Notes under the pieces: model-generated
What the model was told of the DNA's origin: nothing
The model's input: the letters and a program-made list of their open reading frames with translations, nothing else
Database searches by the model: none
Made by a program: the position numbers and the translations under genes
DNA from: a virus
Length of the DNA: 36,669 bases
Virus record (IMG/VR): IMGVR_UViG_3300032058_000130
Coordinates: 1-36,669 of that record
Reading direction: 5' to 3' (one strand)
In this document: positions 1 to 36,669 of the stretch, piece by piece
How positions within the stretch are numbered: position 1 is the first letter of the stretch
Layout: each line of letters begins with the position of its first letter

Positions 1-1
1 C

Positions 2-1318
2 GTGGTGGTAGTGGGGTTACCCGATAGTCTGTGGGATGCCCTATTGCCGGTGATGGTACTGGGGTTCGGTATATGGGTACAGCCGGAGGTACTCGGTACG
101 GCGGAGGAGGGGGTAGCGGTACCCGTCCTCAATGGGTACTGTGGGAATAGGTGCCTGGGGGTGGAGTCCCTTGCGGACTACATGTGTGACGTGATAGCCC
201 CGAGGAGGAGTAGCCGGTCCCGGTATAGTGGGGGGGTGAAGGTTGCGGGGCCGAGTACTGTGTATGGGGAGGATGACGGTATCTCCATCCGGAGGGCGAA
301 GGGGTGGTATAGGACGTATAGGGGGATGCAGGGCGCCCATTTGGCACACCTGGTGAGGAGGGGGTTTGCTACCCTGGAGGCGATGGCGGAGGGGATAGCG
401 ATATATCCTCTACCGGAGGATATCTACAGGGAGCTGCTGCGCAGGGTGGGGATAGCCGTGGCCAATACACGGCAACAGTGGTGGGGGATGATGGAGAAGG
501 GGAGGGATAAAGGGGTGTTCTCACTGGTGCCGGATGTGTGGGGGAATGAGGTACGCCGTAACATACCTGTGTTGGGGTTACATAAGAATGACAATGGGGT
601 ACGGGATACCGTATCCCTGCTGGAACCGGTACATCTGTCGTACAGGGATGGGGATACGACGGTGTGGACAGGGATATGGGATTGGCGTATGCTTAGGCAG
701 GATGAGATGCTACGTATGGGGGGAGGGGCCACGGAGGGGCAGGAGGAGGAAGAGGGGGAGGTGGGGGATAGGAAGAGGGCGGTAGCTCGGAGGATGCTGA
801 CAGAGCTATGGCGGTGGTGGGAGGAGATGGGGTGGATGTTGCCGGGGATGGTGACACCCTACTATGAGGATGGGGAGTGGAAGAAGGAGAAGGTGGGGCT
901 GTTGGCAGTGGAGTGCAATCAGGGGGAGGTACTGCTATGCCCTGATGCGGAGGTGGGGTACTCACTCTCGCCGTACCAGATATGGGAGTGGGGGTACCAG
1001 GATGGGTATGGGATAGAGGAGAAAGAGGGTATGTTATGTTTCTATATACCTCCCACACGGGCGACAATGCAGCAGCGGGTAGGGGTGGTCAGGGAGGGGA
1101 CGCCACGGATGGTGGTGGGGACAGTGGTCAAGGGGAACAGTAGGACCGCACAGGTGTCCTTTGCGTGGGAGGCGGAGAGGGCGGTATTGGAGAAGAAGAG
1201 GGAGGGCATGAGGGGGAAGATACAGGGATTGGTGGGGAGATATTGGGCGCCGATAGCGGGAAATAGGCGGTGGGAGAGGGAGCTATTTGGGTGGGGAGGA
1301 CGGGGCGTGCAGGGATAG
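2..1318 (+). CDS. Hypothetical protein, 5' end probably outside window, extreme G-rich codon use
   Basis: An open frame of 438 codons runs from the window edge to a TAG at 1316-1318. I do not recognise the family. The first codon in the window is GTG, but the frame may begin further upstream. The protein looks real: a mixed hydrophobic and charged sequence, Trp-rich in the middle and C-terminal parts, with an acidic run of Glu around residues 244-255. Codon choice is extraordinary: glycine is nearly always GGG, arginine often AGG, glutamate GAG, valine GTA or GTG, so the + strand is strongly G over C. No other gene in the window shares this. Competing frames on the other strand are shorter and rich in Pro, Ser and Thr, as expected for shadows of G-rich DNA. 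A terminator follows 22 bases after the stop. Function unknown. Confidence 0.6.
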   Translation: MVVVGLPDSLWDALLPVMVLGFGIWVQPEVLGTAEEGVAVPVLNGYCGNRCLGVESLADYMCDVIAPRRSSRSRYSGGVKVAGPSTVYGEDDGISIRRAKGWYRTYRGMQGAHLAHLVRRGFATLEAMAEGIAIYPLPEDIYRELLRRVGIAVANTRQQWWGMMEKGRDKGVFSLVPDVWGNEVRRNIPVLGLHKNDNGVRDTVSLLEPVHLSYRDGDTTVWTGIWDWRMLRQDEMLRMGGGATEGQEEEEGEVGDRKRAVARRMLTELWRWWEEMGWMLPGMVTPYYEDGEWKKEKVGLLAVECNQGEVLLCPDAEVGYSLSPYQIWEWGYQDGYGIEEKEGMLCFYIPPTRATMQQRVGVVREGTPRMVVGTVVKGNSRTAQVSFAWEAERAVLEKKREGMRGKIQGLVGRYWAPIAGNRRWERELFGWGGRGVQG

Positions 1319-1339
1319 TATGTTCCTGTGGGGTGCCGT

Positions 1340-1377
1340 TACCCCTCTGTACTGTGGAGGTACAGGGGGGTATTTTT
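1340..1377 (+). terminator. Intrinsic terminator after the first gene
   Basis: A 13-bp stem (1340-1352 with 1360-1372, all Watson-Crick except one G-U wobble) has a 7-nt loop and is followed directly by five T (1373-1377). It stands 22 bases after the stop of the G-rich gene and would end its transcript. Confidence 0.75.
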
Positions 1378-1571
1378 ATGCGCGGAGGGGATGGAGGGGG
1401 GTGGGTGAGTGGTAATTCCTGTTGGTGGGGATGGGGAGTAGGTGGGTATGTGGTCACGGGGGGTCGGCAATTAGGGAAGGGGGGTGTAGTGGGGAAGGGT
1501 AGAGGGTGGTGTAGATGGAGATAGTAGAGTTACACTATGCTGTCGATTTTGGGAGAGGGCGGGAAAAATAG
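1378..1571. other. Intergenic stretch, no gene recognised
   Basis: G-rich + strand sequence continuing the composition of the upstream gene. Short open frames exist (for example 1270-1524 on the + strand) but their translations are low-complexity Gly/Trp/Val and none has a convincing ribosome site. The stretch ends at the promoter at 1572. Confidence 0.5.
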
Positions 1572-1600
1572 TTGACTTAGCTGCGAGCGTGCCGTATATA
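1572..1600 (+). promoter_or_regulatory. Sigma-70 type promoter
   Basis: TTGACT (1572-1577) and TATATA (1595-1600) are separated by exactly 17 bases, close to the bacterial housekeeping consensus. Transcription would start near 1606-1608, immediately before the hairpin at 1613-1635. With the terminator at 1977-2014 it defines an isolated transcript of about 410 nt. Confidence 0.75.
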
Positions 1601-1612
1601 TATGTAGTATAA

Positions 1613-1635
1613 GACCGGCCCGCGGGGGGCCGGTC
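1613..1635 (+). promoter_or_regulatory. 5'-UTR hairpin
   Basis: A perfect 9-bp GC-rich stem (1613-1621 with 1627-1635, loop of 5) lies at the predicted transcript start. It has no T-run after it on the + strand, so it is more likely a stabilising 5' structure or a regulator-binding element than a terminator. It is 23 bases before the ribosome site of the 97-aa ORF. Confidence 0.6.
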
Positions 1636-1671
1636 AAAACGTTAACTTTCCTTTTTTAAAGGAGTAACATT

Positions 1672-1965
1672 ATGGAAACGGAAATGAAGATTCAGGAACT
1701 GGAATCGCTATTGAAAAAACTGTATGGGGTGCCCCTCAAGGGCCAACCCCACACCATCAGGAGAGGGTTCCCCATGTGGGGAACCGGCGTCCGGTTACAG
1801 GGCTATAACAAGCCCATCACGGGCGAACGAATACTTCGCCAAGTGGGGTTAGACGCCATACATGTTCCATCCCGGTTCACCCGGGTCATTGCGGACGGGC
1901 GGAATAGTCGGCAATACCTTGTATTGCCGCCCGAGCCGCAGCAGGAGGAGCCGGAACTCCTGTAA
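1672..1965 (+). CDS. Small hypothetical protein in a highly structured transcript
   Basis: A 97-residue ORF starts at ATG 1672 with a strong ribosome site AAAGGAG (1658-1664) at 7 nt. It begins with a short charged helix (METEMKIQELESLLKKLYG), has a basic middle and ends in an acidic Pro/Glu tail. I do not recognise a family. It has its own promoter (1572-1600) and terminator (1977-2014). The coding sequence contains several perfect inverted repeats: 1725-1751 (bulged, 10 bp), 1766-1785 (8 bp, loop 4), 1822-1840 (6 bp), 1871-1885 (5 bp) and 1909-1929 (9 bp, loop 3). That density is unusual for a gene; the RNA itself may be functional, with or without translation. A small early regulatory protein is the simplest alternative. 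Confidence 0.6.
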   Translation: METEMKIQELESLLKKLYGVPLKGQPHTIRRGFPMWGTGVRLQGYNKPITGERILRQVGLDAIHVPSRFTRVIADGRNSRQYLVLPPEPQQEEPELL

Positions 1966-1976
1966 AGTTCTAAAGG

Positions 1977-2014
1977 CGCCTGCAGGTCGTGGTGGCCTGC
2001 AGGCGTTTTTTTTT
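1977..2014 (+). terminator. Strong intrinsic terminator
   Basis: A perfect 10-bp stem CGCCTGCAGG / CCTGCAGGCG (1977-1986 with 1996-2005), loop of 9, followed by nine T (2006-2014). It lies 11 bases after the stop of the 97-aa ORF and isolates this unit from the genes downstream. Confidence 0.92.
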
Positions 2015-2065
2015 GGCCCGCTAAAAAAGATATCGTCCATCCGCAACCACGAGAATCACGCACTC

Positions 2066-2107
2066 GGTCGCCGGTCGCCGGGTGCCGGGTGCCGGTCGCC
2101 GGGCGCT
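2066..2107 (+). repeat. Six tandem heptamers
   Basis: Six consecutive 7-bp units of the form GGTCGCC / GGGTGCC / GGGCGCT occupy 2066-2107 in perfect register, starting 52 bases after the terminator. Nothing obvious is encoded. Confidence 0.75.
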
Positions 2108-2359
2108 CACGCACATCCGGCTTTCCGGTTTCCATTTGTACTAATCTTGCTATCGACTATCCCTGTCCAGAATGCCCGCAGCGCGCGCCAAAACCCGCCC
2201 TCCAGCAGCGACACCCCACCCCACCTGACCCCCACGCGCGAGTGGCGAAGGTGGCGGAAAGACCCCTCTCCCGCTTAACTCCCCCCCGTAACATTTTCGC
2301 CCTCCCCCACCCCGCGCGGTGCGTACGGTGCGTGCAGTACGTGGGGCAATTCCTGAGGT

Positions 2360-2373
2360 CCGTGGTTCCAGAT
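2360..2373 (-). repeat. Dispersed 14-bp motif, copy 1
   Basis: Exact ATCTGGAACCACGG read on the - strand, within the non-coding GC-rich region. Confidence 0.85.
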
Positions 2374-2574
2374 GCCCCCATGCCTCCGGTTGCGGGCGGG
2401 GGCGCGTGCGTGGGGGCAGGCGCGGGCGGGCGCGTGCGGGCGCGGGTGGGTGTGGTTGTCGGTGGAGTATGTCTACTAAAAAAACGCACTCTCCAAAAAG
2501 GTGGTATGGCTACCCCTTATAACGCTCTAAAAATGCGGATTTTTCTGATTTTCGTGCGTCTGTGGGTGTGGTCT

Positions 2575-2612
2575 GTGGGTGTGGGTGGCACTTATACACC
2601 CCCCACACCCAC
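2575..2612. repeat. Long stable inverted repeat
   Basis: GTGGGTGTGGGTGG (2575-2588) pairs with 2599-2612 at 13 of 14 positions around a 10-nt loop. The left arm is also a near copy of the sequence just before it (2561-2571), giving two direct repeats. No T-run follows, so it is not a typical terminator. Confidence 0.65.
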
Positions 2613-2809
2613 GCGTAGCGGGCGGCGTTCGGCGGTGGCGGTGCGCCGGCGTCCGGCGGCTGCGAGCGGCGGTGAGCGACAGCGAGGCGACGGCGGGGCG
2701 GCAGCGGGCGAAAAAGACGCGAACATTTTGGGGGGTGTGGCGTATGCCCCCATAAGGTTCTCGGTCGATGCCGAAAGCCGCACGACAACACCCTACAGTG
2801 GAGCTTACA

Positions 2810-3856
2810 ATGAAAGTAGTAACAGTACTACAGCCGATGAGCGATGATGCCGACGATTACCTCGACACCATCAACGAGCCGATAATGGCGATGAACACTA
2901 TCTGGGTTAATCCGCTCAAAGACAGCCGTGAGAACACGAAAATTACTCTTGAATTGCTATCCCGCGTTGGGGGGGATATGCCGCTTGCGTCACTGGCCGC
3001 CAAGCTTCCGCCCCCTTCCCGCGCCGTGCGCTTACACCCCAATACCGCGCGGGTCGTGTTCACCCGCATCTATCATCCAGGAACGAAACGCTACGTCGAG
3101 TACCCGCTGGACGATATAGAGCGTTTCAAGGTTTGCGCCAACTGCTCCCGGCGCCTGAACGCCTTTGTGTACTACCCCGCTACGCCGGACTTCTTCCACC
3201 GCGACAAGACACACGCGGACGGGATGATGTCTATCTGTGTGCTGTGCGACCACCACAAGGACAAACAACGGTGGAAAAAGCGCTACGCGACGCCCCTGGA
3301 TATCCTTCCGGAACACCTCGCCCTCGCTCGCACACAGTACGCCAAGCATATCCAAGCGTCGATGGACATCCCGCCCTTCAGCAGACCGTCCGATGCCAGC
3401 GGGTACCTGACGCCCCGCACCCACAAGTACAAGCGCTGCGCCTCTCTATGGTGTGGGCGTGTATTCCACCGGTCTGAGGTCGCCTTCGCCCCCGACGCCT
3501 CACAGCCCGACGGCCTCGACCTCCTATGCCGCCGCTGTCGGGGCATCCAACGGCGCCTGGAGGCGTACGGCGTCGCACCCGCCCCGCAGAACAGCCCCTA
3601 CGAAGCCCCGACGCTGGACGACGCGGCCATCCTGAAGGCCGCCGAATACGACAACGACAAACACACAGCGCGCAACCTCCTGCGCCGCCGGCGCCCGCGC
3701 TCCGCCTCCGCCTCCTCCGCCCCCTCCCCCGCCCCCGCCTCCACGCAGCAGGCCGCCAGCGGCGACGAGATTCCCATGCTGGATACCGAACTGGAACACC
3801 TGGCCGCCTCCGCAGCCGGTACCCCCGGATTCGACGACTCCGGACGACCGTTCTAA
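2810..3856 (+). CDS. Protein with two zinc-binding clusters
   Basis: 348 residues from ATG 2810, which has GGAG (2800-2803) 6 nt upstream; an in-frame ATG at 2768 lacks a ribosome site. Two treble-clef-like cysteine clusters are visible. The first is CxxC at residues 109-112 and CxxC at 143-146, with a typical spacer ending in ADGMMSICVLCDHHKDKQRW. The second is C210-x4-C215 and CxxC at 240-243, with PDGLDLLCRRC. This pattern (CxxC, about 30 residues, a DG turn, CxxC, basic helix) is common in phage zinc-finger and endonuclease VII/HNH-type proteins, but I see no clear HNH catalytic set. The C-terminal third is an Arg/Ser/Ala/Pro-rich linker with an acidic end. Third positions are strongly C-biased, opposite to the first gene. 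Lying beside the origin-like region, it could be a DNA-binding or replication protein; that is inference. Confidence 0.75.
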   Translation: MKVVTVLQPMSDDADDYLDTINEPIMAMNTIWVNPLKDSRENTKITLELLSRVGGDMPLASLAAKLPPPSRAVRLHPNTARVVFTRIYHPGTKRYVEYPLDDIERFKVCANCSRRLNAFVYYPATPDFFHRDKTHADGMMSICVLCDHHKDKQRWKKRYATPLDILPEHLALARTQYAKHIQASMDIPPFSRPSDASGYLTPRTHKYKRCASLWCGRVFHRSEVAFAPDASQPDGLDLLCRRCRGIQRRLEAYGVAPAPQNSPYEAPTLDDAAILKAAEYDNDKHTARNLLRRRRPRSASASSAPSPAPASTQQAASGDEIPMLDTELEHLAASAAGTPGFDDSGRPF

Positions 3857-3870
3857 CACACCCACCGCCC

Positions 3871-3895
3871 AGCGCCCCCTCCTACAGGGGGCGCT
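3871..3895 (+). terminator. Hairpin after the zinc-cluster gene
   Basis: A perfect 9-bp stem AGCGCCCCC / GGGGGCGCT (3871-3879 with 3887-3895), loop of 7, lies 14 bases after the stop codon. There is no T-run, so termination efficiency is uncertain. Confidence 0.45.
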
Positions 3896-3900
3896 ACGGC

Positions 3901-3951
3901 GCGCGCATGTACTATAGGCGCGCGCATACTATAGGAGCGCGCGTACTATAG
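3901..3951 (+). repeat. Iteron array A, three 17-bp units
   Basis: Three directly repeated 17-bp units (3901-3917, 3918-3934, 3935-3951). All end in TACTATAG and start with a GCGC-type run. A degenerate fourth unit may follow at 3952-3962. The 17-bp period equals that of array B at 4231. Tandem units of this size beside AT-rich DNA are typical of initiator-binding iterons. Confidence 0.8.
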
Positions 3952-3980
3952 GCGCACAATAGTACATGTACGCGCAGTAA

Positions 3981-4010
3981 GTAAATAAATAAATAAATAA
4001 ATAATATATA
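3981..4010. repeat. AT-rich tetranucleotide tract
   Basis: About five and a half AAAT units followed by AATATATA (3981-4010), abruptly AT-only between GC-rich iterons and a run of C at 4011. It could act as a DNA unwinding element. Confidence 0.7.
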
Positions 4011-4047
4011 CCCCCCCTTTTTGGAAATCGCGATAGTCGGGAAAACC

Positions 4048-4126
4048 ACACCCCCTGAAGATTTTCGCAGAAAAAACGCGTGTATCTCACGCAGTATTAA
4101 GGAGTTACGTTTTTTCTGGGGGGTGT
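4048..4126 (+). ncRNA. Large bulged inverted repeat, possible structured RNA or cruciform
   Basis: CAGAAAAAACG (4068-4078) pairs perfectly with 4108-4118. The helix continues, after a 12-nt one-sided bulge (4056-4067), with ACACCCCC (4048-4055) pairing to 4119-4126, for 19 bp in all. The 29-nt loop holds a second 5-bp hairpin (4078-4082 with 4088-4092, sharing one base with the main stem) and a TTAAGGAG sequence (4098-4104). No ORF follows that ribosome-site-like sequence closely enough to be convincing. It may be a replication-origin cruciform or a transcript structure. Confidence 0.5.
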
Positions 4127-4172
4127 ATAGGGGGTGCAGGGGTACCCCCAGCCACACCCACAGAAGATTTAT

Positions 4173-4181
4173 TGTGAATAA
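4173..4181 (-). promoter_or_regulatory. DnaA-box-like site inside a perfect dyad
   Basis: The - strand reads TTATTCACA, matching the DnaA-box consensus TTATNCACA. It lies in a perfect 15-bp dyad TTTATTGTGAATAAA (4168-4182). A second site with one mismatch, TTTTTCACA, is on the + strand at 4201-4209. Both are between the two iteron arrays. Confidence 0.55.
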
Positions 4182-4230
4182 AGCACTGTTATATGTACTT
4201 TTTTTCACAACTATCTTACCCATCTTAACC

Positions 4231-4316
4231 CCCACAGCGCCGATTCCCCCATAGCGCCGAGTACCCTATAGCGATGGTTTCCCCACAGTGCCGATTCCCC
4301 TATAGCGACGATTCCC
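4231..4316 (+). repeat. Iteron array B, five 17-bp units
   Basis: Five units in exact 17-bp register; the AYAG core begins at 4234, 4251, 4268, 4285 and 4302. Consensus is about CCCYAYAGCGMCGATTC. The core TATAG-G-rich part resembles array A. The array ends 8 bases before a copy of the dispersed 14-bp motif and 46 bases before the next gene, so it could bind an initiator or a repressor of the packaging operon. Confidence 0.85.
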
Positions 4317-4323
4317 AAAATAC

Positions 4324-4337
4324 ATCTGGAACCACGG
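4324..4337 (+). repeat. Dispersed 14-bp motif, copy 2
   Basis: Exact ATCTGGAACCACGG followed by T; ends 24 bases before the first packaging-operon ATG (4362). Confidence 0.9.
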
Positions 4338-4361
4338 TGAACATTCTGGACGACTGGACGT

Positions 4362-5156
4362 ATGTATAGGGGTATGGGCAACGATAATCTTGCACGACGG
4401 AAACGAGAAGGCCTGACAGGGCAGTTGCTTCGCGTAAATCGCGTGGGGGACTTCACACGAGTCACAGCGGTTGAGAAGATACTCCGGGAACAGGGGTACA
4501 CGATAGAGGAGCAGTTGGAAACCCTGATTGAAATGGCGCGGCAGTCGGATAAACCCTCGGTGAAAATAGCGGCAATGAACGCTATCAACACACGGGTGAA
4601 CAAGGCCATTGACCGTGCGATACAGTTTGAGGCGATGAAGCGGCAGGAACAAATGCTGGAACAGCAGATGCAGAAGACCCGCCAGAAGTTATCGTCGGCG
4701 GTGTCGGCTACGGCGACGGTGCGGCGTTTACGAAATGAGTCGCCGCTTCCTCCAGTCAAGGACGTCGAGTTCACGACATCGCCTGATATAGGGACACAAC
4801 AGCCAAGCCCCGTCGGACAGTCGGACAGCGTACCCTCCTTCTGTTCTCCTTCACCCATACCTGTCCGCGACGCTACCGACGGGGTTACCTGTACAACGCC
4901 TATACAGCAGGATAACGATAAATGTACACCACAACGAAAGGATAGTGTGAATGGAGAACGACCAGAAACACCTAACCACCGAACAGATAGCGCAGATGCA
5001 GCAACGAGCGCGTGCGTTGTTGTCAAACAACCCGCCATCGCCGCCGACGGAGGGGTTCTACACGAAAGCCTCCGAGGACTTGCGTTCACCCGAACCGCTC
5101 CCTCCTATGTGGATTGGATTACCGACAACACAGACGGAGAATCTGACGGGCAATGA
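4362..5156 (+). CDS. Putative small terminase-like protein
   Basis: 264 residues from ATG 4362; ATG 4374 is an alternative and neither has a strong ribosome site. Residues about 10-115 are helical and charged, with a segment (TIEEQLETLIEMARQSDKPS) followed by helices and a Gln/Met-rich coiled coil. That style is seen in phage small terminase or DNA-binding packaging subunits, but no motif is decisive. From about residue 120 the sequence is a Pro/Ser/Thr-rich, disordered-looking tail. The last 206 bases overlap the next gene in another frame, far longer than any other overlap here. The tail may be a genuine overprinted extension, or a lost stop or frameshift may have extended the ORF. It opens the packaging operon. 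Confidence 0.6.
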   Translation: MYRGMGNDNLARRKREGLTGQLLRVNRVGDFTRVTAVEKILREQGYTIEEQLETLIEMARQSDKPSVKIAAMNAINTRVNKAIDRAIQFEAMKRQEQMLEQQMQKTRQKLSSAVSATATVRRLRNESPLPPVKDVEFTTSPDIGTQQPSPVGQSDSVPSFCSPSPIPVRDATDGVTCTTPIQQDNDKCTPQRKDSVNGERPETPNHRTDSADAATSACVVVKQPAIAADGGVLHESLRGLAFTRTAPSYVDWITDNTDGESDGQ

Positions 5157-5634
5157 GGCGTCCTCGCTGCAGGAGGTGGAAGCGGAAACACTAATGACGA
5201 CCGCCGCCAAAGCGCGTGGAAAGGGGGTAAAACAGTCCGGCCTGGATAGTATGTGGAGTACGCTGGGTGGACGGCCTACCCCCCGCGGGCTGCAGTTGTT
5301 GCAGAAAATACGGGCGTCTAAGCTGACGCGGCATCGGGTGGCTTGTATGCTGCGCCGGTTGAGTACACAAGAGCGTCTGCTGATGGGCCGACATATCACG
5401 TGGTGGACGCCGCACGCCAAGGACGGCGACCCGGATTACTATATCCAGCGGATTACCAATAAACTCCACAGCGCGGGGTATCTGGAATCCCGATGGCCGT
5501 TGTATCTGGTGCTGCTTAGAACGAATATTTCCAATCCAGAATGGCTATCCTATGTCGCGGTGATGGGTGCGGTATGGGATACCCTGCAGGAGTGTGCGGA
5601 TGAATATGTCGCCGCCCGAAAACGCGGAGTATAG
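4951..5634 (+). CDS. Hypothetical protein before large terminase (alternative small terminase)
   Basis: 227 residues from ATG 4951, with AAGGA about 9 nt upstream; a TGA immediately precedes the ATG in frame, so it cannot extend upstream. The N-terminus is Gln-rich and helical, the middle Thr/Pro-rich, and the C-terminal 100 residues look globular (helices with WWTPHAKDG and a Trp/Leu-rich end). It overlaps the upstream ORF by 206 bases and the terminase gene by 35. Position directly before the large subunit makes it an equal candidate for the small terminase. No family recognised. Confidence 0.65.
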   Translation: MENDQKHLTTEQIAQMQQRARALLSNNPPSPPTEGFYTKASEDLRSPEPLPPMWIGLPTTQTENLTGNEASSLQEVEAETLMTTAAKARGKGVKQSGLDSMWSTLGGRPTPRGLQLLQKIRASKLTRHRVACMLRRLSTQERLLMGRHITWWTPHAKDGDPDYYIQRITNKLHSAGYLESRWPLYLVLLRTNISNPEWLSYVAVMGAVWDTLQECADEYVAARKRGV

Positions 5635-7564
5635 TACGATTGACCGGATAATGCAGTACGTGGACGAGAACCCGTACTGGCCGCTACCTGCGGATTACCC
5701 CGAGTTGAGCGAGGACGGCAAGCGCAACGCACGGCTGGCGGCGGTTTCCACCCAGAACACTATAGACGCGTTCGTCGGCGCGTGGATGCTGTTTCGCCGG
5801 ATGTATCTGATACCCACCGAACCGGGGTTCTTCTACCACAACTACGCCGAAAGCCCGCCGTTCCACTACGACCTCATTCGGTTTGCCGCTGAATACGCCC
5901 GCAATTTGGTGGCGGCCCCGCGTGGGTATGCCAAGAGCGTTATCATCGGTACAGAGCTTCCGCTGATGCTGATGCTGACGCGCCCGTATATCCGCATTGC
6001 GCTGGGTATGGCGACCGATAAGCTGATTGAGGACAGGTTCGAAATCTTCAACCGGCAGTTTCAGGAGAACCCCTACATCATTCAGGACTTCGGCCTGCAA
6101 CGCCCCAAACGAGGTATGGCGATTTGGAACCGCCACCACTTGCAGTTATTGAATGGGTCGAAGATACAGGGGTTCAGCGTTACGGGGCGCAAACGCGGCG
6201 CACGACCGGACTTGTTCATCTTGGACGACCCTGAATACGACCCCGATACCGAAGGCGGCGCACTGGTGGCGCGGGATAGATTCGAGGGGTTTTTGTTCAA
6301 GCAGATTATCCCGATGCTGGAAAGCGGTTCGGGGATTTACTGGATAGGTACGCTGATTGGGCGACGGTCGTTTATCGGCCACGCCTGCTACGGGGACGAC
6401 AAGCGCTTTACCTATTGGAACCGGCGCATTTACTCCGCCTTATCGGAAGACCCGCAGACCGGAAAGACCGAACTGCTGTGGGGGGAGAAGTGGGACGAAG
6501 GTACGCTTCGGGTGCGGCGGGAGGAAATCGGCGAGGCCCACTTTATGTCCGAATATATGAACCGCCCCGGTTCGACGCAAGATAGAACGCTTCGCATAGA
6601 CCCGCTTCTGAACGAGTACACCGTAGAACACGATAAGCCCACCGGCCCGCTGTCGTTGAACAGCGGGGCGTTGTTGAAATGGTATGATTCAACCGGCGTC
6701 GAACAGCGGCAGCAGGCGTCCGAGGTGTTCAGCAAGATGTACCGCATCATTGCCTTCGACCCCGCACGCGGGCTGTCGGCGCACCACGATTATTCGTGCA
6801 TCGCCGTAATGGGATTCGACCGGAGCAATATCCTTTGGGTGTTGGATATGTGGATGGGCCGTGCGCCGGAGGCGATACTGATGCGCAATATCTTCCGCCT
6901 CGGCGCCCGCTGGCGTGTCCACGTGATAGGGATAGAGAGCGTTTCCCGCCAAATTATGCTGGTGGATTCGCTGACGACCTACGTCGCCGCCCATCGCGAT
7001 GAGTTGGGCGACGACGCCCGCTGGATGCCGCGTATTGTGCCTGTTGAGTATGCGGGGGTACGCGGCGGCGCATCGAAAGCAGACCGTATTATGACGCTGG
7101 AGTGGCGCTTTGAAACGGGACGCATCAAATATCCGGCCTATCTGAAGAACAAATGGCCGTTCAATATGCTATATGCGCAGACGGAGGATTTTACCTATGA
7201 CCTGAACTTGCTGGAACACGACGACGCTATTGACGCGGTGGCGATGGCGCACTATATTGTCCACGCGCGAGGAGCGGGTGGAAACGTTAGCGCCGTGACG
7301 CCGCCGAAAACCTTCGAACAGTATATGAGGGAGGGTCAGTTTGAATGGCAGGGGCTTCCGCTGATAAACGCCTTCGGGGTGCAGGGTCTGACCCCGGAAG
7401 TATTGGAGTCTATCTACACCGCCCACCACGACCGCGCCGTGGGGCGGCCCACACAGACAGGGCTTCGTTATGCGCGGGAAACTGGATTGAAATACCGCCC
7501 GTCCTCTCGCATCGTGCGAACAAGGCGGGCTTACATTCCTACGCTTGTGTACAGAAAGGATTAA
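5600..7564 (+). CDS. terL: Terminase large subunit
   Basis: 654 residues from ATG 5600, chosen because AGGAG (5588-5592) lies 7 nt upstream; the open frame reaches back to 5567 without such a site. It is the ATP-driven DNA-packaging motor and headful or site-specific nuclease that docks on the portal. Visible motifs: Walker A PRGYAKS (107-113), Walker B LFILDDPE (205-212), and an RNase H-like nuclease with AFDPARG (Asp387), VIGIES (Glu446) and HDDAIDAV (540-547). Length is normal for the family. The start overlaps the preceding gene by 35 bases, suggesting translational coupling. Confidence 0.95.
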   Translation: MNMSPPENAEYSTIDRIMQYVDENPYWPLPADYPELSEDGKRNARLAAVSTQNTIDAFVGAWMLFRRMYLIPTEPGFFYHNYAESPPFHYDLIRFAAEYARNLVAAPRGYAKSVIIGTELPLMLMLTRPYIRIALGMATDKLIEDRFEIFNRQFQENPYIIQDFGLQRPKRGMAIWNRHHLQLLNGSKIQGFSVTGRKRGARPDLFILDDPEYDPDTEGGALVARDRFEGFLFKQIIPMLESGSGIYWIGTLIGRRSFIGHACYGDDKRFTYWNRRIYSALSEDPQTGKTELLWGEKWDEGTLRVRREEIGEAHFMSEYMNRPGSTQDRTLRIDPLLNEYTVEHDKPTGPLSLNSGALLKWYDSTGVEQRQQASEVFSKMYRIIAFDPARGLSAHHDYSCIAVMGFDRSNILWVLDMWMGRAPEAILMRNIFRLGARWRVHVIGIESVSRQIMLVDSLTTYVAAHRDELGDDARWMPRIVPVEYAGVRGGASKADRIMTLEWRFETGRIKYPAYLKNKWPFNMLYAQTEDFTYDLNLLEHDDAIDAVAMAHYIVHARGAGGNVSAVTPPKTFEQYMREGQFEWQGLPLINAFGVQGLTPEVLESIYTAHHDRAVGRPTQTGLRYARETGLKYRPSSRIVRTRRAYIPTLVYRKD

Positions 7565-7568
7565 CACA

Positions 7569-7949
7569 ATGGAACAGACTGTTTATGTCCCTATCACCTA
7601 CTGGGCGCTGGTGGCTATCGCCCTCTGCGCCTGCCTATGCTGTGTGGCCGTGGTCGCCGGATTGTTGGCGCTGGCGTACCTGTCCGGCAAGCAAAAGAAC
7701 GCGCAGACCTTCATCCCGCTGGGCGTACAGCACCCCCGTGCGCCGATACCGCCAGCAGCCCTACGGCAGCAGGGTAACGCTGCCCCGATGGGTACTACCC
7801 CCAATCCGGCGCACCGCCCGCCCAACCCGCTGATGCCGGACTCTCCGGCACACCCCCGTACAGAATCCGGCGAACAAACACCCGATGCACAGCGTAGTCG
7901 TGTCCAGTTGCGTGTCGGTACCGAAATACCGCCTGTCACGCCGGAATAG
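7569..7949 (+). CDS. Small single-span membrane protein
   Basis: 126 residues from ATG 7569, preceded by AAAGGA at about 8 nt and four bases after the terminase stop. One strong hydrophobic segment at residues about 10-38 (ALVAIALCACLCCVAVVAGL and following), then a Pro/Ala/Gln-rich, probably disordered tail of about 85 residues. The Cys cluster in the membrane span is notable. Small membrane proteins next to packaging genes can be holin or spanin components, but nothing here proves that. Confidence 0.65.
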   Translation: MEQTVYVPITYWALVAIALCACLCCVAVVAGLLALAYLSGKQKNAQTFIPLGVQHPRAPIPPAALRQQGNAAPMGTTPNPAHRPPNPLMPDSPAHPRTESGEQTPDAQRSRVQLRVGTEIPPVTPE

Positions 7950-7964
7950 CCAAGCGGGACGGCC

Positions 7965-7993
7965 TTGCCCTAACCGCCGCCCTGTGCTATAAT
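7965..7993 (+). promoter_or_regulatory. Promoter for the portal/capsid block, with overlapping dyad
   Basis: TTGCCC (7965-7970) and a perfect TATAAT (7988-7993) are 17 bases apart. An inverted repeat CGCCGCC (7975-7981) / GGCGGCG (7995-8001) brackets the -10 box, so a dimeric regulator could sit on it. The start would be near 8000, 75 bases before the portal ATG. Confidence 0.75.
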
Positions 7994-8043
7994 AGGCGGC
8001 GATACCGTCCCATAGCGATAACCCAAATCGGATACGAATATGA

Positions 8044-8057
8044 ATCTGGAACCACGG
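8044..8057 (+). repeat. Dispersed 14-bp motif, copy 3
   Basis: Exact ATCTGGAACCACGG followed by T; ends 17 bases before the portal ATG, just upstream of its ribosome site. Confidence 0.9.
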
Positions 8058-8074
8058 TACAAGGATGAACGAAA

Positions 8075-10138
8075 ATGGCGGATGTACTGATATTACCCAA
8101 AGACGCCTCGGCACGGGAAGAGGCGTTGAATCGGCTGATTGACGAAGGCACACAGCTACGCCATGTGCGGGAGGTGGAGTGGTGGCTGATACACTACTAC
8201 CTACAGGGAGCACGGGAGTTCGGCGCGTTGGATTATCAGAGGGGGCTGGTGGACGCCAACTTCTACAATCAGGAAGGCGAACTGAAGTTTCGGTATGACG
8301 ATATTGTCAGTGTGCTTCAGACGCAGGTAGGACGGCTGATGCAGGCGGACCTGAGGCCGTCGGTATCCAAGCGTGGGATTGGGTTGGAAGACCTCCAGAA
8401 GGCGGCGACAGGTCAGGTAGTGCTGGATTATCTGTTTCCGGAGTCGTATGTGGAACAACGGAAACTGCTGGCGATACCGTCGCTGTTGAAGTATGGGACG
8501 ATTGGGTTGGCGGTGTGGAAGGACAGCGAACATATCGGGATAGATATTGTGCCGCCGTGGGAGTTGGTGCCGCTTCCGCCGAATCCGATTGAGCCGTTCG
8601 ACACACGGGGTATCGCCCGCTGTCGCATGGTGCCGCTGTCGTGGGTAAAGCAACTGTCGGTAGCGCCGGGTCCTGCGGCGAAGGTGTGGGACGAGATGCA
8701 GACGATTGAGGTGCCGGTGGGGTTTGCCAACACCAGCGCACACGAGTCGTTTGCGACGTTCACGGAGGCGGTGTCGATTACAGGCGCGATTTCGACGATG
8801 GGAGATGCGACACAGGAGTTGTATGGGTCGTCCTCGTCGCGCAAGACAAGGGGGGGACGACAGAGTACAGAGAAAGCCGTGATGTTCGTTGAAGTATGGA
8901 CGGACGACGGCAATGGGATGTTGAAGGATTATACGATTCTGTGTGGGAAGAAGGAGATACACCACAATAATTGGTCCGGCAAGGGAATGCGGATGCCCAT
9001 CCATATCGCGCGGGATATTCCGGCAGGCGGATTCTGGGGGCGGTCGTTCTGTTCGATACTGATGCCCATTAACGTGGAGATTGAAAATACACTGGCGAAT
9101 CTCCTGCAGAATGTGCAAGATGCCGATACGTTTGGTCTATTGTGCGAACCGACGACGCTGGGGATACCGACAGAAGTAATGCGCGGGACGGATGGGATAC
9201 GCAGGATACGGTATGAACCGGATTATACCAGTCCGTATCAACTACAACCGTTCAACATTGCGCCCGCCAATACGGGATTAGCGCCGGTGCATACGCTGAA
9301 GGTGGCGGTGGAGCTGATGCAGCGGATGAGCAACCAGCCGACGGAGATGATGCGGGGTGCGGCGCCGGGGAGGGTGGATAGCGGGTCTGGATTGGGGTTC
9401 TTGTACGAGGTGTCCAATATGCCTATCAGCCCGACGGTGGCGTCGCTGTCGCATGCGTTTATCGGATGCTATGAGGCGGCGCTGAATGTGGCGCGGCTGG
9501 TGTGGACGGAGGACCGACTGGTGGAGATTACACATCTGGATGATTCTCTGATGGGGATTACGCTGGACCCCTCTACAGGGCAGATGCAATTGGACAATGC
9601 CGCAATACCGGCTCATGATGAGGTACGTGTAACCGTTCGGAGTATGCTGCCCAAGAGCGCCGAGAAGGAAAAGCAGGACCTGTTGACGGCGCTGACGACG
9701 GGCGTGATGGATTTGTTTGAATACCGGATTGAGGTACGCAAGAGGGGATTGGATACGCCGGTGGGCGGAGAAGCGGAATGGCAGAACTTTCGCCGCGCGA
9801 CGTTGGAGAATATCATCCTCTTTGGCGGTGGGCAGAAGCCGGGGGAGGTGATTGTCAGCGACCGTGATATGCACAGCGTCCACTTGCGTGTGTTGCAGAA
9901 CTTTATGAGCAGACCGGAGTTTTATCTGGCGTCTGTGGAGGTACGAGATGCGTTTGCCGCCCACTATGAGGCGCATCTGACCAGTAGCGCCAATACCCTG
10001 CCCGACCAGATGCCCTATCCAGAGGACGCCGCCCAACAGCAGCGTATGTCGCCGGCGTCCCCGATGGGAATGGGAATGGGAATGGGAATGCAGGAGATGA
10101 TGGGGGGGCAAGGCGGCGGAGGACCGTTTCCGCAATAG
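8075..10138 (+). CDS. Portal protein
   Basis: 687 residues from ATG 8075, with AAGGA (8061-8065) 9 nt upstream. The portal is the dodecameric ring at one capsid vertex through which DNA is packaged and ejected. Position right after the terminase, length near 700, and an N-terminal segment with EGELKFRYDDIVSVLQTQVG followed by a domain with VPPWELVPLPPNP fit the large portals of podovirus-like phages. The C-terminus is Gln/Met/Gly-rich, with four tandem GM repeats encoded by ATGGGA units near 10064-10087. It has its own promoter (7965-7993). Confidence 0.85.
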   Translation: MADVLILPKDASAREEALNRLIDEGTQLRHVREVEWWLIHYYLQGAREFGALDYQRGLVDANFYNQEGELKFRYDDIVSVLQTQVGRLMQADLRPSVSKRGIGLEDLQKAATGQVVLDYLFPESYVEQRKLLAIPSLLKYGTIGLAVWKDSEHIGIDIVPPWELVPLPPNPIEPFDTRGIARCRMVPLSWVKQLSVAPGPAAKVWDEMQTIEVPVGFANTSAHESFATFTEAVSITGAISTMGDATQELYGSSSSRKTRGGRQSTEKAVMFVEVWTDDGNGMLKDYTILCGKKEIHHNNWSGKGMRMPIHIARDIPAGGFWGRSFCSILMPINVEIENTLANLLQNVQDADTFGLLCEPTTLGIPTEVMRGTDGIRRIRYEPDYTSPYQLQPFNIAPANTGLAPVHTLKVAVELMQRMSNQPTEMMRGAAPGRVDSGSGLGFLYEVSNMPISPTVASLSHAFIGCYEAALNVARLVWTEDRLVEITHLDDSLMGITLDPSTGQMQLDNAAIPAHDEVRVTVRSMLPKSAEKEKQDLLTALTTGVMDLFEYRIEVRKRGLDTPVGGEAEWQNFRRATLENIILFGGGQKPGEVIVSDRDMHSVHLRVLQNFMSRPEFYLASVEVRDAFAAHYEAHLTSSANTLPDQMPYPEDAAQQQRMSPASPMGMGMGMGMQEMMGGQGGGGPFPQ

Positions 10139-10240
10139 ACCGTAATATTTTTTGAAAGGTTCAAATACTATGTACAGACGACACTATAGCGACTACCTAA
10201 CGGACCGTCTTTCTTCTCCTCTCGTGTTAGACGGGTCATC

Positions 10241-10282
10241 GGTATGCGGGCCGGCGCGCCTCCCGCACGCTTCCCGCATACC
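10241..10282 (+). promoter_or_regulatory. Inverted repeat before the scaffold gene
   Basis: GGTATGCGGG (10241-10250) and CCCGCATACC (10273-10282) form a perfect 10-bp stem around a 22-nt GC-rich loop. It lies in the portal-scaffold interval (10139-10397), which I read as mainly non-coding, 24 bases before motif copy 4. Confidence 0.6.
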
Positions 10283-10306
10283 CACATTATTTGCACAACC
10301 ACCTGT

Positions 10307-10320
10307 ATCTGGAACCACGG
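10307..10320 (+). repeat. Dispersed 14-bp motif, copy 4
   Basis: Exact ATCTGGAACCACGG followed by T; 77 bases before the preferred scaffold start at 10398. Confidence 0.9.
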
Positions 10321-10397
10321 TCGGATGCCTGTATTTTGCCGATACGGGAATAGGAGGGGCAGTCGGGGCCGGGGGGGCTGGCGAACAGGAGGATAAT

Positions 10398-11321
10398 ATG
10401 CAGGAGGAAGGGGGGAGGGAAGATGGGAAAGAGAGAGTAGAGGGGCAGCAGGGGAAGGAGGATAGTGGGGCTGGGAAGGATGCTGTGTATCCCGTAAAAG
10501 TGGATGGGAAAGAGGTGTATATGACGCTGGAAGAGCTACGGCGGAAGGCGTCGGAGGCAGCCGGAGCACAGCGTAGATTTGAGGAAGCGGCGGAAATGCG
10601 TCGGAAGGCGTCCGCCGGAATGCGTTTGCTGGAATTGGTGGAGAAGATTAACGAGGCGTCCGCGTCGGGTGGAGTACCCGATAGACGGGACCTTGAAGAG
10701 TTTGTGCGGATGCTGGGGGGAAGTACGGATGCGGTAGAATCGTTTATGGAGCAATTGGAAGAGCAAACAAGACCAGCACGGAATACAGGACACAGAATGA
10801 ATGATAATAACAGTAAACCGATACAAAAAGAGGACTTAGCTCCAGAATTACAACGGGTGTTGGACAGCGTGCAGGAGCATGAACTGCAGAGTATTCGGGA
10901 GAAAATTATTACCGAAACAAGAAAAGGGGTTGACAACGACCCTATTCTGAGTAAAATGTTAAGCGAGTTGCCGGACGACTCGCAAGAGGAAATCCGACAA
11001 ACGCTCTATGAAATAGCGGAAGACAAGGTAAGGACGATGATTGTAGCAGACGGGAAGCCGTTTGGCCCTCAGATGGTGCAGGAGGTCGCTCAACGATTGC
11101 GAGCGGTTGCAAAGAATCTGGGTAAGCCGGCACGCGGCAGCACGGGTGGGCAACCCCCTATGGTGGGACTCGGACCGGGAGCTTGGGACCCGTACATCGT
11201 ACCGGACAAACCTGTCGAGCGAGTTCCCTCGTCACACCCTGATTATATCGATAATCGGGTGCAAGCGACCCTGCAACGGCTGGCGATGAAATCCAGAACA
11301 GGCATTGGGTCAAGAAGGTAG
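10398..11321 (+). CDS. Putative scaffolding protein
   Basis: 307 residues from ATG 10398, chosen because a full AGGAGG (10387-10392) lies 5 nt upstream. The open frame continues back to ATG 10170, which has GAAAGG at 10 nt; the extra 76 residues look unlike the rest and would cover an inverted repeat and a copy of the 14-bp motif. Scaffolds guide assembly of the coat protein and are lost before or during packaging. Evidence: location between portal and major capsid, acidic Gly/Glu-rich N-terminus, long helical coiled-coil middle (LEELRRKASEAAGAQRRFEE), then a Pro/Gly-rich basic C-terminus, which in scaffolds often binds coat. Confidence 0.75.
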   Translation: MQEEGGREDGKERVEGQQGKEDSGAGKDAVYPVKVDGKEVYMTLEELRRKASEAAGAQRRFEEAAEMRRKASAGMRLLELVEKINEASASGGVPDRRDLEEFVRMLGGSTDAVESFMEQLEEQTRPARNTGHRMNDNNSKPIQKEDLAPELQRVLDSVQEHELQSIREKIITETRKGVDNDPILSKMLSELPDDSQEEIRQTLYEIAEDKVRTMIVADGKPFGPQMVQEVAQRLRAVAKNLGKPARGSTGGQPPMVGLGPGAWDPYIVPDKPVERVPSSHPDYIDNRVQATLQRLAMKSRTGIGSRR

Positions 11322-11409
11322 AGGAGGGTATTCGTACCCGCAGGGGTAGTAACCTTGTTTGCTCACGTACAGAAACAAAACAGGTATTGAGTGAATAAGG
11401 AGTAGTAAA

Positions 11410-12909
11410 ATGGCATACGCAATAGATGCTCTGGATAATCTTATCCGAGAAGAGCTTCCCTCTGTAGTTTATGAATCGCTGATTGAAATTGCGCCTGTGT
11501 ATAAGTACATCAAGCGTACCAGTATGGGCGTAAAACGAAGCGGGATTGGGCGTGGATGGGAAGTTCTCCACTTATTTGGTACCGGTGTAGCGGGGTTGAT
11601 GGGCAACGCTAACCCGGCAGGACCGGCAATGTTCGACTCGACCCGGTATCCGCAGAGCCGCGTGCTGGATTATGATACGGCAGGCAATCTGACGCCGTTT
11701 CCAGCCGCCGCTGAAGCGCCGCATCAGTACGTCCTCAAGCGGACATTGCAATTGCACAAGTCAACGGGTAACTTCTCGATTCCCATTACGTGGATGAGCG
11801 CCGATGCGTTGGATGCCTCGCAGGTAGCGCAGGTGGTGCGGGATATTAAGGCGGTCGGCGACCTTCGTGCGCAGACAGAAGCGGTTAGTTTCTTTATGGG
11901 GTCGTCCAATACCCTGTGCCGAATGGCTAATCTGAGTACTGCAGGAGCGTCCAACGGCACGTTGAAGTTTACGGTTGCACCGGGTACAGGCAGAACGGCG
12001 TTCTTCCGTGTGGGTATGATGGTGGATATCTACGCCGACAACGGGTCTGGGTCCCCGACAGGGAACCCTCGGAATGTAGTAGGCACGACCTATTGCCCGA
12101 TGATTGTCGCCGACGTGGATTACCTGTATGGCGTGATTACGATACAGGCGGTCCGTGGGACAAATATCTCCGGTATTTCGTTCACGAACGGACAGCACGT
12201 AGCGCTTCGCGGGGCCAACATCTCGCGCGAGATGAGAAGCTGGGGTCTGGAAGACTGGATTAAGAGCAGCGGCGTCATCCTCGGCGGACAGCCTGGCGAC
12301 CCGTGTTTGGATTTGGATGTGTACAGCCAGTTCAAGAGTTTGGTAGTGGACAACGTAGGTGGGCCGTTGACAGACGTTGTGATGAATCGGTATATCGGCG
12401 GGTTCCTTGATTCGTACGCGGGGAATCGGTTGGATACGATTATTACTACGATGGGGGTTACGATTCGGCACTTGGAACAGCCGCTGTCGAACACGCTGAC
12501 CGGCGCGAATGAAACGCAGTTCTACGATAGAACGGGAAAACCGCTGACTGTACAGGGCGGCTGGGACGATGTGGGCTATAGCTTTAATGGACGTAAGTTC
12601 AATTGGCTGATTAGCCCGTTGTGCATCGCAGGTCGTCTGTACGCAGTGAAGTTTGCGGGTGGCAATGTCCAGCGGTATATTCCCCCGGCGGTGGGTGGTA
12701 CAGACGCTCGTGTAGGCAATGAAGTGGAGTTTATGGCTCCGCTGGCCGGCTCCAGCAGCATTTTTATGCCGGGTCGGTCAAGCACAGGCGCGCCGCAGGA
12801 ACTGATTGAGGCGCCGTTCTGGCAGTATATTCTGGTCTGCCCTATTGATGTTCGCAGCGTCAAGCTGGCTGGGTTGTCGGAAGCGGACTTAAGCGGCGGT
12901 AATGAATAA
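11410..12909 (+). CDS. Major capsid protein
   Basis: 499 residues from ATG 11410, with AAGGAG (11397-11402) at 7 nt. It is the coat protein, presumably HK97-fold, assembling on the scaffold. The call rests on position after portal and scaffold, length, and composition: a short helical N-terminus (LIREELPSVVYESLIEIAPV), Gly/Asn/Thr-rich beta sequence, and a C-terminal segment with a LIEAPFWQYILVCPIDVRSV pattern typical of coat C-termini. No catalytic or zinc motif is present. A GC-rich hairpin follows (12949-12975) and could protect or terminate the transcript. Confidence 0.82.
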   Translation: MAYAIDALDNLIREELPSVVYESLIEIAPVYKYIKRTSMGVKRSGIGRGWEVLHLFGTGVAGLMGNANPAGPAMFDSTRYPQSRVLDYDTAGNLTPFPAAAEAPHQYVLKRTLQLHKSTGNFSIPITWMSADALDASQVAQVVRDIKAVGDLRAQTEAVSFFMGSSNTLCRMANLSTAGASNGTLKFTVAPGTGRTAFFRVGMMVDIYADNGSGSPTGNPRNVVGTTYCPMIVADVDYLYGVITIQAVRGTNISGISFTNGQHVALRGANISREMRSWGLEDWIKSSGVILGGQPGDPCLDLDVYSQFKSLVVDNVGGPLTDVVMNRYIGGFLDSYAGNRLDTIITTMGVTIRHLEQPLSNTLTGANETQFYDRTGKPLTVQGGWDDVGYSFNGRKFNWLISPLCIAGRLYAVKFAGGNVQRYIPPAVGGTDARVGNEVEFMAPLAGSSSIFMPGRSSTGAPQELIEAPFWQYILVCPIDVRSVKLAGLSEADLSGGNE

Positions 12910-12948
12910 CCGAGCGACGGGCGGTTTATAGTTTTGGGGTCTGGCGGT

Positions 12949-12975
12949 GGCGGCCCGGCATAGTGTCGGGCCGCC
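12949..12975 (+). terminator. GC-rich hairpin after the capsid gene
   Basis: Perfect 9-bp stem GGCGGCCCG / CGGGCCGCC (12949-12957 with 12967-12975), loop of 9, 39 bases after the capsid stop. No T-run follows; it may attenuate or stabilise the transcript rather than end it. Confidence 0.5.
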
Positions 12976-13001
12976 TATCCCCCTATCAGAGAGGATATTG
13001 T

Positions 13002-13415
13002 ATGCTTCAATCGTGTCAGTACGACCCACATCAGCACGAAATACTCAACACCGAGTTGAGTTACTATATTAGGAAGGCAGCGCCGCCTGCGATTGCACCT
13101 CATTTGTTCGTTTATCGTCACCGCAAAGAAAATACCTTCGTTATCGCTAAATGGGTAGGCGCAGGGAGATTCGTCGATGTGATGAATCTCGATAACTCGT
13201 TAGCGAACTTCACACACCAACGCGCACAGTGGTTGTTGCAGCAGCTATGGAAACCGTTGTATCGTAGCGATGTTGCGCGTATTTTGAGGGGGAAAGAAAA
13301 CGATAGAATACGCAATACGACGGATGCAGAACGGGAAAAAGCGGGAAGATTGTTTCATCAGCGGAAAGCAAGTATTGTAGTGCCGGGAGGGCGGAAAGCG
13401 AGGATGTATGATTAA
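13002..13415 (+). CDS. Hypothetical protein after the capsid gene
   Basis: 137 residues from ATG 13002, with GAGG (12991-12994) at 7 nt; an upstream in-frame start at 12963 lies in the hairpin loop region and lacks a ribosome site. The protein is basic, with an alpha/beta first half (LFVYRHRKENTFVIAKWVG) and an Arg/Lys-rich helical second half. It overlaps the next small gene by 8 bases. Short proteins of this kind are common between capsid and tail genes of phages; function not known. Confidence 0.72.
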   Translation: MLQSCQYDPHQHEILNTELSYYIRKAAPPAIAPHLFVYRHRKENTFVIAKWVGAGRFVDVMNLDNSLANFTHQRAQWLLQQLWKPLYRSDVARILRGKENDRIRNTTDAEREKAGRLFHQRKASIVVPGGRKARMYD

Positions 13416-13542
13416 GTCGGTGGGCAAAGGAAAATATATTGTCGTAGCAAAGTCGGGAAGGCGATTGAGTAAACCAGTGAGCAAATCTGCAGCGAAGAAG
13501 CGGCTTGCACAAGTGGAATACTTTAAGCATAGAGGACGGTAA
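13408..13542 (+). CDS. Very small basic phage protein, 44 aa
   Basis: ATG 13408 to TAA 13540-13542 gives MIKSVGKGKYIVVAKSGRRL and then a short basic helix ending in QVEYFKHRGR. The pattern (a KYxVxSxxG hairpin, then a helix with AxKRLxQVEYFKH) is a recurrent small phage protein type of unknown role. The start overlaps the end of the preceding gene (ATGTATGATTAA), which suggests coupled translation. It is so short that ordinary gene finding would miss it. Confidence 0.75.
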   Translation: MIKSVGKGKYIVVAKSGRRLSKPVSKSAAKKRLAQVEYFKHRGR

Positions 13543-13548
13543 CCTGCG

Positions 13549-13962
13549 ATGCGCGACCTACATAGCAACGAGGATTTGATAATGGCAGGAGAAGAATTGT
13601 CGTTACCTGCAACGAAAGGAGATATAATCCGGTTGCAGGGAGAGATACGGGATATAGCGCACAACATCACGGAACTGACGCGGGCAGTCGCTGTGTTGGA
13701 GGCCAGGCCTGAGCATCCGCAGCCCTGTCGGGACTACTTACAACTCAAGCAGCAGTTTGAGCAGTTTGCCCTTACCCACAGCCCGTGCCGTGATTTGGGC
13801 GAGCATTTGGCGATGCACAAGGAGCTGATGTCGGACATCCGCCGGAATATGGTGTCGTTGGTTACAAAAGCCGCTGGGATTGCCTTAAGCGCCTACGCCG
13901 CTGGCTGGGCGATTTACGGGGCGGTCTGGATGTTGCGTCATCTGCAGGGCGGCGGAGGTTAG
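13549..13962 (+). CDS. Coiled-coil membrane protein, holin/XhlA-like candidate
   Basis: 137 residues from ATG 13549; ATG 13582 is an alternative with GAGGA at about 9 nt. A helical N-terminal half (TKGDIIRLQGEIRDIAHNIT) is followed by a Cys-containing helix and a single hydrophobic span at about residues 102-129 near the C-terminus. This layout, coiled coil then C-terminal membrane span, matches hemolysin XhlA-type holin-associated proteins, although those are usually shorter. No endolysin is visible nearby, so a role in lysis is an inference; a virion membrane anchor is the alternative. Confidence 0.62.
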   Translation: MRDLHSNEDLIMAGEELSLPATKGDIIRLQGEIRDIAHNITELTRAVAVLEARPEHPQPCRDYLQLKQQFEQFALTHSPCRDLGEHLAMHKELMSDIRRNMVSLVTKAAGIALSAYAAGWAIYGAVWMLRHLQGGGG

Positions 13963-13992
13963 CGGGTAAAGAGCGTGTTGGGGTCAAAACCA

Positions 13993-16017
13993 ATGGCAGA
14001 AAAGCGACGCTATATCGTTGATTTAGAAGACTTCAATCTTGTCTTGCCGCGTGTACAAGCGACAGGGGTTTCGATTCTGTCTATCCAGCCCGTTGTAGAA
14101 AGCTGCACCGTTGAATGCGATGCGGCGATGGTAGAAACGCTGCGTCGCATTGATGGCGTGCGTGGGGTGTTCCCCGACTTTGAAGCGGAATTGCTACTTA
14201 CGCAGGCCGTTGCAGAGGCGGAGAACGATTATTGGGCGTTGGCCAACATCTGCAACCGTGTCGGTGAATACCGGTCAATCTGCACGGGCTACGGCGTCGA
14301 TATTTGCATTATCGACACGGGGTTTAACCCGATGCACGCCGATTTTGGGCGGAACAGCGAGTGCAATACAGAGCCGATACAGCACGATATTTCAGAATTG
14401 CAACTGTCAAACAAGCCGCTGTTTGGCAATTTTTACCCATATCAGTTGCCAAACAGCGGAAACAGTTATAAAACAAACGGCTGGCCGCATTGTGTAACGG
14501 CCTATACATACAACTACCAGTTCCCTATTGTCGGTATTGACGAATACACGTGGTTGAGCAATCCGGATGCAAGAAACAATGTTGAGTTCATTGTTCATTT
14601 GGAACAAACACAGGACGTTTCCGAAAGGTTGGATGCGTTCTTTCTGGCGTTGCAAACACAGCCGGAACTCAAAAATATGTTCATACGCGGTGTTACAGGG
14701 TTCACGATAACTAATATAGTCGGCGATATCGTGGCTCCGAGCGGGTCTGTGGTGGAGCGGGTATCGACATGCAGCGTCAAATACCGCGTTGATTATGCAA
14801 AAAAAAGCGACCTTCTGCCCTATCAATCCGGCGGCGTAATGGTAGCCAGGACTTCAGTGACGGATACAATGGCGGATAGTTTTGGCGGTCGAGCAATGGT
14901 CATCCGGCCTGCATTTTTTTCTTCCAATGGTATTGTCGTAACCAACAATTATTACGCATCATATTGGTCGGCAAATGAATATTTCTCGCGTTATCGGCAC
15001 GGCCAATGCGTTGCAGGATGTGCGGCGGGGACAATGTCCGGCATTGCAAAAGGGGCGCATCTTTATTTACTGCCGACAAGAGCATCAACATCGTCTGTCG
15101 CTGTGGCGATTGAAGACGTAATCCAATTTCATCAATTCAAACTCGCACATCAGATAAATCGACCCACCGTTGCGAATATGTCTTGGACGATTACGATGGA
15201 AAAAAGACTACTTACGCCGCAGGAGCAAGAAGAAATAACACGGTATTACAGTTATATTGCTGAATTGATGGATGATTCGGGGGTTGTTTGGGTTGCCGCC
15301 GCTGGCAACAGTAAAATGCGGTTGCCGGCAGAGCAATATCTGATGTTCCCACAGCAAATCCGTCCGTCCACATCGTTAAATGCAGGCGCAATCGACATCC
15401 AGAACCGGCTGGCCTATTTCAGCAATTACGGCGCAATCGTTGATGTATTTGCGCCAGGACATCGTGTCAAGACAGCTAAAACCTATGGGATGCAACTTAA
15501 TACAGCCATTTATTTGCTAAGCCCGTCTGAAGAAGAAGAGAATTATATGTCTATCAGTGGGACATCGGTTTCGTCGCCTTATACGGTTGGCGTTGTGGCG
15601 TGCGCCTTACAGGCGGGCAGGTTTGGGATATTCGCGTCAAAGTCGCAAACGCATCAATTCCGCCAATGGTTTTTGACGCACTATACTCGAGCGTGGAATA
15701 ACGTCAAGCATTTTAACAGCGCAATTTCGTTGTCAGAAGTGCGTTCCAACCCATCGCTGCTCGATAACCCGAATAACTGGTTTGACGGTTTCCCGCCAGA
15801 CGATAACGGCAGTCCGGCGAAACTGCTTTATCTGCCGAATGCGGTGTTTGTGCGGGGTAACCATTGGGAAATCCCAGCCGTGTCGCACAGTTATGAGATG
15901 AACATTAACGGAGAACCGGCGACCGTTTATGATAACTATGTGAGCGTCAATGGCGTGTTGTACGGGTATGGGCAGACATTCAAATTGGGTAATGTTGTGT
16001 GTAAGGTTAAAAACTAA
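13993..16017 (+). CDS. Subtilisin-like serine protease (S8) with large insertion
   Basis: 674 residues from ATG 13993 (an in-frame GTG at 13975 is less likely). All subtilase signatures are present: catalytic Asp108 in IDTG, His336 in HGQCVAG, oxyanion Asn439 in AAAGNS, nucleophile Ser525 in SGTSVSSP. An N-terminal I9-like propeptide precedes them (RYIVDLEDF ... GVRGVFPDFE). In normal subtilases the Asp and His motifs are roughly 30-50 residues apart; here about 228, so roughly 180-190 residues are inserted, with a helical ERLDAFFLALQTQPELKNMF segment. The C-terminal 130 residues look like an added beta domain. There is no signal peptide, so it is likely virion-attached or acts in the cell. 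The stop overlaps the next start by one base (TAATG), tying it to the GLUG protein. Likely roles: maturation of fibre or virion proteins, or cleavage of host surface proteins. Confidence 0.93.
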   Translation: MAEKRRYIVDLEDFNLVLPRVQATGVSILSIQPVVESCTVECDAAMVETLRRIDGVRGVFPDFEAELLLTQAVAEAENDYWALANICNRVGEYRSICTGYGVDICIIDTGFNPMHADFGRNSECNTEPIQHDISELQLSNKPLFGNFYPYQLPNSGNSYKTNGWPHCVTAYTYNYQFPIVGIDEYTWLSNPDARNNVEFIVHLEQTQDVSERLDAFFLALQTQPELKNMFIRGVTGFTITNIVGDIVAPSGSVVERVSTCSVKYRVDYAKKSDLLPYQSGGVMVARTSVTDTMADSFGGRAMVIRPAFFSSNGIVVTNNYYASYWSANEYFSRYRHGQCVAGCAAGTMSGIAKGAHLYLLPTRASTSSVAVAIEDVIQFHQFKLAHQINRPTVANMSWTITMEKRLLTPQEQEEITRYYSYIAELMDDSGVVWVAAAGNSKMRLPAEQYLMFPQQIRPSTSLNAGAIDIQNRLAYFSNYGAIVDVFAPGHRVKTAKTYGMQLNTAIYLLSPSEEEENYMSISGTSVSSPYTVGVVACALQAGRFGIFASKSQTHQFRQWFLTHYTRAWNNVKHFNSAISLSEVRSNPSLLDNPNNWFDGFPPDDNGSPAKLLYLPNAVFVRGNHWEIPAVSHSYEMNINGEPATVYDNYVSVNGVLYGYGQTFKLGNVVCKVKN

Positions 16018-17471
16018 TGCCTATTGTAGAAATGGGGTCAACGATGGAAGTGCGATATTTATTCGAGCTTGTCCAGATTGAAACGACAGGACGAGCGGAA
16101 ACGTATGTCTTGAAGAACGAGATTGACGCCTCGGCTACAATGCAGGCGGCTCCGGCGTGGGCGGCGTCCACTGTCTATGAAAAGTGGGAGGTTGTCCGCA
16201 CGGGCGGCAGCATCTATCAGTGCAAGCAGGCGCACACGTCGGGCGCATCGTTTGAAAGCGACAATTGGATACTCGTGCGGGCGGAAGTGCCGTTGTACAG
16301 TAATGCTTCGACCTACGCGGTCGGCGATGTCGTACGGTACCCGACCACAACGCCCGACGGCGTGTACCAGTGTAAAGTGGAGATTACCGCCGGCGAGGAG
16401 TGGAACTCCGCAAAGTGGGTCAAGATTGCCAATCTTGGCTCTACGATGCCTAACGGATATGTGGGCGTCTGCAGCACGTCGGGGGCGGCCTTTATCGGTA
16501 CGCTGGACGGCGGCGGTTATACGATTAGGCATTTATACCAGTGGTCGAATACGACAGAACAACACGGACTGTTTGGGTATTTAGGCGAAAACGGCGTGGT
16601 GCGAAACTTGTATTTTGCCAACGGTTGCCTGTACCGCTTTGGGACTGGGGGTATAACGGGGACCACGGGTTTGGTGGCGGCGAATTTTGTGACTCCGAGT
16701 TTTAAGCCAATTACAATACAAAACGTTCACGCCATTGACTGCTTATTGCAGGGTGGCAACAGAGTTGGGTCTTTTGTCGGAGAAGCAAATAGCTGTTTCA
16801 GGATATCAATCCAAGAGTGTTCGTCCAACGCCATCGTAAAATCGAATTCGTCGTTTGTAACGGGCGCTTTTGTCGGTGGTCTTGTTGGTAGCGGTGTTGT
16901 TGGTTATAAACCTTACGGTACCGGAATAAAGAGATGTTTGTTTAACGGGTCTTTGTACGGCAATTCGTCAACGAAAGCGCATGTGGGTGGGCTGTATGGC
17001 GGTTTTAGTGCTACTACTTCAGCCATATGCGCCGAGGATTGTATCTTTTCAGGCAGTATAACCGGCTCGGTGGTAAAAGCAGGTGGGATTGCGGCTACGG
17101 CGTTAAGCCAAGACGGGAATTATTACATTAAAGCCTGCCTGAACACGGGGACTATATCTCTGGCGGCGGGAACAAAATACGGGATAAATGAGAACATCGG
17201 CTATGTCGAGAACTGCTATTACGATACGCAGACCACCGGATGCACTGATAGGCCAACGCAGCAGCGCACGACAGAGCAAATGAAAAAACGGAGCTTTCTG
17301 GTCGGGCTGGATTTTGACAGGATATGGTATCTGCCAAAATCGCCTGTTATCGCAAGCCCGTTTAACGGCGGTTATCCCATCCAGCGACATTGGATAGACA
17401 TTCAGTCCTCCGGCGTATCCGGCGGCAGTAATATGCGTGGCGCTGCGTCGCTACTGGGGTTTGGATTATGA
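16017..17471 (+). CDS. Putative fibre or adhesion protein with carbohydrate-binding and GLUG-like repeats
   Basis: 484 residues from ATG 16017, sharing one base with the protease stop. Two short repeats at about residues 46-88 and 92-135 share the pattern STVYxxGxVV..GxIYQCK..HTSG..xxxxW, like the chitin-binding (CBM5/12) type fold. From about residue 145 comes a beta-helix-like region with GLUG motif features: GTLDGGGYTIRHLY, HGLFGYLGENGVVRNLYF, then VGGLVGSGV and VGGLYGGFSA. GLUG repeats occur in bacterial surface proteins and adhesins. Tail end unrecognised. A receptor-binding or tail-fibre protein is most likely; it may also be a substrate of the coupled protease. Confidence 0.75.
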   Translation: MPIVEMGSTMEVRYLFELVQIETTGRAETYVLKNEIDASATMQAAPAWAASTVYEKWEVVRTGGSIYQCKQAHTSGASFESDNWILVRAEVPLYSNASTYAVGDVVRYPTTTPDGVYQCKVEITAGEEWNSAKWVKIANLGSTMPNGYVGVCSTSGAAFIGTLDGGGYTIRHLYQWSNTTEQHGLFGYLGENGVVRNLYFANGCLYRFGTGGITGTTGLVAANFVTPSFKPITIQNVHAIDCLLQGGNRVGSFVGEANSCFRISIQECSSNAIVKSNSSFVTGAFVGGLVGSGVVGYKPYGTGIKRCLFNGSLYGNSSTKAHVGGLYGGFSATTSAICAEDCIFSGSITGSVVKAGGIAATALSQDGNYYIKACLNTGTISLAAGTKYGINENIGYVENCYYDTQTTGCTDRPTQQRTTEQMKKRSFLVGLDFDRIWYLPKSPVIASPFNGGYPIQRHWIDIQSSGVSGGSNMRGAASLLGFGL

Positions 17472-17495
17472 TAACTGAGCATGTGGAGATAAACA

Positions 17496-17867
17496 ATGAG
17501 TACACGAATTATTGGAACAATTTATCCTATCAGCGGCGATTTGGGAAACGCCCCTGCCGCGATTTGGGTGGACCCCTTCACGGGCAAGGTCTGGCACCCC
17601 GCCGATAAGAAGTTTAAGGAACAATCCGCAGTCGCAACACAGGCGGAGTTGATGGTGCCCTTAGGCAATGCCCTTACGCATACAGGGGGGTTTCTACTGA
17701 AACGACCGGATGGGATGGCTATCGACCACGTGTGTGATGTGCTGTTGTTTTCATACAGCGGCGGCGCCTACACACGAGTGTTAGGACCCGACGGTGCACA
17801 GCGCATTGGGCGCGTTGTCGGTGGGTATAAGGCGGTCAACCCAGAGGTATATCCGCACCTAAAATAA
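17496..17867 (+). CDS. Hypothetical virion-region protein
   Basis: 123 residues from ATG 17496 with GGAG (17485-17488) at 7 nt. Beta-rich sequence containing AAIWVDPFTGKVWHPADKKF and a C-terminal GGYKAVNPEVYPHLK. Placed between the fibre-like gene and the adaptor gene with short spacers. Family not recognised; a minor structural protein is the likeliest role. Confidence 0.7.
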   Translation: MSTRIIGTIYPISGDLGNAPAAIWVDPFTGKVWHPADKKFKEQSAVATQAELMVPLGNALTHTGGFLLKRPDGMAIDHVCDVLLFSYSGGAYTRVLGPDGAQRIGRVVGGYKAVNPEVYPHLK

Positions 17868-17887
17868 CCCCGAAAGCGAGGTAACTT

Positions 17888-18811
17888 ATGCCGCTGTCTG
17901 ACTACAACGTATCGCGGCTGTTTCTCTACCGCGCGGTACAGGAAGCGCGTACGAATATCGACGAGCCGGGGGTCAGCGCCAAGTACACGGACGCTATGCT
18001 TCTGGATAAGATACAACAGGCGTACACGATGGTACTGGGAGAACTGCGCCGCAATGCGCAATCTCCGGTTGTTATTCCATTCCCTGTAACACTGGAAGCG
18101 GGGAAACACGAATACCCCCTCCCCTACCATATTGCAGGCGTCCACTCCGTGTTCGAGGAAGACAACTTCAAGGGACGTTTGTTCTGGCACAGCCGCAGCC
18201 GGTACAGCCCCTACGGACCCGGTGTACGGATAGAGGGGACGACGCTCATTGTCCCGAACCCAGACGAACTGGCCGGCACCGAGCTTACGGTGGAGTGTCT
18301 TCCAGGAGGCGCGGCTACCTTCCACATCGGAACGTTCAGTAGTACGGCTGTATCTGAAGACCGCAAGACGATAACCCTGCCGCAACAGCACACCCTGTTA
18401 TTGGGGGCGTTGGATACCCGTCGTCACGCCTATATCGGCTCGCTTATCCGTGTCGTAGGGTCGGATGGGTACAGCGGAATGGAAGAACACCTTATTGTCG
18501 CCTACAATCGCGATACACGACAGGCCACCCTCCAGACGCCCATTGACAACGCGCCGCTGGGCGGCCCGAACAATGCGCTCTATGAGATAGCCCCGCTTAT
18601 CTACATTGGACTTGACCACGTCGTCGGCCTCTACGTAGCGCGCTGGATAGCGGGAATCGAGGGCCACACCTCCCGCGCACGAGAGCTGGCTCGGATGTAT
18701 GCCGATGGGATGCGCGTCGTGCGCCTGAACGCATTCTATTCCCGAGTGGACGAATCCCTGAAAGTACGAGGCGATACACACGACCGCAGACGTTATATGA
18801 CAAGGGGATAA
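17888..18811 (+). CDS. Putative head-tail adaptor (tail tubular A-like) protein
   Basis: 307 residues from ATG 17888, with GAGG about 6 nt upstream. The N-terminus has a helix pair (YTDAMLLDKIQQAYTMVLGE) in the style of head-completion and adaptor proteins that bind beneath the portal. A beta middle follows (YPLPYHIAGVHSVFEEDNF), and a C-terminal helix (YVARWIAGIEGHTSRARELA) such as closes T7 gp11-type and related adaptors. This order (terminase, portal, capsid, adaptor, nozzle) fits a short-tailed phage. The assignment rests on layout and pattern, not on a diagnostic motif. Confidence 0.6.
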   Translation: MPLSDYNVSRLFLYRAVQEARTNIDEPGVSAKYTDAMLLDKIQQAYTMVLGELRRNAQSPVVIPFPVTLEAGKHEYPLPYHIAGVHSVFEEDNFKGRLFWHSRSRYSPYGPGVRIEGTTLIVPNPDELAGTELTVECLPGGAATFHIGTFSSTAVSEDRKTITLPQQHTLLLGALDTRRHAYIGSLIRVVGSDGYSGMEEHLIVAYNRDTRQATLQTPIDNAPLGGPNNALYEIAPLIYIGLDHVVGLYVARWIAGIEGHTSRARELARMYADGMRVVRLNAFYSRVDESLKVRGDTHDRRRYMTRG

Positions 18812-18814
18812 CCA

Positions 18815-20617
18815 ATGGCGCAGCAATTCACCCAGAGCGGGCATAACGTTCGGTATATCCCTACCACCCCGCCTACCGGCGATTACCACAGTGCACCGGC
18901 AGGAAACCGCGGACTGCGACTGCGCCCGCTGACTGGAGCTGGAGCCGCAGTACGTCCGATCGTGGTTCCAGATATGGTTCAGCAGGCAGATGCAGGTATG
19001 GACACAACGTTCCTCTACGCCAAAAGTCCAGACGGGCAAATACAAGGGATGTTGGGGTATATAGACGACCTGTCGTTTGGGGACATCGCCTCGAAGTTTG
19101 CGGCGCTGATTCCGCAGATGAACCCCTTTGACGGCCTCCCCCAAATGCCTATCCCCGCGCTGACGATACCAAAATACAGAGGCACCCCGGCTCCTGTTGC
19201 ACCCGCTATACCATCTGGAACCACGGGCGGTGGAAGCACGCCTTCATCGGATTTCTCGTCGTATTATCAATCGCCGTCGTCCACACAGGGGGGTATCCAG
19301 ACCTCTACAGAGCTGCCGTCGTTTCCGCCTTCAAGTAGTGAGCCGAGCGGCGATAGCAGCAGCAGTAGTGAAGTTGTATATCGTTGTTGGAAGAAATATG
19401 TGTTTGCAAATACCTGGTGCGGGAGCCCTCCTTATTATCTGGAATCGCACCTATGCTTACCAGAGGGTGTATTGCCGGGTGGAACGGGCGATACGTGCAT
19501 ACCCCATACTCATTGTGGAATGTCGTCCAAGTGGGTATTGATGCCGGATACGTATCCGACCGCCGGCGCTTGCTACACGGAATGTAGGAGCGCGTTCTGG
19601 GAGTGTTGGGAGAATAACAAGTACAACGCCGAAGATAGGGATTGTAGTGGTACCCCTTATTATACAGAAAGACGGTGCGTGCCGCAGGGTAATTGGGGTT
19701 ATGTTTATTATCCAACGCCTGCTGCGTGCTGTCGTCCAGTTGGAGAACCGGGGTTGGTTAGTTATTATGAAAGAGAGGAATTGGTTTATACAACACTATA
19801 TACTTCCTATAGCGCATGTACAGATGATTGTGAGGAATCAAGTTCGCCCTCATCCTCAGAACCTCCGTCATCCGATGGTTTTCAGTCTTCTTCTTTGACT
19901 TCTTCGTCGTCGTCATCCTCGTCATCATCGAGTTCTTCCTCCTCCTCGTCATCATCGTCGTCTTCATCGAGTAGTAGTAGTAGTAGCAGTAGTAGTAGTA
20001 GCAGCAGCAGCAGTGTTGGAGTAGCGAACCCGTGTCCTATTTTGGTTGCAACGCCACGTTCGGCTACAGTTACGCCGAGCGGTGTTTTATATTGTGACGC
20101 GTGTGGCGGTCCTGGATGTGTACATAACTACTCAGATTTCTATGACATAAATGGGGTGAGTGTGCATTGTCCATATAACAGCTCGTCGCAATGTACGTGG
20201 GGGTACACGTTTCCTCCAGACCTTGAAGCGGACCTTATTCTATATCGAGTAAAGAATATGTACTCAGAATCCCCATGTGTTGGAAGCTCTTATGGTAGGG
20301 CCGAATGGTGGGGGCATCCTCCCTATGGGTATGTATCTGTGTCTTCTGTGTTTTCTGGCGGTGTCTATAAGTTAATGCTGGGTGCAACGTACTTTCGTAA
20401 TACAGTTCCGCCTTTAGAAGTTCCGTCTTTCGGTGTATCTGGAGAAGTTGAAACAAGCGCAACAGGTATCTTTGATATTCGTGGGAAATCTTATACTCTC
20501 CCTGTCTATCCAGGTGGTAGTTGTGCTGGTTTCTGTGTGACAGAAGGGGGCGGTTGTGCCAACTGGATAGGCGAGTGTTTGAATGAGGCGTCGCTTACTG
20601 TTACGTTTTCGCGTTAG
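18815..20617 (+). CDS. Cysteine-rich virion protein with 38-serine linker
   Basis: 600 residues from ATG 18815, with AAGGGG (18802-18807) at 7 nt. Layout: N-terminal 120 residues of ordinary phage-like sequence; Pro/Ser/Thr-rich linker to about 190; a cysteine-rich domain about 190-340 with repeated WxxCW and CYTEC features; a polyserine run of 38 consecutive Ser (codons 19901-20014); a second Cys-rich beta domain to the end. Serine codons mix all six types. From about 19380 the DNA is more AT-rich than the N-terminal part, suggesting that the C-terminal part was acquired. Two copies of the 14-bp motif lie within the first 140 codons. The next genes are glycan-modifying enzymes, so the serine stretch may be glycosylated; that is inference. 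Probably an exposed fibre or decoration protein. Confidence 0.78.
   Translation: MAQQFTQSGHNVRYIPTTPPTGDYHSAPAGNRGLRLRPLTGAGAAVRPIVVPDMVQQADAGMDTTFLYAKSPDGQIQGMLGYIDDLSFGDIASKFAALIPQMNPFDGLPQMPIPALTIPKYRGTPAPVAPAIPSGTTGGGSTPSSDFSSYYQSPSSTQGGIQTSTELPSFPPSSSEPSGDSSSSSEVVYRCWKKYVFANTWCGSPPYYLESHLCLPEGVLPGGTGDTCIPHTHCGMSSKWVLMPDTYPTAGACYTECRSAFWECWENNKYNAEDRDCSGTPYYTERRCVPQGNWGYVYYPTPAACCRPVGEPGLVSYYEREELVYTTLYTSYSACTDDCEESSSPSSSEPPSSDGFQSSSLTSSSSSSSSSSSSSSSSSSSSSSSSSSSSSSSSSSSSSSVGVANPCPILVATPRSATVTPSGVLYCDACGGPGCVHNYSDFYDINGVSVHCPYNSSSQCTWGYTFPPDLEADLILYRVKNMYSESPCVGSSYGRAEWWGHPPYGYVSVSSVFSGGVYKLMLGATYFRNTVPPLEVPSFGVSGEVETSATGIFDIRGKSYTLPVYPGGSCAGFCVTEGGGCANWIGECLNEASLTVTFSR
18960..18973 (-). 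repeat. Dispersed 14-bp motif, copy 5 (one mismatch)
   Basis: ATCTGGAACCACGA on the - strand, inside the N-terminal coding part of the Ser/Cys-rich gene, reading through VVPD. Confidence 0.7.
19213..19226 (+). repeat. Dispersed 14-bp motif, copy 6
   Basis: Exact ATCTGGAACCACGG inside the Ser/Cys-rich gene, translated as SGTTG. Confidence 0.85.
19901..20014 (+). repeat. Serine-codon tract, 38 codons
   Basis: 114 bases of uninterrupted serine codons. The first 23 are TCN apart from one AGT; the last 15 are AGT or AGC. Adjacent units differ, so the tract is not a clean trinucleotide repeat, which argues for selection at the protein level. Confidence 0.9.
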
Positions 20618-20625
20618 TTAGATAT

Positions 20626-20979
20626 ATGCAGTGTGAAATCAAGCAAAAAAATAAAGATAAATCCAGATTCTTCTGCGCGTATAAGAATGCGTGGATATAC
20701 CACTCGTTCTGTGTAGATATGGCGTGCGAGCGTATGGTTGGCGGCGTAGGCGACCTGCCGCCGTTGGCAGAGCAGATAAAGTCGGTGGCGTCGGCGGCGC
20801 TGCAGCAGATAGCGGCGGGCAATCCGCAGCGAACGCCGGAAGAAGTGGAGCGGCTTAAGGCGATATGCGAGGAATGTGAATGGTATATGCCGGACAAGAT
20901 ACGGTGTCGTAAGTGTGGGTGTTATCTGAACGTGAAACGGAGATGGGCGACAGCGAGCTGTCCGTTAGGGAAATGGTAG
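20626..20979 (+). CDS. Small zinc-ribbon protein of the CPLGKW type
   Basis: 117 residues from ATG 20626; no clear ribosome site, and an internal ATG at 20719 is possible. The C-terminal 36 residues hold four metal-binding pairs or singles: CEEC, CRKCGC, and a final CPLGKW. The pattern CxxC ... RCxxCGC ... CPxGKW is a recurrent small zinc-binding protein type in phages; as I recall it often sits next to glycosyltransferases, as here. Two bases separate it from the next gene. Confidence 0.65.
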   Translation: MQCEIKQKNKDKSRFFCAYKNAWIYHSFCVDMACERMVGGVGDLPPLAEQIKSVASAALQQIAAGNPQRTPEEVERLKAICEECEWYMPDKIRCRKCGCYLNVKRRWATASCPLGKW

Positions 20980-20980
20980 T

Positions 20981-22174
20981 ATGCAGAAGACAGAAGAGCC
21001 GTTGGTAACGATTATCATCAACACGGATGGGCGGTGCCCCAACTTGTTGGAAGAAGCGTTGTGGTGCGCGCTGAATCAGACGTATAAGAATATACGGGTA
21101 CATGTTGTATGTACGCATCCTGATGGCGTGCGGTTGGCGATACCGGATGCACGGGTGCGTATTTTCAACGTGGAGCCGTTTCCCAGATTTCCGTACCAAT
21201 TGCTGTGGTCGGTGGAACAGATACAAGAGGGGTTGTGGTGTACGTTGGATTCGGATGACCTTATTTTTCCGCATCACGTAGAAACAATGGTTAAAGCCGC
21301 CTTGCCCGTGATAGATAGAGAACAGTTATGGGAAAAGGACGGGTGGTGCGTGCGCAGCGCGTATGCGATGGCGGCAGCCAAGAATACGCCGATACAGGAG
21401 TTCTCCCCGAGCTGGGTACGCTGCTTATATACGCCGCTAACCAACGCACAGAGGGAGTTTTTGCGGGGGTATATACTGCGACTCTTAAGCAATGGTTCGT
21501 TTGATGTGCATATTAAAAACACATTCCGAGAATATAAAGGGGCCAACATGATGTGGCCGCCTACCTATGTGTACCGGCTTGGGTTGTCTTACCACATCAG
21601 TCGGGAATATCTGCGAAATCCGAGCGCTGTTGTGCCAGAGCGTTTGGAGCCGTTTCGACCGTGTATTCGGGTTGACTTTGGAGAGATACACCGGATATAT
21701 ACGACATATTGCACGCATAGGAAGGGGTGGTCGTTGGAGCGGCGTGAATGGATGCGATTGCTGAAGTGGGCGCATAAAATGGGGATACAACGTCTCTGTG
21801 AGTTCGGGTCTGGATTAACTACTATATTGCTGGACACCGTCGGGCGATTGGCGGTCAGTTACGAAACATCGCCGATATGGAAAAAACATACAGAAGAATG
21901 GATGCAGAAGACGGGTATCGTACAGCTATGGGATGGAATAGACGTACCCAACTTATCGCCCTATGATGCGGTGTTTATCGACGGACCGCGGGGGGGTAGA
22001 AATCGGCGGCCTGTTTATGCGGCAGTGGGACAAAGAGGCCCCTACTATGTGATAGCGCACGATGCACAGCGAAGCCCAGATTGTGACTATATCAAAACGT
22101 ATCTGCTTCCGTACTATACGGTAAGGAAAACATCTGGACAACTGTTGTTATTAACGAGAAAGATACAGCGATGA
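20981..22174 (+). CDS. Glycosyltransferase (GT2-like) fused to a class I methyltransferase-like domain
   Basis: 397 residues from ATG 20981. The N-terminal part (about 1-110) has the family 2 GT-A pattern: PLVTIIINTDGRCPNLLEEA, LNQTYKNIRVHVVC, and CTLDSDD with the metal-binding DSDD at residues 90-93. The middle is unassigned. The C-terminal part (about 260-397) resembles a SAM-dependent methyltransferase: CEFGSGLTT (273-281), VSYETSP and YDAVFIDGPRGGR (328-340). A GT-A domain transfers a sugar from a nucleotide sugar; the second domain could methylate the glycan. It overlaps the next gene by 4 bases (ATGA) and follows the Ser-rich virion gene with one small gene between. Confidence 0.75.
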   Translation: MQKTEEPLVTIIINTDGRCPNLLEEALWCALNQTYKNIRVHVVCTHPDGVRLAIPDARVRIFNVEPFPRFPYQLLWSVEQIQEGLWCTLDSDDLIFPHHVETMVKAALPVIDREQLWEKDGWCVRSAYAMAAAKNTPIQEFSPSWVRCLYTPLTNAQREFLRGYILRLLSNGSFDVHIKNTFREYKGANMMWPPTYVYRLGLSYHISREYLRNPSAVVPERLEPFRPCIRVDFGEIHRIYTTYCTHRKGWSLERREWMRLLKWAHKMGIQRLCEFGSGLTTILLDTVGRLAVSYETSPIWKKHTEEWMQKTGIVQLWDGIDVPNLSPYDAVFIDGPRGGRNRRPVYAAVGQRGPYYVIAHDAQRSPDCDYIKTYLLPYYTVRKTSGQLLLLTRKIQR

Positions 22175-22995
22175 TGACACATCCTGCAAAACAAGTAGAA
22201 CCGCTATTTACGCGACCCGGGGGAACTCCAGCGGGGCTGGACAATCTGTTTTTGGGGAAGGCGGCAGTGCTGATATGCAACGGGCCAAGCGCCGAGCAGG
22301 TGGACCCTTACTTGTTGGATAAGCCGGGTTTTGTGACGATGGGGATTAACAACGGGTCGCACATCATAAGGCCGAATCTATGGTGCGCGCAGGATTCGCC
22401 GACAAAGTTTATGGCATCGATATGGGAAGACCCCAAGATTATGAAGTTTACACGGAAGTCGTATAATAAGGCCGCTTATACGCCCGAAGATGTTCAACCG
22501 ACGCGATGGGTCAGAGATTGCCCGAATCTTTTTTTCCATCGCATTAACTCGCACACAGAAGCGCACGATTGGTTCGACCGCACCTCGATTAGTTGGGGGA
22601 TACCGGATGGAAAAGGAGGGCACCGTGTTTCCACGTTTATGTGCGCGATGTGCGTACTATACCGATTAGGCATACGAGAGATTGCAATTATAGGAGCCGA
22701 TTTTCGTATGACCAAAGAACAGCCGTATTTCTTTGAGGAAAACAAATCCGATAGCGGCATAGCATCCAATAACGAGTTGTATCGCCTTATGAATGCATTT
22801 TGCGCGCAGTTGTATCCTATAATGCTCAGCAAAGGATTACAGGTTGTAAACTGCACTCCTAACAGCGGCTTGACTGCGTTTCCTACAATGCCGTTTGAGG
22901 AATGGGTGGCCCGTCACGCGTTGTCGATTGAGGAATCTACAGAAGGGATGTATAATAGACCGATGCATAAACAACCGAATGAAGTAAAGAGGTAG
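22171..22995 (+). CDS. MptE-like / sialyltransferase-like protein of the glycan cassette
   Basis: 274 residues from ATG 22171, overlapping the previous stop (ATGATGA). It shows AVLICNGPSAEQVD near residue 32, GINNG, IIGADFRM in the middle and VNCTPNSGLTAF near the end. This set (NGPS, IIGxDF, NxTPxSxL) is typical of the DUF115 / 6-hydroxymethylpterin pyrophosphokinase MptE-like fold and of bacterial CST-II type sialyltransferases, which it resembles. Phages often carry such genes beside glycosyltransferases. Substrate unknown. Confidence 0.68.
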   Translation: MMTHPAKQVEPLFTRPGGTPAGLDNLFLGKAAVLICNGPSAEQVDPYLLDKPGFVTMGINNGSHIIRPNLWCAQDSPTKFMASIWEDPKIMKFTRKSYNKAAYTPEDVQPTRWVRDCPNLFFHRINSHTEAHDWFDRTSISWGIPDGKGGHRVSTFMCAMCVLYRLGIREIAIIGADFRMTKEQPYFFEENKSDSGIASNNELYRLMNAFCAQLYPIMLSKGLQVVNCTPNSGLTAFPTMPFEEWVARHALSIEESTEGMYNRPMHKQPNEVKR

Positions 22996-22998
22996 TCT

Positions 22999-25740
22999 AT
23001 GGCGGACAATACCTATATCACATATGAAATGCAGGGGGCGTATATGGACGCCTCTGTGCCTACCAACCGCGTTAAGCCGGGTTCGTTTGGGTATTTGGCT
23101 GGATTTGACGGGCGGTTTACAGGCGGACTGCGGAAGTTTCTGGGGATGACTTATGTCGGAAATATGCGAAACGGCACCACGCCGTACGGGGATTTGCGGA
23201 ACGGGCGCGTTCGATTGTTTCGTTTCGTGCATATTCGGTACGATGCCACAACGACGTTCGATGGATTTGTATTAGTGCTGCGGGATTCCGAACTACCTGA
23301 AGGCAATTACGATGTATGGTGGTATTATCAAAAGAAAGTCAACGGAGTTGCGGGCGATTGGGAAAGATACAGGATACGACAAGCTATCTCGTTGGCGTCG
23401 ATTGACAAGGTGGATTGTGTCAGCGACGATAACCGATTCTATGTCACGATAGATTCCGTTGAAATCCTAACCGTAATGGTCAACAATGTGAACGCCTCGC
23501 CGGTAACATGGACGGTGACCGGAATGGGCGCCGGGCCCTATGTGGAGCCCGGCGGTCAGGTGGAGCATCTGGGCAATGATGTAGATACAGCCCAGAAACA
23601 CTATCTTAACGGGATGGGTACGTTCCAGATTGGGTGGCGATTCGCATCCAAAGCACGCGGTATTGTCGGCGCGATGTCGGAGTTAGTGACCATCACGCTG
23701 GACCATCGCGCACCCAGCAGGGCAACAGGCGCTGTCTATGTGAATACGAACTCGGGTGACGATGGGCAGTTCGTGGACGGCGACATCGTCAGGATAGGAA
23801 GTCACAGATATGAAATGGATACCAACAACAGTGTGGCGGGGAATAACATACGCGTAAATATAGCTGGATTGAACCTGAATGTCCCAGAGCAGTTGCGCCG
23901 ACTGGCGGCGGCTATTAACGCTAACACCGAAGGGGCTGCGACAGCGGTACCGGGGCAGATAACGTTGGCGCTGACAGCGCGTATCCCCGGCGCCGATGGG
24001 AATACTATAGCATTGCAGGTTACGGAAGTGGGTACAGAACAGAACGACCTGTCTGTATCCGGCAATACACTCAGCGGAGGGGGCGCTGTCGTGGATGTTC
24101 CAGAGCGGTATTGTAAGATAACAATAGGGCTTCCGCAGTGGTCGTCGGTGTCGGCGCAGTACGGGGAAACATACGCGCAAATGGCCGCGCGTTGGGATAC
24201 CATAGAGATATTCCGCACTATCGACTTAGGCCAACAGGCGCTGTTTGCACAGATGGCGGGGTATCTCTACAAAGAGCAAGAGATTTCGGTGCCGGCGACA
24301 AGTACAGACTGGAACAATGTGGAGATACAAGTAGGCAAATTATTCGACCAATCGCTATTGTTCCAGACCCCCTACAATCCCACTACGGATGTTGTCAAAG
24401 CAGTACCGGCTGGACGGGCGATTGTTCGCTACGAGAATATCACGTTCGTAACACAGCCTGCCAGCGAAAACGATGGGCTGAACATTTCCCATAGCTCGCT
24501 GCGGCACGACAGCGGCGAGTACTTCTCGACCTACAACGAACGGCGGGGACTTCCTATAGAGGGGCCGCCAATACGGATGGTGAATGTGGCGGATGCGATG
24601 GTTGTCATCTGCAGCAATTGTCTTCTCCAAACCTCAAAAGCTGCAGAAGGGTACCCCCTCATTTACACGCGCTATCATCTTGGGAGAGGCGGTATTACGC
24701 CACAAGCCGCACACGCGGTAGGGAATATCCTGCTTTTGCTGACGCGCAATGGATTGATGATGGTGCACGGCGGGTCTATGGAGATGGCGCAGGTTGCCAG
24801 TACAATGCGTATCTTCTCTGAGCTGTGGGCGGACGACCTCCATTACCTTCAGAGCGCCTATGATAGCAGGATGGATTCCTCCTACATACTGAATCCTATC
24901 AAATGTCAGATGCTTCAGATTAACCATACCACGCAATCGGTTTGTATGATAGAAAATGCGCCCTTTGCGGCAATCGCCGAAGCCCACATCGCCGGCAGCG
25001 ACGGCGTCGTAACCAGCACCCTCTACGCACTGAGCAACACCCATCTGCGCCTCTATACACTGAAAACGGTGGAGGACGATTACACCTCAATGGCCGGCGT
25101 CAACGATACGCTGGATATGCGGGTTGTCAGTGTATCGGAATCCACCGGTTTTATCCGTGTGTACGGAGAAACCTCTCGTCCATTAACCGACCACGCGTTC
25201 CAATTGGTGGGGATGCACGCTTATCTCCACCTGCCGACCCAAAGTCTTCCCGTTCGTATTACGGGTGTACAATTCGACTCTATCACGGTAGAGCCGTTAT
25301 TTGGCATAAGCATCCCGTGGAGTACCATTGCGGCAGACACCGTCGTCACACTGGCCCCTGTGGTATGTAAAATACGGATGCCAGCTATCCGCTATATTCC
25401 GGCAGGTATTGAACGGAGGTCGTACAGCCAATTACCAGAAATGTCGCGTGTTGTGATGACCAGCGCCTCTGTTAAACTGTCCTACTTGGAAGGACACGAA
25501 CCGGCGGCAGACGCAGTACCGTGGCGCGCCGGCGCCTACAGGAACTCCTCTTCGACGCTCAGCGACAGCCAAACCTCTATTGTACTGAGCAAAAATCCCG
25601 CAGAGGCCGTCGGCGCATTGCGGATAGACGGTATCGACATAGAGCCGTATCTTGAACACATCAGCACAGAAGTAAGATTTGAATTGACAGTAGCCGATAT
25701 AGGTGTTATACTGCCTATGAGTCGTAAAGTAACCACATAG
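22999..25740 (+). CDS. Putative tail nozzle or tail tubular B-like protein
   Basis: 913 residues from ATG 22999, with GAGG at 6 nt. Nearly all beta sequence: VKPGSFGYLAGFDGRFTGGL at the start, many Thr/Val/Asn repeats, and repeated VYVNTNSGDDGQF-like strands. A large beta-rich protein following an adaptor is the place of the nozzle or tail tubular B protein in short-tailed phages (gp12 of T7, gp10 of P22). No signature settles it. An alternative is a large beta-rich tail appendage. Confidence 0.55.
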   Translation: MADNTYITYEMQGAYMDASVPTNRVKPGSFGYLAGFDGRFTGGLRKFLGMTYVGNMRNGTTPYGDLRNGRVRLFRFVHIRYDATTTFDGFVLVLRDSELPEGNYDVWWYYQKKVNGVAGDWERYRIRQAISLASIDKVDCVSDDNRFYVTIDSVEILTVMVNNVNASPVTWTVTGMGAGPYVEPGGQVEHLGNDVDTAQKHYLNGMGTFQIGWRFASKARGIVGAMSELVTITLDHRAPSRATGAVYVNTNSGDDGQFVDGDIVRIGSHRYEMDTNNSVAGNNIRVNIAGLNLNVPEQLRRLAAAINANTEGAATAVPGQITLALTARIPGADGNTIALQVTEVGTEQNDLSVSGNTLSGGGAVVDVPERYCKITIGLPQWSSVSAQYGETYAQMAARWDTIEIFRTIDLGQQALFAQMAGYLYKEQEISVPATSTDWNNVEIQVGKLFDQSLLFQTPYNPTTDVVKAVPAGRAIVRYENITFVTQPASENDGLNISHSSLRHDSGEYFSTYNERRGLPIEGPPIRMVNVADAMVVICSNCLLQTSKAAEGYPLIYTRYHLGRGGITPQAAHAVGNILLLLTRNGLMMVHGGSMEMAQVASTMRIFSELWADDLHYLQSAYDSRMDSSYILNPIKCQMLQINHTTQSVCMIENAPFAAIAEAHIAGSDGVVTSTLYALSNTHLRLYTLKTVEDDYTSMAGVNDTLDMRVVSVSESTGFIRVYGETSRPLTDHAFQLVGMHAYLHLPTQSLPVRITGVQFDSITVEPLFGISIPWSTIAADTVVTLAPVVCKIRMPAIRYIPAGIERRSYSQLPEMSRVVMTSASVKLSYLEGHEPAADAVPWRAGAYRNSSSTLSDSQTSIVLSKNPAEAVGALRIDGIDIEPYLEHISTEVRFELTVADIGVILPMSRKVTT

Positions 25741-25764
25741 GGAACCCGAAAGGGAGGTATTATT

Positions 25765-26916
25765 ATGGCGACTCCATATTTAACGCCGGAACTGGAAACA
25801 CAGATTACCGCACTTAAGAACCGGCAAACACAACTCGTAACCCCCAGCCCAGCCCCCCAAATACCGATAGAGCAGCTTGCGCTCAGCGCCGGCGGAAGGA
25901 CTGTAACTGCACCTGTTACGGCCTCTCAGAAGCAGTATCTTGAGTCCATGCGTGCTACAGGATGGACCGTGGTTCCAGATGGTAAGGGGGGTTTTACGCT
26001 ATCGATGATGGCCGATCCGGTGAGCAGGGCGAGGATGACGATGGGGATGCCCTTCCACCTGAGCGGCGAGAGGGCGATGGAAACGGAGAGAGTCAAGAGG
26101 ATGGCGGAGCAAGCCGGAATTGAAAGCATCGACAATCTGATGGATATATATAGGAGGATGACAGAGCAGGGTAGGGTACGCGCAGAGGGAGCTTTGAAGG
26201 ATTTTATGACGGAGCAGGAAAGCGCAAAGCGTCAGGCGGAGGCATACGGGGCGGGCACCGACTTGCTGGCACAGGGCGTCAAGGCACAGGAAGCGGCGTT
26301 GAGTGGGATACAAGCGCAGCTTCAGGCGAATATGGGGCAGGTCAGCGGGTTGTGGGAGCGAGCGTTGGCGAAAGCGGACGAGTATGTGGAATCCGCACGA
26401 CAGAGAACGCAAGACGCCCTGCGGCAGATGGATTTGCTGACGACGGATATTTTGAAAAACCACGAGTTCTCTAAGGCGCACGCGATGCAGGCGGCGGTGC
26501 AGGCATCGTTGGGGCAAATGAACGATACCGAAGCGGTTATCGCGCGGCGGTATGGGGCGAATAGCCCTGAAATGGTGTCGTTCAGGCAATCCAAAATGGC
26601 GACGCTGGCGGGGATGCAAAGCAGCATCAACGCCTCCTACGAGCAAGTAGCATCGCAGATTCAATTGGCTTCCGCGCAGTTGCAGGCGGATATGCGGCAG
26701 AAGTTTGCGATGTATGAGAATTATCAGGAAAAAATGGCATTAGAGGTGTACACGGCGGCGGCGCAGGCGGACCAGGCGTATTCGCTTCAGGCGGCAAACT
26801 ATCTGGTTTCGATTGAGCAATTGAAAATGAACAACCAGTCGATGTTAGCGGACTGGATTGCCAATGCGCCGGTATTTACAGTCAAGATGGGGTCGCTGAT
26901 GGCGGCTCTGACCTAA
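25765..26916 (+). CDS. Putative internal virion (ejection) protein, coiled-coil
   Basis: 383 residues from ATG 25765, with AGGGAGG (25751-25757) at 7 nt. After 95 residues of mixed sequence the rest is an almost continuous Ala/Gln/Glu/Met-rich helical coiled coil (EQESAKRQAEAYGAGTDLLA, AYSLQAANYLVSIEQL-type helices). First of five consecutive helical genes in the position of ejection proteins. A reversed copy of the 14-bp motif falls inside at 25967-25980. Confidence 0.6.
   Translation: MATPYLTPELETQITALKNRQTQLVTPSPAPQIPIEQLALSAGGRTVTAPVTASQKQYLESMRATGWTVVPDGKGGFTLSMMADPVSRARMTMGMPFHLSGERAMETERVKRMAEQAGIESIDNLMDIYRRMTEQGRVRAEGALKDFMTEQESAKRQAEAYGAGTDLLAQGVKAQEAALSGIQAQLQANMGQVSGLWERALAKADEYVESARQRTQDALRQMDLLTTDILKNHEFSKAHAMQAAVQASLGQMNDTEAVIARRYGANSPEMVSFRQSKMATLAGMQSSINASYEQVASQIQLASAQLQADMRQKFAMYENYQEKMALEVYTAAAQADQAYSLQAANYLVSIEQLKMNNQSMLADWIANAPVFTVKMGSLMAALT
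25967..25980 (-). repeat. Dispersed 14-bp motif, copy 7
   Basis: Exact ATCTGGAACCACGG on the - strand, inside the preceding coiled-coil gene, read through VVPD. Confidence 0.85.
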
Positions 26917-26931
26917 GAGGAGATAGTAGCA

Positions 26932-28533
26932 ATGGCACGAGGTACAGTAATCGACGCACCGGTAGTGGGGCGTACTGGATATGCAGTAGGGCAGATGGAC
27001 CCTGCGTTGCAGGAAGTGATTGAGGCCGACCGCCAGCGGGCGCACGCGTTGGCGATGCAGGCGCAGCAAATCAGAATGCAAAAAAAGCAACTGGCGTCCT
27101 CAGAACGGTTAGCCCAACAGCAGATGCTCCATCAGAAGGAGATGCAATCACAGCAACTGGAGTACCAGCAGGCGGCACAGCTTCGAGAGCAGGCGTTTAT
27201 GCGGCAGCACACAGAGGCGACGCAACGCTTCCAGATGGAATTGGAACGCTTCCGAGAAGAACGCGCCAATCGTGAGTATATGCGGGATAAACAAACATGG
27301 GAGGATTATACGAAAAAGCAGGAAGAGATTTATCGCCAGCATCAGATGCTGAACGAGTACAATACAAATCTGCAAATGATGATACTGACCAAGTATTCAC
27401 AGGCGATGCAAGAGCAAAGCGCCTCGCAGGAGAAGCTTCAGATGGAAGCGGGGAACATCTCAAAACAGTGGGATGCCCTGCAGACAATATACAGTCAGCA
27501 GCGGAAACTGCTTGAATCCGAACTCACAACAGAGATACGTAACACGCTCCCGATGCTTCAGGATGCAACGGCGTCCCCGCAAACTCGTATGCGGGCGACA
27601 ATGCGTATCCCGCTGGCTATCACACGGCAGCTTCGTCGCATCACGAACGGGAAGCTGAACGTACTGGACGACCTGCGGAATCCTGAATTGCTCAAACAGC
27701 TGGGGCCGCAGCAGCTTGCGGCGATATTGGCGATGAAAGACATAACAAGCGCCGCGCTGTCGGAAGCGGGTATTCCAGATTCTTCGTACGGCGATGTCAT
27801 ACAGGCATTCGAGGATGCCCATCTTGCGTTGATGAAGATGTCCACCGACACCGGAAATACAGACTACCAGCCCAAGATGGCAGAAGCGTTGAATATCTAC
27901 AACAACGCAGGACCGGAGGCAAAGCTGTCGGAACTATGGAAGAACGGGCAACTGACAGACAAAGAGCGAATGGCGCAGTATGGGGACGAGCTGACGCGGC
28001 GGATATTAACGGCGGAACCGGCGCTGGGAATGCTCAGCCCGCAAGCGGAACAGCAGGTGCGGATGGCCGCCGGTCGCGCGAAAGAGGCGATGGTGCAGGC
28101 CGTACGGATGATGTTCGGCGGGCAGAACCTGTCGGATGAAGAAGTCCGAAACGCTGTATCGCAAATGAGCGATGCCGTTGTATCGCCGACGCCGCCGCCG
28201 GAGGTGGAGCCCATCTTGACGCAGATACAGCAATCCGGCGGGAATGTTCGTACGGCGCTGATGACGCAAATGCGCGATACCCTACGAGGCGTGTACACAC
28301 AAGCACAGGAAGCGTTGAAGACAGCGACCACCCCCGCCGAAAAGAAAGCTGCGTTAGACCAGATACAACAGGTTCGTCAGCAAATGGCGATGCTCCGCAG
28401 AACCGCCTCCGCTCCTGCGCCGAGCGGCAACAGCGCCAAGAAGCGTACAGAGGAGCCCCACGACGAACAACGCCCGCTATCGACCAGAGAGCGAAAGGCG
28501 GCGTTTACCGGCGGACGCGGCGGTAACAAGTAG
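26932..28533 (+). CDS. Putative internal virion protein, long coiled coil
   Basis: 533 residues from ATG 26932, with AGAGGAG (26916-26922) at 9 nt; the ribosome site shares its first A with the previous stop. The first 190 residues are a Gln/Met/Glu-rich coiled coil (QQIRMQKKQLASSERLAQQQ), then a helical globular part, then a Pro/Ala/Arg-rich tail ending in AAFTGGRGGNK. Family not recognised; a structural ejection-protein role fits position and composition. Confidence 0.6.
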   Translation: MARGTVIDAPVVGRTGYAVGQMDPALQEVIEADRQRAHALAMQAQQIRMQKKQLASSERLAQQQMLHQKEMQSQQLEYQQAAQLREQAFMRQHTEATQRFQMELERFREERANREYMRDKQTWEDYTKKQEEIYRQHQMLNEYNTNLQMMILTKYSQAMQEQSASQEKLQMEAGNISKQWDALQTIYSQQRKLLESELTTEIRNTLPMLQDATASPQTRMRATMRIPLAITRQLRRITNGKLNVLDDLRNPELLKQLGPQQLAAILAMKDITSAALSEAGIPDSSYGDVIQAFEDAHLALMKMSTDTGNTDYQPKMAEALNIYNNAGPEAKLSELWKNGQLTDKERMAQYGDELTRRILTAEPALGMLSPQAEQQVRMAAGRAKEAMVQAVRMMFGGQNLSDEEVRNAVSQMSDAVVSPTPPPEVEPILTQIQQSGGNVRTALMTQMRDTLRGVYTQAQEALKTATTPAEKKAALDQIQQVRQQMAMLRRTASAPAPSGNSAKKRTEEPHDEQRPLSTRERKAAFTGGRGGNK

Positions 28534-28574
28534 AGTGCATATGCGAATCGTGGCAACCCAGTCAACCAACAGGT

Positions 28575-28588
28575 ATCTGGAACCACGG
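28575..28588 (+). repeat. Dispersed 14-bp motif, copy 8
   Basis: Exact ATCTGGAACCACGG followed by T; ends 15 bases before ATG 28604 and immediately before its ribosome site. Confidence 0.9.
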
Positions 28589-28603
28589 TCAGGAGACTGA
28601 ACG

Positions 28604-29329
28604 ATGAGTACGATGGATTATGTAAAGGCGATACCCGACATTGCTTCGGAAGTGGGAAAGGAGTTCAGCCAGCGCACGCCGGCGGATTACTTGCCTGCGC
28701 CTTTGGCGAGTTCTATGGGGGTGGGCAACGAGTATAATAAGACGTTGTGGGCTAATATGTCGCCAGGAGAACGCGCGACAACGTGGATACTGGCGGCGAT
28801 TGCGGCGGCTGCAGGGTTGACCGCAGGGGGTATGGCGATAGGCGGTACGGCGGGGATTGCAGGGGCTGCGAAGTCGGCGATGGGCGCAGCGAAGGGCGTT
28901 GTGCCGACGGCGAAAGGCGCTGCGTTGGCGGCAGGGCAAGGGGGTATGCGTTTTTTGAGAGGAAGGTGGAGCGTGCCTGCCTTGCTGGGGTTGGCCTATC
29001 TGGTCAATGATACCTATCAGTCGGAGCGGCGTGCGAGAGGGGAATATAACTTGGGGTTGAAGCAGTTGGAGCTGCAAGAAAGACAGATGCGGCAGTCGGC
29101 TGTCGGGCAGCAGCGCGCGATGGAAGCGCAAGAGAGGATGTATGAAAGAGGAATGCGTGAAGCGCGCGGCGTACGGCAGGAAACACGCTTGTGGGAAATG
29201 CAGGATAAATCACGAGAACAACAAATGCAGTTGTTAGCGATGTTGTTAATGGCACAGCAGGATAGAGGTCGCGGGTATTTACCGGCGCCGAGAGAACCGA
29301 TTTCGTTAGCTCAGATGCTTGGACGATAG
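28604..29329 (+). CDS. Putative internal virion protein with membrane segment
   Basis: 241 residues from ATG 28604, with AGGAG (28591-28595) at 8 nt. A Gly/Ala hydrophobic stretch at about residues 64-100 (TWILAAIAAAAGLTAGGMAI) could cross a membrane. It is followed by a Gln/Glu/Arg-rich coiled coil (LGLKQLELQERQMRQSAVGQ). A glycine-alanine membrane segment plus coiled coil recalls ejection proteins that enter the host envelope (T7 gp14-like). Homology not established. Confidence 0.58.
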   Translation: MSTMDYVKAIPDIASEVGKEFSQRTPADYLPAPLASSMGVGNEYNKTLWANMSPGERATTWILAAIAAAAGLTAGGMAIGGTAGIAGAAKSAMGAAKGVVPTAKGAALAAGQGGMRFLRGRWSVPALLGLAYLVNDTYQSERRARGEYNLGLKQLELQERQMRQSAVGQQRAMEAQERMYERGMREARGVRQETRLWEMQDKSREQQMQLLAMLLMAQQDRGRGYLPAPREPISLAQMLGR

Positions 29330-29349
29330 TCGGATAGGAGAAGATAACA

Positions 29350-30285
29350 ATGGCAGACAAACAACCTATCACACCGGACTTGGTTGCACAGCTAATTAAG
29401 GGAGTTGTGCGAACGAAGGGAAAGTTTACGAACCCGCAGGAAATACCGTTCAAGTTGTTGGAACAGCTACTGCAACAGGGCGACCCGCAGAGTTCCCAGC
29501 AGATACTTCAATCGCTTCAGGATTATCTGGATGCGTTGGGGCCGGTTAAGCCGGGAACGGACGCCGCCCGCATAAAGAAAGGGTTGGAAGCTACCATTAA
29601 GAAGATTAAGGAGTCCCGCCTGCTGCCTCCTGTGGCAGAGCGAGGTAAGAAAGTAGCAAGCGGGCCGGCGCGCGTGATACCGGTACAACCCAGCGGCAGG
29701 AAGGGATTGCCTGCGGGAGGAACGGGAGCGTTGGCGGCACGTATAGCGGAACAGGTGTATGCGCGCAGGGTTCCGTATGAGGCAGCGGAAGAGGCCGTAG
29801 GGGATATGGCAGGAGCCATTGGCGCTAATGTAGCTGGAGGGGGTCCGGTTTCGGCGGGGCCAGGATTGCCGCAGGAGGGGACGACGGGGATGAATGTATC
29901 CCCCGGCGTATTTCGGAAAGCTGAGCCGATTCCCGTAGGTCCGGCAACAGCAGGAGCTGCAGCCGTAGATACGGGGGCGACGGCTACCGCGGCGAATAAA
30001 AAGGGCACCTTGTTGCGGAAGGGAAAACGGATGCTCACCCGACACGGTCCGGGGATATTGGGGTGGCTGGCGGCGTACGCCCTGTTGGATAGTATCTTGA
30101 AGGGACGTAAGGAAGAGCTGGGGCGTGACTTGCAACAGCGCGAGATAGAGAATATGATGAAGATGAATTATGCACAGGGCGCCTATCGAGAACAGATGGC
30201 GCCGTTGGTGATGCAGCGGGCGATGGGGGCCGACGCTCTGTTGGCGCAGATGTTAGCGCGTGGGGAAGAACGTATAGGGAGGTAG
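29350..30285 (+). CDS. Putative internal virion protein with C-terminal membrane segment
   Basis: 311 residues from ATG 29350, with AGGAG at 9 nt. Helical N-terminus (ITPDLVAQLIKGVVRTKGKF), then a long Pro/Gly/Ala-rich disordered middle. Near residues 235-254 is a hydrophobic span (HGPGILGWLAAYALLDSILKG without its last residue), followed by a final helical segment. Stop and next start are 3 bases apart. Belongs to the candidate ejection block; family not recognised. Confidence 0.58.
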   Translation: MADKQPITPDLVAQLIKGVVRTKGKFTNPQEIPFKLLEQLLQQGDPQSSQQILQSLQDYLDALGPVKPGTDAARIKKGLEATIKKIKESRLLPPVAERGKKVASGPARVIPVQPSGRKGLPAGGTGALAARIAEQVYARRVPYEAAEEAVGDMAGAIGANVAGGGPVSAGPGLPQEGTTGMNVSPGVFRKAEPIPVGPATAGAAAVDTGATATAANKKGTLLRKGKRMLTRHGPGILGWLAAYALLDSILKGRKEELGRDLQQREIENMMKMNYAQGAYREQMAPLVMQRAMGADALLAQMLARGEERIGR

Positions 30286-30288
30286 GCA

Positions 30289-33200
30289 ATGGCGGATTTC
30301 CCTATTGCTGTATATGACAGGCCGGGGCTGGCGGTGTCGAACTTAGCGCGGTTGGATATTCCAGCCGCGTTTCAGTCTATGTTCGACCCAGAAGGGTTAA
30401 GCCCCAATCAGATGGAGCATTTCCGCAAGCGGATACTGGGAGGGAAGGAACCCAAGAATCCGATACTTAAGACGGCGTGGGATTTGGCGACTAATCCGGT
30501 AATGTGGATAGGTTTGGCAATGGCGCTGCATCCGGTGTATGGACGGGTAGGAAAAGCCAACGAATTGCGGGAGATGTTCAAAGCAGGCAACCGTATTATA
30601 CGGGATGTTCCGATATGGCTTCGCTATGTATCCAGCCCGTTGACCGGATACCGAGCGCTTCACCACAAGGGATTTTGGACGTGGATTAACAAGTATCTGG
30701 ATGATACGGCGTCCTTTACAACAGAGTTCTCGGACAAATTCAAAAACATAATGGAATGGTACACTACGACGGCAGGAGCGCCGCTAACGCGCCGACAAGT
30801 GGTAGCGGTGGGGGCGGCGCTGGACGGATTCGGCGATGCAGCGCAGTCGGCAAAACTGTTTGGATTTTCGTCCGCCAGAGGGCAAGCTGTGCTGAAGGGC
30901 GGACCGTTGATAGAGAACCTGACGGAAAAGCTGAAAGCGGAAAACGAGCATCTGCCAGAGTTAGTGAAACGGATGCGGTCGTTGTTTGAAGAAATGGGCA
31001 AGAAGCTGTTTGAAGGCGCTAAGACAGGGATTACGGAAGAGGGGATACGCCGCGATTTGTTCGCCAAAGGCGTCGATATTATCGAGCATTACTTCCCGCA
31101 TCTTACCACACGCACCAGTCCGGAGGCGTGGATTTCGAGGGTGGGCGGGTTAACGCAGAAGATGTACCAGAAGGCGCTACATCATATCGCAGGAGGGTAC
31201 ACTGGACCGTTTCTAAAAGCACGCTATGATAAGGCGCTTCCGCTGATGAGCGACCTGGAGCAGATTAAGGATTGGTTCAAACCGGAGGTCTTCAACCGCT
31301 TCAAGCAGGTGGAGGGCGAGCATATTCAGACGGCCAAAGAAGTATTGTATAAGTTAATACGGCATGGGCAATGGCACGACCAAAAGCTGGTGGAAGCGGG
31401 TATCAATAAGTTTGACCCAGCTATTTTGTCGAAATTGGAGAAGATAGGGGGGTACCGCGCCTTCATTGAGCGGTTGTCGATGGAACTTGGCGCAATTGCT
31501 AATGCAACAGACCCTGCGGCAATGGAGGCGATGATATCGGAGATGGGTACAATTCTCGGAGCTCCGGTGCGCTATTCGCTGGATTTCAAAGCTATTACCC
31601 CGAAGTATATCAGTGGGACGGCGACAACCTATGGGTGGATTACAAAAGGCACAGGGAAGATATTAGACAGTATTGTAGCGACTATCCCCTCGACGCTTGT
31701 GCAGGGTCCAGCTGGAACAAAAGGGTCGCTAAACTGGATAATCAACGATTGGCAGACGGAATTAGCGCCGATGCTGAGGGGGTTTAAGCACCCCAAGGAG
31801 TGGATGCTGCATCGCACGTGGCTGGATATGAACGAGAAGTTTGCCGCGTGGCTGGTAGGGGGCGGCAAGCTCCAGAAGATGATACCGGAAAAGACTAAGG
31901 CGTGGCTGTTGGAGGGGTTATCCGGCGCTCGTGGAAGTTTTTCGGAAAAGACGCTGGGCGGTAAAATCGCCTCTATGTATTATGCCTCTACGTTGGGGAT
32001 GAATATTTCTCCGGCGGCCAAGAACCTGATGCAGCCGTTCCTGACCACTATAAATGTCGCCGGCCCCCGCGCGATGCTGGCGGGTATGGAAGACGTAGGG
32101 CGCCGTATGCCGCGCTTTCTGGAGATAGCGGCAAAGGAAGGAGTAGAAGAGGCCACCAAGAAGGTATTCAAAGAATACTATGCAGCGTTTGGGTCTGAGG
32201 GTATCGCGCAGGCAATGGCGTCCGGCGACATCACTAAGGAAGGTATGGCGTCGGCGATTGCCAGCGCCACGTCCAGCGTCTATACAAAGGTGATGAAGGG
32301 GATAATGCTCCCGTTTTCGATGTCGGAAAAGACTAACCGATTATGGTCGTTCTATTCATTCCTGAATCAGGCCGTACAAGAAGGTATCCCGCTCCATGAA
32401 GCGGGTCAGTGGGCGCGGGATATGGTACGCTACACACAGTTTACCGGAGGCGTTATTGGTCAACCTAAGATACTACGCGGGATGTGGACGCCGCTACGCC
32501 AGTACGCGCACTTTCCGCTGCGGTATCTGGAGTTTCTGGCGGGTTCGGTACGGATGGGTCCCAATCCGGATATTCCTTCGTTGGGGATTCTGGGCCGGTC
32601 GCTAATCGGCTCCACGGCGCTCTATACGGCGGGAAAGAACCTGCTTGGGCTTGACCTCAGCGGGAGCTTAATGGCGGAGGCGCTGCCGAAACCCTCCTTC
32701 GAAAGCGGAGCGTTCTATCCGTTCCCATTCATCCCGCCCTTCGTCGGCAGTATCGGGTCTGTAATGAAAGCGGCATACGGAGGAACGACAGAACCCTTGT
32801 GGGATGTCCTGAAGATGCACGTTCCTGGCGGGTTAGCAATAAGCCGCTCCTACCGTTCCTTAGCGCCGAAGTATGCCGACTACAACCATCGAACCCCAGA
32901 TGGTCGTATTCCGCTCTACAACGATAAAGGGATGCTTGTGGCATCTCTGACCCCGATGCAGTTGGCAATGCGCGCAATGGGATTGCAGGAGGCGGGACAA
33001 GAAGCCGAACGTCAGATGACACGATATCTTCTGCGACATCGCGAAGAGATACGCGAGTTTCGCAGGCGTTATCTGGAGGCGGTCGCCAATAACGAATTGG
33101 AATTAGCCGAACGCATCAACAAGCAATTCACACGCAAATATCCACAGTTAGGGGACCTGAAGGTTAAAAAGTCCGACATCAAAGCGGTCAACGACCGCCG

Positions 33201-33363
33201 CAATCAAGCGCGCATCGAGCGCATTATGAAAGGATTTCGCGTAGAGGACAGGGAGATGTTCCGCGCTATCCTTGACCAGAGCGTTATCGGTCAGATGGCG
33301 CAACGGCTGGATGAAGACCCCACCGCGCGCAGTCTGCTGGAAGCGCAATTCACGCTGATGTAG
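30289..33363 (+). CDS. Largest putative ejection/internal virion protein
   Basis: 1024 residues from ATG 30289, with AGGGAGG (30276-30282) at 6 nt. Mostly helical; an early hydrophobic segment (DLATNPVMWIGLAMALHPVY) near residues 65-85, further aromatic hydrophobic helices, and a C-terminal charged coiled coil (TRYLLRHREEIREFRRRYLE). No lysozyme, transglycosylase or polymerase motif is evident. Last gene of the + strand late block and the place where the largest ejection protein lies in T7-like and N4-like phages. Stop (33361-33363) runs 14 bases into the convergent - strand gene. Confidence 0.6.
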   Translation: MADFPIAVYDRPGLAVSNLARLDIPAAFQSMFDPEGLSPNQMEHFRKRILGGKEPKNPILKTAWDLATNPVMWIGLAMALHPVYGRVGKANELREMFKAGNRIIRDVPIWLRYVSSPLTGYRALHHKGFWTWINKYLDDTASFTTEFSDKFKNIMEWYTTTAGAPLTRRQVVAVGAALDGFGDAAQSAKLFGFSSARGQAVLKGGPLIENLTEKLKAENEHLPELVKRMRSLFEEMGKKLFEGAKTGITEEGIRRDLFAKGVDIIEHYFPHLTTRTSPEAWISRVGGLTQKMYQKALHHIAGGYTGPFLKARYDKALPLMSDLEQIKDWFKPEVFNRFKQVEGEHIQTAKEVLYKLIRHGQWHDQKLVEAGINKFDPAILSKLEKIGGYRAFIERLSMELGAIANATDPAAMEAMISEMGTILGAPVRYSLDFKAITPKYISGTATTYGWITKGTGKILDSIVATIPSTLVQGPAGTKGSLNWIINDWQTELAPMLRGFKHPKEWMLHRTWLDMNEKFAAWLVGGGKLQKMIPEKTKAWLLEGLSGARGSFSEKTLGGKIASMYYASTLGMNISPAAKNLMQPFLTTINVAGPRAMLAGMEDVGRRMPRFLEIAAKEGVEEATKKVFKEYYAAFGSEGIAQAMASGDITKEGMASAIASATSSVYTKVMKGIMLPFSMSEKTNRLWSFYSFLNQAVQEGIPLHEAGQWARDMVRYTQFTGGVIGQPKILRGMWTPLRQYAHFPLRYLEFLAGSVRMGPNPDIPSLGILGRSLIGSTALYTAGKNLLGLDLSGSLMAEALPKPSFESGAFYPFPFIPPFVGSIGSVMKAAYGGTTEPLWDVLKMHVPGGLAISRSYRSLAPKYADYNHRTPDGRIPLYNDKGMLVASLTPMQLAMRAMGLQEAGQEAERQMTRYLLRHREEIREFRRRYLEAVANNELELAERINKQFTRKYPQLGDLKVKKSDIKAVNDRRNQARIERIMKGFRVEDREMFRAILDQSVIGQMAQRLDEDPTARSLLEAQFTLM

Positions 33364-33559
33364 AGGCGACCTCGGCAGCTTGATGTACGGCTTTCGCCGC
33401 CGCCTGTCGCCGCCGCTCTGTCCGCTCTTTGTCCCTGCAATACCGACACACGGGGTCACGATATGGGTATTTCTTGTTCGTTTGGCGGAAGTAATTGTTG
33501 CTCGGATATTGCGTCCCGCATCTGCGGCATATCTTAATAGGTTTCAGTTCGATTGCCAT
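33350..33559 (-). CDS. Small zinc-knuckle protein
   Basis: 69 residues, start ATG at 33559 with GAGG about 7 nt upstream on the - strand. Two CxxC pairs (CRRCG and CRYC, about 27 residues apart) are followed by a strongly basic helix (RDKERTERRRQAAAKA). The pattern matches the treble-clef end of HNH/endonuclease VII-like proteins, without catalytic histidines. It overlaps the methyltransferase gene by 26 bases and ends inside the end of the + strand operon. Confidence 0.72.
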   Translation of the reverse strand: MAIELKPIKICRRCGTQYPSNNYFRQTNKKYPYRDPVCRYCRDKERTERRRQAAAKAVHQAAEVASTSA

Positions 33560-34553
33560 TTATAACCTCGCTTTCTCGACGATAGGTTTCTATCCGATGA
33601 TTTGCCAACTCCACATAGGCGGGGTTCAACTCTATCCCGAAGAACCTTCGCTTAAGACGGAGGGCAGCCACTGCTGTCGTCCCGCTTCCGATGAACGGGT
33701 CTAATACAATCCCCAGCAACGCGCGGCTACCCGCTTTAATGCACAACTCAACTAATTCCTCAGGGAACGTTGCAAAGTGCGCTCCTTTGTAAGGCCGCGG
33801 TGCAATCGTCCATACCGACCGTCTGCGCCTCAGTTTTGTCCCGTCCTCCGCTACCAGCGGCCACCGTTCATGTCCCCGGCTATGCGCTCCATGCCCATTC
33901 TGTCCGTTCGGTAAATAACAATGTGCGTTTGCATACTTGACGCTTCCCTTCATCTTGGTATCCTGCCTGCCGTCATAGGACGCTTCTTCCGCTAATGCCT
34001 CCCAATCAAAGTAGTAGTATGGCCTCTTTGACAGCAGGAATACATATTCGTGCGCCTTTGTACATCTATCTCTGATACTTTCCGGCATTGGATTGGGTTT
34101 GTGCCATATGATATCCTGTCGCAAATACCAGCCGTCGGCCTGCAACGCAAACGCCACCCGCCACGGAATGCCGGCAAGGTCTTTGTCCTTAAGTAAAGGA
34201 TGGCCCCGCAAATCAGGTCGGTTATTTTCGATAGGTTCCCCTCGATGTTTGCCGCTTAGCGTTTGCGCGGAGGATGAGTACCGTCCTTTGGCCGACACGT
34301 AGCTGTCGCCAAGATTGAGCCACAATGTGCCGTCGTCCCGCAGTACGCGCCGCACTTCACGAAAGACTTGTACCATCTTGTCCACATATTCTTCCGGCGT
34401 CTTTTCAAGGCCGATTTGGCCATCCACCTTGTAATCCCGCAAGCCCCAATACGGAGGGCTGGTAACGCACATACACATACACGCATTAGGCAGTTCCCGC
34501 AACACCGTCAACGCATCGCCGCATACAATCGTATTGCTTCTGTTTTCGCTCAT
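33534..34553 (-). CDS. DNA methyltransferase (TSPPYW type)
   Basis: 339 residues from ATG at 34553. A beta-class amino-methyltransferase: catalytic motif IV TSPPYWGLRDY at residues 31-41 and SAM-binding motif I DPFIGSGTT at 285-293, with motif X-type GIELNP after it. The order IV ... I identifies the beta group, which methylates N4 of cytosine or N6 of adenine; TSPPYW often goes with N4-cytosine or CcrM-like enzymes. No cognate endonuclease is seen. Likely protects phage DNA from host restriction or acts in regulation. Five bases separate it from the next methyltransferase gene. Confidence 0.93.
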   Translation of the reverse strand: MSENRSNTIVCGDALTVLRELPNACMCMCVTSPPYWGLRDYKVDGQIGLEKTPEEYVDKMVQVFREVRRVLRDDGTLWLNLGDSYVSAKGRYSSSAQTLSGKHRGEPIENNRPDLRGHPLLKDKDLAGIPWRVAFALQADGWYLRQDIIWHKPNPMPESIRDRCTKAHEYVFLLSKRPYYYFDWEALAEEASYDGRQDTKMKGSVKYANAHCYLPNGQNGHGAHSRGHERWPLVAEDGTKLRRRRSVWTIAPRPYKGAHFATFPEELVELCIKAGSRALLGIVLDPFIGSGTTAVAALRLKRRFFGIELNPAYVELANHRIETYRRESEVINGNRTETY

Positions 34554-34558
34554 TGCAA

Positions 34559-35632
34559 CTATTCCCTTATTTTTCTGCTATGCTGTATTCGCGCTTCTGC
34601 TATACGTATATACGTAGCGTCCAGTTCGACGCCTATAAACCGAAATCCTTCCAACATACAGGCCTTGCCCGTGGTTCCAGAACCCATAAAAGGGTCAAGC
34701 ACTATACCGTTGGGCGGCGTGATGAGGCGACATAGATAGCGCATCAAGTCGGTGGGCTTTACCGTCGGGTGATTATTTGTGCGATGCTCTCCGTCAGCCC
34801 CGCCAAGCCCTTCGTTTCTATCCTGTTGGTTGGCCTTAGCACAGTAAAAAAATCGAGCCGCTGAACCTTCGCTGGCGGGGACATCGGCATACCGTTTTGC
34901 TCTGTATTTGCCGTAAATGCCGTGATTGTGCATATACCCATCCGCGCCGCCTATCCGATAGTTGGAACTTCGGGTACCGCTTCGCTGATACGGAAACAGC
35001 GATACTGCTTCATCGCTTCCGTCGTGTATGAGATTAGCCGGCCAGCGACCGATACTTTCGTAATACTGTGTATCGCTGCCCCTGCCTTCCGGCCCTCCGG
35101 CAAACGTCCCAGCCGGAGCGTGATGCGCCAGCATAGATTCGGTTCCTACCTTACACGCTTTGATATTCAGCGCGCCAGTGCCGTAGTGCGATAGGTTCTC
35201 GATAACGGTACCTTCCAGCGGCTTGCGCGCCAAACAGATAGGCTCACACGCCGGTTTCAGCGCAGTTCCCCATCCGTCCCATTTTTCGGCAAATCGTCCC
35301 GCGTTCAGGGATTTTGGAAAGCCGCTCCCGTACACCCACATTATCGTATCGCGTATCTCCCATCCTGCGTCTTCGATAGCGCATACAAGCCGATGGTACG
35401 TGCGCGTCCCTCCGAACGCCAACAGATGTGCGCCTGGCTTTGCGACCCGCAGTATCTCTTTCCAGAAATGTTCACCGGGTACCCCCCTATCCCAGTCTTT
35501 TCCCATAAACGTCAGCCCATACGGCGGGTCGGTAACAACGCTATCGACGCTGTCTGCCGCCAGTGTCGGCAATATCTCCAAACAATCCCCTTCGTATATG
35601 CGATAGTCATTATTCGGCTCCACTTGACTCAT
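34559..35632 (-). CDS. DNA methyltransferase (DPPY type)
   Basis: 357 residues from ATG at 35632, overlapping the stop of the upstream gene (ATGA). Catalytic motif IV TDPPYGL at residues 34-40, the HPTVKPTDLMRYL segment and motif I DPFMGSGTTGK at 313-323 show a beta-class DNA amino-methyltransferase; DPPY favours N6-adenine. A large central insertion (residues about 150-270) may hold target recognition. It differs clearly from the neighbouring enzyme, so the pair is not a recent duplication. Confidence 0.93.
   Translation of the reverse strand: MSQVEPNNDYRIYEGDCLEILPTLAADSVDSVVTDPPYGLTFMGKDWDRGVPGEHFWKEILRVAKPGAHLLAFGGTRTYHRLVCAIEDAGWEIRDTIMWVYGSGFPKSLNAGRFAEKWDGWGTALKPACEPICLARKPLEGTVIENLSHYGTGALNIKACKVGTESMLAHHAPAGTFAGGPEGRGSDTQYYESIGRWPANLIHDGSDEAVSLFPYQRSGTRSSNYRIGGADGYMHNHGIYGKYRAKRYADVPASEGSAARFFYCAKANQQDRNEGLGGADGEHRTNNHPTVKPTDLMRYLCRLITPPNGIVLDPFMGSGTTGKACMLEGFRFIGVELDATYIRIAEARIQHSRKIRE
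34669..34682 (-). repeat. Dispersed 14-bp motif, copy 9 (one mismatch)
   Basis: TTCTGGAACCACGG on the - strand, in the methyltransferase gene. It encodes part of the conserved GSGTTG motif, so selection on the protein may explain it. Confidence 0.55.
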
Positions 35633-36138
35633 TGCGGCAAAAACTCCTTGAGGATACTGTCCAGCTCATTCGGCTTGCACGCCTTACACGGCTGTAAGCT
35701 ATCCGCCTCATCGGCCTCAATCCGCTGCATCAGGACGTTGGCGTATCGGCACGACGGCAGATGATATATCCAGCTCGTCTTGCTCTTGACATAGTATATC
35801 ACCGCCGTCTGCGGCGGCTGCGGTGTTGGCGACGGCTGCGGCAACGGCGGCTGTTCCGGTTTAATCGGTCGCCAGTGGCGGCTCAACACCGAAAAGTCTT
35901 CCAAGTTGTACTGCGTCAAATGACCAGCCACGAACATTTGCAGGGCGGTTTCATACGACACGCTCATTATTGTTGCGTCCACAAACCACTTCTTCCCCTC
36001 ATCCTCAACCCGCCAGTTTTTATACTCGATGAAGTGAACGTGTTGTGGGGTGCAGAAGTATTGATACTTAGGCGTGCGAATCCACTTGGGTTCTTCAAGG
36101 CCGACCAGCGTAGTAATTAGAAAAATTAACATTGTCAT
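35629..36138 (-). CDS. Secreted or anchored protein with Ada-like zinc-binding domain
   Basis: 169 residues from ATG at 36138. A short hydrophobic N-terminus (MTMLIFLITTLVGLEE) could be a signal peptide or anchor, without a lipobox Cys. A Pro/Gln-rich linker (about residues 93-110) follows. Residues about 113-158 have the pattern YYVKSKTSWIYHLPSCRYAN ... CKACKP, which matches the small metal-binding domain related to Ada and found at the ends of secreted nucleases (YVxSxxxKYHxxxC ... PCxxCKP). No catalytic domain is evident. Stop overlaps the methyltransferase start (ATGA). Confidence 0.68.
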   Translation of the reverse strand: MTMLIFLITTLVGLEEPKWIRTPKYQYFCTPQHVHFIEYKNWRVEDEGKKWFVDATIMSVSYETALQMFVAGHLTQYNLEDFSVLSRHWRPIKPEQPPLPQPSPTPQPPQTAVIYYVKSKTSWIYHLPSCRYANVLMQRIEADEADSLQPCKACKPNELDSILKEFLPQ

Positions 36139-36199
36139 TTTAAATCACCGGATATATACGCAACGCGGTCTTGCAACTTTAGTTTCATAAGCACTGGAT

Positions 36200-36445
36200 T
36201 TAACGCAGAAACGGCACGTCAATCAATGTCTTAGTTTCCTCAATCGCGTCGATTTCGAACTGGTGTGGCGATTCGGGTTCTTTGTTGACGTAGGCAAACG
36301 CCATATTATACAGGGCGTGTTCTAGCTTAGCGATACGCTCTACTTTTTCGCAGTATAGCCGCTCAATGTCGTGTAAGACCAGCGTTGTAGTGGTATATAG
36401 CGATTGTGTCAATTGACCCAATTCTTCTTTGTGTGTTAATCTCAT
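36200..36445 (-). CDS. Small coiled-coil protein
   Basis: 81 residues from ATG at 36445, with GGAG about 10 nt upstream on the - strand; upstream in-frame starts lie inside the preceding gene. Helical, acidic-basic, MRLTHKEELGQLTQSLYTTT at the start, with an internal IERLYCEKVERIAKLEHALY heptad-like stretch. Overlaps the next gene by 4 bases. Function unknown. Confidence 0.6.
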   Translation of the reverse strand: MRLTHKEELGQLTQSLYTTTTLVLHDIERLYCEKVERIAKLEHALYNMAFAYVNKEPESPHQFEIDAIEETKTLIDVPFLR

Positions 36446-36612
36446 TTTATTTTCTCTCCGTCTGTGATTTTGTAGTATGTGGTATCGCCGATGTAGGCTC
36501 CGCAAACGGCACACTTGCCGTCCAGCGTCGGCGTTGTCAATCGCTTGATTTCTTTTCGCAGCTGGTCAACCTCGACTTGCAGGTATTCGATTTGTGCGTC
36601 TTTACTATTCAT
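36442..36612 (-). CDS. Small coiled-coil protein with one CxxC
   Basis: 56 residues from ATG at 36612 to TGA at 36442-36444. It starts MNSKDAQIEYLQVEVDQLRK, a coiled coil, then CAVCGAYIGDTTYYKITDGE. GAGG lies 6 nt before the ATG. The stop overlaps the start of the following gene (ATGA). Function unknown. Confidence 0.65.
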   Translation of the reverse strand: MNSKDAQIEYLQVEVDQLRKEIKRLTTPTLDGKCAVCGAYIGDTTYYKITDGEKIK

Positions 36613-36627
36613 TGGACGCCTCGCTTT

Positions 36628-36669
36628 TTATTGTTTCAAACCCCGTGCCACGCCCTCGGCGACACTGCC
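36628..36669 (-). CDS. Possible 3' end of a further - strand gene
   Basis: Read from the window edge, the - strand gives GSVAEGVARGLKQ and a stop (36628-36630), 15 bases before the next ATG. Position fits the tail of the next gene in this operon. Too short for certainty. Confidence 0.3.
   Translation of the reverse strand, partial: GSVAEGVARGLKQ

Follow-up and report, generated by a model that had tools for sequence, protein, structure and literature searches.

The window analysed here, the whole 36,669-base virus record IMGVR_UViG_3300032058_000130 of an unclassified tailed phage, holds a 97-aa gene (P0001) whose hairpins exceed chance expectation, which carries a coding signature, ends in an intrinsic terminator and has a Shine-Dalgarno (SD) sequence predicted to be masked. 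We infer a cis role for the hairpins, exerted on the message that carries them: the reading we prefer, to which we would give about an even chance, is an mRNA of one gene whose unusually dense predicted fold serves message stability and translation control. It is supported by the excess of folding and of stems over four kinds of control, the coding signature, the SD hairpin and the single-gene layout, and weakened by the lack of a homologue in the searches described below, the weak promoter match, and related phages whose isolated genes do not carry the chain of hairpins. In such a message, decay from either end would be hindered by the 5′ hairpin and the terminator, endonucleases would find little single-stranded RNA between ribosomes because of the hairpins in the open reading frame (ORF), and the weak SD hairpin would hold translation low until ribosomes, temperature or a trans-acting factor opened it; the main product of the unit would be the protein.

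The transcription unit and its gene

As read from the sequence, the region is a one-gene transcription unit made up of a promoter-like site, a 5′ hairpin, a masked SD, a 97-codon ORFan and an intrinsic terminator (Table 1), and the folding predictions support well a discrete, strongly structured transcript unit that overlaps a small protein gene. The promoter, 5′ hairpin and terminator named in the initial annotation are all in place, the promoter being a weak match that our scan, whose rule requires a T at the last −10 position, did not list. The terminator was detected by a separate script, the scan with its loop limit of 8 having left it unlisted. The 5′ hairpin lies a few nucleotides past the inferred transcription start with no T run behind it; its palindrome was also considered as a repeated operator and rejected, no second copy being present within the window at up to three mismatches.

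Table 1. Coordinates of the unit, of its surroundings in the window and of genes in related phages.
Record	Feature	Position	Strand	Remarks
Window	Promoter-like site TTGACT-17 nt-TATATA	1572..1600	+	read in sequence; 9/12 consensus matches
Window	5′ hairpin, 9 bp, loop 5	1613..1635	+	pair probability 0.99–1.0
Window	SD hairpin TCCTTT-TTT-AAAGGA, 6 bp	1649..1663	+	pair probability 0.59–0.89
Window	SD AAGGAG	1659..1664	+	7 nt upstream of ATG
Window	97-aa ORF P0001, ORFan	1672..1965	+	SD, frame, codon-position GC
Window	Stem 1, 6 bp outer + 4 bp	1725..1751	+	two unpaired bases on one side
Window	Stem 2, 8 bp, loop 4	1766..1785	+	
Window	Stem 3, 5 bp	1800..1815	+	
Window	Stem 4, 6 bp	1822..1840	+	
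Window	Stem 5, 5 bp	1871..1885	+	
Window	Stem 6, 9-bp hairpin, loop 3 (1909–1929), or 7-bp alternative	1896..1933	+	
Window	Stem 7, 6 bp	1942..1962	+	ends directly 5′ of UAA stop
Window	Intrinsic terminator, 10 perfect bp (17 in fold), then T run	1977..2012	+	stem 1977–2005
Window	G-rich ORF	2–1318		left neighbour of 97-aa gene
Window	Terminator-like hairpin	1340–1372		3′ of ORF 2–1318
Window	Gene 2768–3856	2768–3856		right neighbour; weak match to Lar-like restriction alleviation family, E 3.4e-4
Window	Large terminase	5567–7564		PHROG 38, E 4.7e-67
Window	Portal-like gene	8075–10138		label by position only; conserved with relatives
Window	Capsid-like gene	11410–12909		label by position only; conserved with relatives
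Window	Subtilase	13975		
Window	Two DNA methylases	33534–35632	−	
L004	Isolated gene with SD	399–902		same gene in L003, L032
L027	Isolated gene with SD; SGK..THGN family	2569–2922		
L035	Isolated gene with SD; SGK..THGN family	3001–3354		
L021	Similar isolated gene; SGK..THGN family	1727–1972		upstream of packaging block
L022	SGK..THGN family	686–940		
L036	SGK..THGN family	3404–3595	−	
L007	SGK..THGN family	6618–6824		

Ten predicted hairpins cover the leader, the ORF and the 3′ end at a spacing of about 25–45 nt, and every stem of the chain first annotated was recovered. The SD hairpin is an addition to that list and pairs TCCTTT with the AAAGGA of the SD; folded in an 80-nt context, the SD is unpaired with a probability of 0.14, and of the 16 genes with an SD (20 genes examined) one, the gene at 30289, is lower (0.08). 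Two of the stems have competitors. Stem 1 reaches a probability of 0.06–0.07 in the global fold, where it is outcompeted by longer pairing, and 0.83–1.0 with the pairing span limited to 40 nt, while the 9-bp form of stem 6 is near 0.5 probable because segments 1896–1902 and 1927–1933, exactly complementary over 7 bp, form a competing stem. One might go further and picture a new kind of dual-use mRNA whose roughly ten hairpins, one of them locking the start signal, would make it a long-lived RNA with a function of its own, opened on cue for protein; we give this a slim chance.

Messages of type I toxins such as hok or aapA are stable, folded mRNAs with a masked SD that require processing before translation. 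The masked SD, the 5′ hairpin and the size of about 400 nt would all suit a message of this type, translated only after processing, but the product here is by eye polar and 97 aa long rather than a short hydrophobic peptide, no antisense RNA was identified (the promoter scan lists no minus-strand site in 1200–4200), and PADLOC gave no match, so that such a toxin-like message seems extremely unlikely.

The 97-aa ORF looks like a real coding gene by its SD, frame and codon-position GC. GC at the three codon positions is 0.63/0.39/0.68, like that of five other phage genes, and the frame is the best of six by phage codon usage (+0.118 vs −0.183 and −0.235), with a runner-up on the minus strand (+0.024) that is not far behind. 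By eye the product has a proline- and glutamate-rich tail, and structure prediction run without an alignment returned a mean pLDDT of 45, too low to build on.

The gene sits at the left of the record, between the end of the G-rich ORF and the gene at 2768–3856, about 3.6 kb upstream of the large terminase. Several features of these surroundings were noted in passing. Positions 1–1500 have a strong G-over-C skew (0.45–0.55) across the G-rich ORF, for which profile searches returned no family match; positions 1–250 of L004, 5′ of its isolated gene, are by eye G-rich too. Downstream of the right neighbour, 3880–4020 contains GCGCGC repeats, ACTATAG-like repeats and then a stretch of consecutive AAAT units, and a gene of the structural block (16017–17471) carries a carbohydrate-binding module 5/12.

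Fold energy and stem density

The ORF has a folding energy of −121.9 kcal/mol, below that of every control sequence. Dinucleotide shuffles and synonymous-codon shuffles both averaged −99.7 (z −3.8 and −4.6, respectively) and codon permutations −97.3 (z −4.6), none of the 150 sequences in each set being as stable; shuffles that preserve protein, codon usage and dinucleotides together averaged −103.5 (z −3.7, 0 of 400). Repeats of the synonymous shuffle with fewer sequences gave z −3.7 (40 shuffles) and −4.0. For the whole transcript (1606–2012), terminator and 5′ hairpin included, z was −6.4 and none of 100 shuffles was as stable. The energy comparison with dinucleotide and codon shuffles that the initial annotation had proposed as a check thus came out in its favour.

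Fold energy places the ORF among a small company of outliers in this genome. Among 93 coding tiles of 294 nt (40 shuffles each; mean z −0.53, sd 1.22, with a low-side tail), the ORF has the lowest absolute energy and ranks second by synonymous z (−3.7), behind tile 8663–8956 in the portal-like gene (−4.3), with further tiles at −3.4 and −3.3; that a tile of the structural block scores lower indicates that single outliers occur in this genome. Likewise, among 366 slices of 150 nt compared with dinucleotide shuffles, the region lies in the low tail with company, the slices at 8801, 14401 and 4001 being lower than that at 1901. Because tiles and slices elsewhere are similarly low, fold energy alone is suggestive, and the true outlier is stem density.

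Counted with arms of at least 5 and loops of 3–10, the ORF contains seven stems, where two controls gave expectations of 1.8 and 1.7 (0 of 300 in each), so the earlier suspicion that so many stems are beyond chance is upheld. We then placed this figure in a survey of half-overlapping 294-nt tiles from this phage and related phages, for which 12 of 43 loci were left out (L001, which is this stretch, and 11 overlapping or near-identical copies) and L027 and L035 were both retained despite identical slot proteins. A single tile of 3009 (32 records, 449,529 bases), at position 1765 of the window, reaches at least seven stems or 88 paired bases; the terminator falls within that tile, and for the ORF alone the counts are seven stems and 88 paired bases.

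Stems of this kind could still be without function, an extreme outcome of the sequence history of an ordinary small gene, arising from GC-rich codons or from local template-switch repair that makes short inverted repeats. The minus strand of the ORF is equally structured (z −4.9, against −3.8 on the plus strand), as inverted repeats at the DNA level would be, a result also expected simply because the stems are perfect Watson–Crick pairings; the low-side tail of the coding tiles and the related phages, whose isolated small genes at or close to this location have no chain, point the same way. However, the stem density is the highest of all tiles surveyed, the excess survives shuffles that preserve protein, codons and dinucleotides, and the stems run on through leader, ORF and 3′ end. 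We regard a functionless origin as unlikely, if well worth keeping in view.

The folding of perfect stems on both strands, together with a location some 3.6 kb ahead of the large terminase, would also be in keeping with a chain of inverted repeats 5′ of the terminase block that works as DNA, whether in binding a protein, starting replication or packaging. Yet the arms differ by eye from one stem to the next, and the gene that encloses the repeats is coding and has a terminator of its own; we consider such an element very unlikely.

Searches for homologues and the corresponding place in related phages

No homologue of P0001 was found in IMG/VR or GTDB contigs (by a pattern search that detects close relatives only), among 50,697 phage records, in plasmids, in the whole records of 13 phage relatives or the other relative loci compared, or in Pfam, PHROGs, NCBIfam, PADLOC and PDB sequences. 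A nucleotide search of phages touched 21 records, the 20 listed being short matches (5–7% of the query, E at least 2). Used as bait, the two neighbouring genes (2768–3856 and 2–1318) retrieved no relative from IMG/VR, and the terminase profile had no match in GTDB contigs. A limited literature search found no description of the 97-aa gene. At the RNA level, none of 4227 Rfam models matched within the window at its gathering cut-off; with the limit relaxed to E ≤ 10 there were four weak matches (E 0.5–6), the best of them, Scr1601, at 16 bits against a cut-off of 100.

Relatives of the phage were recovered through the terminase and the portal- and capsid-like proteins (about 35–58% identity; terminases about 36–54%), and several have an isolated gene in or near the same place (Table 1). 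In L004 and in L027 and L035 this gene is followed by a hairpin and stands 5′ of a gene similar to that at 2768–3856. L027 has an 11/12 promoter-like site before it; in L004 the scan lists no promoter 5′ of the gene, and TTGACA with a TATAAG-like hexamer can be read by eye. The synonymous z of these ORFs is −1.4 (L004), −1.9 (L027) and −0.1 (L021), and their stem counts are not clearly above chance, being equalled by 39, 15 and 100 of 100 shuffles, respectively. So the gene slot may be shared while the hairpin chain is not, which argues against a conserved structural RNA. For each of the loci L003, L004 and L032, the tile richest in stems falls at the 3′ end of the isolated gene and just downstream, favouring a structured place over a structured gene. 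The 128 nt after the L004 gene (903–1030) contain several perfect stems (z −5.0 vs dinucleotide shuffles).

A dual-function RNA was raised as a possibility in the initial annotation. On this reading the transcript would act in trans, as a sponge, guide or protein-binding scaffold, and would also encode the 97-aa protein. A discrete unit of about 400 nt with hairpins along its length and a masked SD would fit such a role. Against it stand the Rfam result, with no match at gathering scores and four weak ones far below their cut-offs, the absence by eye of a repeated loop motif among the listed stems, the lack of any conservation seen, and a coding signature that is that of normal genes. The structured unit is retained as a prediction; the dual-function RNA we judge decidedly unlikely.

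Some of the isolated genes belong to a small protein family (63–117 aa) of these relatives with a core like SGKS..VATTHGN..TG...VGLNAY, for which there was no Pfam match at cut-off and nothing below E 0.1 in PHROGs. The L004 protein is not a recognisable member by pairwise score. P0001 was tried as a member and rejected: one pair gave a BLASTP E of 0.044, but 23 of 500 shuffles did as well, hmmsearch with the family profile did not report P0001 at E ≤ 1000, and hhalign returned a probability of 0.3%.

Two further observations concern other genes of the relatives. In L007 the large terminase (10001–12979) reads as a single open frame in which about 350 additional residues separate the two halves; the insert begins CFTGDTEVYTPMG, ends VHN before S and contains LLEGYLSGDGY, and by these motifs it looks like an intein with a LAGLIDADG endonuclease. 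In L002, the capsid-block gene range 6957–8501 shows an in-frame stop or frame change in translation.

Comparison with known systems

Published work on coding-sequence structure and start-region control fits the preferred reading, a folded message acting in cis, but does not decide it. According to PMC4619774, mRNA abundance in E. coli correlates with mean coding-sequence structure, and genes that end in UAA are enriched for structure immediately before the stop, a placement that stem 7, directly 5′ of a UAA stop, resembles; work cited in the same paper found that computed structure failed to predict mRNA abundance. Conserved structures in viral coding regions are surveyed in PMC6563262.

If the folds have been selected, the unit would be a compact natural message structured along its whole length with its coding intact; otherwise, it illustrates the lengths to which chance and local repeat formation can take a small gene. 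Like the GOLLD and ROOL RNAs it appears as a discrete structured phage transcript, but it is protein-coding, matches no Rfam family at its gathering cut-off and is much shorter, a difference in size already noted in the initial annotation.

The ompA and papA mRNAs are stabilised by 5′ stem-loops. The present unit resembles them in that a strong predicted hairpin stands a few nucleotides from its inferred 5′ end, with a leader and an SD behind it; it differs in that its stems extend through the ORF and the SD itself is paired. The papers on these stem-loops are among the references in PMC3997798. In T4, start-region structures control translation of genes 43 and e, as described in PMC3014915; in that account the structure lies at the start region, and, set beside it, the 97-aa gene has no known repressor. 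What the T4 messages and the present unit have in common is structure at the translation start.

Follow-up and report, generated by a model that had tools for sequence, protein, structure and literature searches.

How does a subtilisin-like protease come to lie among the structural genes of a virus, and what does the long segment that separates the first two of its catalytic residues contribute? The locus is part of a 36,669-base virus record in IMG/VR (the window, meaning the whole stretch of DNA analyzed), the main genes of which lie at approximately 4.4 to 33.4 kb on the plus strand. A preliminary sequence-only reading had interpreted the gene product as a specialized virion protease. By analogy with other phage subtilases, its product would most probably be an accessory protease, either virion-borne or released late, to which a putative docking domain has been added.

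A viral subtilase with an intact catalytic core

The subtilase gene occupies positions 13993-16017 on the plus strand and encodes 674 amino acids from the ATG at 13993, or 680 amino acids from an alternative GTG at 13975, with the stop codon ending at 16017. The sequence-only reading had recognized a full catalytic set, and all 4 residues were found at exactly the named positions in the expected motifs, namely Asp108 (IIDTG), His336 (HGQCVAG), Asn439 (AAAGNS), and Ser525 (SGTSVSSP); each is invariant in an alignment of 54 subtilases. The Pfam family Peptidase_S8 (PF00082) matched residues 100-558 with an E-value of 8.2e-27 and a score of 94.7 bits, compared with a curated cutoff of 21.8. Because this match is far above the cutoff and runs as a single stretch across the insert, the S8 assignment is not due to chance. 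A second profile match, to the PHROG family phrog_3677 (“protease”), starts just before His and extends onward. The best sequence matches among solved structures were enzymes of the proteinase K-like S8A group (aqualysin I, E-value 1e-7, with Meiothermus keratinase and a VPR-type cold-adapted proteinase at up to 6e-7), which share the catalytic fold and residues; unlike these enzymes, the window protein is encoded in a virus gene block and has no signal peptide evident by eye at its N terminus. Judged by motif order, profile score, and predicted core fold, the product is thus an S8 subtilase. Tripeptidyl peptidase II was absent among the matches listed in searches of PDB sequences and with the structure model, which has no bearing on membership. 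No close relative of the whole protein was found in IMG/VR, and a DNA-pattern search with its odd His motif (HGQCVAGC) gave 2 matches (L187 and L188), both outside any subtilase frame.

Modeling of the protein as a single sequence was uninformative (mean pLDDT of 34), and the 54-row alignment was used instead. In the alignment-based model, residues 1-60 have pLDDT values of 84-94 and the strand and helix order of an inhibitor I9-like domain, and most of the catalytic core is confidently predicted (about 90, with blocks up to 93). The model matched unautoprocessed pro-subtilisin E (3whi_B) with a Z-score of 32.9 at 2.9 Å over 323 residues (VIA; model range 3-617), and subtilases including pro-enzymes with Z-scores of 29-33, those of the proteinase K type being near 31. 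The N-terminal region (13993..14202, residues 1-70) can thus be assigned as a putative propeptide from its pLDDT, its strand and helix order, and its alignment with pro-subtilisin E. No Pfam model matched these 70 residues at E-values up to 5, and the propeptide of the sequence-only reading was supported by the predicted fold and by a joint alignment of this region and the catalytic part with pro-enzymes that are still uncleaved.

The catalytic domain is divided into an N-terminal part (14203..14346, residues 71-118) containing Asp108 (codon 14314-14316), delimited by motif, Pfam match, and alignment, and a remainder (14884..15697) containing His336, Asn439, and Ser525, for which the model was also used. 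It is followed by a C-terminal tail with the stop codon (15698..16017, residues about 569-674, placed from the model), of which the final 60 residues are beta-rich at low to middling confidence and the last 85 had no Pfam match. Between the 2 parts of the catalytic domain, the insert would leave the core at a surface loop after the Asp strand and re-enter before the His helix, and because of this geometry the triad could close. In the model, therefore, propeptide and subtilisin-type core are kept and the insert is looped out, the point for which the sequence-only reading had proposed a structure prediction.

Large segments between Asp and His

The inserted segment (14347..14883, residues about 119-297) was delimited from the 54-subtilase alignment and by pLDDT values mostly below 50 (residues 121-209, 220-249, 251-299, and 305-325), and is confined to the loop following the Asp strand. 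The typical layout of the family is HPEF, approximately 8-11 residues, SR or GR, approximately 30-40 residues, and then His; the window protein reads HADF, ending at residue 118, and resumes with GGR at residue 300, 36 residues ahead of His336. An insertion of approximately 190 residues had been proposed; the insertion is real, but its net size from the alignment is slightly smaller, at about 170-180 residues. A frameshift or annotation error as the source of the long spacing was rejected, because the frame is open throughout, a single Pfam match spans it, and the third-position G+C content of the insert (0.539) resembles that of the whole gene (0.527).

As the sequence-only reading had suggested, the insert was searched for alone, and no relative was found: it matched no Pfam family at E-values up to 5, one chance-level stretch in phage records (E-value 0.9), a single PDB sequence at 0.81 with nothing below that value, and nothing in IMG/VR by exact 8-residue patterns. 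At the sensitivity of these searches, the segment is an orphan, and nothing connects it with a binding fold. The alignment-based model leaves it unmodeled, so that no new fold is claimed for it.

To place the spacing in context, we collected at least 80 viral loci (L099-L178) using as query an alignment of the window protein with 2 phage-collection subtilases. A script read 79 proteins from 80 loci (L106 gave none), in 2 of which the pattern found no Asp motif. Among the 77 viral subtilases thus obtained from the matches listed, the median Asp-His spacing is 51 residues, compared with 228 in the window protein, which confirms the abnormal distance first noticed in the sequence; 73 of the 77 have spacings of 31-69, and the proteinase K-like viral rows among the matches listed have spacings of 31-44. 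Read one by one, 7 isolate phages gave 59, 59, 101, 82, 50, 51, and 72 residues, and the Atu_ph07 protease about 48 (by eye). The remaining 4 records among the matches listed, representing 2 distinct proteins found in 2 records each, have spacings of 175 and 281 residues, so that the spacing of the window protein is rare but not unique. In these proteins, as in the window protein, an intact core is combined with a big Asp-His segment, measuring 135 residues in L115/L116 and 244 residues in L157/L160. The insert of L115 uses the same loop as that of the window protein, and the one in L157 the following loop. A limited search of the open literature, confined to titles and abstract openings, returned no paper on a phage subtilase in which Asp and His are separated by a large insert.

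No significant similarity was detected among the 3 inserts (window, L115, and L157), and on a quick maximum-likelihood tree built with insert columns removed, the inserts require 3 changes; a common origin for all of them is accordingly not favored. Such plug-ins thus appear, from sequence comparison, to recur in phage subtilases. The same analysis set the window protein, which is at most 30% identical to any tree row, outside a clade of marine tail subtilases (59 rows, 99% SH-aLRT), on a very long branch of unsure placement.

The most direct comparison is provided by a pair of near-sister subtilases, one with the insert (L115, 9140-11131) and one without (L139, 6288-7880). Identity between the 2 proteins is 81% on the N-terminal side of the insert and 73% on its C-terminal side, and the neighboring genes share 71% and 82% identity. 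At the sequence level, an entire segment has thus been cleanly gained or lost while the rest of the gene was conserved.

Among cellular subtilases, large inserts between Asp and His occur in pyrolysin and in tripeptidyl peptidase II. Pyrolysin is described as having large insertions (PMC12838322), whereas in CspB a jellyroll of some 130 residues is inserted, which makes the enzyme more rigid and assists autoprocessing (PMC3567191). In CspB and pyrolysin, as in the window protein, whole segments interrupt a normal subtilase core; unlike the latter, they are cellular enzymes. Core-interrupting domains are hence already known from cellular subtilases, and the window enzyme is an unusual variant of this arrangement. 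The CspB precedent also lends itself to a reading in which the insert stabilizes the enzyme or helps its folding and has no targeting role, with the protease possibly still on the virion. Because L139 lacks the segment, the insert is not needed for core folding in the L115/L139 pair, and the absence of an Asp-His insert from so close a relative leaves a purely stabilizing function as a rather unlikely, if sensible, explanation.

The subtilase lies in an exchangeable gene slot

The genomic context of the gene was assessed in a set of 85 related records found with terminase, capsid, and tail queries; counts of homologs below refer to loci rather than records, some loci overlapping on one record. 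The gene at 11410..12909 on the plus strand, which follows portal-like and scaffold-like genes and is conserved in 65 related loci, probably encodes the major capsid protein, although it had no Pfam or PHROG match. Downstream of it, a conserved small gene (12963..13415, plus strand) with homologs in 20 related loci bounds the slot on the left, and a gene for an SU10-type adaptor (17888..18811, plus strand; SU10_adaptor, E-value 0.0019, under the cutoff) with homologs in 18 related loci bounds it on the right. Within the window, the slot contains a small hydrophobic-stretch protein, the subtilase, a protein with carbohydrate-binding module 5/12 (CBM5/12), and one further small gene. The first of these (13549..13962, plus strand) encodes, judging from its translation, a coiled-coil-like product that has a single hydrophobic stretch close to its C terminus, and had no convincing family match. 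The downstream partner gene (16017..17471, plus strand; CBM_5_12, E-value 2e-9) begins with an ATG that overlaps the subtilase stop codon by one base (TAATG). Its product contains CBM5/12 as 2 stretches, followed by a repeat-rich part; the repeats, which had no Pfam match, resemble GLUG motifs. No tail-fiber family match was found beside the window subtilase, the neighbors being the CBM5/12 protein and then the adaptor-like gene.

Homologs of both the 12963 and 17888 genes are present in 7 loci, none of which has a subtilase between them. The slot has no room for another gene in 4 of the 7 (L016, L023, L065, and L067; the small gene of L023 is known by tblastn only) and is filled by other genes in the remaining 3 (L011, L018, and L063). 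In L011, a protein with an F5/8-type-C (discoidin-like) domain (14694-15161) is encoded in the same slot as the window subtilase. In L005, L007, and L016, further variable genes, some of them beta-helix-like by eye, separate the capsid gene from the small gene. Because lineage-conserved genes flank a slot that other loci leave empty or fill differently, the subtilase is, on the evidence of gene content and order, accessory cargo; the exchangeable slot that it occupies, with the capsid gene on one side and the adaptor gene on the other, is used for surface-binding proteins.

No PF00082 match was found in any of the 85 related records (0 of 6, 0 of 50, and 0 of 29), a result that is strong only for the 24 records of at least 30 kb, the other 61 being shorter. 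With no subtilase in these records, the gene appears dispensable in the lineage and, as far as such comparison goes, does not belong to the core virion genes of these phages. A prohead (head-maturation) protease of the lineage was rejected on the same count: relatives whose portal, scaffold-like, and capsid genes are homologous have no subtilase among these records, and the enzyme is therefore not the general head-maturation protease of the lineage. The notion of a specialized virion protease was accordingly sustained in part, in that an active-type subtilase with a looped-out insert is encoded in the structural block; its standing as a core virion gene was not.

The same gene order bears on whether the protease may instead act inside the infected cell, processing neighboring virion proteins (carbohydrate-binding or serine-rich) rather than a host target. 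Its position in the structural block next to candidate substrates and the lack of an evident N-terminal signal peptide agree with such a role, but with general head maturation excluded, the enzyme would serve lineage-specific appendage proteins only, and we regard intracellular processing as improbable.

Several other features of the lineage deserve mention. The capsid gene of L179 (9532-10995), 52% identical to that of the window, lies on a short contig in a metagenome-assembled genome labeled Egibacter. This is the only hint at a host and does not fix it, because a binning error is possible. In the window, the region at 18815-20617 encodes a serine-only tract of about 50 residues between cysteine-rich parts, with an array of serine-codon repeats at 19904-20004. 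A Glycosyltransferase-2-like gene (E-value 0.0053, under the cutoff) and, after it, a gene with homologs in 2 related loci lie at 20981-22995, inside the structural block. Two adjoining N6/N4 DNA methyltransferase genes are located on the minus strand at 33534-35632, facing the structural block.

Subtilases in the tail regions of other phages

The sequence-only reading had placed subtilases outside the standard make-up of a capsid-tail module. In this form, that view was not supported: in phage contigs from metagenomes and in isolated cyanophages, they often adjoin baseplate or tail-fiber genes. We sampled the immediate, same-strand neighbors of 90-900 amino acids in 52 of 62 non-redundant phage subtilase loci (80 of 157 collected genes), leaving out loci judged by eye to be cellular proteinase K-like. 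Among the matches listed, 14 of the 80 neighbors belong to phrog_677 (a baseplate-wedge/tail-fiber connector), 13 to the tail-fiber family phrog_9729, and 11 to another tail-fiber family, with some overlap between families. One phage subtilase used as a tblastn query matched 48 phage records, mostly from Synechococcus and Prochlorococcus phages, and a library of predicted structures of viral proteins returned phage subtilases from the same groups. The subtilase gene lies between baseplate genes in S-H38 and S-CREM1 and between tail-fiber genes in P-SSM2, where it carries the note “T4-GC: 292; contains PF00082 domain”; the depositors of S-SCSM1 named its fused subtilase protein “baseplate wedge subunit (virion protein).” Homologs lacking the insert, which the sequence-only reading had regarded as adverse if found at non-virion loci, are plentiful, but lie mostly in tail-gene loci.

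The S-SCSM1 virion comprised 45 proteins by mass spectrometry, according to PMC9602691; the accessible parts of that report and of PMC9964418, PMC10665884, and PMC6102473 name no subtilase among the detected virion proteins. Sullivan 2010 (PMC3037559) mentions an S8 peptidase as well as a virion proteome. Subtilases are frequent yet little studied in phage tail regions.

The cyanophage and marine tail subtilases (T4-GC_292; P-SSM2 PSSM2_297, S-H38, S-CREM1, and S-SCSM1_228) are, like the window protein, phage pro-subtilases encoded in virion blocks, occasionally with domain insertions. The window protein differs from them in its low identity, its apparent position outside their clade, its phage lineage, its gene slot, and its insert. 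The analogy is weakened because the tree sets the window protein, though on a long and uncertain branch, outside that clade.

The company that subtilases keep in other phages, together with the capsid-adaptor position of the window gene and its overlap with the carbohydrate-binding gene, also makes it doubtful that the product is an off-particle lysis-time or free extracellular enzyme, released at burst to degrade debris, matrix, or competing proteins, even though the small product encoded just upstream has a hydrophobic stretch, another small protein with such a stretch follows the 12963-type gene in L179, and no endolysin family match was obtained among the proteins scanned.

A possible role for the protease and its insert

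The explanation we favor, at a little under an even chance, is that the window encodes a particle-borne pro-subtilase, carried as slot cargo, that trims a host-surface or matrix protein at adsorption with the insert serving to dock it. We infer the activity, virion location, substrate, and docking from the features described above, the particle location resting on analogy with tail subtilases and the docking being a guess. The gene would have been acquired as accessory cargo into a slot that in the lineage is otherwise empty or holds other surface-binding or sugar-binding proteins. Late in infection, a serine protease of the proteinase K/subtilisin type would be produced as a pro-enzyme, in which the I9-like propeptide, judging from its fold, may aid folding and block the enzyme until self-cleavage. 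Carried on the particle next to the downstream carbohydrate-binding protein, with which it would be co-expressed, the protease could trim proteins of the host surface or matrix as the phage adsorbs, and the insert would dock the enzyme either to the particle or to the substrate. The adjacent small hydrophobic-stretch gene could equally suggest a role in lysis.

More speculatively, the Asp-His loop might be a recurrent plug-in site at which phages swap docking modules to retarget a particle-borne protease, much as they do tail-fiber tips; the window insert would then be a previously unseen module, and the enzyme would be the proteolytic analog of tailspike depolymerases. We consider this broader proposal tentative and distinctly less probable than the particle-borne protease itself. 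Should the insert prove to be a docking module, it would show how a phage particle aims a broad protease, and the L115/L139 pair would offer a natural comparison with and without such a module.

Additional domains also occur elsewhere in phage subtilases, some of which have lectin-like, cupredoxin-like, or esterase-like fusion partners. In Synechococcus phage S-MbCM7 (L183, 2335-5259), a 974-residue protein combines a subtilase with esterase-like and cupredoxin-like parts, both recognized by weak Pfam matches. In L161 (450-2528), a cupredoxin-like domain (Copper-bind, E-value 0.0028, under the cutoff) is inserted before Asp, and relatives of this domain are found as C-terminal subtilase repeats in L101, L103, L109, L123, L163, and others.

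Follow-up and report, generated by a model that had tools for sequence, protein, structure and literature searches.

In the window, a 36,669-nt stretch of viral DNA (IMG/VR record IMGVR_UViG_3300032058_000130), a Cys-rich protein with an unbroken run of 38 serines is followed directly by genes for a zinc-ribbon protein, a glycosyltransferase (GT)-like protein and a sialyltransferase-like protein, and among the IMG/VR matches listed, no fewer than five further phage lineages also have Cys-rich polyserine proteins followed by GT genes. We read the serine protein as a putative modular tail fibre or spacer and the three genes 3' of it as its candidate modification cassette, which would glycosylate the serines, a reading that we propose tentatively and rate just short of an even chance. 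The comparisons below suggest that glycosylation is better supported than the first-pass annotation of this DNA, which had proposed it, could know, with the chemistry itself still putative.

Five plus-strand ORFs stand in a row between 18815 and 25740, separated in the ORF list by successive gaps of 8, 1, -4 (an overlap) and 3 nt. The first (18815-20617, 600 aa) encodes the Cys-rich polyserine protein, presumed to belong to the virion and the tail module from what the same slot holds in four relatives. It is followed by the small zinc-ribbon protein (20626-20979, 117 aa; CEEC...CRKC), by a GT2-like glycosyltransferase with a methyltransferase-like C-terminus (20981-22174, 397 aa; PF00535 and motifs in the translation), by a sialyltransferase-like protein (22171-22995, 274 aa; phrog_4603/CST-I-like) and by a 913-aa tail protein (22999-25740) that marks the right boundary of the slot. 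The left boundary is an SU10-like head-tail adaptor (17888-18811, plus strand; PF24175, 0.0019), and both boundary proteins are conserved in relatives. The first-pass annotation had described a serine run, a zinc ribbon, a GT2-methyltransferase and a third gene as tightly spaced and inserted inside the tail module; the ORFs and the gaps of 8, 1 and -4 nt match the former, and synteny with the relatives bears out the latter. Elsewhere in the window, a virion-module protein upstream of the adaptor (16017-17471) carries a CBM5/12 chitin/cellulose-binding domain (Pfam, 2e-9), a phrog_3677 'protease' match (13975-16017, 1e-24) lies 3' of the capsid gene and not 5' of it, and two adjoining N6_N4_Mtase DNA methylases occupy 33534-35632 on the minus strand (1e-50 and 4e-31). 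As to the host, a single MCP relative lies on an Egibacter MAG contig, a link too weak for an assignment.

Within the polyserine protein, an N-terminal part of ~180 residues (18815-19354), presumed to anchor it to the virion, is followed by a first Cys-rich block with 14 Cys (19385-19831), the Ser38 tract (19901-20014) and a second Cys-rich block or C-terminal domain with 11 Cys (20033-20578), all on the plus strand; the 25 Cys fall at residues 191-339 and 407-588, outside the serine tract. GC3 drops along the protein from 0.59 in the N-terminal part, like the neighbour genes, to 0.44 in the first and 0.38 in the second Cys block, and the enzyme genes, at 0.55-0.64, lie near the neighbour genes. 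This drop is compatible with a resident anchor to which an exposed part was added by acquisition, and it says nothing on a joint arrival of the enzymes. The tract itself uses all six types of serine codon (TCG 9, TCA 6, TCC 4, TCT 3, AGT 11, AGC 5), with TCN codons first and AGY codons after them, and tandem-repeat analysis shows the AGT/AGC half to be partly repetitive and the TCN half to be diverged. Because the six codons are mixed, the tract is not a pure trinucleotide microsatellite, and slippage is excluded as its only source. Runs of this type are likewise excluded as products of chance: the real sequence has 15 matches to a 25-codon WSN run, versus 0 in 100 shuffles, and the longest serine run in any ORF among 56 random viral loci (505 kb) is 7. 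Pfam and PHROG searches of the 600-aa protein gave no match, and when the serine, GT and sialyltransferase-like proteins were each searched singly against viral contigs and the phages of INPHARED, no relatives came up except for one short GT2 match in Acinetobacter phage MD-2021a. The highest 19-aa hydropathy in the serine protein is 1.08, and neither it nor the enzymes contain a membrane-like segment by hydropathy, which fits a modification carried out in the cytoplasm before assembly.

The zinc ribbon is solidly assigned (phrog_13558, 1.4e-13; DUF6171, 2.7e-5), and the GT2, methyltransferase and sialyltransferase names given to the enzymes in the first-pass annotation proved weaker than their titles. 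Zinc-ribbon proteins of the phrog_13558 type are found in 105 phage records, and in cyanophages their common neighbours are genes for ribonucleotide reductase or an oxygenase rather than virion genes; since the family occurs in such unrelated contexts, in cyanophages and in Stenotrophomonas phages, it was rejected as a specific marker of glycosylation. PF00535 (GT2) matches the 20981-22174 product at 0.0053 and 17.1 bits, under the Pfam cut-off of 23.3, and at 6e-5, still under the cut-off, in the own-genome search of the window; the GT2-like part spans residues ~8-107 and has an acidic metal-binding motif, DSDD, at residue 90. The other half is methyltransferase-like by its motifs alone (EFGSG, FIDGPRGG) and has no match in the Pfam and NCBIfam profile libraries. 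The 22171-22995 product, a putative CST-I/GT42-like enzyme, matches phrog_4603 weakly (4.9e-5) and PF06002 under the cut-off (0.085), and its alternative assignment to MptE falls, as no DUF115 match is found in Pfam or NCBIfam. A PDB sequence search returns designed TIM barrels only for the sialyltransferase-like protein and a sub-threshold heparosan synthase for the GT-like protein, and AlphaFold models of both from single sequences, with a pLDDT of 32, are uninformative. Sub-threshold matches and models of this quality are what an annotation error would produce, the two proteins then not being sugar-transfer enzymes at all, but this seems barely credible to us with two independent weak glycan-enzyme matches side by side, the DSDD motif, and well-scoring GTs in the corresponding slot of other phages.

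Relatives of the virus were collected by terminase and capsid searches, and four of their records (G002, G004, G007 and G008) reach the slot between adaptor and tail protein. In these four, the adaptor is 34-39% identical and the 913-aa tail protein 29-35% identical, with 31-33% over alignments of ~900 aa. The protein encoded in their slot is 352 to about 840 aa long, and a collagen-like GPPGPPGPP linker connects its N-terminal ~100 residues to a C-terminus that varies. No recognised enzyme lies in their adaptor-tail gene slot, no serine run longer than 5 occurs in their slot regions, and no PF00535 gene is present anywhere in their 52-54 kb records; for the third enzyme of the window, a search run without a positive control gave no relative in nine related records. 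The window's serine protein has polyserine and no Gly-X-Y (GP.) repeat, and its N-terminal part aligns with those of the collagen-linker proteins at an hhalign E of 0.17, a value that does not stand out from those of other window proteins. Because homology of the N-terminal parts is unsupported, the equivalence of the slots is one of position only; as this position holds a collagen-linker protein in the relatives, it would be that of a modular fibre or spacer. Within this small sample, the serine tract and the enzymes appear to come and go together in the lineage.

A GPPGPPGPP-type linker in this slot in four relatives is also what one would expect if the polyserine were a mere flexible, soluble spacer and the enzymes had another target. 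Polyserine linkers of Saccharophagus and Teredinibacter CAZymes, for which the available portions of two reports describe no dedicated glycosylation cassette (PMC2386152; PMC2699552), point the same way, as do the many phage polyserine proteins that have no GT neighbours. We take this explanation seriously and still find it rather unlikely, since it leaves unexplained both the simultaneous gain of tract and enzymes in the window lineage and the varied GT and methyltransferase families found behind Cys-rich polyserine proteins of unrelated phages.

Long polyserine is not rare in phage proteins: an IMG/VR scan for TCN4-AGY4 found at least 119 stretches, with serine runs reaching 63 among the matches listed. 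Two recurrent forms seen in the scan are proteins of ~330 and ~740 aa in marine phages, with a C-terminal Ser9-21 followed by GYGY or GGYGGY (L028, L030, L031, L034 and many others), and a head-region family whose polyserine of 25-35 residues adjoins a portal-like gene and has no GT neighbours (L051, L089, L135, L058, L062, L139). In contig L007 (10895-11962), the terminase homologue is split into two halves ~1 kb apart, possibly by an intron or intein, and L024 shows a similar split.

Pfam was run on 140 neighbours of 25 polyserine loci with serine runs of at least 18, which revealed GT neighbours at L036, L056, L097, L123 and L127, and a reading of the Cys-rich proteins added L117/L092 and L108. 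The Cys-rich polyserine protein is followed at L117/L092 by a small Cys protein, GT25, a GT-like protein and a methyltransferase; at L123 by a small Cys protein, a GT-like protein and GT25; at L127 by GT9/GT4 and a methyltransferase; and at L097 by GT4, GT64-like, GT2, FkbM and GT2-like genes, after which a GT25 lies on the opposite strand. At L108, the polyserine protein, with Ser63 and Cys, precedes a Cys-rich region fused to a GT2. The co-occurrence of such tracts and enzymes, which had been suggested as a check on the original proposal, is therefore found at L117/L092, L123, L127, L097 and L108. A small Cys-rich protein or region comes after the polyserine protein in the window, L117/L092, L123 and L108, and a methyltransferase follows the GTs at L117, L127 and L097 and is part of the GT2 fusion in the window. 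Enzyme families differ from locus to locus (GT2, GT4, GT9, GT25), and one GT-like family and GT25 are common to L117 and L123. Since the enzymes are homologous between only some of the loci, these look like the same plan assembled repeatedly rather than one block inherited. In the contigs of L097, L117, L092 and L108 (G014, G017, G019 and G020), the PF00535/PF01755 matches all adjoin the serine gene, and tape-measure-like genes just 5' of the L097 and L123 loci indicate the tail module again; the L036 record has a second GT gene at another place. At a further locus (L214, at 50-69 kb of a 94-kb record), a Ser38 and a Ser48 protein flank a GT2-GT4 gene, with a methyltransferase-like gene upstream.

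Counted as independent families, with the window and the hand-found L117 left out, Cys-dense polyserine families have a GT nearby in 4/6 cases versus 2/16 for Cys-poor ones (p 0.025), a split drawn after the data were viewed, and versus at most 2/22 random sites (p 0.0096), where one control set was counted among the families listed, 11 low-ranked families lying outside. All polyserine loci taken together do not differ significantly from random sites (6/22 vs 2/22, p 0.12). Because of the post-hoc split, the 11 unlisted families, this p of 0.12, and a GT at L108 that came from reading an open ORF passed over by the automatic step, the association between polyserine and GTs is suggestive to moderate. 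Two Cys-dense polyserine families (L089/L051/L135 and L080/L090) have no GT nearby, and one or two random control loci have GT-type enzymes without polyserine (Mannosyl_trans3, GT92).

Cyanophage S-SRM01 has a relative of one enzyme in a large sugar cluster that contains no polyserine, GT25 and GT9 are, by Pfam name, typical of LPS biosynthesis, and the surface glycans of the host are a frequent target of phage GTs, according to the available portions of one report (PMC12619734). These observations would suit enzymes that remodel the glycans of the host surface, in receptor masking or superinfection exclusion, with the Ser/Cys protein as a co-evolving receptor-binding arm. We judge this distinctly unlikely: the genes lie within a late structural operon with gaps of 1-8 nt, which implies expression with the virion proteins rather than early, neither a membrane segment nor a flippase is present, and host-surface remodelling gives no reason to expect Ser-rich proteins beside the enzymes again and again. 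Alternatively, the serine tract could be a bystander and the enzymes could have another virion target, e.g., the Cys-rich blocks or the adjoining 913-aa tail protein. Mycobacteriophage glycans offer a precedent, as the same portions of that report place them on capsid and tail-tube C-termini and not on polyserine (PMC12619734), but relatives that have no such enzymes still conserve the 913-aa tail protein and the recurrent adjacency is with the serine protein, which makes this option quite improbable.

Returning to glycosylation of the serines, we infer the virion location of the serine protein, the activity of the enzymes, the serines as acceptors and the docking by the zinc ribbon, and the following sequence of events could be envisaged. 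The N-terminal part would fix the serine protein to the virion, and the polyserine and Cys-rich modules would form an exposed arm where the relatives have their collagen-linker protein. In the cytoplasm of the infected cell, the GT2-like and sialyltransferase-like enzymes would use host nucleotide-sugars to assemble a short O-linked glycan on the serines; the methyltransferase domain would then cap this glycan, and the zinc ribbon may bring enzyme and substrate together as a dock. More broadly, and with greater doubt, these loci could represent a recurrent, unnamed cassette in which a Cys-rich polyserine tail protein, a small Cys/zinc-ribbon protein, interchangeable GTs and a sugar methyltransferase give tail fibres brushes of mucin-like, capped glycans, with the plan kept and its enzymes freely exchanged between phages. 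If so, virion glycosylation would be a widespread strategy beyond mycobacteriophages, and its genetic signature would be polyserine together with a tail-module GT cassette; many orphan glycosyltransferases of uncultured phages would gain a testable substrate, and the maintenance of long serine homopolymers by phages would be partly accounted for.

Serine-rich repeat adhesins (SRRPs) of Gram-positive bacteria have dedicated Gtf glycosyltransferases encoded in the same cluster. The window resembles this arrangement in that a Ser-rich protein adjoins GT genes, as it also does at L117, L123, L127, L097 and L108. However, the window protein has no signal peptide or hydrophobic segment, its tract is a homopolymer and not a repeat, and its gene is part of a phage structural operon; moreover, none of the three window genes matches a GtfA/GtfB-type O-GlcNAc transferase in Pfam or NCBIfam.

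Polyserine linkers (PSL) are common between the domains of Saccharophagus and Teredinibacter carbohydrases and are also known from those of Cellvibrio, according to the available portions of the reports cited (PMC2386152; PMC2699552), and poly-Ser/Thr low-complexity regions were associated with polysaccharide-processing proteins in a survey (PMC6821194). Like a PSL, the window's Ser38 is a near-pure serine stretch of tens of residues between separate domains, here two Cys-rich blocks, whereas PSL proteins are secreted bacterial enzymes and the window protein is the product of a tail-module gene. Collagen-like tail-fibre proteins are known in phages, e.g., in E. coli prophages (PMC3368898), and share with the window protein a low-complexity, extended linker in a tail-module protein, which in the window lineage occupies the same slot; their linker is a Gly-X-Y triple helix and the relatives have no adjoining enzymes, whereas the window combines polyserine with enzymes.

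The closest comparison in function would be with mycobacteriophages (Che8, Rita and others), in which phage-encoded glycosylation of the virion has been described (Freeman et al. 2023, as cited in the available portions of PMC12619734 and PMC11256854). Thus, the novelty originally claimed does not extend to a phage glycosylating its own virion, and it would be confined to the polyserine-cassette arrangement, of which no case was found among the open-licence papers searched. As far as those portions go, mycobacteriophage glycosyltransferases come from the phage and the glycans are covalently attached to its own structural proteins, a situation that is putative in the window; the parallel loci encode well-scoring GTs, whereas the window's GT2 is sub-threshold and its phrog_4603 match weak. 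In mycobacteriophage Maravista, again from these portions, the GT genes are placed close to the 3' genome end, whereas the window's enzymes follow right after the tail-module polyserine protein, in a cassette that, unlike the mycobacteriophage type, includes a zinc ribbon and a methyltransferase domain.
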